A stretch of 43,974 nt of DNA from Candidatus Cottocaccamicrobium excrementipullorum. GTDB taxonomy: Bacteria; Bacillota; Clostridia; Lachnospirales; Lachnospiraceae. Location of the stretch: positions 1-43,974 of the forward strand of contig DVFL01000022.1 of assembly GCA_018713255.1 (NCBI GenBank), read 5' to 3'. Positions 1 through 43,974 of the stretch are shown here, one piece after another (the stretch's first letter is position 1; each line of letters begins with the position of its first letter). A model generated the notes under the pieces. It saw only the letters and a program-made list of their open reading frames with translations, was not told the DNA's origin and searched no databases. A program made the position numbers and the translations under genes.

Positions 1-1
1 G

Positions 2-70
2 GATTGTTCCTTTCTGGAAGATCTTCTTCCATGGTCAGAAAAACTTCCGGCGGAAATCCGTAAAGCCTAA
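2..70 (+). CDS. C-terminal end of an unidentified protein (partial)
   Basis: An open frame enters from the left edge and ends at TAA (68-70), giving 22 residues with no recognisable motif (it contains LEDLLPWSEKLPAEIR). It lies 31 bp upstream of the phosphopantetheinyl transferase on the same strand, so the two may form an operon. The fragment is too short to assign a function; that it is coding at all is inferred from position and ordinary composition. Confidence 0.35.
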   Translation, partial: DCSFLEDLLPWSEKLPAEIRKA

Positions 71-75
71 ATATT

Positions 76-96
76 GGTGGCTGCCAAGCAGCCGCC
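76..96 (+). repeat. Short inverted repeat just before the PPTase start
   Basis: Arms GGTGGCTGC and GCAGCCGCC (one G-T pair) with a 3-nt loop lie 6 bp before the ATG at 102 and take the place where a Shine-Dalgarno would be expected. No T-tract follows, so it does not look like a terminator. It may limit translation of the downstream gene. Confidence 0.5.
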
Positions 97-101
97 TAAA
101 A

Positions 102-725
102 ATGTCAAGGTACTCGCTATTTGGCGTTTACTATGTATCTTTAGAAAGACAAAAAAAAATTCAGCGTTATTATAAACGAACAGATCAACTATTGTCCATG
201 TATGCAGAACTAATTGTTAGGATGGGAATTAATAAGCAGTATCACGTAGATTTGCGCAATCAGGAATTTAAAGTAGAGGATAATGGTAAACCATACCTCG
301 TTGATTTTCCAAGCATTTATTTTAACCTTTCACACTCAAAACGATGTGTATTGTGTGCGATATCTGAACAATGTTTGGGAGTGGATGTGGAGAAAATAGA
401 AAATGCTCCATTTGAGATTATGGACAAATTTTTTCATGAAGATGAAATTGCTTATATAAATGGAACTAAAACAAAATGGTCTGAACACAGATTTTTTGAA
501 ATATGGACAAAAAAAGAAGCTTATGTAAAATATGACGGGAAGGGGCTGCGAATTGATTTGGCTCAAGTGAATACGGTAAAATCTAAGTTATATGGTTGCT
601 ATGTAACATTACACATAGATGATAACTATATTTGTTCAATATATACTGAGGAAGCAATAACACCAATTATTGTAAATTTAACAGAACAAAATATATATGA
701 TTTTTATAGTGTATTAAACTATTGA
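102..725 (+). CDS. 4'-phosphopantetheinyl transferase, Sfp/AcpT type
   Basis: Transfers the 4'-phosphopantetheine arm of coenzyme A to a serine of a carrier protein (fatty acid, polyketide or non-ribosomal peptide synthesis). The 207-residue length fits the Sfp-like family. Motifs visible: NLSHS (75-79), GVDVE (93-97, Mg2+-binding Asp), FFHEDE (110-115) and WTKKEAYVK (135-143), the WxxKEA signature. No Shine-Dalgarno precedes the ATG; a GC hairpin sits there instead, and the frame is open to the left edge, so the start is only probable. Lower GC than the chromosome to the right and placement in the mobile element suggest it came with the element. No carrier protein or synthetase is visible in the window; the partner may lie to the left. 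Family assignment is firm, substrate unknown. Confidence 0.85.
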   Translation: MSRYSLFGVYYVSLERQKKIQRYYKRTDQLLSMYAELIVRMGINKQYHVDLRNQEFKVEDNGKPYLVDFPSIYFNLSHSKRCVLCAISEQCLGVDVEKIENAPFEIMDKFFHEDEIAYINGTKTKWSEHRFFEIWTKKEAYVKYDGKGLRIDLAQVNTVKSKLYGCYVTLHIDDNYICSIYTEEAITPIIVNLTEQNIYDFYSVLNY

Positions 726-781
726 TTTATTATTTACAATTTTCATTATGCGTGATATGAGCTTCGATTATCAACCTAAAG

Positions 782-826
782 CGTTGGATATTCTTGGGCG
801 ATGAAATCACACAAGAATATCCAACG
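782..826. repeat. Perfect 15-bp inverted repeat
   Basis: Arms CGTTGGATATTCTTG (782-796) and CAAGAATATCCAACG (812-826) match perfectly around a 15-nt spacer. It lies 57 bp downstream of the PPTase gene. A T-rich tail is missing on both strands, so it is not a canonical Rho-independent terminator; an mRNA-stabilising hairpin, protein-binding dyad or recombination remnant are alternatives. Confidence 0.8.
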
Positions 827-910
827 TTCCACAGTTCCCCATAGTTTAACTAGAGATAGCTGCCTTTATTATATGAGAAGCTCAGGACAAAATATTTGGC
901 CATGTGTTAA

Positions 911-940
911 AATTGCCTGATTTTGAGAAAATCGGCAATT
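911..940. repeat. 13-bp inverted repeat with one bulged base
   Basis: AATTGCC-T-GATTTT (911-924) and AAAATCGGCAATT (928-940) pair around a 3-nt loop with a single bulged T. It stands alone between convergent genes and has no T-tract on the plus strand. Confidence 0.7.
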
Positions 941-1059
941 CTGAAATTGACCGGAGCCTTTGGGATGATGGATAATGGGAGGATATTTTTCACATATCCT
1001 TTAGGTAGAGGGAGAGTTTCTTCTGGGATCCACTTTCCCTGAGTTTCGAAGATATCAAA

Positions 1060-1452
1060 TTATTTAAATGTGATTGTAAAAAAATCTTTTTGAATCTTTT
1101 TGCCATTGATCCAAAACTGTATTTTATACTTACCTTCTTTTAATTGAGAGAAGGTTTCTTGACGCACATAAAAATCTTGTGTAATTAAACTTAAAGCACT
1201 AATTTGTTTAATTGCTCTCCAGTTGAGAATGGTATTACCTTGAGCATCATATATACATCCTGCAATTTTGATGGTTTGAATTGTGGAGGTGTTATTGCGA
1301 ATGACCATTTCAACACCAAAATTGTGGTTCATAGCTTTATAGAAATGATTAGTGAAGACTTTTCCCCGTGCTCCAGTAGAATATAGACTTATTTTGCATA
1401 ACTCCAGAGACGGACGTTTAGGATGAGATGATGCATTCAAAGGTATTTGCAT
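1060..1452 (-). CDS. Hypothetical beta-sandwich protein, paralogue B
   Basis: Function not recognised. 130 residues from the chosen ATG at 1452: an AAAGGAG ribosome site lies 8 nt before it, whereas the upstream in-frame ATG at 1470 precedes that site. Most of the protein aligns with the C-terminal domain of the neighbouring gene, sharing LYSTG..GKV, FYK..NHNFG.E, QTI, CIYD..GN and a final GKYK.QFWIN...Q..FFT. The alternating strands and the closing turn (xGxY-x-hydrophobic-W-x-NG) suggest an Ig-like beta-sandwich as found at the C-terminus of many multidomain bacterial proteins; this is inference. No signal peptide or membrane segment. It lies 27 bp after the stop of paralogue A, in one operon, and lacks that protein's N-terminal extension. 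Confidence 0.7.
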   Translation of the reverse strand: MQIPLNASSHPKRPSLELCKISLYSTGARGKVFTNHFYKAMNHNFGVEMVIRNNTSTIQTIKIAGCIYDAQGNTILNWRAIKQISALSLITQDFYVRQETFSQLKEGKYKIQFWINGKKIQKDFFTITFK

Positions 1453-1479
1453 GAAACATTCTCCTTTCATATCAAATTG

Positions 1480-2037
1480 CTATTTATAGACAACTGTAAA
1501 AAAGGTCCTTTGAACTCTTGTATTGTTAATCCAAAATTGTGACTTGTATTTTCCGCTTTTCATTTTTGAGAAAGCATCTGCATCGACAAAAATATGTTGC
1601 ATCAAAGTGGAATTTGGATTAATGTGGGGTGTGAAATTTTTTTTGAACACAATATTGCCTTTTTCATCGTAAATGCAATGACCCAAATGAATAGTCTGGG
1701 CTTGGCTAGAAGTATTCTTTAAAATAACTTCAATACCAAAGTTATGGTTAATTGATTTGTAAAATTTATCTGTATATACCTTTCCTTTAGAACCCGTAGA
1801 GTAAAGGCGTATGCATTGCAAACTTACACAAACAGGAGATGTTACATTAGTCTTTGGGCCTCGAGGAGATTGTGAAGGTTTCTTGGCTTCTGCAAGCTTT
1901 CTACGATCATTGTGATTGTGGGTAGTATTTTTCTGATTGTTATTACCGCTAATATAATTTTTCACAACAACGGAGTTGCCATCCTTATCTTTTTTTGAAT
2001 CAACAAGAGTTGATAAGAAGTCCCAAAATCCAGCCAC
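1480..2037 (-). CDS. Hypothetical beta-sandwich protein with N-terminal helix and polar linker, paralogue A
   Basis: Function not recognised. The start is placed at GTG 2037 because AGGAAGGTGG lies 8 nt before it and a good promoter (2070-2098) predicts a transcript starting near 2063; the more upstream ATG (2058) would leave almost no leader. The 185-residue product has a hydrophobic or amphipathic N-terminal segment (AGFWDFLSTLV), then a polar Asn/His/Lys-rich linker (residues about 17-65), then the domain shared with the next gene (from about residue 75 to the end). No secretion signal. Composition is as AT-rich as other element genes. Duplication in tandem with one copy losing the N-terminus suggests a two-component function, for example a helix-bearing effector plus a domain-only partner, but this is speculation. 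Confidence 0.7.
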   Translation of the reverse strand: MAGFWDFLSTLVDSKKDKDGNSVVVKNYISGNNNQKNTTHNHNDRRKLAEAKKPSQSPRGPKTNVTSPVCVSLQCIRLYSTGSKGKVYTDKFYKSINHNFGIEVILKNTSSQAQTIHLGHCIYDEKGNIVFKKNFTPHINPNSTLMQHIFVDADAFSKMKSGKYKSQFWINNTRVQRTFFTVVYK

Positions 2038-2069
2038 AATATTCCCCACCTTCCTCATTTATTTATGTT

Positions 2070-2098
2070 ATTATATCATAGAGAAGTAGGGATGTCTA
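2070..2098 (-). promoter_or_regulatory. Sigma-A promoter for the beta-sandwich gene pair
   Basis: On the minus strand TAGACA (2098-2093) is followed after exactly 17 bp by TATAAT (2075-2070). The predicted transcript start lies about 26 nt before the GTG at 2037 and helps to choose that start over the ATG at 2058. Confidence 0.75.
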
Positions 2099-2291
2099 TT
2101 AGTTAGAACTTCGCTCAGAGTAAAAAATTTGACTTCTTGCTTTAGGTATGTAGAATTTTGCTTTTTTTCGACTTTTTTCTGTAGCGGTATAGATATTCCG
2201 CAGTAAATCCTGCAGACTACTCCAGAGCTTTATGATCCGTTATCTGGATGATTATACCGGATCACTTTGAGCCACGGAACCGGATTTTGAG

Positions 2292-2401
2292 GGTTCTTCC
2301 GCATATTTTAGTAAATCGCAAAAAATAATTTTGAAAATGCTGATATATACTGGATTTTTCAAGTTGGAATAAATTGAAATACTATCATTTGCGGAAGAAC
2401 C
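2292..2401. repeat. 110-bp unit bounded by 12-bp terminal inverted repeats (MITE-like)
   Basis: GGTTCTTCCGCA (2292-2303) and TGCGGAAGAACC (2390-2401) are perfect complements at the ends of a 110-bp AT-rich, non-coding segment. The arm resembles the GGNTCTTNC ends I associate with ISL3-type insertion sequences, so a non-autonomous derivative is possible. No clear target duplication is seen; TTGA occurs close to both ends but not in exact register. Confidence 0.45.
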
Positions 2402-2489
2402 TTGACTTCGTCGGACAGATGGTTCTGCCACGCCATTATAATCGGTCTGGGCTTTGAGACTTCTTTTACCCTGGCATTACATATATTGG

Positions 2490-2507
2490 GAATTACTTAA
2501 GTAATTC
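2490..2507. repeat. Perfect 18-bp palindrome
   Basis: GAATTACTTAAGTAATTC is a perfect palindrome without a loop, hence more like a binding site for a dimeric protein than an RNA hairpin. No gene starts within 300 bp on either strand, so its partner is unknown. Confidence 0.6.
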
Positions 2508-2664
2508 TAATAGATCTTTGATAGTAGCTAAGGAGGAGTATTCTTTTTCGTACTATTATCTTAATATTTGAGTGCTATCAAGAAGATTTATTTCTTCCTT
2601 CTCTAATTATAAAACATATGCTGCAGAATCTTCCTGCGGAAAAGTTCAAATTATAATTTCCATA

Positions 2665-2681
2665 GCGTTTGTAACAAACGC
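2665..2681. repeat. 17-bp palindrome, 8-bp arms
   Basis: GCGTTTGT and ACAAACGC flank one central base. It lies 214 bp upstream of the WYL regulator start. Possible operator; no further support. Confidence 0.5.
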
Positions 2682-2739
2682 GCAGCCCATATCTTGCAGA
2701 TAAGGATCTTCTAGGGGATTGGGGAAGTTCCTCAACGAG

Positions 2740-2780
2740 AAAAATACCAATACAGTGGTCTGAACTGCATTGGTATTTTT
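2740..2780. terminator. Bidirectional terminator-like hairpin
   Basis: AAAAATACCAATACAGT (2740-2756) and ACTGCATTGGTATTTTT (2764-2780) pair over 17 positions with one mismatch around a 7-nt loop. The A-run on the left and T-run on the right give it the form of a terminator on both strands. No obvious gene feeds into it, so it may insulate the WYL gene from upstream transcription. Confidence 0.6.
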
Positions 2781-2800
2781 GCATTTGTATATACAAATGC
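2781..2800. promoter_or_regulatory. Perfect 20-bp palindrome upstream of the WYL gene (candidate operator)
   Basis: GCATTTGTAT followed directly by ATACAAATGC is a loop-free palindrome of two 10-bp halves. It lies 41 bp upstream of a TATAAT (2842-2847) and 78 bp before the start codon of the WYL regulator. Autoregulation by that dimeric regulator is the simplest reading; this is inference. Confidence 0.5.
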
Positions 2801-2841
2801 CCTGCTCGCCAATTTGTGCTTTCATCTACCCCAATTTTTGC

Positions 2842-2847
2842 TATAAT
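2842..2847 (+). promoter_or_regulatory. -10 box of the WYL regulator gene
   Basis: A consensus TATAAT lies 31 bp before the ATG at 2879. No good -35 hexamer is present at 16-18 bp (best is a TTTCAT-like sequence), which would suit a promoter that depends on an activator. Confidence 0.5.
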
Positions 2848-2878
2848 AGGTTTAATAACTGTGCAAGAGGGTGAAATT

Positions 2879-3853
2879 ATGGAAGCTGACAACCAACTAA
2901 GGGTTTTATACCTTTACCAACTACTGCTTCGCCACACTGATGCAGAACATCCGATCTCCACAAAAGAACTGATTGACATGATGGAAAACTGCTATCAGAT
3001 TAAGCTGCATCGGACTACTATTCCCAAATACATAGATATTCTGAACGCTGCCGGTCTGGAAGTGATAGAGATTCGCTCTCGTGAAAAAAGATATTATCTT
3101 AATGATCGACTTTTTGAACTGCCAGAAGTCAAGTTATTAATCGATGCAGTGCAGTCTTCAAAATTTATTTCTGCAAATAAGAGTCAGGAATTGATTTCCA
3201 AGCTAATGACACTGACAAGCGAAGCTAATGCAGCAAAGCTTCAGCATAATCTATACATAACTGGTCGTGTGAAATCCGATAACGAAAAAGGTTACTATAT
3301 TGTTGAGGCGATCAATGGAGCAATTAATGAAGGAAAGAAAATTTCATTTCTCTATACTGACTATAATGCCAGAAAAGAAAAAGTGCTGAAAAACAATGGT
3401 CAGCCATACATCCTCAGCCCGTATGCTTTGATTTGGGACGGAGACTTCTACTATGTTATCGGATTAAATCATGCCCGCAACCAAGTTAATACCTTCCGAG
3501 TAGATCGAATCAGCAGACCACCGGATATTCTGAATGAAGCTGCCAGCCCAGTACCGGAAAGCTTGAATCTTGCAGATTATTCCCGCGAAATATTCCGAAT
3601 GTATGATACTGAAAAATCCGTTGAAGTTTCTCTTTTCTGCGAAAAGAGTCTGATGAAACACCTGATTGATCGTTTTGGTTGGGACGTAAAAACAGAAATC
3701 ATCGATCAGAATCATTTCCGGGCCAAGGTGCTGGTCTGTACCAGTCCCACTTTTTATCGATGGGTTTTTGGATGGACGGGTCGAATGAAAATTGAAGGCC
3801 CGTCATTCGTTCTGGAAGAATATCGCCGAATGGCAAGGGCTGCCATAGAGTGA
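2879..3853 (+). CDS. WYL-domain transcriptional regulator
   Basis: Cytoplasmic DNA-binding regulator whose WYL domain is thought to sense a ligand, often a nucleotide or nucleic acid. 324 residues from ATG 2879, preceded by GAGGGTG 7 nt upstream; a longer frame to 2816 overlaps the promoter and was rejected. N-terminal winged helix (about 1-75, with TTIPKYIDILNAAGLEV as the recognition region), then the WYL domain (about 140-215), where ISFLYTDY, ILSPYALIWDGDFYYVIG and FRVDRI match the family, and a C-terminal WCX-like extension ending in FVLEEYRRMARA. It stands alone between two terminators, next to several palindromes. Such regulators often sit beside phage-defence or mobile-element genes; the target here is unknown. 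Confidence 0.85.
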   Translation: MEADNQLRVLYLYQLLLRHTDAEHPISTKELIDMMENCYQIKLHRTTIPKYIDILNAAGLEVIEIRSREKRYYLNDRLFELPEVKLLIDAVQSSKFISANKSQELISKLMTLTSEANAAKLQHNLYITGRVKSDNEKGYYIVEAINGAINEGKKISFLYTDYNARKEKVLKNNGQPYILSPYALIWDGDFYYVIGLNHARNQVNTFRVDRISRPPDILNEAASPVPESLNLADYSREIFRMYDTEKSVEVSLFCEKSLMKHLIDRFGWDVKTEIIDQNHFRAKVLVCTSPTFYRWVFGWTGRMKIEGPSFVLEEYRRMARAAIE

Positions 3854-3942
3854 ATCGATTATCTAAATCTTGCGATAGGGAAAGTCATCTGTACGTGCCG
3901 TGAACGCCTTGCAAATTTAAAAAATCTTATCATTTCTCCTTG

Positions 3943-3975
3943 GAGATGTCGTCAAATGGTGACATCTCATTTTTT
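3943..3975 (+). terminator. Rho-independent terminator after the WYL gene
   Basis: GAGATGTC (3943-3950) and GACATCTC (3961-3968) form a perfect 8-bp stem with a 10-nt loop, followed by ATTTTTT. It separates the WYL gene from the LexA-like gene. Confidence 0.85.
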
Positions 3976-3990
3976 GAGCCAAAATATCCC

Positions 3991-4019
3991 TTGCAAAAAG
4001 AACTTATGTTCGATATAAT
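3991..4019 (+). promoter_or_regulatory. Sigma-A promoter of the LexA-like gene
   Basis: TTGCAA (3991-3996), a 17-bp spacer and TATAAT (4014-4019) form a near-consensus promoter. The spacer carries an SOS box, so binding there would block RNA polymerase directly. Confidence 0.85.
4000..4011. promoter_or_regulatory. SOS (LexA/DinR) box
   Basis: GAACTTATGTTC matches the Gram-positive LexA operator GAAC-N4-GTTC exactly and continues as CG-A on the right, as in the extended consensus. It lies between the -35 and -10 of the promoter of the LexA-like repressor gene. Host LexA and/or the encoded repressor could bind. Confidence 0.8.
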
Positions 4020-4066
4020 ATACTTATCTGAGACGAACTGTTTTATTTAGAATGTGAGGAATGACC

Positions 4067-4681
4067 ATGAGAAGCAAGAATCCGAAAGTGATGGTTGCCA
4101 TCTGTAATTTTGTTGATCGATATTACCGTGAAAAGCACGTATCCCCATCTGTTAATGAAATCGCCATGGGCATAGGTGTTTCTAAAGCGACTTCCTATCG
4201 CTACCTTGTCGCTATGAATGAATCCGGCATGCTGTCTTACGACGGCAAGAACATTGTTACAAAGCAGACCAGCAAATGTAATTCCGGATACTTCTCCGCA
4301 CCGCTGATCGGCAGTATCCGATGCGGTAATCCAGAACAGGAAGAAGAAAACGTAGAAGAATACGTAAGTCTTCCCAAATCCATTTTTGGCGAAGGCAGTT
4401 TCTATATTCTCCGCGCAAAAGGCGATTCCATGGTAGATGCGGGCATCCGGGATGAAGATCTGATCGTTATCAGAATACAGGAAACAGCGGCGGTCGGCGA
4501 TATTGTCGTTGCCCTGGATGAGAACAATGAGAATACCCTGAAAATCTATGGCGGAACTGATGCAGATACCAAGGAAGTTATCCTGCGTTATGCTAATAAC
4601 GAAAAATATCCCGATATGGAAATCAGGGTAAATCGTCTCGTTGTACAGGGCGTGGCCAAACATGTCATTAAGGCTCTGTGA
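4067..4681 (+). CDS. LexA/UmuD-like self-cleaving repressor (peptidase S24)
   Basis: A repressor expected to cleave itself upon RecA activation, linking the element to DNA damage. 204 residues from ATG 4067, placed 7 nt after GTGAGGA; the ATG at 4061 is too close to that site. The N-terminal winged helix spans about 1-65 (SPSVNEIAMGIGVSKATSYRYL). The S24 peptidase domain follows with a Cys86-Gly87 cleavage site, Ser121 (in GDSM) and Lys158, the expected Ser-Lys pair. LexA proteins usually have Ala-Gly; Cys-Gly is the form known from UmuD. A perfect SOS box lies in its promoter, so autoregulation or control by host LexA is likely. Two zinc-ribbon genes follow closely in the same direction. It may be an element-borne regulator rather than the host LexA. 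Confidence 0.88.
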   Translation: MRSKNPKVMVAICNFVDRYYREKHVSPSVNEIAMGIGVSKATSYRYLVAMNESGMLSYDGKNIVTKQTSKCNSGYFSAPLIGSIRCGNPEQEEENVEEYVSLPKSIFGEGSFYILRAKGDSMVDAGIRDEDLIVIRIQETAAVGDIVVALDENNENTLKIYGGTDADTKEVILRYANNEKYPDMEIRVNRLVVQGVAKHVIKAL

Positions 4682-4724
4682 TAATGGCCTTTTAGAAAAA
4701 TGCAGGAAAGGATGTGTTCTGACA

Positions 4725-4916
4725 ATGAAAACTTACGATGTGCAATGCCCGATCTGTGGGGCACTGAATCAAAATCTTTACCTGGAAGAAACTGGCGGAT
4801 GGATGGAATGTGAAAAATGCGGACGGATCATTTATACTGCTTTTTCAGTAGATTTACCCCAGACCTCTGTCTTGCACGCGAGGTGTACTAGCGAATACCT
4901 TGCAGCTTTTCATTGA
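4725..4916 (+). CDS. Zinc-ribbon miniprotein (63 aa)
   Basis: Unknown function. The chosen ATG (4725) gives 63 residues that begin just before CPICG (8-12), pair with CEKCG (29-33), and so form one treble-clef or zinc-ribbon knuckle. AGGAAAGGA lies about 12 nt upstream. It starts 43 bp after the LexA-like gene, probably in its operon. A distant third Cys (54) is not part of an obvious second site. Similar tiny zinc ribbons are common in integrative elements of gut Firmicutes. DNA binding or partner recruitment is possible but unproven. Confidence 0.65.
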   Translation: MKTYDVQCPICGALNQNLYLEETGGWMECEKCGRIIYTAFSVDLPQTSVLHARCTSEYLAAFH

Positions 4917-4942
4917 TTTTGTCACGGATGGAGGGATGGAAG

Positions 4943-5164
4943 ATGAATGTTATAAATGAAACATGGCGGCCATTCTCATGGCATTGTCCCAACTGCGGCA
5001 AGGCGTCTGTTGGTTATCAAGACGCAGCCGGTACGATCAAAGTCGAGTGCGCGAAATGCCATGCGGTAATGATCAGACGAGTTATGGGGCGCCGTCATGA
5101 CCGAATTGATATTTACGCTCCTGCAGGAGAAGTAAATGAAACCGGTTGGAGCGTTGGTCTTTAG
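4943..5164 (+). CDS. Zinc-ribbon miniprotein (73 aa)
   Basis: Unknown function. ATG 4943 follows GGAGGG by 7 nt. CPNCG (15-19) and CAKC (36-39) form a single zinc knuckle, then a basic stretch (MIRRVMGRRHDR) that could contact nucleic acid. It resembles the preceding gene in layout, though the sequences differ outside the cysteines, and lies 26 bp downstream of it in what looks like the LexA-like operon. Confidence rests on the ribosome site and cysteine pattern rather than on homology. Confidence 0.65.
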   Translation: MNVINETWRPFSWHCPNCGKASVGYQDAAGTIKVECAKCHAVMIRRVMGRRHDRIDIYAPAGEVNETGWSVGL

Positions 5165-5281
5165 TAAAAATTGAATATCTAGATATAACGACGGAAAGGT
5201 TGAGATGAAACAGGCTGCGTAAATCCTTTTCCAGGTCCATATCTTAAATCACCAGAGGTTTAACCAGATATTACATGAGAG

Positions 5282-5336
5282 GCCGCTGGCAGAGATGGAA
5301 TCCGATTCAGGATTCCATCTCTGCTGGCGGCTTTTT
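5282..5336 (+). terminator. Very strong terminator hairpin in the XRE gene leader
   Basis: A 22-bp stem (5282-5303 with 5310-5331; 20 Watson-Crick pairs and two adjacent G-U pairs) closes a 6-nt loop and is followed by TTTTT. It should end the transcript of the LexA-like operon. The XRE start codon is only 14 bp after the T-run, which leaves no room for a promoter between them. Confidence 0.9.
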
Positions 5337-5349
5337 GTATTGGAGAACG

Positions 5350-5643
5350 ATGTATTATGATCCGATAGAATGTGGAATGCGTATTTCCCGGCTGCGTATG
5401 GAACTGGGACTTACCCAGGCACAAGCGGCGGAAAAATTAAACATCAGCGTCCAGCATTATCGCTCTGTAGAGGTTGGCCGCCGTGGAGCCTCAATTGATC
5501 TGCTGGTAGATATTTCAATACTCTACCATACATCTTTAGATTACCTGATACTGGGAAAGCATTCAGAAATGCGTCTTGGCAGAATCAAGAAAGAACTTCG
5601 AAGCATTATTGAGGGACTGGAAACCCTGGAAAATGCTCTCTGA
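5350..5643 (+). CDS. XRE-family helix-turn-helix regulator
   Basis: Small DNA-binding protein of the Cro/CI type. ATG 5350, with GGAG 6 nt upstream, gives 97 residues; the frame extends upstream only through the terminator hairpin and that part is not real coding sequence. The HTH covers about residues 9-65 (RISRLRMELGLTQAQAAEKLNISVQHYRSVE..., with LDYLILG at the end), followed by a short helix. No promoter fits between the preceding terminator and the start, so expression must come from read-through. It sits between the LexA-like operon and the mazF-like operon and may control either. Confidence 0.85.
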   Translation: MYYDPIECGMRISRLRMELGLTQAQAAEKLNISVQHYRSVEVGRRGASIDLLVDISILYHTSLDYLILGKHSEMRLGRIKKELRSIIEGLETLENAL

Positions 5644-6131
5644 AGCAAGGCCGGCAAACCGTGTCTACGAGACATAGCAAAGCGCGTCTACGAGGGACTC
5701 TGGCAATTCGTAAAATTCCACTACAATTTAATCACAGCCAACAAACACCGGCTGCAAATTTTGAAAACTGAATACTCATTCATCAGGTACATTACCGTAT
5801 GTCAGAGCCGGACAGGCAGTACGCCATGACCCGCTTATGCAGGTGAGCGAACACTACTAGCCTAAAAATACCGGATTGCAACCGGCAAGGCCATGACGGC
5901 ATACAGGGATAATGATACTTCTGTAATTCGCAGCCCGGCCATAAAGAAGGCGGGGAGGTTCGATGCCTATGGAGCAGCCCAGCAAGCCGCCGCCTGATGA
6001 TTTCCCTTCTCAGGGCGTCGAGGACAAATATGAGAAATAATTGTTTAAAAATCATCAGGAGTCAGAGCAGCGGAGAACAGCTCTCCCTCTCTGGCTTCTT
6101 TAACATATTGCCAAAGAAAGGAGCACATAAA
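5644..6131. other. 490-bp block with at most a 25-residue ORF
   Basis: No normal gene is visible between the XRE gene and mazF. The block is more GC-rich than its surroundings and has short dyads, a repeated GTCTACGAG near 5660-5695, and one small ORF with a good ribosome site (5963-6040). The rest could be an untranslated RNA, an origin of transfer or a long leader; nothing decisive was seen. Confidence 0.45.
5963..6040 (+). CDS. Possible 25-residue peptide upstream of mazF
   Basis: ATG 5963 is preceded by GGGGAGG with 4 nt spacing and the frame runs 25 codons to TAA (6040). The peptide is proline-rich and acidic (MPMEQPSKPPPDDFPSQ, then GVEDKYEK), with no known motif. It lies 91 bp before the toxin gene, where an antitoxin would normally be encoded, but it is far shorter than a MazE. 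A leader peptide, a remnant, or chance are all possible. Confidence 0.3.
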   Translation: MPMEQPSKPPPDDFPSQGVEDKYEK

Positions 6132-6509
6132 ATGGATCGAGACTTTAAGCAATATCATCGCGGAGATATTTACTTCGCTAACTTAAACCCTTCTTACGGT
6201 TGTGAACATGGAGGCATTCGTCCTGTGTTAATTCTGCAGAATGACATAGGTAACTTCTATTCACCTACATTAATCGTTACACCGGCTACAAAGCAAACAG
6301 ATAAAAAGCCTTCGCTTCCAACTCACGTTGTTCTAAACAAGATCCCCGGCATGAAATATGATGGTGATTCTCTATTTATGTTGGAGCAGATGCGGGTAAT
6401 TGATAAGCATCGCCTGCGTGGTTATGCCGGTCGGCTCACCAGAGCACAAATGGAGCAGATCGATAAAGCAGTATTTGCCAGCCTGGGGCTTACCAGGGGT
6501 AACGCATGA
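6132..6509 (+). CDS. MazF/PemK-family toxin (endoribonuclease)
   Basis: Type II toxin fold that cleaves RNA at short sequences. 125 residues from ATG 6132, behind GAAAGGAG. Family signatures: RGDIYFANLNPSYGCEHGGIRP at the N-terminus (normally RGDIY.A.L.P..GSEQGG.RP), IVTPATKQ, LPTHVVL and LFMLEQMRVIDKHRL. The usual catalytic Arg and the TPxT region are kept, so it is probably active; GSEQGG is GCEHGG here. No MazE-like antitoxin is recognisable; upstream lies only a 25-residue ORF, and downstream a zinc-binding miniprotein overlaps its stop by 4 bp (ATGA). That neighbour is the best candidate partner. On mobile elements such toxins stabilise the element; that role is inferred. Confidence 0.87.
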   Translation: MDRDFKQYHRGDIYFANLNPSYGCEHGGIRPVLILQNDIGNFYSPTLIVTPATKQTDKKPSLPTHVVLNKIPGMKYDGDSLFMLEQMRVIDKHRLRGYAGRLTRAQMEQIDKAVFASLGLTRGNA

Positions 6510-6706
6510 GGTGGAGCGCCCGGCAAAGGCCGGACAGGGTTTCCCTGCTTTGTCTCTGCCCTGCCTGCCGGGAGAACTTTGAACGTACAGGGAGTTATCA
6601 CATCAGACGAGCCGATCAGCGACAGTCGGTGAAAGAAGCCTGCACCTATTGCCAGATCCGGATGGGCTATGACTACTATGTAATGCCGGCATCAGAACGG
6701 GGGTGA
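6506..6706 (+). CDS. Cysteine-rich zinc-binding miniprotein coupled to mazF
   Basis: 66 residues starting inside the mazF stop (ATGA overlap), so translation is coupled. Two cysteine pairs, CPAC (18-21) and CTYC (46-49), are spaced for one zinc site, with a basic stretch between them. No known antitoxin family is recognised. Because it is co-translated with an apparently orphan toxin it could be the antitoxin or an accessory factor; alternatively it is one more of the zinc miniproteins of this element. Confidence 0.7.
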   Translation: MRWSARQRPDRVSLLCLCPACRENFERTGSYHIRRADQRQSVKEACTYCQIRMGYDYYVMPASERG

Positions 6707-6712
6707 CGGAAT

Positions 6713-7723
6713 ATGAAGGAATCCTTGCAGATTGATCCGGAATTCCAGTCCAAAATCCCACCACTAACTGAGGAAGAATATCATCTGCTTGAGGAAAATA
6801 TTCTCCATGACGGAGTGGTATTGAATCCGTTAATCGTCTGGAACGGCTACATTATAGATGGCCATAACCGGTTTCGAATTATTCAGGATCATCCAGAAAT
6901 CAAGTACACAATATTTGAAAAAGAATTTACTGACCGATATGCTGCCATCGCCTGGATATGCTGCAATCAACTGGGGCGTCGAAATCTGACACCACAGCAA
7001 AAGAAATATTTGATTGGACAACGGTATGAGGCGGAGAAACTGACCACAAACTTTAATGGAAATCGGTTTACTTTAGTAGATGAAAGTAGGTGTTCCCAAA
7101 ATGGGAACACCTACAAAGCAGAGAGAACTTGCGAACGGATCGCTCGTGAAAATAATATCAGCAAAAATACTGTGCTTCGTGCAGAAAGCTTTGCAAAAGG
7201 GGTGGATGCCGCCGATGAAGTAGAACCTGGCATTAAAAAAGAGATTCTTTCAGGTATACTCAGGCCGAAAGATATTACCGTAGCCGCTATTGCCAAGGCA
7301 TCGCCAAAGGAACGGCCTGCATTAGTGGAGCAGCTGCGTCAGTCAAAGCCCATGCGAAACAAAGAACCGAAATCAACGGAAGAACAATCATCAGTTAAGA
7401 CTGAACTTGAAGTAACGGAAGAGTCAGAAGTTCAAGCTGAGCCAGTATCTAAACTCCCGGATTTTCAAACTCGTCCTATGACGGAAATTCAAAAAATCCT
7501 TGCGATTTCCTCCGGAATGGAGTCTGCGGAGGAATTAGCCGACGAAAGTACCATGTTCTATGAACTGGAAGATGCGATTACTACCATGATACGCCGCTGT
7601 CGGCGCTGCTTTGAAAGCTATCCGGGATTGTTAAATAAAAAGTCGTACCGACGCAGGGTACTGAAGATTTTTAAAGAAGCCACTCAATTTATACAGAAAA
7701 TTGAACAGGAGGAACCAACATGA
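6713..7723 (+). CDS. ParB/Spo0J-like protein with HTH
   Basis: ParB-N domain protein (336 aa) of the kind found on plasmids and integrative elements. Residues 1-95 hold the ParB-N fold, with DGHNR (49-53) in the position of the nucleotide-binding GxxRR box. A linker (about 100-140) and an HTH-like region follow (ERIARENNISKNTVLRAESFAKG), then a charged variable segment (220-265) and a C-terminal helical part. It starts 6 bp after the zinc miniprotein and overlaps the next gene by 4 bp. A palindrome with 12-bp arms lies inside the gene at 7086-7114. Likely roles: DNA binding, maintenance or regulation of the element; no ParA ATPase is visible. Confidence 0.8.
   Translation: MKESLQIDPEFQSKIPPLTEEEYHLLEENILHDGVVLNPLIVWNGYIIDGHNRFRIIQDHPEIKYTIFEKEFTDRYAAIAWICCNQLGRRNLTPQQKKYLIGQRYEAEKLTTNFNGNRFTLVDESRCSQNGNTYKAERTCERIARENNISKNTVLRAESFAKGVDAADEVEPGIKKEILSGILRPKDITVAAIAKASPKERPALVEQLRQSKPMRNKEPKSTEEQSSVKTELEVTEESEVQAEPVSKLPDFQTRPMTEIQKILAISSGMESAEELADESTMFYELEDAITTMIRRCRRCFESYPGLLNKKSYRRRVLKIFKEATQFIQKIEQEEPT
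7086..7114. repeat. Perfect inverted repeat (12-bp arms) inside the ParB-like gene
   Basis: GTAGGTGTTCCC (7086-7097) and GGGAACACCTAC (7103-7114) flank AAAAT. It encodes a Ser/Cys/Asn-rich stretch in the linker before the HTH of the ParB-like protein. It could be a binding site of that protein or an mRNA hairpin. Confidence 0.85.
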
Positions 7724-8505
7724 AGAACTTAATAACCTGCCCTTTTGATGAAATGATGATTTACAGCAAGAATCTGGAAGTTCCTCGCAACGCTTATCAG
7801 CGGGAATTGAATCCCAACCGTGTCCGTAAAATTGCCGCTGAGTTTGACGAGCATATTGCCAATGACCCTAAAGTCAGCTTCCGTGATGGTCACTACTATG
7901 TCTTTGACGGTCAGCATACTATTGCAGCTCGGAAGCTGCGTAATGGTGGTAAAGATTTGCCGATTCGCTGTAAAGTCTTTTATGGCCTCTCTGAGCTGGA
8001 TGAGGCTATTTTGTTTGCTCAGCAGACCGGCGCTTCTGCCCAGCTTACTGCTGGTGCAAAGCTTCGGGCACTGGTTTACGGTGATGATCCCGACGCGGTG
8101 GCATTTCTAAAAGCCACAGAAGATGTAGGCTTACGACTGGACTACAACCAGGACAGAGGTAAATACCGGATCGGTTGTGTAGGTACGGCCTACTCTATTT
8201 ATAAAAAGGTAGGTGAGAAAATCTATAAGGAAGGAATGCAGCATATTGTTAACGCCTGGGATGGTACTCCTGATTCCCTTCGCTATGAAATTTTGCAGGG
8301 AGTGGTCTTCTTTGTGGATCTCTATCACGATGAATATAACTCTAAGCGTCTGGTGGAGCAGCTGCGCCGGTATGACCCATTAACCATCTACCGGGAAGGA
8401 CGCTCTCTCGGTATAAACATGGCCGGTTACAAAAAGTATATGTACCAGGTCTACCGAATGTACAATGGAAGCAGCCGACGCTATCAGCTGCCCTTGAAAT
8501 TTTGA
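7720..8505 (+). CDS. ParB-N-like protein (DUF6551-type)
   Basis: 261 residues, start ATG 7720 overlapping the previous stop (ATGA), ribosome site AGGAGG 6 nt upstream. The N-terminal part (about 20-110) resembles a ParB nuclease-like fold: VPRNAYQRELN, then VFDGQHTIAARK with DGQHT (63-67) in the ligand loop, and RCKVFYGLSELDEAILFA. The remaining helical region (YNSKRLVEQLRRYDPL, GYKKYMYQVYRMYNG) fits proteins of this type that pair with a ParB-like partner in gut Firmicutes elements. Molecular role not established; probably works with the ParB-like protein encoded directly upstream. The DUF number is from memory. Confidence 0.7.
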   Translation: MKNLITCPFDEMMIYSKNLEVPRNAYQRELNPNRVRKIAAEFDEHIANDPKVSFRDGHYYVFDGQHTIAARKLRNGGKDLPIRCKVFYGLSELDEAILFAQQTGASAQLTAGAKLRALVYGDDPDAVAFLKATEDVGLRLDYNQDRGKYRIGCVGTAYSIYKKVGEKIYKEGMQHIVNAWDGTPDSLRYEILQGVVFFVDLYHDEYNSKRLVEQLRRYDPLTIYREGRSLGINMAGYKKYMYQVYRMYNGSSRRYQLPLKF

Positions 8506-8641
8506 TGCTTGTATTTTGCAAGGTTAAAAATGCAAACTGTGTTGCTGAATGTCTGTTATTGTTTCGCTGGAATTTTTTCCGTTAATTAGCATAATCAATC
8601 CAGTTTCTGGAAAGAATAAAAAATGCGAGGTGATACAGGAT

Positions 8642-8860
8642 ATGCAAAATTGTAAACAAGAACCTTTAGTGGATATTCGAGATGTTCTGGCGGCTGTTGA
8701 AGCAGAGCATTGCAAATCACCAGAAGATAAGATTGTTTCATTCATGCAGAAGATCAAGAATCCATACGAATATAAAGTAGGATCAGTCACTGTCAAGACT
8801 TCTTTTGCAGGAAATATTACAATGGACGATTGCTTTGCCAATTTCTTGGCAACCATGTAA
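8642..8860 (+). CDS. Small DUF6870-like protein upstream of recombinases
   Basis: 72 residues from ATG 8642 (GAGGTGA upstream; the longer frame from 8549 is less likely). It contains LVDIRDV, then ERI/DKIVSFMQKIKNPYEYKVGSVTVKTSF, a pattern I know from a small protein family regularly encoded just before serine recombinases in clostridial integrative elements. No catalytic motif. It lies 127 bp before the first recombinase. A role as a recombination directionality or accessory factor is conceivable but unproven; the family number is from memory. Confidence 0.65.
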   Translation: MQNCKQEPLVDIRDVLAAVEAEHCKSPEDKIVSFMQKIKNPYEYKVGSVTVKTSFAGNITMDDCFANFLATM

Positions 8861-8889
8861 TATTTAGAAATTAGCGGAAGACACTGGCG

Positions 8890-8936
8890 TTTTGCTGGAT
8901 TTTGTGATAATATATGAGTGGACAAAATCAGCAAAA
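8890..8936. promoter_or_regulatory. Long inverted repeat upstream of the first recombinase
   Basis: TTTTGCTGGATTTTGT (8890-8905) and ACAAAATCAGCAAAA (8922-8936) are complementary over 15 bp apart from one bulged G, around a 16-bp AT-rich spacer that contains GATAATATATG. It lies 51 bp before the recombinase start. Without a T-tract it is not a terminator; an operator over the promoter, a recombinase binding site or an RNA switch are candidates. Confidence 0.7.
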
Positions 8937-8987
8937 CTCCGGTTCTTCTTGGCTTTACAGCCGAGCATAGAAGAGGAGTGGCAAATT

Positions 8988-10652
8988 ATGAATAAAAACA
9001 GAATGTATCGAGCCGCTATCTATGTTAGGTTATCTAAGGAAGATGGCGACTCTTTTTCTTTTGGTAAAAATGAAAGCGATAGTATTCGAAATCAAAAATT
9101 ACTGATTAAAAATCACCTTTCTAACCTGCCGGATATTAAAATAGCTGAGACATATGAAGATGATGGATATACAGGTACAAATTTTGAACGACCTGGATTC
9201 CAGAAACTGATTCAAGCGGTTAAGGAGAAAAGAATAGATTGTGTTGCGGTAAAAGACTTTTCCCGATTAGGCAGAGATTACCTAGAGGCAGGAAAATATA
9301 TCGAAAAGATTTTTCCGGCATTGGGGGTTCGTTTCATTTCAATTAATGACGACTATGATAGTCTTAGACCCAAAGGACAAGCCGATAGTCTGGTGATCCC
9401 TTTTAAAAATCTTTTGAATGAGCAGTATAGCAGAGATACTTCCGGAAAGATTCGTTCAGCCTTGTCTGTAAAAAGGCAACAGGGTTTGTTCGTGGCGAGT
9501 TTCTCTGCGTTTGGATACAAGCGTGATCCTCAAAACAAAAATCATCTTGTAATTGATGAATATGCGGCAGGCATTGTACGGGATATTTTTAAACTGAAAT
9601 TGGAAGGATTAAGCTATTTGGCAATTGCAAAATGGCTGACCGAGAGAAAGATACCTACCCCGGCAGACTACAAGAGAGAATGTGGTTCGAAATATCATAG
9701 TGGATTTAAGGTCGATGTATATTCCAAATGGTCCGCGGTTGCTGTGAAGCGTATTCTAACAAATGAGGTTTATTGCGGTCATATGGTTCAAGGTAAACGT
9801 CGGAAAATAAGCTATAAAGTACAAGCACAGGAATATCTGGATCAGGATCAATGGGAGCGGATTGAAAATACCCATGAGGCGATTATATCTCCGGTTACTT
9901 TTCATGAAGTGCAGAGACTACTGAATGAAGATACACGGATTGGCGCAGAAGATACGATCTATCCTCTTGCCGGAAAAGTTTATTGTGCTGATTGTGGGGC
10001 GGCGATGGTGCGGAAAACGGTCCCGTCCAATGGAAGAAAATATATATATTATGTTTGTGGCAACAATAAACAGAATAGTAAGTGGTGTTCCTCCCATTCA
10101 ATTCGTGCTGAAAAACTTGAAGATGCAGTTTTAGCTTCCCTTCAGGCGCAACTTACAATTGTGCTAAATATGGATAAGGCGATGGAGGAAATTGAGCGCC
10201 TTACTTGGGAGCAGCGGGAAACGAAAAAACTAAATAGTCAATTAGAAGCTTTGGAAATTACAATTCAGCAAAATCAAAGGCTTCGTTTGTCTGTGTATGA
10301 AGATCTGAAAATTGGGCTTATTGATAAGGCAGAGTATGAGTATTTGCGGCAAGGATTTACTGAACGAATAAAAGATGCGAAAATGGCTCAGCAAAAATTA
10401 AGAGGGGAGAAAAATGCACTTCTTGCGGGCTTGAATGATCAGCAGAAATTTCTTGCCAGTTTTCGTAGATATGCTAATATTCAGATTTTAGAGAGAAATT
10501 TAGTGAATGTTTTGATAGAACGGATTAAAGTTTATAGCAACCATCATATTGAAGTGGAATTTCGCTATAAAGATCGATTTGAATCTGTATCTGAATTTTT
10601 AGATATGCACGGAAAGGATCAAGTTACTGTTTTTGAAAGGGAGCGGGTGTGA
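8988..10652 (+). CDS. Large serine recombinase 1
   Basis: Site-specific DNA recombinase acting by a Ser-linked 2-bp staggered cut. 554 residues from ATG 8988 (GAGGAG 10 nt upstream; the frame upstream of it crosses an inverted repeat). Resolvase domain about 1-155 with nucleophile Ser16 in YVRLSKED and VKDFSRLGRDYLEAG (about 85-99). Recombinase domain follows (FGYKRDPQNKNHLVIDEYAAGIVRDIF...), then the zinc ribbon CADCG...YVCG...WC, and a coiled-coil C-terminal region. First of three co-directional recombinases; 3 bp separate it from the second. With them it probably performs integration at spoVT and excision; which of the three is essential cannot be read from sequence. Confidence 0.92.
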   Translation: MNKNRMYRAAIYVRLSKEDGDSFSFGKNESDSIRNQKLLIKNHLSNLPDIKIAETYEDDGYTGTNFERPGFQKLIQAVKEKRIDCVAVKDFSRLGRDYLEAGKYIEKIFPALGVRFISINDDYDSLRPKGQADSLVIPFKNLLNEQYSRDTSGKIRSALSVKRQQGLFVASFSAFGYKRDPQNKNHLVIDEYAAGIVRDIFKLKLEGLSYLAIAKWLTERKIPTPADYKRECGSKYHSGFKVDVYSKWSAVAVKRILTNEVYCGHMVQGKRRKISYKVQAQEYLDQDQWERIENTHEAIISPVTFHEVQRLLNEDTRIGAEDTIYPLAGKVYCADCGAAMVRKTVPSNGRKYIYYVCGNNKQNSKWCSSHSIRAEKLEDAVLASLQAQLTIVLNMDKAMEEIERLTWEQRETKKLNSQLEALEITIQQNQRLRLSVYEDLKIGLIDKAEYEYLRQGFTERIKDAKMAQQKLRGEKNALLAGLNDQQKFLASFRRYANIQILERNLVNVLIERIKVYSNHHIEVEFRYKDRFESVSEFLDMHGKDQVTVFERERV

Positions 10653-10655
10653 TTC

Positions 10656-12368
10656 ATGGCAAGAGTAAGCAGAAAAAATAATGATTATGTAAAAGCTGTC
10701 GCTACAAGGGATGATCAGGAACTTCGGATATTTAAGACTGCACTGTATGCCAGATTATCTGTGGAAGATAATGGAAAAAACGGTGATTCCCTGGAAGCAC
10801 AGATTCGATATCTTCATGCTTATATTGAAGGTAAACCGCAGTTCGATTTGAAAGGTGAATACAGTGATAACGGATTTACTGGAACTAATTACAATAGGCC
10901 AGGTTTTCAGAAAATGATCGAACAGGTGCAGGCTGGAAACATAGATTGTATTATTGTAAAAGATTTATCTCGTCTTGGACGTGATTATATTGATACTGGA
11001 AATTTTATTGAGAAGATTTGTCCAATGTTTGGTCTCCGATTAATTGCGATTAACGATAATTATGATACTGCGATTAAAAATTCTTCCATAGAAATGACTA
11101 TGTCGGTAACGAACATTGCTAATGACATGTATGCGAAGGATATTTCACGTAAAATATGTTCAGCATTACAAGAAAAACTGGAAAAAGGGGATTATATAGG
11201 AAACTATGCACCATATGGTTATCTGAAGGATCCCGAAAATAAAAATCATTTAATACCTGATCCGGATTTAGTTCAAATAGTTAATCGTATATTTGAAATG
11301 AGGGCAGCAGGAATGGGAATCAGCAAGATTGCCGCAACATTAAATAATGAAGGCATTCCCTCGCCGGGACGTTATCGTTTTGAGAAAGGTATTATAACCA
11401 ATAATAATAAAAAGGGTGCTGGGCTTTTGTGGAATCGTCATGTATTGACAGACTTACTGAAAAATGTTGTTTATATTGGGAACCTTGCTCAGGCAAGAAG
11501 CCGTTCGGCTCTTTATAACGGAATTCCATTTCATTTAACAGCGGAAGATGAGTGGGTAATTGTAGAAAATACACATGAAGGAATTGTTCCTAAAACGTTG
11601 TTTGAGCAAGCGCAAAAGGTCAATAACCGTAGGAGAATTGCGCAGAAGGAAAATTCTGGAAAATACAATCATCTTCCAAAGACGGTTAATCTTTATAAGA
11701 AGCGTCTGGTTTGCGCAGATTGTGGCGCTGTGATTAAATTATGCAGAACAATTAGTAGGAAAAAAAATAAAGCGTATTTTACATTTAAATGTCCTACGTT
11801 CATAGAACATAGAGAGAAGGGGTGTACAAATAAATCTATTTCTCAGGCAGAAGTAGATAAAGCAGTCCTGACAACAATACAGGCACATATTAAGCTTTTT
11901 TCGAGGAATAAGAAAGTGATTGAAAGATTGCAACTGAAAGAAAGCCATGATGGAAAAAGAAATCAACTGGAGAAAGAGATTCGGGATATAGAGAGGCGGA
12001 TACAACAAAAAGAATTATTTCGAGGAGGACTCTATATGGATCTGAAAGATGGTCTCTTGAGTGAAGAGGAATATCTTTTATCAAAAGCCTCCTATACAAA
12101 TGAAATCGAGGAACTTAATGTGAAATTATCACAGTTGAAAGATAATGAGAAACGGAAAACTATTTCGTTGGAACAATATTCTCATTGGATGTATCTGATC
12201 GAAAAATATAGCAATCTTCAGGAATTGAATCAAGAAGTAATAGAAGCATTTGTAAAGGTTATCTATCTGAAAGATCATAAACAGCTTGAAATCACTTTAA
12301 ATTATGTAGATGAATTCAAAGCAGCCATGGAACTTTATGAAAAGCACCGCGACGAGGAGGCTGTTTAA
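10656..12368 (+). CDS. Large serine recombinase 2
   Basis: 570 residues. A 28-residue N-terminal extension precedes the resolvase domain, in which the nucleophile is Ser35 (YARLSVEDN), with VKDLSRLGRDYIDTG further on. The recombinase domain (APYGYLKDPENKNHLIPD...) and zinc ribbon (CADCG...CPTF...GC) are complete, and a coiled coil closes the protein. Related to but clearly diverged from recombinases 1 and 3, so the triplet is not a recent duplication. Starts 3 bp after recombinase 1; its TAA overlaps the ATG of recombinase 3 (TAATG), so the three are translated together. Confidence 0.92.
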   Translation: MARVSRKNNDYVKAVATRDDQELRIFKTALYARLSVEDNGKNGDSLEAQIRYLHAYIEGKPQFDLKGEYSDNGFTGTNYNRPGFQKMIEQVQAGNIDCIIVKDLSRLGRDYIDTGNFIEKICPMFGLRLIAINDNYDTAIKNSSIEMTMSVTNIANDMYAKDISRKICSALQEKLEKGDYIGNYAPYGYLKDPENKNHLIPDPDLVQIVNRIFEMRAAGMGISKIAATLNNEGIPSPGRYRFEKGIITNNNKKGAGLLWNRHVLTDLLKNVVYIGNLAQARSRSALYNGIPFHLTAEDEWVIVENTHEGIVPKTLFEQAQKVNNRRRIAQKENSGKYNHLPKTVNLYKKRLVCADCGAVIKLCRTISRKKNKAYFTFKCPTFIEHREKGCTNKSISQAEVDKAVLTTIQAHIKLFSRNKKVIERLQLKESHDGKRNQLEKEIRDIERRIQQKELFRGGLYMDLKDGLLSEEEYLLSKASYTNEIEELNVKLSQLKDNEKRKTISLEQYSHWMYLIEKYSNLQELNQEVIEAFVKVIYLKDHKQLEITLNYVDEFKAAMELYEKHRDEEAV

Positions 12369-13957
12369 TGGAACAGTGTATCGGAATTTATTTGAGAGTT
12401 TCCTTGGAGGATTTTGATTTGAAACGGAATCTTCATAAGGATGAAAGCAATAGCATTTTCGGGCAGAGAAATTTAATTAATCGATATATTCAGGACGATA
12501 AAACATTGAATATCTTGCCAGTCAAAGAATTTGTAGATGATGGTTTTACAGGTACTAATTTTGAACGCCCATCATTTCAGAAAATGTTAGAAGAAATTAA
12601 GAACGGCAAAATATCATGTGTGATTGTGAAAGATTTGTCTCGGTTCGGGCGAAATTATCTGGAGGTAGGGGATTACCTGGAACATTTATTCCCTTTTTTA
12701 GGGGTGCGATTTGTTGCTGTTAATGATCATTATGACAGTGAGGACTATTCAGGAGAAAATGCCGGAGTCGATGTTGCATTCAAAAATATTCTTCATGACT
12801 ATTACAGTAGGGATTTGTCTATGAAGGTTCGATCGGCACAGCGAAGCAGGATGCTGCAAGGTAAATATGTAAATACACCACCATATGGCTATAAACGTGA
12901 TCCAGAGCACAAACACCATCTTGTACCAGATGAAAATACTGCATGGGTGGTTAAAAAAATTTTCCAAATGATTATTGAAGGATCATCTACGTCGGAAGTT
13001 GCCCTATATCTGAATAAAAATCATATTTCTACACCAATGCAGGCAAAGGCGATTAGGCGGAAAAAAGGGATGCTTTGCGAAAAGCCGTTGGTATGGACAC
13101 ATCACACAGTATTGAATATACTTGGAAATTATAAGTATGTAGGAGCGATGGTCAATCATACGAGAGAAAGTCAGACATTGCGGGATAAAGTTCAAAAGCG
13201 AATGCCTGAAGATGTATGGATCGTCAATGAGGGAATGCATGATGCCCTTGTTTCACATGAGGAATTTCGACAGGCTCGACAAGCGCTGCGAAAAGTAAAA
13301 AAATACAGTAAGAAAGAGGCAGACCTTACAAATTGTGTATATTATTGTGGACACTGTGGAAGAAAATTGAGGAAAACTTATGGGCTAACAACATATCTGA
13401 CTTGCAGAACCTTTAAATACGTACCGGATGCAGAGTGTCAGACAATACGCTGGGCACTCCCTGATATAGAAAAAATTGTTTTAGAATCCTTCAAGGTACA
13501 GTTGCTTTTCCTTCGATCACTGAAAAAGAATATGAAGAAAGTGGAAAATAATAGAGGGAAAGAGTATATTGGAGAGATGAAAAGAATTAAAAATCAATTG
13601 GAACGATATCAGGACAAAAAGGTCAAGCTGTACACAGAATATCGTCAAGGATTTCTTTCTAGAGATGGATTTATGCTGAAAAAGCTGCAGCTTTCGCAGG
13701 AAGAAGAAACGCTGAAACAAGAAATGATTCAGATTAGAAATATTTATGAGAAGTATATAGAAGAAAAGGTTGTGGAGGATGAGCAGAGAGTTGTTGTCGA
13801 TCAATACTCTGGATATATGGGGATGCCAGACGAAGAACTAATAGCTTTAATGTATCAGGGCATAGAGCGGGTGATGGTTTATAATGATAAGCGTATTGAA
13901 ATTATATGGAAATTTCAGGATATATTTAAAGACTATGAGAGGAAAGCAGCGATGTGA
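12368..13957 (+). CDS. Large serine recombinase 3
   Basis: 529 residues, ATG 12368 behind GAGGAGG. Nucleophile Ser12 in YLRVSLEDF, VKDLSRFGRNYLEVGDYLE in the resolvase core, a recombinase domain (PPYGYKRDPEHKHHLVPDENT), a zinc ribbon (YCGHCG...TCRTF...C) and a coiled-coil tail. All signatures of an active enzyme are present. It is the last gene before the right element boundary; a terminator follows about 95 bp downstream and then the truncated spoVT. Confidence 0.92.
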   Translation: MEQCIGIYLRVSLEDFDLKRNLHKDESNSIFGQRNLINRYIQDDKTLNILPVKEFVDDGFTGTNFERPSFQKMLEEIKNGKISCVIVKDLSRFGRNYLEVGDYLEHLFPFLGVRFVAVNDHYDSEDYSGENAGVDVAFKNILHDYYSRDLSMKVRSAQRSRMLQGKYVNTPPYGYKRDPEHKHHLVPDENTAWVVKKIFQMIIEGSSTSEVALYLNKNHISTPMQAKAIRRKKGMLCEKPLVWTHHTVLNILGNYKYVGAMVNHTRESQTLRDKVQKRMPEDVWIVNEGMHDALVSHEEFRQARQALRKVKKYSKKEADLTNCVYYCGHCGRKLRKTYGLTTYLTCRTFKYVPDAECQTIRWALPDIEKIVLESFKVQLLFLRSLKKNMKKVENNRGKEYIGEMKRIKNQLERYQDKKVKLYTEYRQGFLSRDGFMLKKLQLSQEEETLKQEMIQIRNIYEKYIEEKVVEDEQRVVVDQYSGYMGMPDEELIALMYQGIERVMVYNDKRIEIIWKFQDIFKDYERKAAM

Positions 13958-14052
13958 TGAAATAATACATTTAGGAAGGTAGTCATATTTGCGCCAGATA
14001 ATATCAGTGAGTTGATTTACATAAGTGATAAAATCGTGAGCAGAAGATAAAG

Positions 14053-14098
14053 AAAAATAAATCCGCTGATCATGTTTTGACTTAGCGGATTTATTTTT
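14053..14098 (+). terminator. Terminator at the right end of the element
   Basis: AAAAATAAATCCGCT (14053-14067) and AGCGGATTTATTTTT (14084-14098) form a perfect 15-bp stem with a 16-nt loop and a long T-run. It ends the recombinase operon a few bases before the spoVT remainder and so also prevents element transcription from entering it. Confidence 0.88.
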
Positions 14099-14110
14099 TT
14101 TAGCGTATAC

Positions 14111-14641
14111 TTGACACCAGCAGATGACCTAGGACGAATTGTGGTTCCCAAGGAGATCCGCAGGACCCTCAGGCTGCGGGAGGGAACGCCCCTGGAGATA
14201 TTTACGGACCGGGAAGGAGAAATTATCCTGAAAAAATATTCCCCTATGGTAGAGCTGACTGCCTTCGCCGGTCAATATGCGGATGCCATGGCCCAGTCCA
14301 CAGGTTTAATGGTCTGCATTACGGATCGTGACCAGGTGATCGCGGTGGCGGGCGGACCGAAAAAGGAGCTGATGCAGAAGAATATCAGCCGGCAGCTGGA
14401 ACAGTTGATTAATGAGCGGCAGACAGTCTGCGCGGGAAAGGATGACAAGGCCTTTATTCCGTTGATTGACGAGGAACTAGAAGGCGTAACGGCTCAGGTG
14501 GTGACGGCAATTCTCTGTGAAGGCGACGCCATCGGGGCAGTAGCGGTGTTAAGCCGCGAACCTAGAGTTCGGTTCGGAGATGCAGAGATTAAACTGGTTT
14601 CCACTGCGGCGGGATTTTTAGGAAGACAGATGGAGAGCTGA
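14111..14641 (+). pseudogene. spoVT: spoVT, 5' end removed by the element
   Basis: SpoVT is an AbrB-type transcription factor with a GAF domain that acts in spore development, in the forespore in species studied. From DDLGRIVVPKEIRRTLRLREG onward the SwapPed-hairpin DNA-binding domain and the GAF domain (about 60-175) are intact and highly conserved. Known SpoVT proteins begin with about ten residues ending in RRI before DDLGR; here these are absent and the codons before GAT (14123) come from the element. The only start (TTG 14111) has no ribosome site and lies directly behind a terminator, so expression is unlikely unless the element leaves. The GC-rich codon usage equals the chromosomal side. 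The true join lies between about 14,100 and 14,125. Confidence 0.88.
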
Positions 14642-14642
14642 G

Positions 14643-14740
14643 GAAGCGAAACTGAAGAAACGAAGCCGAGGAAACGAAGCCGAGGAAACAAAGCTGAGGG
14701 AGTTAAGCTGAAGGAGCCGAGTTAAGGGCGTTAAGCCAAA
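14643..14740. repeat. Degenerate 14-bp tandem repeat, about seven units
   Basis: Two exact units GAAACGAAGCCGAG (14657-14670, 14671-14684) are flanked on both sides by progressively diverged 14-mers (GAAGCGAAACTGAA before; GAAACAAAGCTGAG, GGAGTTAAGCTGAA, GGAGCCGAGTTAAG, GGCGTTAAGCCAAA after). The array starts two bases after the spoVT stop codon and ends before the terminator. Confidence 0.8.
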
Positions 14741-14776
14741 GGTGCTTGGGCTAAAAGAAGAAAATGCGAGAGCAAA

Positions 14777-14825
14777 AGCCGGAACTGTTATGCAGCAATG
14801 CAGCACAGCAGCTCCGGCTGATTTT
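14777..14825. terminator. Terminator hairpin between convergent spoVT and the AIM24-like gene
   Basis: AGCCGGAACTG (14777-14787) pairs with CAGCTCCGGCT (14809-14819) with one mismatch. GATTTTAT follows on the plus strand and TTTTGCT on the minus strand, so it may serve both convergent genes. Confidence 0.65.
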
Positions 14826-14856
14826 ATAATGGGCAAATGATAGGGGCCCGGCGGTT

Positions 14857-15537
14857 TTATCCGTTGTTGGAGGGCATCCGGGAGATGATCCGTCCCGCGA
14901 AATCTCCGAAGTTGAGGGTTTGGAGAATGATTTTCCCTGGGCCGGTGAGTTTGGTGAGGAAAAGGCCTTCGCCGCCGAAAAAGATGTTGCCCAGGCCTTT
15001 TACCATTTCAGCCTCGAATTCTACGGTGTTTTCAAAAGCTACCACATTTCCTGTATCTACATACAGAACTTCGCCTGGGGCCAAAGTTTTTTCCACTGCA
15101 TCTCCATCTACTTCCAGGAATACCATGCCTGTCCCGGAAAGCTTCTGGAGGATAAATCCTTCGCCGCCGAAAAAGCCGGAGCTGAGTTTTTTCGTAAAGG
15201 TAACTTCCAGAGAGACGGTGGACTGGGCGCAGAGAAAAGCGCCTTTCTGGATGGTCATGGAATCGACATGATCCAGGCTTAGGGGAAGCACGGAGCCGGG
15301 AACTGTGGTGGAAAAGGCGATCTGACCGGGTTTTGTGGCCTTATAGGTAGCCATAAAAAAGGATTCGCCGGAGAACATACGGCCCAGACCTTTCAGAAAG
15401 CCTCCCCGGGTGCTGGTAGACATTTCGATGCCCTCCGTTTTCCAGGCCATTCCGCCGGACTGGGTGTACATGCTTTCTCCAGCTTCCATGGCGATTTCTA
15501 CTGCCGGAACGGTGCTGCCTACAATGCGATATTTCAT
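14857..15537 (-). CDS. AIM24/TIGR00266-family protein
   Basis: 226 residues, ATG at 15537 behind AAGGAGGT. Known family of cytoplasmic beta-rich (TIM24-like, double-stranded beta-helix-type) proteins of unclear biochemical role; some members are associated with membranes or stress. Visible family pattern: repeated GEGFILQKLSGTGMVFLEVDGDA and GGEGLFLTKLTGPGKIILQTL, plus the N-terminal SGGMAWKTEGIEM and GRMFSGESFFMATY. No signal peptide. It is convergent with spoVT and shares a terminator with it. Monocistronic as far as can be seen. Confidence 0.85.
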   Translation of the reverse strand: MKYRIVGSTVPAVEIAMEAGESMYTQSGGMAWKTEGIEMSTSTRGGFLKGLGRMFSGESFFMATYKATKPGQIAFSTTVPGSVLPLSLDHVDSMTIQKGAFLCAQSTVSLEVTFTKKLSSGFFGGEGFILQKLSGTGMVFLEVDGDAVEKTLAPGEVLYVDTGNVVAFENTVEFEAEMVKGLGNIFFGGEGLFLTKLTGPGKIILQTLNFGDFAGRIISRMPSNNG

Positions 15538-15842
15538 ACATACCTCCTTGTACGTAAGGCGCTGCGTAAAACAGCTGCCATTAATATCCTGTTCGAAGAA
15601 CAGGGGCTGCTCCTATCATACCATAGGCTGCGTTTATTTTCCATGGACGGAAAAGGGCTTTTATGCTATAATGGGTAAAATAGGCGAAAAGAAACAGCGC
15701 TGGTTCTGCCGGTCCACAGGCGTTTGTCAAAGAAACAGGTGGCGGCAGGAGCCGTGCCTTTCTTTTTTCATGCCGCCGAAAGGCGGGGCCGCTGGTGGGA
15801 GAACAGCGGCAGTAAGGGTGAGGTTCAAAGGAGAAATCAACA
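15538..15842. other. Divergent intergenic region with structured gdpP leader
   Basis: Besides the gdpP promoter it contains an RNA leader of about 165 nt with several GC hairpins: GCCGCC-gaaa-GGCGG near 15772-15787 and GCCGCTG/CAGCGGC (15788-15794/15804-15810), preceded by GGCGGCAGGAGCC. I do not recognise a named riboswitch in it. No small gene was found. Confidence 0.5.
15644..15672 (+). promoter_or_regulatory. Promoter of the gdpP-rplI-dnaB operon
   Basis: TGGACG (15644-15649), 17 bp, then an extended -10, TGCTATAAT (TATAAT 15667-15672). The start of transcription would leave a leader of about 165 nt before gdpP. Confidence 0.7.
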
Positions 15843-17891
15843 ATGAAAAAAAAGATTCCGGTCAAAGGACGGCTGAGTGTTTATCTTCAGTGGCCTTTGA
15901 TTTTGTCGGCTTTGCTGATTGTGGGAACCATGGCGGTGGGGGCTGTTCATACCACAGCAGGAGCGGTGATGAGTGTGTTCACCATTCTGTATATCCTGAT
16001 TGCCATGGGGATTTATTTTTACCAGAAGAAGAATGTCTTAGCCGGACTGGTCGAATTTTCCTCCGAATATGCCTGGATCCAAAAGCAGCTTTTATGGGAG
16101 ATGATGCAGCCTTATGCTATTGCGGATGACAGAGGAAGGCTTCTGTGGGTGAATGAAGCCTTTGGAAATCTTCTGGGGCTGGATCGGCACAGCCGCAAGA
16201 GTTTAGTCTCCATGTTCCCGGAAATAACCAGGGAGGTTCTGGAGAAAAAGGATGAGGTAGTTTCTATTCATACGGAGTATGGAAACCGAAATTACCGCAT
16301 GGATTTAAAATGGGTGGCATTAAAAGATGCCGCTTCATTAAACCAGGTGCTTGGCCAGGATTTTTCCCAGGAGTATCTGCTTACGGTGTATCTGGCGGAC
16401 GAGACGGAGATTCTCCATTACAAAAAGGAGATTGACAACCAGAAGATGGTGGCCGGCCTGATTTATCTGGATAATTACGATGAAGCGCTGGAGAGCGTGG
16501 AGGAGGTGCGCCGCTCGCTGCTGACAGCACTGGTTGATCGTAAGATCAACAAATACATTTCCGCGATGAATGGAATTGTAAAAAAACTGGAAAAAGACAA
16601 ATATTTCTTTGCGGTGAAGCAGCAGTATGTGGAGCGGATTAAGGCAGATCGGTTCTCTATTCTGGAAGAGGTTAAGACCGTGAATATCGGCAACGAAATG
16701 GCGGTTACGTTAAGTATCGGCATGGGAATGAACGGAGAGACTTACAGCCAGAACTATGAGTATGCCAGAGTGTCCATTGACATGGCGTTAGGCCGGGGCG
16801 GCGATCAGGCGGTGATTAAGGACGGAGAGCGAATTCAGTATTTTGGCGGCAAGGCGCAGCAGGTGGAAAAGAGCACCAGAGTGAAAGCCAGAGTGAAAGC
16901 CCATGCCCTCCGCGAGCTGATGGAGAACAAGGATCGTCTGTTGATTATGGGCCATAAGATGGCGGATATTGATTCCTTCGGCGCTGCCATGGGAATTTAC
17001 CGCATTGCTACCGCCATGAACAAAAAAGCCAATATTGTGATCAATGATGTGACCACCTCGGTTAAACCGATGATGGACCGGTTTATTGGAAATCCGGATT
17101 ATCCGGAGGATTTATTCTTAAAAGGCCAGAAGGCGGCGGAGCTGGTGGACGCCAGCACCATGCTGGTAGTGGTAGATGTAAACCGGCCCAGCATTACTGA
17201 TGCGCCGGGACTGCTTAAGCTGGTGAAGACTATTGTGGTGCTGGATCACCATCGCCAGAGCAGTGAAATCATTGACAATGCAGTGCTTTCTTACGTGGAG
17301 CCCTATGCTTCATCCGCCTGTGAGATGGTGGCGGAAGTGCTGCAGTACATTGCAGACGGGATTCGGATCAAGCCCGCAGAGGCAGACGCCATGTATGCGG
17401 GCATTGTGATCGATACCAATAATTTTGTTAACCAGACCGGCGTCAGAACCTTTGAGGCAGCTGCATTCCTGCGGAGAAACGGCGCTGACGTTACCCGGGT
17501 GAGGAAGCTTTTCCGGGATAATATGGCGGAATATCAGGCGAAGGCGGAGGCTGTCCGCCGGGCGGAGGTGTACCGAGGCGTATTTGCCATCAGTACTTGT
17601 CCGTCAGAGGGCTTGGCCAGCCCTACGATTGTAGGTGCTCAGGCGGCCAATGATCTTTTGGAGATCAACGGCATTAAAGCCTCTGTGGTGCTGACGGAGT
17701 ACAATCACATTATCTATGTCAGCGCCCGCTCCATTGATGAAGTGAATGTTCAGGTGATGATGGAGCTGTTAGGCGGAGGCGGGCATCGGGCAGTGGCCGG
17801 AGCCCAGCTTACAGGGATGACCATGGATGAGGCCAGAGCCAAGATTAAGATTGCCATTGATGAAATGTTAGAGAAAGGGGAAGTATCGTAA
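15843..17891 (+). CDS. gdpP: Cyclic-di-AMP phosphodiesterase GdpP (YybT family)
   Basis: Membrane-anchored enzyme that hydrolyses c-di-AMP to pApA. 682 residues from ATG 15843 (AAAGGAG upstream). Two membrane helices (about 14-60), a PAS-like domain (about 85-165), a degenerate GGDEF (about 200-330; no GGDEF motif remains, as usual for the family), then DHH (from about 365: [30 protein letters not shown] near 467) and DHHA1 ending in [12 protein letters not shown] (about 642). All metal-binding aspartates and histidines expected are present. Its stop overlaps the rplI start (TAATG). The gdpP-rplI-dnaB order is conserved in Firmicutes. Confidence 0.93.
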
Positions 17892-18337
17892 TGGATATTG
17901 TATTATTAGAAGATGTAAAATCCTTAGGCAAGAAGGGACAGGTGGTAAAAGTAAATGACGGCTATGCCCGAAATTTTATTCTGCCCAAGAAATTAGGGGT
18001 GGAGGCTACGCCTAAGAATTTAAATGAATTAAAGCTTCAGAAGGCCAATGCGGAGAAGGTTGCGGCACAGCAGCTGGCGGAGGCCAAGGCGTTGGCAGAA
18101 AAGCTGGCTGGTTTATCAGTAACCGTTTCCATGAAGGCGGGAGAAGGCGGAAGAGCTTTCGGTTCCGTGTCGGGAAAAGAAATCAGCAAGGCGATTTCTG
18201 AGCAGCTGAAATTAGATATTGATAAGAAGAAATTCCAGCTTCCGGAGCCTCTTAAGACGTTTGGCACTCATGAAGTGCCCATTAAGCTTCACAAGGATGT
18301 GACGGCAAAGCTGGCGGTAAAAGTAGTGGAGGCATGA
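17891..18337 (+). CDS. rplI: 50S ribosomal protein L9
   Basis: 148 residues, the normal length. N-terminal rRNA-binding domain [19 protein letters not shown]...[10 protein letters not shown] with GVEAT, long connecting helix (about 45-75, Ala/Lys/Glu-rich) and C-terminal domain with [15 protein letters not shown] overlaps the gdpP stop by one base, indicating translational coupling. dnaB follows after 4 bp. Confidence 0.97.
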
Positions 18338-18341
18338 TTTT

Positions 18342-19676
18342 ATGGATGAAGCGCTGTTAAAGCGGGTGCTTCCTCACAGTGTAGAGGCAGAGCAGTCGGT
18401 GATCGGTTCCATGTTAATGGACCGGGAGGCTATTATCTCTGCCTCTGAAATTATTACGGCAGATGATTTTTACCAGCACCAGTACGGCGTTATGTTTGAA
18501 GCCATGGTAGAGCTGTTTAATGAAGGAAAACCAGTGGATCTGGTCACACTGCAGAACCGGCTGAAGGAAAAGGATGTTCCGCCGGAGGTAAGCAGCCTGG
18601 AGTTTGTCCGGGATATTATTACCACCGTTCCTACTTCGGCTAATGTAAAATCGTACGCCAATATTGTCCGGGAGAAGGCGGTGCTCCGCCGCCTGATCCG
18701 GGTGAATGAGGAGATTGCCAACACCTGCTATGCGGGAAAGGAGAAGCTGGAGGATATTCTGGCGCATACGGAGAAATCCATCTTCGATCTGCTTCAAAGC
18801 AGAAATTCAGGAGAATTTGTGCCTATCCGCCAGGTGGCCTTAAATGTTCTGGAAAAGATTGAGGCCGCATCGAAATCCGGGGGAAATGTTACCGGAATTC
18901 CCACCGGCTTTATTGATCTGGACTATAAGACATCAGGGATGCAGCCGTCCGATCTTATTCTTCTGGCAGCCAGACCTTCCATGGGAAAGACGGCTTTTGT
19001 GCTGAATCTGGTGGATTATGTGGCAGTGCGCAAGGGACTTCCTTGTATGGTTTTCAGTCTGGAGATGTCCAAGGAGCAGCTGGTGAACCGTATGCTTTCC
19101 ATGGAATCTAATGTAGATTCACAGAAGCTGCGGACAGGAAATCTTACGGATGCAGACTGGGATGCCGTGGTAGAAGGCATTGGCATTATTGGCAATTCCA
19201 AACTGATTATTGATGATACTCCTGGTATTTCCATCACTGAACTGCGGAGTAAATGCCGGAAAATGAAGCTGGAGTATGGGCTGCAGATGATTATTATTGA
19301 CTATCTGCAGCTGATGACTGGTTCTGGGCGGACCAGCGATAACCGGCAGCAGGAAATTTCCGAAATTTCCCGTTCTTTAAAGGCTTTAGCCAGGGAGATG
19401 AATGCTCCGGTTATTGCCCTTTCCCAGTTAAGCCGGGCCTGCGAGACCAGACAGGATCACCGCCCCATGCTTTCAGACCTTCGTGAATCAGGGGCCATCG
19501 AGCAGGATGCGGATGTGGTAATGTTTCTATATCGGGATGATTACTACAATAAAGATACAGATAAGCCGAATGTGGCAGAGGTGATTATCGCAAAACAGAG
19601 AAACGGCCCCATCGGCACGGTAGAGCTCCTTTGGCGGCCGGAATTTACCAAGTTTGTCAATATGGCAAGGACGTAA
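18342..19676 (+). CDS. dnaB: Replicative DNA helicase DnaB
   Basis: Hexameric 5'-3' helicase of the replisome (called DnaC in Bacillus). 444 residues: N-terminal DnaG-interacting domain (LPHSVEAEQSVIGSMLMD, about 10-105), linker helix, RecA-like ATPase with Walker A ARPSMGKTAF (about 207-216), Walker B LQMIIIDYLQLM and DRRESGAIEQDAD-type arginine-finger region (SDLRESGAIEQDADVV). Third gene of the gdpP operon; a strong terminator follows. No intein or other insertion. Confidence 0.97.
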   Translation: MDEALLKRVLPHSVEAEQSVIGSMLMDREAIISASEIITADDFYQHQYGVMFEAMVELFNEGKPVDLVTLQNRLKEKDVPPEVSSLEFVRDIITTVPTSANVKSYANIVREKAVLRRLIRVNEEIANTCYAGKEKLEDILAHTEKSIFDLLQSRNSGEFVPIRQVALNVLEKIEAASKSGGNVTGIPTGFIDLDYKTSGMQPSDLILLAARPSMGKTAFVLNLVDYVAVRKGLPCMVFSLEMSKEQLVNRMLSMESNVDSQKLRTGNLTDADWDAVVEGIGIIGNSKLIIDDTPGISITELRSKCRKMKLEYGLQMIIIDYLQLMTGSGRTSDNRQQEISEISRSLKALAREMNAPVIALSQLSRACETRQDHRPMLSDLRESGAIEQDADVVMFLYRDDYYNKDTDKPNVAEVIIAKQRNGPIGTVELLWRPEFTKFVNMART

Positions 19677-19744
19677 GGGAAATTATCTGGATTAAAAGCG
19701 GACAAGGCCCCAGCGGCAGTTTAAGTTAAGGAAGAGAAGAAAAT

Positions 19745-19787
19745 CCTGTCCTGAAGGAGAGCAGTACCTTCAGGGCAGGATTTTTTT
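19745..19787 (+). terminator. Terminator of the gdpP-rplI-dnaB operon
   Basis: CCTGTCCTGAAGG (19745-19757) pairs with CCTTCAGGGCAGG (19767-19779) along 13 positions with one G-U pair, 9-nt loop, then ATTTTTTT. Confidence 0.9.
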
Positions 19788-19810
19788 GCCTGGAAGGCCT
19801 GGCGGGAACG

Positions 19811-19839
19811 TGGACAGGAAAGGACAACTGTGCTATGAT
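19811..19839 (+). promoter_or_regulatory. Promoter of the sua5 gene
   Basis: TGGACA (19811-19816), 17 bp, TATGAT (19834-19839). A GC-rich dyad (GGCCAG...CTGGCC, about 19873-19896) lies in the leader before the start codon at 19935. Confidence 0.7.
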
Positions 19840-19934
19840 GGCTATGATTACAACGAGAAGGTGAAAGGGCCGGCCAGAGCGGCGCAGCGCTGGCCTGACC
19901 ATGCCTGATAATAAGAGAAAGAAAGTGCTGAAGA

Positions 19935-21095
19935 ATGGAAACGAAACGAGTGATCATTAGGGATGCGGCTCATCCTAAGGAAGAGGAGCTTCGGGAAGCT
20001 GCACAGATTTTACAGCAGGGAGGCCTGGTGGCCTTTCCAACGGAAACAGTCTATGGATTAGGGGGAAACGCCTTGGATGAAACTGCCGCCAAGCGGATTT
20101 ATGCTGCCAAGGGAAGACCGTCGGACAATCCTTTGATTGCCCATATTTCTTCAATGGAGGAACTTCTGCCGTTAGTCAGCAGGATTCCTGAGGCAGGCCG
20201 GCGGCTGGCAGAACGGTTTTGGCCGGGTCCTTTGACCATGATTTTTCCCAAGAGTGAACAGGTGCCTTTCAGTACTACAGGAGGACTGGACACGGTGGCG
20301 GTGCGGATGCCCAGCGATCCGGTGGCGATGAAGCTGATTCGCATGGCTGGAGTGCCGGTTGCTGCGCCCAGCGCAAATACTTCAGGGCGGCCCAGCCCCA
20401 CCACTGCAGATCATGTGTGGGAGGATTTAAACGGAAAGATTGAGATGATCGTGGACGGCGGAGCGGTGGGAATCGGCGTGGAGTCCACTATTGTTGATGT
20501 GACAGGACCTGTTCCGGTGATTTTAAGACCGGGCTTTATTACATTGGAAATGCTTCAGGAAATGTTTGATCAGGTGAAGATTGATCCGGCGATTTTAGGA
20601 CCAATGGCGGATGGAGTGCGCCCGAAGGCGCCGGGAATGAAATACAAGCATTACGCTCCCTTAGGGCAGCTTACTTTGGTGGAACTGAAAGAGGAAACAA
20701 AAAAAGCTCTTCATACGCCGGGAAGTTCTCAATGGCAGGAAGTAGAGGAAGCAGCCCAAAAGCGTGGAATCAGCCTTGAACATGCAGATCTGGAAAGCAT
20801 TTATATGGCTCTTCAGACAGATAAACTGGCGGCAGAGAAGGAGAAGCAGGGGGCAAAAACAGGAGTAATTTGTACAGAGGAAACCGAAAAGTTCTATGAG
20901 ACCAAACTGAAAGGCCGGATTGGGCAGAGGGCCCAGGCCGATACGGTTGCCCACAATCTGTATCGGGTGCTGAGAGATTTTGATGATCTTCAGGTGGAGT
21001 ACATTTATTCAGAGAGCTTTGCTGGAGACCATCTTGGGCAGGCCATTATGAACCGGTTAAATAAGGCGGCGGGATATCATATTATTTATGTTTAG
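19935..21095 (+). CDS. sua5: L-threonylcarbamoyladenylate synthase (Sua5 type)
   Basis: Makes threonylcarbamoyl-AMP from Thr, bicarbonate and ATP for the t6A37 modification of ANN-decoding tRNAs. 386 residues: YrdC-like catalytic domain (about 1-215; GGLVAFPTETVYGLG, KGRPSDNPLIAHI, PSANTSGRPSPT, VESTIVDVT, LRPGFI) and a Sua5 C-terminal domain (about 230-386; MKYKHYAP at the junction). The length identifies the two-domain Sua5 form and not the short TsaC. The ribosome site is weak (GAAAG...GAAG). Overlaps the next frame only through an unlikely early start of comEB. Confidence 0.93.
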   Translation: METKRVIIRDAAHPKEEELREAAQILQQGGLVAFPTETVYGLGGNALDETAAKRIYAAKGRPSDNPLIAHISSMEELLPLVSRIPEAGRRLAERFWPGPLTMIFPKSEQVPFSTTGGLDTVAVRMPSDPVAMKLIRMAGVPVAAPSANTSGRPSPTTADHVWEDLNGKIEMIVDGGAVGIGVESTIVDVTGPVPVILRPGFITLEMLQEMFDQVKIDPAILGPMADGVRPKAPGMKYKHYAPLGQLTLVELKEETKKALHTPGSSQWQEVEEAAQKRGISLEHADLESIYMALQTDKLAAEKEKQGAKTGVICTEETEKFYETKLKGRIGQRAQADTVAHNLYRVLRDFDDLQVEYIYSESFAGDHLGQAIMNRLNKAAGYHIIYV

Positions 21096-21117
21096 GCGAA
21101 GAAAGGAGAAGGAGCGG

Positions 21118-21612
21118 ATGACGCACAAGAGAGAGGATTATATTACTTGGGATGAGTATTTTATGGGGGTGGCCTATCTTTCTGGAAAACGATCCAAGGA
21201 TCCCAGCACACAGGTAGGGGCCTGCATTGTCAGCCAGGACAACAAGATTTTATCCATGGGATACAATGGTTTTCCTAAGGGGTGTTCAGACGATGAATTT
21301 CCCTGGGGAAAAGAACATGAGCAGGATGACCCTTATAATTCCAAGTATTTTTATTCCACCCACAGCGAACTGAACGCGATTTTAAATTACCGGGGAGGGA
21401 GCCTGGAAGGAAGTAAACTTTATGTAACGTTGTTCCCCTGCAATGAGTGCGCCAAGGCCATTATCCAGGCGGGAATTAAAACGGTGATCTATGCTTGTGA
21501 TAAATATGGAGATACCCCGGCAGTGCGGGCGTCCAAACGGATGTTGAATGCCGCCGGCGTTCGGTATTACCAGTATGAACCCTCTGGGCGGATCATTGAA
21601 ATTCATGTATAA
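21118..21612 (+). CDS. Deoxycytidylate deaminase (ComEB-like)
   Basis: Zn-dependent deamination of dCMP to dUMP, feeding thymidylate synthesis. 164 residues from ATG 21118, with AAGGAG 9 nt upstream; an earlier in-frame ATG (21088) overlaps sua5 and lacks support. Zinc site: THSELNAI (His and catalytic Glu) and PCNECAKAI. Also typical are DPSTQVGACIV and GYNGFPKG. Same operon direction as sua5, 22 bp apart. Confidence 0.9.
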   Translation: MTHKREDYITWDEYFMGVAYLSGKRSKDPSTQVGACIVSQDNKILSMGYNGFPKGCSDDEFPWGKEHEQDDPYNSKYFYSTHSELNAILNYRGGSLEGSKLYVTLFPCNECAKAIIQAGIKTVIYACDKYGDTPAVRASKRMLNAAGVRYYQYEPSGRIIEIHV

Positions 21613-21636
21613 AGCCCTGGGAATGTGAGGAGAAAT

Positions 21637-23382
21637 ATGAAGTATCTTCTTGGAGCCATCAATGCGAAATATATTCATTCTAATCTGGGCGTTTACAGCC
21701 TGAAGGCTTATGCCAGTCAGGAATTATCCAGGGAGAAGGGGAAAAACGCTCTTCCGGAGCTTGAGATTGGAGAGTATACCATCAATCATTCTTTCCCGGA
21801 GATTCTGGCGGATATTTATCGGCGGAGGCCGGATGTGGCGGCGCTGTCCTGCTATATCTGGAATGTGGATTATGTGGAAAAGCTGATTCGGGAGATTCCC
21901 AAGGTCCTTCCCGAGACAGAGATCTGGCTGGGAGGGCCAGAGGTTTCTTATCATGGGGCAGAATTTCTTCGCCGGTTCCCTCAGGTGAGGCTGATTATGA
22001 AGGGAGAAGGAGAAGAAACCTTCTTCCGCCTGATTCGATGCAGGGAGGATAAGAGGGAAGAGGCCCTGTATGCAGAAGCCTTGGGCAAGATTCCAGGGAT
22101 TGTATATCGAGATCCGGAGAATGGGGAAATCCAGGACAACGCCATGGCGCCGGAGATGGAAATGGACCGAATCCCATTTCCCTATGGAGAGAAAGAGGAT
22201 TTCGCCCACCGGATTTTTTATTACGAAAGCAGCCGGGGGTGTCCTTTCGCCTGCAGTTATTGTCTGTCTTCTCTGGACCGGAAAGTGCGTTTCCGAAGTC
22301 TTGAACTAGTATTCCCGGAGCTTCAGTTCTTTCTGGATCATCAGGCAAGACAGGTGAAGTTTGTAGACAGAACCTTTAACGTAAGTCCTTCCAGGACAAT
22401 AGCTATCTGGCAGTATCTTAGGGATCATGACAACGGCATTACGAATTTTCACTTTGAGATATCTGCAGATCTGTTCACTGAGGATGAGATTAAGGTGATG
22501 AAAACTCTGCGGCCTGGTTTGATTCAGCTGGAAATCGGGGTGCAGTCGGCGAATCCTCGGACACTTCAGGAGATACGCCGGAAAACTGACCTGGTTAAAG
22601 TGGAAGCCATGACGGCAGCAGTTCGGGAGGGACGGAATATTCACCAGCATCTTGATCTGATTGCCGGCCTTCCGTTTGAAGATCTGGAAAGCTTTCTGGA
22701 GTCTTTTGACCGGATTTTTGCCATGAAGCCAGATCAGCTGCAGCTGGGATTCCTTAAGGTGCTGAAAGGTTCTTACCTGGAAGAACGGCAGAAAGATTAT
22801 CAACTAATTGCTGCAGATGAGCCGCCCTTTGAGGTGCTGTCCACCAAGTGGCTGAGCTACGCGGATGTGCTGGAATTAAAGCAAGTAGAAGAGATGGTGG
22901 AGATTTATTACAACAGCGGTCAGTTTACCTGGTCCATGGAAGCGCTGGTGAAGGAATTTTCTCGTCCCAGCCAGCTGTTCCAGGAGCTGGGAAGATGGTA
23001 TGAGAAGAATGGACTGAACCAGATAGGCCATAGCCGGCTGGCCAGATATGAGCTGCTGTTTTCTTTTGTGCAGGAAAAGTTTCCTAAGAAAGAGGAAATG
23101 TTTCGGGACAGCCTGACTGTGGATTACTATCTTCGGGAGAATAAAGGCGTGCGGCCGGGATTTTCCCGGGATCTTAAACCTTTTCATCAGTCCTTCAGAG
23201 CGTTTTATCAGCAGGAGGAAAAGGAGAGGCGGTATCTGAACAATTATAAAGACTTTGATTCCAGGCAGATGGCGAAGATGACCCATCTGGAAGTCACCAG
23301 GGAGGGAAAGGCTTTGCTGTTTGATTATCGCAGCCGTGATCCCTTGACCAATAATGGAACATTGATTTTGGTGGAACTGTAA
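21637..23382 (+). CDS. B12-binding-type radical SAM protein (DUF4080)
   Basis: 581 residues from ATG 21637 (TGAGGAG just upstream; GTG 21625 is an alternative). N-terminal cobalamin-binding-like Rossmann domain (about 1-150; YLLGAINAKYIHSNLGVYSLKAY, LSCYIWNVDYVEKL, WLGGPEVSY), radical SAM domain with the 4Fe-4S motif SRGCPFACSYCLSS (about 197-210) and IQLEIGVQSANP, and a C-terminal DUF4080 region. The DxHxxG cobalamin ligand is not evident, so B12 may not be bound. The substrate of this widespread clostridial family is not known. Confidence 0.87.
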   Translation: MKYLLGAINAKYIHSNLGVYSLKAYASQELSREKGKNALPELEIGEYTINHSFPEILADIYRRRPDVAALSCYIWNVDYVEKLIREIPKVLPETEIWLGGPEVSYHGAEFLRRFPQVRLIMKGEGEETFFRLIRCREDKREEALYAEALGKIPGIVYRDPENGEIQDNAMAPEMEMDRIPFPYGEKEDFAHRIFYYESSRGCPFACSYCLSSLDRKVRFRSLELVFPELQFFLDHQARQVKFVDRTFNVSPSRTIAIWQYLRDHDNGITNFHFEISADLFTEDEIKVMKTLRPGLIQLEIGVQSANPRTLQEIRRKTDLVKVEAMTAAVREGRNIHQHLDLIAGLPFEDLESFLESFDRIFAMKPDQLQLGFLKVLKGSYLEERQKDYQLIAADEPPFEVLSTKWLSYADVLELKQVEEMVEIYYNSGQFTWSMEALVKEFSRPSQLFQELGRWYEKNGLNQIGHSRLARYELLFSFVQEKFPKKEEMFRDSLTVDYYLRENKGVRPGFSRDLKPFHQSFRAFYQQEEKERRYLNNYKDFDSRQMAKMTHLEVTREGKALLFDYRSRDPLTNNGTLILVEL

Positions 23383-23419
23383 TGGAAAAAGCGGCATCAG
23401 GGAAGGATGAAGAGAGAAC

Positions 23420-24154
23420 ATGGTTAAGACGCAGGAAAAGCCAGGGGTAAATTCTTATGTGGCAGTGGATATTGAAACCACTGGCCTTAGCCGGAAGACC
23501 GAAACGATCATTGAGATCGGAGCAGTACTGGTAGCGGAAGGGCAGATCCAAAAAGAATTCAGCAGCCTGGTCAATCCGGGAAGGCCGTTGGAAGAAGAAA
23601 CGATTTCACTTACTGGAATTACCAATGCGATGACGGCAGAAGCTCCAGATTTAGAACCGGTGATCAAAGCATTCTTGGAATTCAGCGGGGAGCTTCCGCT
23701 TTTAGGTCATCGGATTTTGTTTGACTATGGTTTTTTAAAACAGGCGGCGGCTAACGCAGGGGTGAAATGGGAGCGGAGCGGCATTGACACCCTGAAGCTT
23801 TGCCGTAAATTGATGCCTGCCGACACCAAGAAGAATCTTACGGATGCCTGCCGTTTTTTTGGCATTCAGCGGGAAGGGTGTCACCGGGCTTTGTGGGATG
23901 CCAGAGATGCTCATTTTCTTTATCAGGCCCTTCGCCGGAGGTTTGATCTGGGAAAAGAGAAGAGTTTTCTGCCAGAACCCTTGATTTGTCGAGTAAAACG
24001 GGATCAGCCGGCTTCCAAAAGGCAAAAAGAACGCTTGCAGGAATTACTAAAATATCATAAAATAGAAGCACCTGTGCAGCTTGACAGCCTGACCAGAAGT
24101 CAGGCATCCAGGCTGACAGATCAAATCATTGGAACTTATGGAAAAAACAGATAA
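23420..24154 (+). CDS. DEDDh 3'-5' exonuclease (DnaQ-like)
   Basis: 244 residues. Exonuclease motifs: VAVDIETTGLS (Exo I, Asp/Glu), GHRILFDYGFLK (Exo II) and HRALWDARDA (Exo III, His and Asp of DEDDh). The C-terminal 55 residues form a basic helical extension (SKRQKERLQELLKYHK...) that may bind nucleic acid. It lies 37 bp behind the radical SAM gene. Stand-alone proofreading-type nuclease; whether it is a Pol III epsilon or serves repair is open. Confidence 0.88.
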   Translation: MVKTQEKPGVNSYVAVDIETTGLSRKTETIIEIGAVLVAEGQIQKEFSSLVNPGRPLEEETISLTGITNAMTAEAPDLEPVIKAFLEFSGELPLLGHRILFDYGFLKQAAANAGVKWERSGIDTLKLCRKLMPADTKKNLTDACRFFGIQREGCHRALWDARDAHFLYQALRRRFDLGKEKSFLPEPLICRVKRDQPASKRQKERLQELLKYHKIEAPVQLDSLTRSQASRLTDQIIGTYGKNR

Positions 24155-24168
24155 AGAGGTGATCATCT

Positions 24169-24276
24169 ATGATGAACATGCGCAACAGCAAACGCAGAAG
24201 AATCGTTTCCGCGGTAATCGTGATTATTCTGGTGGCAGCCATGGTAATTCCTACAGTGGCGGTATATCTGCGGTAA
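24169..24276 (+). CDS. 35-residue single-pass membrane miniprotein
   Basis: ATG 24169 is preceded by AGAGGTGA at ideal distance and the frame ends at TAA 24276. A basic N-terminus (NSKRRR) is followed by a clean hydrophobic helix (IVSAVIVIILVAAMVIPTVA) and ends VYLR, typical of a membrane peptide with its N-terminus inside. It fits between the exonuclease (14 bp) and the VanW gene (25 bp), in the same operon. Function unknown. It resembles in build other small membrane proteins of clostridia. Confidence 0.7.
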   Translation: MMNMRNSKRRRIVSAVIVIILVAAMVIPTVAVYLR

Positions 24277-24301
24277 TAATATAGGGGCGGAGGGAGGTGA
24301 A

Positions 24302-26020
24302 ATGCCTGTGAACAAAACATTAACGGGAGCCGCCGCCCTGGTTGGGGTTGCTTTTTTCAGCCTTTGTACAGCAGGGACGGCGTTAGCCGGGCCTGCGCGG
24401 ATCCCTGAAGGGCTGTCTGTTGAGGACCGTTCTCTTGCAGGACTTACTGCACAAGAGGCGATGAAAGAGGCTTCTGATTACGTTCAGGATTTGCTGGGAC
24501 GCAGGGTAGTATTACAAACCGAGGGCACAGAAACGGTAACCACAGCAGAGGCGTTAGGGCTTTCTTGGACGAATCGTCAGCAGGTGGAAGAAGCGGTTGG
24601 CCAGTATGAGAACAGCAACCTGGTAGAGCGTTACATGCTCCAGGAGGACTGGGCCCAGGAGCCGGTGAGCATTCCCGTGGAAACCCAGGTGGAGGAAGGA
24701 CAGGCCGAGGCTTTCGTGGAGGAGCACTTAGCAGGGCTGGGCCAGCCGGCAGTAGATGCTGCCATTACCCGGGAAAATGGTGAGTTTGTCATTACTCCGG
24801 AGCAGGCGGGCGTTACGGTGGATGTGGAAGGCACCATTCAGGCGCTGAATCAAGCCCTTGGGGCTAAGGACGGCCAAGGAGAAATCGATATTGCGGTTCA
24901 GGCAGAAATGACCACGCCGGAAATCACAGCGGAGAAGCTGTCGGTGATCCAGGACGTGCTGGGCACTTTTTCCACGGATTTTTCCAGCAGCGGCTCAGCT
25001 CGGGCCACCAATCTTCAGGTGGGGGCTGAAAAAATCAATGGTCATGTGCTGATGCCGGGGGAAACGTTGTCAGGTTATGAATGCCTTCACCCTTTTACGG
25101 AGGAAAATGGGTATAAAGCGGCAGCTTCCTATGAAAACGGACAGGTTGTGGATAGTATAGGAGGCGGCGTCTGCCAGCTTTCTACTACCCTTTATAATGC
25201 GGCTCTTTATGCAGAGCTGGAAATTACTCAGCGGCAGAATCATTCTATGGTGGTGGGCTATGTGGCGCCTTCACGGGACGCAGCCATTGCAGGCACTTAT
25301 AAAGATCTTAAAATTACGAATCCTTATGATACCCCTATTTATGTGGAGGGCTACACCAGCGGAAGAACCCTGACCTTCACTATTTATGGTCAGGAGACTC
25401 GTCCGGAAAACCGGCAGGTTGAATTTGTTTCGGAGACTATTGCCCGAGTTGACCCGGGAGCGCCGAAAGAAGTGCTGAATTCTTCTTTAGCGCCGGGAGC
25501 CAGGCAGCAGGTTCAGTCCGCCCATGTGGGGCTTCGGTCGCGGCTGTGGAAGGTAGTTACCGTAGACGGGGTGGAACAGGAGAGAACTCTTTTATCCACG
25601 GACACTTATCAAGCATCTCCGGCGGTGGTGCAGGTAGGGCCTCCCCTTCCGGCAGCGCCTCAAACCCAGCCAGCGTCAGATCCGGCTCAAACGGCAGATC
25701 CCGCGGGGACAGAGCCAGTTCAGGGCAATCCAGGAGAAACTGCAGCGGGAGAAATAGAAATGCAGCCGCAGCAGGGCTTAAGCCCTGAGGGAACCCAGGA
25801 GTCCGGCGGAATGAATCAGCCGGAAGCTGCAGAAAGTCAGACGCAGCTGCCATCGGATCCGGCGATTCCTGAGACAGCGCCGGAAGAGAGCCAGCCTGTT
25901 CAGGAACCGGTTTTGGAGTCCCAGCAGGAACAGATCCCGGTTCCGGAAACTGAAGCGGAAGCCCAAGGAGAGCAGATCCCGCTTCAGGAAAGCCAGCCGG
26001 CGGCGATGCCGGCAGCTTGA
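24302..26020 (+). CDS. Secreted VanW-domain protein
   Basis: 572 residues with signal peptide (about 1-29, ending TALA-G). A peptidoglycan-binding-4-like region (about 35-215) precedes the VanW domain (about 225-355; INGHVLMPGETLSGYECL, GGGVCQLSTTLYNAAL near 287, RQNHSM, AGTYKDLKITN), a G5-like segment (about 365-435), and a Pro/Gln/Glu-rich C-terminal tail (about 440-572) that probably spans the wall. VanW function is not established; members are associated with the cell envelope and with vancomycin-resistance clusters. ATG 24302 has GGAGG 4 nt upstream; GTG 24308 is an alternative with better spacing. Confidence 0.88.
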   Translation: MPVNKTLTGAAALVGVAFFSLCTAGTALAGPARIPEGLSVEDRSLAGLTAQEAMKEASDYVQDLLGRRVVLQTEGTETVTTAEALGLSWTNRQQVEEAVGQYENSNLVERYMLQEDWAQEPVSIPVETQVEEGQAEAFVEEHLAGLGQPAVDAAITRENGEFVITPEQAGVTVDVEGTIQALNQALGAKDGQGEIDIAVQAEMTTPEITAEKLSVIQDVLGTFSTDFSSSGSARATNLQVGAEKINGHVLMPGETLSGYECLHPFTEENGYKAAASYENGQVVDSIGGGVCQLSTTLYNAALYAELEITQRQNHSMVVGYVAPSRDAAIAGTYKDLKITNPYDTPIYVEGYTSGRTLTFTIYGQETRPENRQVEFVSETIARVDPGAPKEVLNSSLAPGARQQVQSAHVGLRSRLWKVVTVDGVEQERTLLSTDTYQASPAVVQVGPPLPAAPQTQPASDPAQTADPAGTEPVQGNPGETAAGEIEMQPQQGLSPEGTQESGGMNQPEAAESQTQLPSDPAIPETAPEESQPVQEPVLESQQEQIPVPETEAEAQGEQIPLQESQPAAMPAA

Positions 26021-26073
26021 GGCAAAGAACAAGACTGGAGAGAAAAATAGAAAAACGGCGAGGCAGGTTGAAG

Positions 26074-26649
26074 ATGAAGGGACGGAAGGAAACAACGAAC
26101 AGAATCATGAAGCCTGGCCAGGATCTGGTGGCGGCAGGAGCAGCCGGTCTGAAGGGAACGAAAGCCCTGACGGCGGGCTGCTTTGCACAGCTGTCTCCCT
26201 GGTTTTCCAGATCTTACCTGGAGAACATATTAAAGGAACCAGAGACAGATTTGCTGCAGTACAAGGATCTGTTAAAAGATCTTGGCGCTGGGGAGATGGA
26301 ACTGGCTGGAGAAGGGGGAATCTTAAAGGCTATTTGGGATTTAACAGGCGCCTGCCGGGTGGGCGCAGAATTTTCGCTGCGGAGGATTCCCATCAAGCAG
26401 GAGACCATCGAGATCTGTGAGCGGCTTCAGGTAAATCCCTACCGGCTGTTTTCCTCCGGCTGCCTGGTGTTTGCGGCAGATAACGGAGGTCGCATTGCAG
26501 AAGCTCTTGAAGAAAGAGGAATTCCGGCGGCGGTGATCGGTCGGGTAATTGAGGGGATTGCGCGGAAGATTCAGGGAGAAGAAACGGGCTATCTGGAACG
26601 GCCCAGAGAAGATGAATTGGTTCGGATTCTAGGACGGTGTCCGGCCTGA
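26074..26649 (+). CDS. AIR synthase-like protein, C-terminal domain only
   Basis: 191 residues. The sequence matches the second half of the AIR synthase/HypE-like proteins of clostridia: MKPGQDLVAAGAAGLKGT, LGAGEMELAGEGGILKAIWDLTGACRVGAEFSLRRIPIKQETIEICERLQVNPYRLFSSG and IPAAVIGRVIEG. The N-terminal ATP-binding half (about 150 residues, normally ending just before KPGQD) is absent, and nothing like it is found upstream, where the VanW gene ends 53 bp before. A domain-only gene or a deletion remnant is possible. ATG 26107 is an alternative start. The next gene is lrp in the same direction, as in related genomes. Confidence 0.75.
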   Translation: MKGRKETTNRIMKPGQDLVAAGAAGLKGTKALTAGCFAQLSPWFSRSYLENILKEPETDLLQYKDLLKDLGAGEMELAGEGGILKAIWDLTGACRVGAEFSLRRIPIKQETIEICERLQVNPYRLFSSGCLVFAADNGGRIAEALEERGIPAAVIGRVIEGIARKIQGEETGYLERPREDELVRILGRCPA

Positions 26650-26672
26650 GCAGATAGGAGGAGAAAGAGGAA

Positions 26673-27155
26673 ATGAGAGAAAAAATTTTGGCGGTGATTG
26701 AGAAAAACAGCCGCATTGACCTTAAGGATCTGGCGATCCTGCTGGGGGAGAGTGAAGCAGCTATCGCCAATGAAATTGCGGAAATGGAAAAGGAACATAT
26801 TATCTGCGGTTATCATACGTTGATTAACTGGGACAACACCAGCGATGAAAAGGTGGTTGCTTTAATCGAGGTAAAGGTTACGCCGCAAAGAGGAATGGGA
26901 TTTGATAAGATCGCAGAGCGGATTTACCAGTACAGCGAGGTGGAATCAGTATATTTGATGTCCGGGGCTTTTGATTTTACAGTATTTATTGAGGGAAAGA
27001 CCATGCGTCAGGTGGCCCAGTTTGTGGCAGAGAAGCTTTCTCCCATGGAGTCGGTGTTAAGTACTGCAACCCATTTCGTCTTGAAAAAATATAAGGACCA
27101 TGGAACCATTATCTCTGATCCGGTCCAGGACGAAAGGATGCTGATTACTCCATGA
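26673..27155 (+). CDS. Lrp/AsnC-family transcriptional regulator
   Basis: 160 residues behind AGGAGG...AGAGGA. N-terminal winged helix (about 1-55: RIDLKDLAILLGESEAAIANEIAEMEKEHIICGY) and RAM ligand-binding domain (about 65-145: VVALIEVKVTPQRGMGFDKIAERI, SVYLMSGAFDFTVFIEG). ATGA overlap with the following aminotransferase gene points to coupled expression, and it probably regulates amino acid metabolism, perhaps this very operon. Confidence 0.92.
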   Translation: MREKILAVIEKNSRIDLKDLAILLGESEAAIANEIAEMEKEHIICGYHTLINWDNTSDEKVVALIEVKVTPQRGMGFDKIAERIYQYSEVESVYLMSGAFDFTVFIEGKTMRQVAQFVAEKLSPMESVLSTATHFVLKKYKDHGTIISDPVQDERMLITP

Positions 27156-28330
27156 GAAACCCTCTGTCAGACAAGATTGTGACGATTCCCCCTTCAGGAA
27201 TCCGGAAATTTTTTGATATTGTAAGCGAGATGAAGGACGCGATCTCTCTTGGCGTGGGAGAGCCGGATTTTGATACTCCATGGCATATCCGCGAGGAGGG
27301 AATTTATTCTCTGGAGAAGGGGAGAACTTTTTACACCTCGAATGCAGGGCTTAAGGAACTGAAGATAGAAATTTGCCGGTACATAAACCGCCGTCAGGGG
27401 ATTTCCTATGATCCAGATCATGAAGTGATGGTTACCGTAGGCGGAAGCGAGGCCATTGATCTTGCCTTAAGAGCAATGCTGAATCCAGGAGATCAAGTGC
27501 TGATTCCGCAGCCTAGCTATGTCTCTTACGTTCCCTGTACCATTTTGGCAGATGGCGAGCCGGTGGTGATTGAGCTGGAGGAAAAGGACCAGTTTAAGCT
27601 TACTCCACAGAAGCTGAGAGAGAAGATTACTCCGAAATCTAAAATTCTTATTCTGCCCTTCCCGAATAATCCCACAGGAGCGGTGATGACCAGAGAGGAT
27701 CTGGAGGAAATTGGCAAAATTGTGGAAGAATACGATTTGTTTGTAATTTCTGATGAGATTTATTCTGAATTGACGTATGAACAGAAGCATGTGTCCATTG
27801 CCTCTCTTCCTGGAATGAAAGAGCGGACGGTGCTGATCAATGGATTTTCCAAGTCCTATGCTATGACGGGATGGCGTTTGGGTTATGCCTGTGCTCCGGC
27901 TAATATTTTAAGCCAGATGCTGAAAATCCATCAGTTTGCCATTATGTGTGCGCCCACAACCAGTCAGTATGCGGCGGTTTCTGCTTTGAGAAACGGCGAT
28001 GGGGATGTGGAGATGATGCGGGAATCTTACAATCAGAGACGGCGGTATCTCATGTATGCCTTTAAGGAGATGGGATTAGACTGCTTTGAACCTTACGGAG
28101 CCTTTTATACCTTTCCCAGCATTAAGCGTTTCGGCATGAGTTCTGACGAATTTGCCACCCGGCTGTTGATGGAAGAAAAGGTGGCGGTGGTGCCGGGGAC
28201 GGCCTTCGGAGAGTGCGGAGAAGGATATCTGCGGATATCTTACGCTTATTCCTTGGACAATCTGAAAGAAGCTCTGGGAAGAATTCAGCGGTTTATTCAG
28301 CGTCTTGAGGAGGGGAAGAGCGGAACATGA
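27152..28330 (+). CDS. PLP-dependent class I/II aminotransferase
   Basis: 392 residues of fold-type I aminotransferase, aspartate/aromatic group. Landmarks: LGVGEPDFDTPWHI, TYTSNAGL-type substrate loop (FYTSNAGLKELK), VTVGGSEAIDLALRAML, NNPTGAVM, VISDEIYSELTY, and the PLP lysine in SKSYAMTGWRLGY (about 235). The start overlaps the lrp stop (ATGA). Its exact substrate cannot be read from the sequence; similar genes are often annotated as aromatic-amino-acid or LL-DAP-type aminotransferases. Confidence 0.9.
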   Translation: MRNPLSDKIVTIPPSGIRKFFDIVSEMKDAISLGVGEPDFDTPWHIREEGIYSLEKGRTFYTSNAGLKELKIEICRYINRRQGISYDPDHEVMVTVGGSEAIDLALRAMLNPGDQVLIPQPSYVSYVPCTILADGEPVVIELEEKDQFKLTPQKLREKITPKSKILILPFPNNPTGAVMTREDLEEIGKIVEEYDLFVISDEIYSELTYEQKHVSIASLPGMKERTVLINGFSKSYAMTGWRLGYACAPANILSQMLKIHQFAIMCAPTTSQYAAVSALRNGDGDVEMMRESYNQRRRYLMYAFKEMGLDCFEPYGAFYTFPSIKRFGMSSDEFATRLLMEEKVAVVPGTAFGECGEGYLRISYAYSLDNLKEALGRIQRFIQRLEEGKSGT

Positions 28331-28824
28331 TGAATGTAGTGTTATATGAGCCGGAGATGCCTGCCAATACAGGGAATATTGGCAGAACCTGTGTGGCAAC
28401 AGGCACCAGGCTTCATCTCATTGAACCTTTGGGATTTAAGATTAATGAAAAGGCCCTGAAACGGGCGGGCCTGGATTACTGGGACAAGCTGGATGTAACC
28501 GTGTACAGCGATTTCCAGGATTTTTTGGACAAAAACCCTGGAGCTAAGATTTATATGGCTACCACAAAGGGAAAGCACGTTTACACGGAAATATCTTACC
28601 CCTCTGACTGTTATCTTATGTTTGGTCCAGAAAGCCGGGGGATTCCAGAGGAAATTCTGGTGAAGCATCCGGAAGCCTGTGTCCGCATTCCCATGTGGGG
28701 GGATATCCGCTCCCTGAACTTGTCCAATTCTGTAGCTATTGTGCTTTATGAAGCTCTTCGCCAGAATGGATTTGAACACATGACCATGGAGGGCCGCCTT
28801 CATCGGCTCCAATGGGAAGAATAG
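28327..28824 (+). CDS. trmL: tRNA (cytidine34/uridine34-2'-O)-methyltransferase
   Basis: SPOUT methyltransferase that modifies the wobble base of leucine tRNAs. 165 residues, normal length. MNVVLYEPEMPANTGNIGRTCVATG at the start, then LMFGPESRGIPEEIL and IPMWGDIRSLNLSNSVAIVLYEAL, which form the SAM-binding knot. Overlaps the end of the aminotransferase gene by 4 bp. Confidence 0.95.
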   Translation: MMNVVLYEPEMPANTGNIGRTCVATGTRLHLIEPLGFKINEKALKRAGLDYWDKLDVTVYSDFQDFLDKNPGAKIYMATTKGKHVYTEISYPSDCYLMFGPESRGIPEEILVKHPEACVRIPMWGDIRSLNLSNSVAIVLYEALRQNGFEHMTMEGRLHRLQWEE

Positions 28825-28855
28825 AAGAACCGTCATCGGTCATTTGAACTGCTGC

Positions 28856-28885
28856 GAATAAATACCCTGCCTTGTGCCTATAATA
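28856..28885 (+). promoter_or_regulatory. Sporulation-type (sigma-G-like) promoter before yyaC
   Basis: GAATA (28856-28860), 18 bp, TATAATA (28879-28885) agrees with the sigma-G pattern GHATR-N18-CATNHTA at all positions but one. Position just before a gene whose homologue is forespore-expressed supports it. No sigma-A -35 is present for this TATAAT. Confidence 0.4.
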
Positions 28886-28915
28886 GAAAAAAAACAGGTA
28901 CAGGCAGGTTTTTTT
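28866..28915 (+). terminator. Terminator after trmL, touching the yyaC start
   Basis: CCTGCCT(T)GTGCCT (28866-28879) pairs with AGGTACAGGCAGG (28896-28908), one bulge and one G-U pair, followed by seven T. The ATG of yyaC follows directly. Confidence 0.75.
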
Positions 28916-29536
28916 ATGGGAAAATTTGAACCATTTAGACTCCGGCAGAGGCCGGAGATATATTATTTTAATACTCGAAGAGAATTTTGCGCTCAAATGC
29001 TGGCGGGAAAACTGGCTCAGCTGATCCAGCAGGAAATGGAAGGAGGAAAACGAGGGGTGGTGTTTTTGTGCATCGGCACTGACCGCTCCACAGGGGACAG
29101 CCTGGGTCCGTTGATCGGTCATAAACTGAAGGAACGGGAGGCAAAGATACGGAGACGGGAAGGACGGTTTGCGGCGTCTGTTTACGGCACCTTGGACCGG
29201 CCGGTTCACGCCATGAATCTTGAACAGTATCGGACCTTTGTGCTGAAGCACTTCCCCCGACGGGTAGTGATAGCGGTGGATGCTTCTGTGGGAGATTTGG
29301 ATCATGTGGGATATGTGACGCTGGGGAAAGGCGCCTTGAAGCCAGGGTTAGGGGTCAGCAAGGACCTGTGCGAGGTGGGAGATATTTTTATTACCGGCAT
29401 TGTGGGAGGACTGGGAAATTTTGATCCGGTAATGCTGCAAAGCGTCCGGCTTTCCATGGTGATGCGTATGGCGGACTGTATCTGTGAAGGAATCAGCCTT
29501 GTCGAAAACTTCTGGGATTTTTCTTCGGTGGTTTGA
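28916..29536 (+). CDS. yyaC: Spore protease YyaC family protein (DUF1256)
   Basis: 206 residues from ATG 28916 directly behind a T7 run; only AGG (7 nt upstream) could serve as ribosome site. The family has the GPR-protease-like fold and is found only in spore formers. Matching segments: VVFLCIGTDRSTGDSLGPLIG (about 46-67), VYGTLDRPVHAMNLEQ, VIAVDASVG, GYVTLGKGALKPGLGV and VGDIFITGIVGGLGNFD. The acidic residues in GTDRSTGDS and VDAS are retained. Expression is probably sporulation-specific (sigma-G-like promoter overlapping the preceding terminator). Confidence 0.88.
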   Translation: MGKFEPFRLRQRPEIYYFNTRREFCAQMLAGKLAQLIQQEMEGGKRGVVFLCIGTDRSTGDSLGPLIGHKLKEREAKIRRREGRFAASVYGTLDRPVHAMNLEQYRTFVLKHFPRRVVIAVDASVGDLDHVGYVTLGKGALKPGLGVSKDLCEVGDIFITGIVGGLGNFDPVMLQSVRLSMVMRMADCICEGISLVENFWDFSSVV

Positions 29537-29595
29537 CATTTTTTTCAGAAAGCCTGTGCTATGCTGATGCAGATATCAGGAAAGCAGGTGATGGC

Positions 29596-30942
29596 ATGGG
29601 TGAATTGTATGAGCCCTATCCCAGACTGCCGAAAAATTTCCGGCAGATCGGGGAGCGGGATGACTTGGTGAGAGTATATGTGGAAGACTATGTGAATACG
29701 TATTTAAAGCGCTTGTTCCCTGTGGGCGGACAAGATCTGCGTGCCGGTCTTCTGCTGGGAAATACCGAAGAACATGGAGGCTTGTCCTATGTGTTTATTG
29801 ATGGAGCGCTGGAGATGGAAGGGGTGACAGAAGAGGGAGAGAAGGTGGTGTTCACTGAGGAAATCTGGCAGAAAGCTTACAGCGCCGTGGAGGAATTATT
29901 CCCCAAGCGGACGGTTCAGGGATGGTTTCTCTGCGGAGCGCCGGGCTGTCAGCTGAGCCCTTTAAATTACTGGAAGCAGCATAATCAGTATTTTGCCGGA
30001 AAAAATAAACTGATGTACTTAAACAGCGGTCTCGAAGGAGAAGAGGCCATTTATATTACCTCCAGCGATGGGTTTTATAAGCTGCGGGGATACTGCATTT
30101 ATTATGAGCGGAATCAGATGATGCAGGACTACATGGTGCTGCAGAAGGATAATCGAAGGGTGGAAGCCGGAGGAAGCGATCCGGTGATCCGGGATTTCAG
30201 GCGGAAGATGGAACAGAAAAAAGAGATGGTGCGGGATCAGAATAAGACCATCAGCTTCTTACGGGGAATGTGCGGCTGCCTTGCGGTGCTTACTTTAGCG
30301 GGAGGCGTAGCTGTGTTAAACAGCGCGGAAAAAATGAAGGATATGGAAGCGGTGATGGCGTCCGTGCTTCCAGATGCTCATGGAACAGATCAGGGCGGCT
30401 TGTCAGGAAAAGATGGGAGAGAAGATGGATCTGGAATTATTGTGGAAGAGGCTTCAGGAAATGTGTTTCCTACAAAGGCAGATGCCAGTTCTGACGCCTT
30501 GGCTGGGGAAGACAGTCTGGAAAATTCTCTTTCCGCAGAGGCGGCATCAGGACGGGTGACGGCCAAAGGCGGAGAGAAAGACGGGGGGGAGGAGAAATCA
30601 TCTTTGGAAAGCCATGGAGAAACTGGGGCAGCTGGCCAGAGTCTGGAAACATCTTCCCGGGAGTCTTCATCTGAGACGGATCAGGAGAGCAGTCTGGAGG
30701 CAGAGAGCACCGGAAAGGAGGAGACTGACGGGGAGAAGACGGCGGAAGCGGTCAGCCGGCCCAAACGCCAGCTGGAGCCTGAACCAGGGCAGACAGTGTA
30801 TACAGTTCAGCAGGGGGACACGCTCTATGGCATTTGTTTTAAGATGTACCAGAATTTAAACCGGGTGGATGAGATTTGTTCCATTAATGGTCTGGAGGAT
30901 GTGAACCATTTAGAGGCGGGAACCAGGCTGATTCTTCCTTAG
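29596..30942 (+). CDS. Membrane protein with degenerate MPN/JAB-like domain and C-terminal LysM
   Basis: 448 residues from ATG 29596 (AGGTGA 6 nt upstream). C-terminus: a LysM (about 396-447, YTVQQGDTLYGICFKMY...LEAGTRLILP) that binds peptidoglycan. A membrane helix (about 222-243) precedes a long Ser/Glu/Gly-rich linker. The cytoplasmic N-terminal domain (about 48-168) reads like an MPN/JAMM fold: AGLLLGNTEEHGGLSYVFIDG, a helix (FTEEIWQKAYSAVEELFP), then GWFLCGAPGCQLS where JAMM proteases have GWYHSHP...LS..D; both histidines and the Asp are missing. This comparison is by eye. Neighbour of yyaC, so a role in the spore envelope is possible. Confidence 0.7.
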   Translation: MGELYEPYPRLPKNFRQIGERDDLVRVYVEDYVNTYLKRLFPVGGQDLRAGLLLGNTEEHGGLSYVFIDGALEMEGVTEEGEKVVFTEEIWQKAYSAVEELFPKRTVQGWFLCGAPGCQLSPLNYWKQHNQYFAGKNKLMYLNSGLEGEEAIYITSSDGFYKLRGYCIYYERNQMMQDYMVLQKDNRRVEAGGSDPVIRDFRRKMEQKKEMVRDQNKTISFLRGMCGCLAVLTLAGGVAVLNSAEKMKDMEAVMASVLPDAHGTDQGGLSGKDGREDGSGIIVEEASGNVFPTKADASSDALAGEDSLENSLSAEAASGRVTAKGGEKDGGEEKSSLESHGETGAAGQSLETSSRESSSETDQESSLEAESTGKEETDGEKTAEAVSRPKRQLEPEPGQTVYTVQQGDTLYGICFKMYQNLNRVDEICSINGLEDVNHLEAGTRLILP

Positions 30943-31095
30943 CCCGAAGAAGGAAAATTCCGGGTGAAAAAGATAATGCGAAGCCGGCTAAAATGTTGTA
31001 TACTAAGGATAAATTCGGGGCTTTTTCGGAGAAGAAAAAGACGAAAAAACCCGGGCTTTACAGGAGGGACAAGAGGAGGAATCAGGAAGATACTC

Positions 31096-32397
31096 ATGGA
31101 TGATATGAACATAATGAACCGGGAGATGAAAAAGCAGCAGCTTCGCCGGCAGATTGTGCCAGGTCCGGCGCAGCAGCCATCTTTGGTTCCGGAAGGCGGG
31201 GAAGAGGAGGAAGAGATTAAGAAGGCGCACCGGAAGGTGATCAGGAAGAGAATCTTGATTGCAGCAGTGATCCTTTGCATTGCAGCAGCCGGCGGCGCCG
31301 GATTCTTTTACTGGAGCAGACATCATCAGTACACGGAATACGCAGTTAACTGGGAGCAGAATCTGTTATCTGGAGAAAGCCAGTCAGCAGCGGAAGGCAG
31401 CGTTGCAGGTTATGTGAGTTTCGGCAGCAATGTGATTAAGTATACCAGAGACGGCGCCTCCTACATTGATTCCAGAGGGAAAACCATCTGGGTGATTACC
31501 TATGAGATGAGGGACCCTACAGCTTCGGTAAACGGCGGTTATGCAGTGATTGGAGACAGGCAGGGCAACAGCATCTATATCTGTAATGAAGAGGGGCTTC
31601 AGGGACAGGCAACTACGCTTCTTCCGATTCTTAAGGTCAGCGTATCTGCCCAGGGAGTGGCTGGCGCTATTTTGGAGGACGCCAGCGCCAATTATATTAC
31701 CTGGTTCAGGCGGGACGGAGAACCGTTGGATATTACTATTAAATCCAGGCTGGGAGGAGACGGATATCCGTTGGACTTCAGCTTTTCGCCGGATGGAAAT
31801 AAGGTAATTTGTTCCTATGTTTATTTGAACAATGGCATGATGGACAGCCGGGTGGTGTTTTATGATTTTTCGGAAATCGGAAAAAATGCTTCTCCAAAAC
31901 GTTTGGTGGGAGGATTTGATGAAGGTTTCGCCGGCACCCTGGTTCCCAGGGTCCGCTTCCTCACGGATATTTATTCTTTTGCCTGTTCAGATGGAGGACT
32001 TACGTTTTTTAGTTCGGAGAATCTGGCGTCACCCCAGATGCTTTCTCAGGCTGCGGTGGAGGGACAGATTGAGCACTTGTTTTACTCCAGCGATTATGTG
32101 GGAATTATTGTGGCGAACAGCGGAGGAGAGCATCCTTATCACATGGAGATTTACAGCGCCGCCGGGAAGCTTTTGCTGAACAAGGATCTGGATTTTGCCT
32201 GTGAAGAAGCAGAGTTTGCCGGAAACGAGATTTTGATGTGGGATGACAATGAGATTCAGATTTATAATCTGTCCGGAACTCTAAAATTTTCCGGGTCCTT
32301 TGATTTTGCTGTATCTAAGGTAACTCGGGGACGGTTCCCCAACAGTTATATTATTACCGATCCACAGTCCATGCGGGAAATTACCCTGCAGCATTAA
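31096..32397 (+). CDS. DUF5711 membrane-anchored protein, probable beta-propeller
   Basis: 433 residues from ATG 31096, with CAGGAAG upstream; earlier in-frame ATGs lie in a leader without ribosome sites. A short cytoplasmic part with acidic run EEEEE, one membrane helix (about 54-74, RILIAAVILCIAAAGGAGFFYW), then an extracytoplasmic domain of repeated beta-blade motifs (YIDSRGKTIWVITYEM, YICNEEG, FSFSPDGNKVICSYVYL, MEIYSAAGKLL, IQIYNLSGTLKFSG) reminiscent of a seven-bladed propeller. Function unknown. It lies between the LysM protein and the glucokinase and resembles the anchoring scheme of the LysM protein. Confidence 0.78.
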   Translation: MDDMNIMNREMKKQQLRRQIVPGPAQQPSLVPEGGEEEEEIKKAHRKVIRKRILIAAVILCIAAAGGAGFFYWSRHHQYTEYAVNWEQNLLSGESQSAAEGSVAGYVSFGSNVIKYTRDGASYIDSRGKTIWVITYEMRDPTASVNGGYAVIGDRQGNSIYICNEEGLQGQATTLLPILKVSVSAQGVAGAILEDASANYITWFRRDGEPLDITIKSRLGGDGYPLDFSFSPDGNKVICSYVYLNNGMMDSRVVFYDFSEIGKNASPKRLVGGFDEGFAGTLVPRVRFLTDIYSFACSDGGLTFFSSENLASPQMLSQAAVEGQIEHLFYSSDYVGIIVANSGGEHPYHMEIYSAAGKLLLNKDLDFACEEAEFAGNEILMWDDNEIQIYNLSGTLKFSGSFDFAVSKVTRGRFPNSYIITDPQSMREITLQH

Positions 32398-32437
32398 GGG
32401 CCGGGGAGGAAAAAACATAAGAAAAGGAGCAGGAAGT

Positions 32438-33382
32438 ATGAACAGAAAATGCATTGGAATCGACATTGGCGGGACTACCGTTAAGATCGGTGTATTTACC
32501 GCAGAAGGGGAGCTTCTGCATAAATGGGAGGTGCCTACCAGAAAGGAAGAAGGAGGAAAGAATATTCTTCCAGATGTGGCCCAGTCGATCAAGGAAAAAC
32601 TGAAAGCCTTTGGGATTCCAGCAGAGGAAGTGCTGGGGGCTGGTATGGGGGTTCCAGGTCCAGTGATGCCAGATGGCAGTGTAGAGGTTTGCGTCAATCT
32701 GGGCTGGAAAAACAAGAATCCTCAGGAAGAATTAAGCCGCCTTTTAGGAGGAATGCCGGTATTCAGCGGCAATGATGCCAATGTGGCTGCCCTGGGCGAA
32801 ATGTGGCAGGGCGGCGGTAAGGGTTACCGGGATATTGTGATGGTGACTTTGGGAACCGGCGTAGGCGGCGGTGTGATTATTGATGAAAAAATTCTGGCAG
32901 GACGTCATGGTCTGGCGGGGGAGATTGGCCACATCCATGTGCGCAGCGAGGAGAAGGAATACTGCAACTGCGGCGGCCGGGGATGTCTGGAGCAGGTAGC
33001 TTCTGCTACGGGAATTGCCCGCGAAGCCAGACGGGCCATGGAGGCTAAGAAGGTTCCTACGGCCATGGAGAAGTTCGGCAGCCGGATTTCCGCAAAGAAC
33101 GTGCTGGACTGCGCCAAGGAGGGAGATCAGCTGGCTCTGGAGGTGATGGATACGGTTGGTCACTATCTGGGCCTGGCTCTATCGCAGATTGCGTTGACTG
33201 TTGACCCGGAGGTTTTCGTAATCGGCGGCGGCGTATCCCGGGCTGGCCAGTTTTTAATTGATGTGATTCAGAAGCATTATGATGATTTTGTGACGATTTC
33301 TGCCAATAAGCCGGGATTGACTTTGGCTACGTTAGGAAATGATGCCGGCATTTACGGTGCAGCAAGGCTGGCCTTATCATAA
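32438..33382 (+). CDS. glcK: ROK-family glucokinase
   Basis: Phosphorylates glucose to glucose-6-phosphate. 314 residues. ATP site IGIDIGGTTVKIGVF (about 5-19), GMGVPGPV, FSGNDANVAALGE with the catalytic Asp, GLAGEIGHIHV (substrate His near 164) and the ROK zinc motif CNCGGRGCLE (about 173-182). Behind AAGGAGCAGG; a bidirectional terminator follows. Specificity inferred from family: clostridial ROK proteins with this architecture are usually glucokinases. Confidence 0.9.
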   Translation: MNRKCIGIDIGGTTVKIGVFTAEGELLHKWEVPTRKEEGGKNILPDVAQSIKEKLKAFGIPAEEVLGAGMGVPGPVMPDGSVEVCVNLGWKNKNPQEELSRLLGGMPVFSGNDANVAALGEMWQGGGKGYRDIVMVTLGTGVGGGVIIDEKILAGRHGLAGEIGHIHVRSEEKEYCNCGGRGCLEQVASATGIAREARRAMEAKKVPTAMEKFGSRISAKNVLDCAKEGDQLALEVMDTVGHYLGLALSQIALTVDPEVFVIGGGVSRAGQFLIDVIQKHYDDFVTISANKPGLTLATLGNDAGIYGAARLALS

Positions 33383-33408
33383 GGACACGGCTGGCAATTG
33401 ATAAAAAG

Positions 33409-33469
33409 AAGACAGTCCAGTGAAGTTCAAGGGATTCAATCCTCTGAATCTGCACTGGACTGTCTTTTT
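33409..33469. terminator. Bidirectional terminator between glcK and the wall-binding protein gene
   Basis: AAGACAGTCCAGTG (33409-33422) and CACTGGACTGTCTT (33453-33466) form a perfect 14-bp stem; TTTTT follows on the plus strand and CTTTTTAT on the minus strand. It serves the two convergent genes. Confidence 0.9.
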
Positions 33470-33472
33470 ATG

Positions 33473-34450
33473 CTATTTTGAACCTTTTTGATTTTCCTGA
33501 GGATGATAGGGGGCCCAGCAGCCGTTTTCGTCTACGTAATTGCCGTCGGGAGTAAGAGTGTTAGTTAACATTCTGCCGTCAGAGCCTACGTAATAATTCC
33601 CCACCCATTGATCCGTGAGCTTGTAGCCGTATTCATTAAAGTAATACCAGTAATTGTCGATGAAGCACCACTGAGATGAAGGCATTACTCCGTTGGCGTA
33701 GCGGTACATGTATCCGTTAATATCATGAATCCACTGGCCGGCAACGCCGGTATCTTCGGCGGCATTAGCCTGGATATAATCCAGTTTTTCCTGGTCAACG
33801 TAAAGAACGGGAGAAGATACCCATTCGCTGGATTTCGTTTTCTGATAGGGGCCGTTGGCTCTTACCTGGAAAACGTATTCACCTGGCCGAGTAATTTTCG
33901 TGGAAAGATTATAAAAGGTAATATCCGTCTTGGCGCTGGTGATGCCTACGGCTTCTCCATCCCGGCGAATCCGCACAGAGTAAGAAGCGGCGCCATCCAC
34001 CGGATCCCAGCAGGCAATGCCGGAGTCTGTCCAGATTAAGCTGGTAGGGGGATCCATCTCGCCTTCCCCCAGATCCTTTAAGCGGACGGAAACGGTCATG
34101 GTAGAATTGCTGTTGCTTCTGGAGGCCTCGCCGAAGGATGCGCCTTCTCCTTCCAGCTCAAAGTAGTTGCTTCTGATACTGGAGAAATAATAATCGTCAT
34201 CTGCATCCAGAATGACTACGGCGCAGGGATAGGTGGAATTGCCCATTCCCGTGGGATAGAGGGAAACCTCCCGCACGGAGTATGTATCGTCACCGCAGTC
34301 CACATCTACGGTTTCCCAGTTTTCTTCGTCCAAGGAGAAGGTCAAAGAGACTTTTTCAATTCGATCCCGGGCAAAGGATGTAACCGGAGAAAGGGCGGAA
34401 AAAAGACCTGCAGCCGCCAGCAGTGGAATCATATGTTTTAATCTATTCAA
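33473..34450 (-). CDS. Secreted protein with choline/cell-wall-binding repeats
   Basis: 325 residues, TTG start at 34450 with AAGGAGGG 6 nt upstream. Signal peptide about 1-27 (LAAAGLFSALSPVTSFA). A beta-rich N-terminal domain (about 28-140) is followed by a fibronectin-III-like segment (about 142-225, TSLIWTDSGIACWDPVDGAASYSVRIRRDG...YVFQVRANG) and C-terminal cell-wall-binding repeats rich in aromatic residues and Gly (QWCFIDNYWYYFNEYGY, WVGNYYVGSDGRML, NYVDENGCW). No catalytic domain seen. Presumed surface protein held by the repeats. Confidence 0.85.
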   Translation of the reverse strand: MNRLKHMIPLLAAAGLFSALSPVTSFARDRIEKVSLTFSLDEENWETVDVDCGDDTYSVREVSLYPTGMGNSTYPCAVVILDADDDYYFSSIRSNYFELEGEGASFGEASRSNSNSTMTVSVRLKDLGEGEMDPPTSLIWTDSGIACWDPVDGAASYSVRIRRDGEAVGITSAKTDITFYNLSTKITRPGEYVFQVRANGPYQKTKSSEWVSSPVLYVDQEKLDYIQANAAEDTGVAGQWIHDINGYMYRYANGVMPSSQWCFIDNYWYYFNEYGYKLTDQWVGNYYVGSDGRMLTNTLTPDGNYVDENGCWAPYHPQENQKGSK

Positions 34451-34480
34451 AAGAATCCCTCCTTAATACTTTCATGATGC

Positions 34481-34623
34481 CTGCCTTGCAGTCATTATCC
34501 TATGTTTTTCCTCAAAACATAGGATCCCTCCGGGGGATGCACACGATTCGCCAAGGTATTTGTCTCGCTTTGCTCGACGCGAACCGGCGCTGGTATAATG
34601 ACTGCCTTGCAGTCATTATACCA
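34481..34623. repeat. Composite palindromic intergenic repeat
   Basis: Contains two direct copies of CTGCCTTGCAGTCATTAT (34481-34498 and 34602-34619). The right one is the core of a perfect inverted repeat with 15-bp arms TGGTATAATGACTGC/GCAGTCATTATACCA (34591-34605/34609-34623). Next to the left copy is another inverted repeat, ATCCTATGTTTT/AAAACATAGGAT (34497-34508/34514-34525). It lies between two genes read on the minus strand and encodes nothing. Confidence 0.85.
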
Positions 34624-34700
34624 TGTCTTCCTTCATTTGGAAACAGGGGAGGAGGGGAAGATTTTATAACAGAAAACTTACAATTTTCTTCCGCTTTGTC

Positions 34701-36107
34701 TTATAGATTGGTAGAACGGGGAAGGCTGAAAATAAATTCTGTTCCGACTCCTTCTGTGCTGATGACATCGATATTTTCACCGTGGGACTGGATGATTTCT
34801 TTCACGATACTTAATCCCAGGCCGGTTCCCCGCTTATCTTTTCCCCGGGACAAATCAGTTTTGTAAAATCGTTCCCAGATTTTTTTGATGCTGTCTTTAG
34901 GAATGCCGATACCGGTATCTTTTACGGAGATGAAAATTTTTTCGTATTTCGGTGAGGCCTGTATGTAGATGGTAGAGTCGTTATGGCTGAATTTAATGGC
35001 ATTGTCAATCAGGTTATAGAGAACCTGCTGGATTTTGCCTAAATCAGCAAATACCATCTGGATGTTGTCTCCGAAGGTAAGCTCAAAGGAGATATTTTTC
35101 TTGCCGCAGATTACCTCAAAGGAGGCGGCGGTGTCCTTGATTACCCGGTTGATGTCAAAATTGGTCCGGTTCAGAAGGCCTTTTTTATCCAAAGAATTTA
35201 AAGTCAGCATTCCCTGGGTCAGCTTGTTTAGCCGCTCAGTTTCCGCAATCACCCGGGTTAAATATTTTTCCTGCATTTCCGGGGGAATTGTGCCATCGAT
35301 AATGGCCTCCAGGTAGCCTTTGATGGAGGTTAAAGGAGAACGAAAATCGTGGGAAACATTGGCGATAAAAGTTCTCTGGTATTCTTCCATCTGATCCAGC
35401 TTGTCGGACATGTAGTTTAAGGTGTCTGCCAGATATCCCATCTCGTCCCGGGAATTGATTTCGATCCGGTATTTTAAGTTCCCGGCTGCATACTCGTTGG
35501 CTCCGGCGGTGATCTTCTTTAAGGGGAAATACACCGTCTGAGTGAAGACCAGAAGGATGATCAGGGACAGCACGTAAATAATCGCGCTGGTGATGTACAG
35601 AATATTCAGAATCCCGTCCCGCTGGGCGGCGATCTGGCTTAAGGGCATATGGATCAGTACATAGCCGTAGATGGTATAGTTTCCGGTAATCGGAGCAGAG
35701 ACGCTGAGCACATCATAGGAAAAGGCGCCGTAAAAGTTCCCTACTCCATAGTTCCGGTTGCCGATGGAAATGGGGTCAAAGTCCACCGTAAGGCCTTTTC
35801 TGGTGCCTCCCGTGCTGTCTGCCGCCACGCTTCCGTCCCGGTTTACCACCCAGATTTCCGACTGGAGAGAGGGGGAGATAATGGACAGCTGATCTGCCAC
35901 CGTTTCCAGGTCCGCGTCACGGCCGAGATAGACGGAGCTGCAGTCTGATGCCAGCTGGTTCGCCTCATCGTAAAGAAGGTCGGCCTGGGAGGCGATTAAG
36001 TGCTCGTAGGTCATTTTCGAGGCGAAGGTGCTGATAATGAGAAAACCCAGCAGTCCGAAAACCAGATAGCCCAGGAGAAATTTGTAATAAAGGGAACGGC
36101 GGCTCAT
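34701..36107 (-). CDS. Sensor histidine kinase
   Basis: Membrane-bound kinase of a two-component system, 468 residues. Membrane helix 1 about 9-29, extracytoplasmic sensor about 30-165 (LQSEIWVVNRDGSVAADS, dCache/PAS-like), helix 2 about 166-190, HAMP about 191-243, phosphoacceptor His253 in SHDFRSPLTSIKGYLEA, and the ATPase domain with N (NLIDNAIKFS), G1 (DTGIGIPKDS), F and G2 (RGTGLGLSI) boxes. Starts inside the stop of the response regulator (ATGA). An Ala/Glu-type stimulus cannot be inferred; the sensor form and PhoB-type partner resemble envelope-stress systems. Confidence 0.93.
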   Translation of the reverse strand: MSRRSLYYKFLLGYLVFGLLGFLIISTFASKMTYEHLIASQADLLYDEANQLASDCSSVYLGRDADLETVADQLSIISPSLQSEIWVVNRDGSVAADSTGGTRKGLTVDFDPISIGNRNYGVGNFYGAFSYDVLSVSAPITGNYTIYGYVLIHMPLSQIAAQRDGILNILYITSAIIYVLSLIILLVFTQTVYFPLKKITAGANEYAAGNLKYRIEINSRDEMGYLADTLNYMSDKLDQMEEYQRTFIANVSHDFRSPLTSIKGYLEAIIDGTIPPEMQEKYLTRVIAETERLNKLTQGMLTLNSLDKKGLLNRTNFDINRVIKDTAASFEVICGKKNISFELTFGDNIQMVFADLGKIQQVLYNLIDNAIKFSHNDSTIYIQASPKYEKIFISVKDTGIGIPKDSIKKIWERFYKTDLSRGKDKRGTGLGLSIVKEIIQSHGENIDVISTEGVGTEFIFSLPRSTNL

Positions 36108-36811
36108 CGCTTAACCTCGAATTTATAGCCGATGCCCCAGACTGTGGACAAAGCCCAGTTTTTGTGATCCTTGATCTTTTCCCGGAGCCGCTTAATGTGC
36201 ACGTCCACGGTACGGGTGTCGCCGATGTACTCATAGCCCCAGATATGATCCAAAAGCTGCTCCCGGGTAAACACCTGGTTGGGAGAGGAGGCCAGAAAAT
36301 ATAAAAGCTCCAGCTCCTTTGGGGGCATCTCAATGGAGTGGCCCATGTAGATCACAGAGTAGTTGGTCAGGTTTACGATTAAGTCCGGATATTCTACATA
36401 TTCGCCCTGCTGGTCTGTGGAAGGCATGGCGGGAGGAACCGCCTGATACCGGCGGAGCACCGCTTTTACTCTGGCTACCAGCTCTTTAGAATCAAAGGGC
36501 TTGATCATATAGTCATCGGCGCCCAGTTCAAGCCCCAGGACCTTATCAAAAATTTCGCCCTTTGCCGACAGCATAATAATAGGCACCTGGGATGTTTTGC
36601 GCAGCTCCCGGCAGACTTGATAGCCGTCCATGCCGGGAAGCATCAGGTCCAGAAGAATCAGGTTGGGCTTAAAGGAGGCGAATTCTTTCAGCGCTTCTTC
36701 CCCGTCGCCAACAATCCGGGTTTCGTAACATTCCTTCATCAGATAGAGGGAAATCAATTCGGCGATATTGGCATCGTCGTCTACAATAAGAATTTTCTGC
36801 TTTTCTGCCAA
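36104..36811 (-). CDS. OmpR/PhoB-type response regulator
   Basis: 235 residues from TTG 36811: AGGAGGT lies 8 nt upstream, and the longer frame upstream (to 36943) runs into mutS2 and lacks a signal. Receiver domain (1-115) with acidic patch DDD (11-13), phospho-Asp55 in LLDLMLPG, Thr/Ser switch MLSAKG, and Lys in MIKPF. Winged helix (about 135-235; PPKELELLYFLASSPNQVFTREQLLDHIWGY...RTVDVHIKRLREKI). It overlaps the histidine kinase start by 4 bp and follows mutS2 by 82 bp. Confidence 0.94.
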   Translation of the reverse strand: MAEKQKILIVDDDANIAELISLYLMKECYETRIVGDGEEALKEFASFKPNLILLDLMLPGMDGYQVCRELRKTSQVPIIMLSAKGEIFDKVLGLELGADDYMIKPFDSKELVARVKAVLRRYQAVPPAMPSTDQQGEYVEYPDLIVNLTNYSVIYMGHSIEMPPKELELLYFLASSPNQVFTREQLLDHIWGYEYIGDTRTVDVHIKRLREKIKDHKNWALSTVWGIGYKFEVKR

Positions 36812-36893
36812 TGGTAAAAACCTCCTGTTGGGTCGCCTGCCGGCGACATTGATGTTTTTCTGTTGTTCATAATCTGCTGCCGTTTTCTGCCGG

Positions 36894-39287
36894 TTATTTA
36901 AAGGTGACGATGGTAACGCCGCTGTCCCCTTCTCCGAACTCACCCAGACGGAAATCTTTCACGTATTTCAGCCGTTTTAAATATTTGTGAATGCCGGCTC
37001 TGAGGGCTCCGGTGCCTCTTCCATGGACAATGCGCACGGAAGAAAGGTGAGACAAGTAGGCATCATCTAGATATTTATCCAGAACGGAGCAGGCCTCGTC
37101 CACGTTCATGCCGATTACATTTATCTCCGGGGAGATGGTGGCGGATTTGCTCATAGGGATGCGGCTCTTTCCGCTTCCCCCTTTTCTGGAAGATGAGGGG
37201 GAGGTTAAGGCTGGTCCTGTTACTTCCTGCTCATGGAGAAGCTCAAGATCTTTGATATTAACCAGAGAACGGAGAATTCCCATCTGCACATACAAATCTC
37301 CTTTATCATTAGGCAGGGTGCTGACGGTGCCTTTCAGTCCGAGGCTGAGGACCTTGACGCCGTCGCCGATTTTCAGCTTCTTGGGAGAAATGGTCTTTTG
37401 CGGGCCTTTTTGTTTGATGGCCAGTTTTTGGTCCGTTTCTTTGATTTTTTCTCTCAGACGGCTTCTCTCAGCTTCCAGCTGACGGTTAAGGCCGGAGTCG
37501 GCGGAGAGCTTGTTGATCTGTTTAATGGTCTGGTCCGCGGTTTCTTTTGCTTCTCGGAGGATTCGCTGGGCTTCTTCTGCGGCGTTTCGAATAAGCTTTT
37601 CTTTTCGCTCGTCCAGCCGCTCTTCCTTTTGGGTAAGCCGAGATTTTAAGGTGGCGATTTCCGCCTTGTAGGCCTGAATCTCCGCCTGCTCCTTTTCAAT
37701 GGTTACCCGGCTTTCCTCCAGATGGGCCAAGAGATCTTCAAAGGCCTCATCAGAATCCTGAAGATGGGTTTTGGCATCTTCAATAATATAATCTGGAAGG
37801 CCAAGCTTCTTGGAAATGGCGAAGGCGTTGCTTTTTCCAGGAATGCCGATCAGCAGCCGGTAAGTAGGCTGCAAAGTTTCCACGTTAAATTCGCAGCAGG
37901 CGTTTTCTACTCCAGGAGTGGAGAGGGCAAACACCTTTAATTCGCTGTAATGGGTGGTAGCCATGGTTCGGCATTTCATGTTGTGCAGGAAGGTTAAAAT
38001 GGAAATGGCCAAAGCGGCGCCTTCTGTAGGATCCGTTCCGGAACACAGCTCATCAAAGAGGCAGAGGGAACGGCTGTCCGCCTGTCCTAAAATCCGTACA
38101 ATATTGGTCATATGGGCAGAGAAGGTACTTAAGCTTTGTTCGATGCTCTGCTCGTCTCCAATGTCTGCAAAGACCTCGTCAAACACCGCCAGCTGAGAGC
38201 CGTCAAAGGCTGGAATGTGAAGGCCTGCCTGCCCCATGAGGGTGAATAATCCTACAGTTTTTAAGGATACGGTTTTACCGCCGGTATTAGGGCCGGTAAC
38301 AATCAAAAGATCAAAATCCTTTCCCAGAGTGAGGGTGATAGGAACCACTTTGGCCGGATCCAAAAGAGGATGGCGGGCATCTTTTAAGGAGATGATTCCC
38401 TTATCGTTAAACTCTGGCATGGTGGCCTTGTAATGTCTGGCGAGACCTGCCCGGGCGAAAATAAAATCCAGCCGGGCAAGAAGCTGCTGATCCGTGCGGA
38501 TTTCCTCAAGATAAGGAGTCAGCTGGCTGCTTAACTGAGCCAATACCGCCTCGATTTCCTTCTGCTCTGCAATCTCCAGCTCCCGCATTTCATTGTTTAA
38601 ACGGATCACAGCCATAGGCTCAATAAATAAAGTAGAGCCGGTGGAAGACTGGTCGTGAACCATGCCGGCTACCTGATTTTTATATTCGGATTTCACCGGC
38701 AGGCAATAGCGGCCGTTCCGCATGGTGATCACTGCATCCTGCAGATAGGAGCGGTTGGCATTTAAAATGGTGTTCAGCTGAGAGTGGAGTTTCTCCGCGG
38801 CGTTCTTCATAGCCCGGCGGACTTTTTTCAGTCCTGGACTGGCATCATCGCTTACTTCATCCTCAGAGAGAATGCACCGTTTAATTTCATTATTTACCGG
38901 AGTCAAAGGCTCCAGCCCCCGGAAAAACTCTTCCAGAGAATCATCGGGAAGCTCGCTGTCCTCATGCCGTCCGTAGGCCTTGGCTCTGGCAGCCACTGTG
39001 AGAACGGCGCTGACGGCCAGAAGTTCCTGAAGGCTTAAGGAACTGCCGATTTCCAGCCGCTTGAGGGAGGCGGTAACCTCTTTAAGGCCGGCAAAAGAAA
39101 TGCTGCCTTTCATCCGCACCCGGCTTACGGCGTCTGCCGTTTCCTGCTGGGCCTGGCGGATTTCCTCCAGATTAGAGGAGGGGAGAAGACTGCGGCACAG
39201 TTCCTTTCCCGGCTGAGAGGCAGCGTATTCTTCCAGCTGCCGGATGATTTTATCGTATTCCAGGGTTTTTAAGACTTTCTGGTTCAT
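36894..39287 (-). CDS. mutS2: Endonuclease MutS2
   Basis: 797 residues from ATG 39287 (AGAGG 7 nt upstream); a longer frame to 39737 is not coding, since it crosses the promoter region and the opposite-strand start at 39544. Known roles: suppression of homologous recombination and rescue of collided ribosomes. Core and clamp (about 1-300), ATPase with Walker A GPNTGGKTVSLKT (about 330-342) and FDELCSGTDPTEGAAL, coiled coil (about 515-620), KOW-like segment (KIGDGVKVLSLGLKGTV) and C-terminal Smr nuclease domain with HGRGTGALR. All expected parts are present. First gene of the minus-strand operon with the two-component system. Confidence 0.95.
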   Translation of the reverse strand: MNQKVLKTLEYDKIIRQLEEYAASQPGKELCRSLLPSSNLEEIRQAQQETADAVSRVRMKGSISFAGLKEVTASLKRLEIGSSLSLQELLAVSAVLTVAARAKAYGRHEDSELPDDSLEEFFRGLEPLTPVNNEIKRCILSEDEVSDDASPGLKKVRRAMKNAAEKLHSQLNTILNANRSYLQDAVITMRNGRYCLPVKSEYKNQVAGMVHDQSSTGSTLFIEPMAVIRLNNEMRELEIAEQKEIEAVLAQLSSQLTPYLEEIRTDQQLLARLDFIFARAGLARHYKATMPEFNDKGIISLKDARHPLLDPAKVVPITLTLGKDFDLLIVTGPNTGGKTVSLKTVGLFTLMGQAGLHIPAFDGSQLAVFDEVFADIGDEQSIEQSLSTFSAHMTNIVRILGQADSRSLCLFDELCSGTDPTEGAALAISILTFLHNMKCRTMATTHYSELKVFALSTPGVENACCEFNVETLQPTYRLLIGIPGKSNAFAISKKLGLPDYIIEDAKTHLQDSDEAFEDLLAHLEESRVTIEKEQAEIQAYKAEIATLKSRLTQKEERLDERKEKLIRNAAEEAQRILREAKETADQTIKQINKLSADSGLNRQLEAERSRLREKIKETDQKLAIKQKGPQKTISPKKLKIGDGVKVLSLGLKGTVSTLPNDKGDLYVQMGILRSLVNIKDLELLHEQEVTGPALTSPSSSRKGGSGKSRIPMSKSATISPEINVIGMNVDEACSVLDKYLDDAYLSHLSSVRIVHGRGTGALRAGIHKYLKRLKYVKDFRLGEFGEGDSGVTIVTFK

Positions 39288-39435
39288 GAATATTCCTCTT
39301 TTATTTCCTTTAATTCCTTTAGTAATGGGTTGGGGTGAAAAGGAAGCCGAAATGCCGGCCTCCACAGCCCTAAGTATATCATAAACCGTGGGTTCATGAA
39401 AGCCCCAACTGTGGTGCGGAAAAGCAGGTTCCGCT

Positions 39436-39464
39436 TGCATAATATGGCTATCCCTCGTATAATA
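39436..39464 (+). promoter_or_regulatory. Promoter of the HtrA/PDZ-like gene
   Basis: TTGCAT (39436-39441), 17 bp, TATAAT (39459-39464). The leader contains a GC hairpin GCGGCCG/CGGCCGC (39475-39481/39504-39510). A weaker TATACT (39379-39374 on the minus strand) may drive mutS2. Confidence 0.75.
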
Positions 39465-39543
39465 AAAGCAGGCGCGGCCGCCGGAAGGAACGCTTTTTTT
39501 CACGGCCGCAGCGGGGGGAGACGGGATAAGGAGGTGTGAAGTT

Positions 39544-40851
39544 TTGCCGGATAAAAACAACCTGGAAAATGACGCAGAAAAACGCCGGTTTATCAATGAG
39601 AAAATTGTAAGGCCGAAGCGCAGCAGAGGCCAGGTGTTTGGGCGCTTCCTTCTCTTATGTTTGGGAGCGGTGCTCTTCGGGATTCTGGCTGCAGTTACCT
39701 TTGCCGTATCAGAACCGGTTGTCCGGAAATATTTCACTGAAGAGAATCAAGGGGAAAGCTCATCCATCTCCATCCCCACTGATGAGCCGGAAAGCAGTAC
39801 TATGGCGGAGACAGAAGAGACGACAACGCAGGAGGTTACGGAACCCCTTGAGGAAGTGGTGCGCAGCGAGGTAGAGAAATACCAGTTTTCTATTGAAGAT
39901 CTGGAAGCTATGTATGCCAATTTAAGTCAGCTGGCCAAGGAAGCGGATAAGGGGATCGTTACGGTCCATTCTCTGAAAACGGAAATGGATTGGTTTAATA
40001 ATCCTGTGGAGACCTCAGGTCTTTATGCAGGAGCGATCATTGCCGCCAGCCCTGAGGAATATTTGATCCTTACTGTAGAGCAGGCGGTGGAAAGCGCAGA
40101 TTCCCTGGAGATTACCTTATATGACGGCACTCAGGTAATGGGACAGATCAAAGGAACGGATTCAGTAACAGGACTGGCGGTGATTTCCGTGGCCGCAGAG
40201 TCTCTGGATGAGAAGACTGCAGACCAGATCAAGATTCTTGAGCTGGGCAATTCTTACACTGTGAGCCAAGGAGATATGGTCTTTGCCTGCGGAAGTCCGG
40301 CAGGGGTGATCCATTCTGTCAGCTCTGGACAGGTTTCTTATGTGGCCAAGAATATTCCTGTGGTTGACGGGGCCAGCCGTCTGTTTTATACTACCGTTAA
40401 CGCTGCTGTTTCTCAGGGAACATTTTTGTTTAATACAAAAGGGCAGCTGATCGGCTGGGCGACCAGCGATTATCCCGTTGAGGGAGACGCCATGACCGTA
40501 ATGTACTCCCTGTCAGATTATAAGGCTATGCTGGAAAAGATGACTAACGGCATTCAGGCTCCTTATTTTGGAATTACAGGCCAGGAGGTTCCGGAGGCCA
40601 TGCGGCAGAACGGACTTCCTCCAGGAGTGTACGTAAGTCAGACCCAGGTAAATGGACCGGCATACAATGCCGGGATTCAAAATGGGGATGTCATTACCCG
40701 GATTGGTGAAAAAGAGATTGTCACCATGAAGGATTTTCAAAACTGTCTGGATGAACTGACTGCCGGCGAGGCGGTTGAGGTGGAAATCCAGCGTTACGGA
40801 CGGGAAAATTATTCCCCAATCGAATACAGAGTGACAATCGGAGCCAGGTGA
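39544..40851 (+). CDS. HtrA-like membrane protein with PDZ domain, probably not a protease
   Basis: 435 residues, TTG start at 39544 with AAGGAGGTG upstream. Cytoplasmic basic N-terminus, membrane helix about 32-55, Ser/Thr/Glu linker, trypsin-like double beta-barrel (about 135-325) and PDZ (about 335-435; YFGITGQEV...GVYVSQTQVNGPAYNAGIQNGDVITRIGEKEI). The barrel follows HtrA strand by strand, but NNHVV is VEQAV (His to Gln180), TDLAV is TGLAV (Asp to Gly210), and GNSGG is AVSQG (Ser290 might align with the nucleophile). Hence a pseudoprotease, perhaps a peptide-binding sensor or chaperone at the membrane. The alignment is by eye. Confidence 0.83.
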   Translation: MPDKNNLENDAEKRRFINEKIVRPKRSRGQVFGRFLLLCLGAVLFGILAAVTFAVSEPVVRKYFTEENQGESSSISIPTDEPESSTMAETEETTTQEVTEPLEEVVRSEVEKYQFSIEDLEAMYANLSQLAKEADKGIVTVHSLKTEMDWFNNPVETSGLYAGAIIAASPEEYLILTVEQAVESADSLEITLYDGTQVMGQIKGTDSVTGLAVISVAAESLDEKTADQIKILELGNSYTVSQGDMVFACGSPAGVIHSVSSGQVSYVAKNIPVVDGASRLFYTTVNAAVSQGTFLFNTKGQLIGWATSDYPVEGDAMTVMYSLSDYKAMLEKMTNGIQAPYFGITGQEVPEAMRQNGLPPGVYVSQTQVNGPAYNAGIQNGDVITRIGEKEIVTMKDFQNCLDELTAGEAVEVEIQRYGRENYSPIEYRVTIGAR

Positions 40852-41040
40852 TTCCTGGCTCTGTTGCTGAATAACCGGCGCGGTGAGGTGCCAGAGAAAA
40901 TGTTCGCCAGAATAACTGATGGGCAGCAGAGAAACGCCGCGGTCTCAGGAAATCAGCAAATACGATTAACGGAGTTTATCAAGAAGTTCAGCAGAGGTGT
41001 CCCCTATACACCGATGTTATCAGGAGAGAAAGGAAAAATC

Positions 41041-41982
41041 ATGAAATATATTGAAACATTCCGGGAAGGAATGCACACTTCAGATGTTTACTTATGTAAG
41101 ACGAAACAGATTGCCTTGACCAAAAGCGGGAAAGAGTACGGCAATCTTCTTCTGCAGGATAAAACAGGAACGGTGGACGGAAAGATCTGGGATTTAAATT
41201 CTCCTGGAGTAGGAAGCTTTGAGGCCATGGACTATATTCAGATCGAGGCAGATGTTACCATATTCCAGGGAGCTTACCAGCTGAATATTAAGCGGGTGAG
41301 AAAGGCAAGAGAAGGAGAGTATGAAGAGGCAGATTACCTGCCGGTATCTAAAAAGGATATCGGGAAGATGTACCAGGAGCTGATGAAATTCGTTTCTTCG
41401 ATTAAGAATCCTTATTTAAGCCAGCTGGCCATGAGCTTTTTCGGCGATGAAACCTTTGCCAAGGCCTTTCGCTTCCATTCTGCGGCGAAAACCGTTCATC
41501 ACGGTTTCGTGGGCGGTCTGCTGGAGCATACCTTAAGCGTAACCCGTCTCTGCGATTATTACGCTTCCTCTTATCCCATGCTGAACCGAGATCTGCTGCT
41601 GACGGCGGCCATGTTCCATGATATAGGAAAATTAAAGGAGCTGTCGGTTTTCCCAGAAAATGATTACACGGACGACGGCCAGCTTCTGGGCCATATTGTC
41701 ATTGGCACAGAGATGGTCAGCGACCGGATGAAAACCATCCCCGGCTTTCCGCCTAAGCTGGCGGCAGAGTTAAAGCACTGCATTCTGGCTCACCACGGGG
41801 AGCTGGAATATGGCTCTCCCAAAAAACCAGCTCTGCTGGAAGCTCTGGCCCTTAACCTGGCGGACAATACCGATGCCAAGATGGAGACCATGATGGAGGC
41901 CTTAAGTGCAGGCGGAGAAAATTCCGGCTGGCTGGGCTTTAACCGGCTTTTAGAAAGCAATATCCGAAGGACAGAAGGGTAA
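41041..41982 (+). CDS. yhaM: 3'-5' exoribonuclease YhaM-like (OB + HD)
   Basis: 313 residues from ATG 41041 (AAAGGA 8 nt upstream); the frame to 40864 has no start support. OB-fold nucleic-acid-binding part (about 1-105; YLCKTKQIALTKSGKEYGNLLLQDKTGTVDGKIWD) and HD hydrolase part (about 125-313) with HHGFVGGLLEHTLSV, FHDIGKLKEL (HD near 191), LGHIVIGTEM and LAHHGELEYGS as metal ligands. Processes RNA ends and may degrade single-stranded DNA. Full-length and complete. Confidence 0.92.
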   Translation: MKYIETFREGMHTSDVYLCKTKQIALTKSGKEYGNLLLQDKTGTVDGKIWDLNSPGVGSFEAMDYIQIEADVTIFQGAYQLNIKRVRKAREGEYEEADYLPVSKKDIGKMYQELMKFVSSIKNPYLSQLAMSFFGDETFAKAFRFHSAAKTVHHGFVGGLLEHTLSVTRLCDYYASSYPMLNRDLLLTAAMFHDIGKLKELSVFPENDYTDDGQLLGHIVIGTEMVSDRMKTIPGFPPKLAAELKHCILAHHGELEYGSPKKPALLEALALNLADNTDAKMETMMEALSAGGENSGWLGFNRLLESNIRRTEG

Positions 41983-42010
41983 GAGTCAAAAATCCCGCGG
42001 AAATAAAAAT

Positions 42011-42058
42011 AAGCGTTCTACTTTCACAGGGAACTGTGAGTTGGAACGCTTTTGCTTT
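42011..42058 (+). terminator. Terminator after yhaM
   Basis: AAGCGTTC (42011-42018) and GAACGCTT (42044-42051) enclose a second stem TTCACAG...CTGTGA; a broken T-run (TTTTGCTTTT) follows. Confidence 0.75.
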
Positions 42059-42187
42059 TAGTCGAGAGCCGAAATCAGATGCGCGCGTTTCTGACCGCGG
42101 CCCCCATTTTATCCACTGTACCGAAACTGTTCGGATTGTTGATGTGCTTCGGTAAAGCTTTTATGGTTATTAGTATAGAGGGAAATT

Positions 42188-42259
42188 ATGGATAAAGTAT
42201 GGAAAAAATATGAAAGAAACATAAAAATGATTACGAAAAACTTTCGGATTTCTGTTTAA
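42188..42259 (+). CDS. Possible 23-residue basic peptide
   Basis: ATG 42188 lies 5 nt behind GAGGG and the frame of 23 codons ends at TAA 42259. The product is rich in Lys/Arg and aromatic residues (MDKVWKKYERNIKMITKNFR...). No known relative; chance is a serious alternative. Confidence 0.2.
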   Translation: MDKVWKKYERNIKMITKNFRISV

Positions 42260-42413
42260 TTTGAGGACAGCATGGCGTTTTGCCTGCACACCGCCGCCGC
42301 CAGAATGAAAGGCAAATATCCTATGCAGGCTTCCTTACAGGAATGAAAACAAGAACAACCTGAGCATCAACATCATCATTTAACGTGAGCGTCAAGGAAG
42401 AAGGAGGGGCTTA

Positions 42414-43886
42414 ATGGAGCTTAAGAAAAATGACCGTTTTACGGTACGGATCGAAGATATGAGCGATGAAGGAGCCGGAATTGGAAAAACTGACGGCTAC
42501 ACTTGGTTTATTAAAGATACAGTAATGGGAGATCTGGTTGAAGCGGGAGTGATGAAGCAGAAGAAAAATTACGGCTTCGCCCGGCTGGTTAAGGTGATTG
42601 AACCATCGCCTTACCGGATCACCCCCCGCTGCCCTGTGGCAAGGGCCTGCGGCGGCTGCCAGTTTCAGGCCATGTCCTACGATCAGCAGCTGCGGTTTAA
42701 AGAGCGAAAGATCTATAATAATTTAAGACGGATCGGCGGGCTGGAAAACCTAAGACTTCCAGGAGAGGGAATCCAAAGCACCGGGGAGAAAACCCAGGAA
42801 ATGACGGGAGAGAAAAGCCGGGAAATATCAGGGGAGAAATCCGGCCAAAGGATAATTGAGATGGAGCCCATCATTGGCATGGAAAACCCCTGGCGTTACC
42901 GGAACAAGGCCCAGTTTCCCTTCGGACGGGATAAAAACGGAAGGATCATTTACGGATTTTATGCCGGACGGACTCACTCCATTATTGAAACTCAGGACTG
43001 CCTTCTGGGAGTAGAAGAAAACCAGATTATTCTTAAGAAAATTCGTGAATATATGGAAAAAGAGGGCATTTCTCCCTATGATGAGAACACCCATACCGGT
43101 CTGGTGCGCCATGCCCTGATCCGGAAGGGATTTTCTACCGGGGAACTGATGGTGTGCCTGGTGATTAACGGGGAGTCTCTGCCCAAAAGCCAGACATTGG
43201 TTCATTATCTTAAGGAAATCCCGGGAATGACTTCTATTTCTTATAATATTAATCAGGAGAAAACCAATGTGATTTTGGGCAGCAGGGTGGTAAATCTGTA
43301 TGGTCCCGGCTATATTACGGATTACATTGGGGAAGTAAAATATCAGATTTCCCCCCAGTCCTTCTACCAGGTGAATCCGGTTCAGACCAAAAGGCTTTAT
43401 GAGACCGCTTTAGAGTACGCCGGATTGACGGGGAAGGAAACGGTGTGGGATCTGTATTGCGGAATCGGAACCATCTCCTTATTTTTAGCCCGGCAGGCCA
43501 AGAAGGTTTACGGCGTGGAGATCGTTCCCGCCGCCATCGAGGACGCCAGAACGAATGCGGCGTTAAACGGGATCGAAAATGCGGAGTTTTTTGTAGGGAA
43601 GGCAGAGGAAGTGCTGCCGGAGCAGTATGAGAAGAACCAGGTGTATGCGGACGTGATCGTGGTGGACCCGCCCAGGAAGGGATGCGATAAGGTATGCCTG
43701 GATACGATTGTGAAGATGGGGCCGGAGAAGGTGGTGTATGTAAGCTGCGATTCCGCTACCCTGGCCAGGGATGTGAAGTATCTGGAGGAGAGAGGGTATG
43801 AAGTGACGAGAGTTAGAGGCGTGGATCAGTTTGGGTGGAGTGGGCATGTGGAAGTCGTCACATGTCTACAAAGGGTGAATTCGTAG
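42414..43886 (+). CDS. rlmD: 23S rRNA (uracil-5-)-methyltransferase RlmD/RumA
   Basis: SAM-dependent C5 methylation of a uracil in 23S rRNA. 490 residues behind AAGGAGG. TRAM domain (1-60), 4Fe-4S ligands Cys73, Cys79, Cys82 and Cys196, methyltransferase domain with DLYCGIGTISLFLA (SAM site), VVDPPRKGC and catalytic Cys in VSCDSATLARD. Residues 123-146 form an unusual insertion of three 8-residue repeats (TGEKxxxx) encoded by 24-bp DNA repeats. The C-terminus HVEVVTCLQRVNS is intact. The 3' end of rumA-type genes is a known integration site for mobile elements, and AT-rich sequence follows to the window edge. Confidence 0.93.
   Translation: MELKKNDRFTVRIEDMSDEGAGIGKTDGYTWFIKDTVMGDLVEAGVMKQKKNYGFARLVKVIEPSPYRITPRCPVARACGGCQFQAMSYDQQLRFKERKIYNNLRRIGGLENLRLPGEGIQSTGEKTQEMTGEKSREISGEKSGQRIIEMEPIIGMENPWRYRNKAQFPFGRDKNGRIIYGFYAGRTHSIIETQDCLLGVEENQIILKKIREYMEKEGISPYDENTHTGLVRHALIRKGFSTGELMVCLVINGESLPKSQTLVHYLKEIPGMTSISYNINQEKTNVILGSRVVNLYGPGYITDYIGEVKYQISPQSFYQVNPVQTKRLYETALEYAGLTGKETVWDLYCGIGTISLFLARQAKKVYGVEIVPAAIEDARTNAALNGIENAEFFVGKAEEVLPEQYEKNQVYADVIVVDPPRKGCDKVCLDTIVKMGPEKVVYVSCDSATLARDVKYLEERGYEVTRVRGVDQFGWSGHVEVVTCLQRVNS
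42780..42851 (+). repeat. Three 24-bp tandem repeats inside rlmD
   Basis: Units 42780-42803, 42804-42827 and 42828-42851 encode TGEKTQEM, TGEKSREI and SGEKSGQR. They share the pattern ACSGGRGAGAAA and fall in the loop between the iron-sulphur region and the central domain, where RlmD normally has no repeat. Confidence 0.85.
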
Positions 43887-43974
43887 AAATCCTTGAATTT
43901 ACGCACTTTTCGAGGGTTTTCAAGTTCAATAAGACTTCGGAAATAGGACGAAAAAAAGAGATTTTTAACGAAAT

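Follow-up and report, generated by a model that had tools for sequence, protein, structure and literature searches.

The sporulation gene spoVT is split in the 43,974-nucleotide stretch of DNA analysed here (the window), which is the entire contig C2 of a 42-contig genome and whose left edge is the contig end. We propose, with a probability of roughly 80%, that an element of the triplet-serine-integrase class lies in codon 11 of spoVT and divides the gene, and that its excision would rejoin spoVT and at the same time assemble a promoter on the excised circle. The split gene, both of its junctions with the element, the conservation of the site and a −35/−10 pair in the joined element ends were observed directly.

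The body of spoVT runs on the forward strand from codon 11 to the stop (14,123–14,641) as 172 intact codons without a start or ribosome-binding site of its own. The open frame that contains it (14,111–14,641) begins with a TTG at 14,111, for which no ribosome-binding site is evident, and matches the spore_V_T model only from model position 9 or 10, at ~232 bits and so just below the cut-off of 235.9. The frame lacks MKATGIVRRI, which is present in six same-genus copies (G001, G003, G006, G007, G009 and G010) where MKATGIVRRIDDLGR reads uninterrupted across the site; MKATGIVRRIDDLGR is also identical in the solved SpoVT 2w1t. The original prediction had described SpoVT as intact from DDLGR onwards, with its first ten codons replaced by the end of a serine-recombinase element and its terminator and with a TTG lacking a ribosome site as the remaining start. 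The frame to 14,641, the uninterrupted copies in relatives and a hairpin at the element end all agree with that description, and the fragment ending in the first SpoVT codons that it led one to expect was found on contig C38 of the same genome, joined to the left end of the element. A search of this genome with a first-codon pattern gave a single match, at C38:81047.

On C38 the spoVT head, including its ribosome site, reads ATGAAAGCTACAGGAATAGTTAGACGAATCGATGAAGGTGTTATAATATCGCTAAGG, and the window-side junction reads TTAGCGTATACTTGACACCAGCAGATGACCTAGGACGAATTG. GATGA is common to the C38 head and the window tail, a direct repeat within the 2–8 bp range of triplet ICEs. The crossover is probably the dinucleotide GA at 14,123–14,124 (forward strand, attR) in codon 11, which forms the centre of the imperfect inverted arms TTAGCG...CGCTAA. 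An intact second spoVT, which would have spoken against the original prediction, was not found in this 96% complete genome; the sole other match scored 33 bits in a 114-aa frame. Relative to G001, the window tail carries 7 nonsynonymous and 81 synonymous changes, compared with 1 and 66 between G001 and G002, and we take these counts as deciding for neither selection nor decay. That an integrated element splits spoVT in this genome is confirmed.

The right-hand part of the element occupies positions 1–14,124 of the window (forward strand); at least 8.1 kb of the remainder is on C38, and the rest probably lies elsewhere as well. Three large serine recombinase genes are adjacent and in one orientation (forward) at the element end beside spoVT: an internal one (recombinase 1, 8,988–10,652; Pfam Resolvase, Recombinase and Zn_ribbon_recom), a middle one (recombinase 2, 10,656–12,368) and an external one adjoining the target gene (recombinase 3, 12,368–13,957). 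Immediately upstream of them on the same strand is a gene for a small DUF6870 protein (8,549–8,860, Pfam), possibly a directionality factor, and a Vescimonas element has a DUF6870 gene at the same place. Also on the forward strand of the element are a DUF6551 gene (7,720–8,505) and an S24 (LexA/CI-like) repressor-type gene (4,061–4,681; Pfam Peptidase_S24). A −10-like GATAAT picked out by eye (8,906–8,911) and the motif GGACAAAATCAGC (8,920–8,932) together span 8,906–8,932 of the forward strand, and the reverse complement of the motif occurs in the left-end leader. The right end is closed by a terminator-like hairpin with a T-run (14,053–14,100, forward strand; −21.7 kcal/mol, z −8.5, equalled by 0 of 200 shuffles), which sits between the recombinases and spoVT, is absent from the list of a simple terminator scan, and would block element transcription from entering spoVT. 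The right attP arm and core (14,100–14,127, forward strand) include the −35 hexamer TTGACA at 14,111–14,116; this 28-bp sequence occurs once in the window at up to 3 mismatches, with 0 occurrences expected by chance. A 4′-phosphopantetheinyl transferase gene near the contig start (102–725) is possibly element cargo, and a pemK leader RNA (Rfam RF02913, 69 bits; 5,909–5,972) lies directly 5′ of a PemK/MazF-type toxin gene (5,997–6,509) on the element.

The left end, on C38, encodes ParA, ParB, a DUF5688 protein, an HTH protein, an IstB/DnaC-type ATPase and a second ParB-like protein. The left leader of the window's element contains a terminator-like hairpin (z −5.0, compared with only −1.3 for G008), which makes it less likely that the ParA genes are transcribed from the spoVT promoter. 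At the end of C38 (G000, L022:18779-19200), an element ORF stops early and a serine-recombinase-like frame, MNDYNKITALYSRLSVGDEDRD, starts immediately after it, suggesting a second mobile element nested in the first, which is perhaps why the contig ends there. No Pfam match was found in the fragment L022:18779-19087, and no conjugation genes were seen in the recovered parts of the split element. A whole element, 54,362 bp long on a single contig, lies between two spoVT halves in Oscillibacter valericigenes An860, and nine of its proteins that were scanned included ParA, ParB, a SpaA-type adhesin, TrbL, a TraG-type ATPase, RepA_N and a sliding-clamp homologue, with no relaxase among the nine. 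We assign the window's element, of which the copy is incomplete, to the triplet-serine-integrase type and presumably to the conjugative kind, the ICE class being read from the integrase layout. The original prediction was right about a serine-recombinase element in spoVT; it had missed both the triplet integrase class and the predicted circle promoter formed by the ends. It had also held that excision would cure the spore of the element, and this is doubtful because the element carries partition genes (ParA and ParB at the left end, with a RepA_N initiator in the complete relative); the excised circle might replicate and be kept.

We then compared the site across genomes. Among 11 genomes of the genus searched (the window's own included), 10 gave a spoVT match and G005 gave none. 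Besides the six uninterrupted copies, spoVT is joined to an element end in G000, the window's genome, and in G008, and a contig end falls exactly at the site in G002 and G004. G008, whose contig is that of locus L034, has the same arrangement with spoVT and element sequences that differ from those of the window. Its similar ORFs at L024:11763-12656 and 13434-14432, one before attR inside the element and one just after the spoVT tail, flank the target gene. When the recombinase 3 alignment was scanned against one genome per species and the best 80 of 440 relatives were retained, four of these 80 were joined to spoVT at the same codon (L034, L035, L036 and L038). A viral-contig scan added three further junctions (L286–L288), and five more genomes have the same-codon junction (L318–L322); TTGACA formed part of the search pattern for both groups. 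A spoVT junction was present in 6 of 293 genomes in a class-wide sample at least 90% complete (own included), from six families, and a reversed control pattern gave 0 matches; the family-wide count of 2 of 397 is an undercount because GCAGAY was fixed in the pattern. The same-codon junctions total 13, of which 12 have clear SpoVT sequence past DDLGRVV; the contig of the other, L287, ends 11 bases past DDLGRVV in bases unlike SpoVT. No spoVT head was found for G561 in 45 kb upstream. The proposal that spoVT codons serve as attB is borne out by the head and tail on the two element ends, by the six uninterrupted copies and by use of the same codon in other families.

In a tree of recombinase 3 that comprised the window and 33 of the 80 loci (34 were chosen, but L081 contains an internal stop and was left out), one set with 100/99 support united the five spoVT-targeting recombinases with L043 and L037. 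L037 ends 311 bases past the recombinase, with no target visible. L043, the closest relative of the window in this tree (63%), is inserted in another gene at the spoVT-like sequence GAACTGCTGGGACG (ELLGR; L043:12986 on), likely a secondary site, and its genome keeps an intact spoVT. At the right ends of L067, L086, L102, L072, L103, L080 and L098, recombinase relatives lie in tyrosine-integrase genes (conserved GxRxG-E motif) and others in hsdM-like or serine recombinase genes.

On the host side, GTATA or GCATA followed after 17 bases by RATACTA starts 66–123 bp upstream of spoVT in 12 of the 13 hosts, a count made without a chance control; in G003 the contig starts too close to the gene. We take this motif to be sigma-G-like, on its resemblance to the sigma-G consensus. 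In 12 of 13 genomes a sigG match exceeded 400 bits, and one such match passed the curated cut-off; in 10 of 14 control genomes the model also detects, with lower scores, other sigma factors. The host MAG G406 has only fragments. The sigma-G-like motif is in keeping with the forespore setting of SpoVT assumed in the original prediction, as is the dependence of C. difficile spoVT on sigma-F and sigma-G in the available part of that study (PMC3789822). In the mechanism that we favour, the element attP would have recombined with attB at spoVT codon 11, and integration would separate the sigma-G-like promoter, the start and the first ten codons from the spoVT body, leaving no working SpoVT. Loss of SpoVT function in the integrated state, as originally proposed, is strongly predicted because the start codon, the ribosome-binding site and the first ten residues are separated from the rest, and carriers are predicted to form no mature spores unless the element leaves. 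Precise excision by the recombinases of the element would rejoin spoVT in frame, as in the split sporulation genes of skin-type elements, and sporulation would be expected to recover.

The same arrangement could be a plain knockout, in which the element targets a highly conserved site and sporulation is lost until a rare stochastic excision, a reading to which we give slightly less than even odds. The conservation of MKATGIVRRIDDLGR as far as 2w1t means that the site suits a wide host range, L043 inserted at ELLGR in another gene despite the intact spoVT in its genome, and triplet ICEs are known to disrupt genes, as described in the accessible part of PMC4701971. In addition, two of the 12 clear spoVT tails are broken (L286 diverges after REGDP and L320 has an apparent frameshift after KEIRR), so that some insertions look permanent. 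However, the tail remains full length in 10 of the 12 (the window, L034, L035, L036, L038, L288, L318, L319, L321 and L322), and the contig breaks of G004, at the crossover, and of G002, on the tail side, suggest that empty sites coexist with occupied ones. In G004 the head contig ends in ..AATCGA and the tail contig starts with GACGATCTGG (GACG..), a two-base overlap at the crossover that is expected of an assembly graph if empty and occupied sites coexist. The tail contig of G002 starts at the same base, and no spoVT head was found in that genome. A near copy of recombinase 3 was found in neither assembly (at E 1e-60, G002 gave no match and G004 one, at 36% identity; across nine genus genomes there were matches in five, all 30–41% identical), so these breaks may have another cause, and the evidence for coexisting occupied and empty sites in the two genomes is suggestive, not proof.

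We considered developmentally timed excision somewhat unlikely. As with skin, recombinase action in the forespore would excise the element and restore spoVT, and the spores would mature. This would fit the need for SpoVT in C. difficile, where a spoVT mutant forms no heat-resistant spores and SpoVT is needed for mature ones (PMC3789822, in part), the sigG scores above 400 bits and the 10 full-length tails; if each insertion put an end to sporulation, a junction in 6 of 293 genomes would also be less easily maintained. On the other side, no sigma-G, -E or -K motif turned up just upstream of the recombinases in a simple scan (a weak test, which found no sigma-A hexamer pair there either), two tails are broken, and recombinase relatives are also inserted in genes unrelated to sporulation.

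The second consequence of the proposed excision concerns the circle. At the right end TTGACA precedes the crossover by 6 bases, at the left end TATAAT follows it by 9, and the circle would bring the right-end −35 to 17 bp from the left-end −10. All five spoVT elements with both ends recovered (G000, G008, G406, G407 and G408), which were found without using the hexamers, gave such a pair when their ends were rejoined: TTGACA-17-TATAAT in four and TTGACA-17-TATATT in one. The Vescimonas element, which lies in a serine recombinase gene, gave TTGACA-17-GATAAT. One attP type present in three tyrosine-integrase genes gave TTGACA-17-TATAAT, and the joined flanks gave continuous frames; these cases are not unbiased tests, since the search pattern contained TATAAT (9 matches, compared with 3 for a reversed control; of six genomes, three were confirmed through the continuity of the target gene and three were not). 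Overall, in seven attP types, which are not seven independent events because the elements are homologous, exactly 17 bp separate TTGACA from a −10 that matches the consensus in five or more bases, and the spacer sequence varies. In the integrated state, the best −35 before that −10 matches only 2–3 of 6 bases in nine of nine junctions, which stand for the seven attP types, and a promoter scan listed none at the attL of the window's element. TTGACA was also present at the right ends of relatives in other target genes, the 16 translated right ends having been picked for it. For the elements in G415, G416, G418 and G419 no left end was identified, and ParA was unsuccessful as a guide to left ends; these four elements neither support nor oppose a joint promoter. 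Viral-contig matches to the bare pattern TACTTGACA-N6-GA-N9-TATAAT, among those listed, were set aside collectively as probably ordinary promoters.

Judged by its hexamers, the circle joint should be a vegetative-type promoter assembled from opposite ends, with functional spacing only when the ends are joined, as in elements whose promoter forms on the circle. Its activity would be directed into the ParA/ParB and replication-type genes only in the circle form. The pair might instead be a by-product of recombinase binding, in which recognition bases happen to resemble a promoter, and the hexamers do fall within the imperfect inverted attP arms. We think this rather improbable, given that the 17-bp spacing of TTGACA and the −10 is exact in all seven attP types while the spacer is variable, and that the Tn4451 and Tn4453 circles have been reported to form a promoter.

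The leader downstream of the joint showed a further regularity. Four of five spoVT elements have the motif GCTGATTTTGTCC ~55 bases beyond the crossover (exact in G000, O. valericigenes and G406, with one mismatch in G008, and absent in G408), and its exact reverse complement lies shortly upstream of recombinase 1 in all three elements with that region recovered (G000, G008 and O. valericigenes); shuffled sequence gave 0.5 matches per 14 kb at up to 2 mismatches. With transcript starts taken as assumed, the left leader and the stretch preceding recombinase 1 are complementary over 14 bases in G000, 11 in G008 and 17 in O. valericigenes, compared with a largest match of 9–10 bases in 60 mononucleotide shuffles each, so that G008 is barely above the shuffles. 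The Vescimonas element has a different 15-base complementary match that includes a T-run, and in the two tyrosine-target elements tested the antisense match was 8 bases, within the shuffle range. We offer as speculation, and as quite improbable, that the joint promoter makes a leader RNA antisense to the 5′ end of the recombinase mRNA, which silences (or releases) the recombinases in trans and locks the circle out of spoVT while the forespore matures, with ParA/ParB and the replication genes keeping the circle in the spore. If so, the element would link its life cycle with the formation of spores and not merely break spoVT. The three spoVT leader matches would be explained equally well by a shared protein operator.

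That SpoVT stays active through a new start supplied by the element is highly improbable: a TTG is possible in the window frame and an in-frame ATG in G008 gives MQKFLSEYLTQADDLGR, but a ribosome-binding site is not evident, the terminator-like hairpin precedes the frame in the window, the N-terminal AbrB-type domain loses the conserved GIVRRI, and in L035, L286 and L288 a stop codon lies in frame immediately before DDLGR.

Spores are the spreading route of many gut anaerobes, and with a spoVT junction in 6 of 293 class genomes, a removable element may be what keeps some apparently non-sporing species from sporulating. The spoVT elements also offer a test of whether excision suits host development or the element's own transfer, because a single recombination would show both the restored spoVT and the assembled promoter.

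We found no paper on spoVT as an integration site in the literature searched (spoVT insertions, intervening elements and conjugative elements), a coverage that leaves out most subscription papers. Lyras and Rood reportedly described in 2000 that the joined ends of the Tn4451/Tn4453 circular intermediate form a promoter, and Tn916 is said to be prior art on circle-form transcription (Celli and Trieu-Cuot, 1998). The spoVT element resembles Tn4451/Tn4453, as far as accounts of these are available, in being a serine recombinase element with a promoter formed by its joined ends; that promoter serves the recombinase TnpX, whereas the one predicted here points towards genes of partition and replication type, and the recombinases lie at the opposite end of the element. 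ICEclc and ICEKp1 have circle-specific promoters in which an end promoter acts across the joint only in the circle, according to the portion of PMC13023037 available, and state-dependent transcription across the joint is the shared feature. In these two ICEs a promoter at one end drives the integrase gene, whereas the hexamers of the spoVT element come from opposite ends (PMC13023037). The streptococcal triplet ICEs, which disrupt mutT, traG and hsdM and have 2–8 bp repeats, share with it three tandem serine recombinases in the same orientation beside the target, an intragenic insertion and a very short core (PMC4701971). They differ in target and in host, here spoVT and Clostridia, and a circle promoter is not described in the accessible part of that paper (PMC4701971). 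Finally, the intervening elements of sporulation genes, namely skin in sigK, SPbeta in spsM, vfbin in spoVFB, gin in gerE and yin in yabG, are likewise mobile DNA that splits a sporulation gene which precise joining would restore (PMC10747680, as far as available). Unlike those, the spoVT element interrupts a forespore regulator and is of the ICE type.
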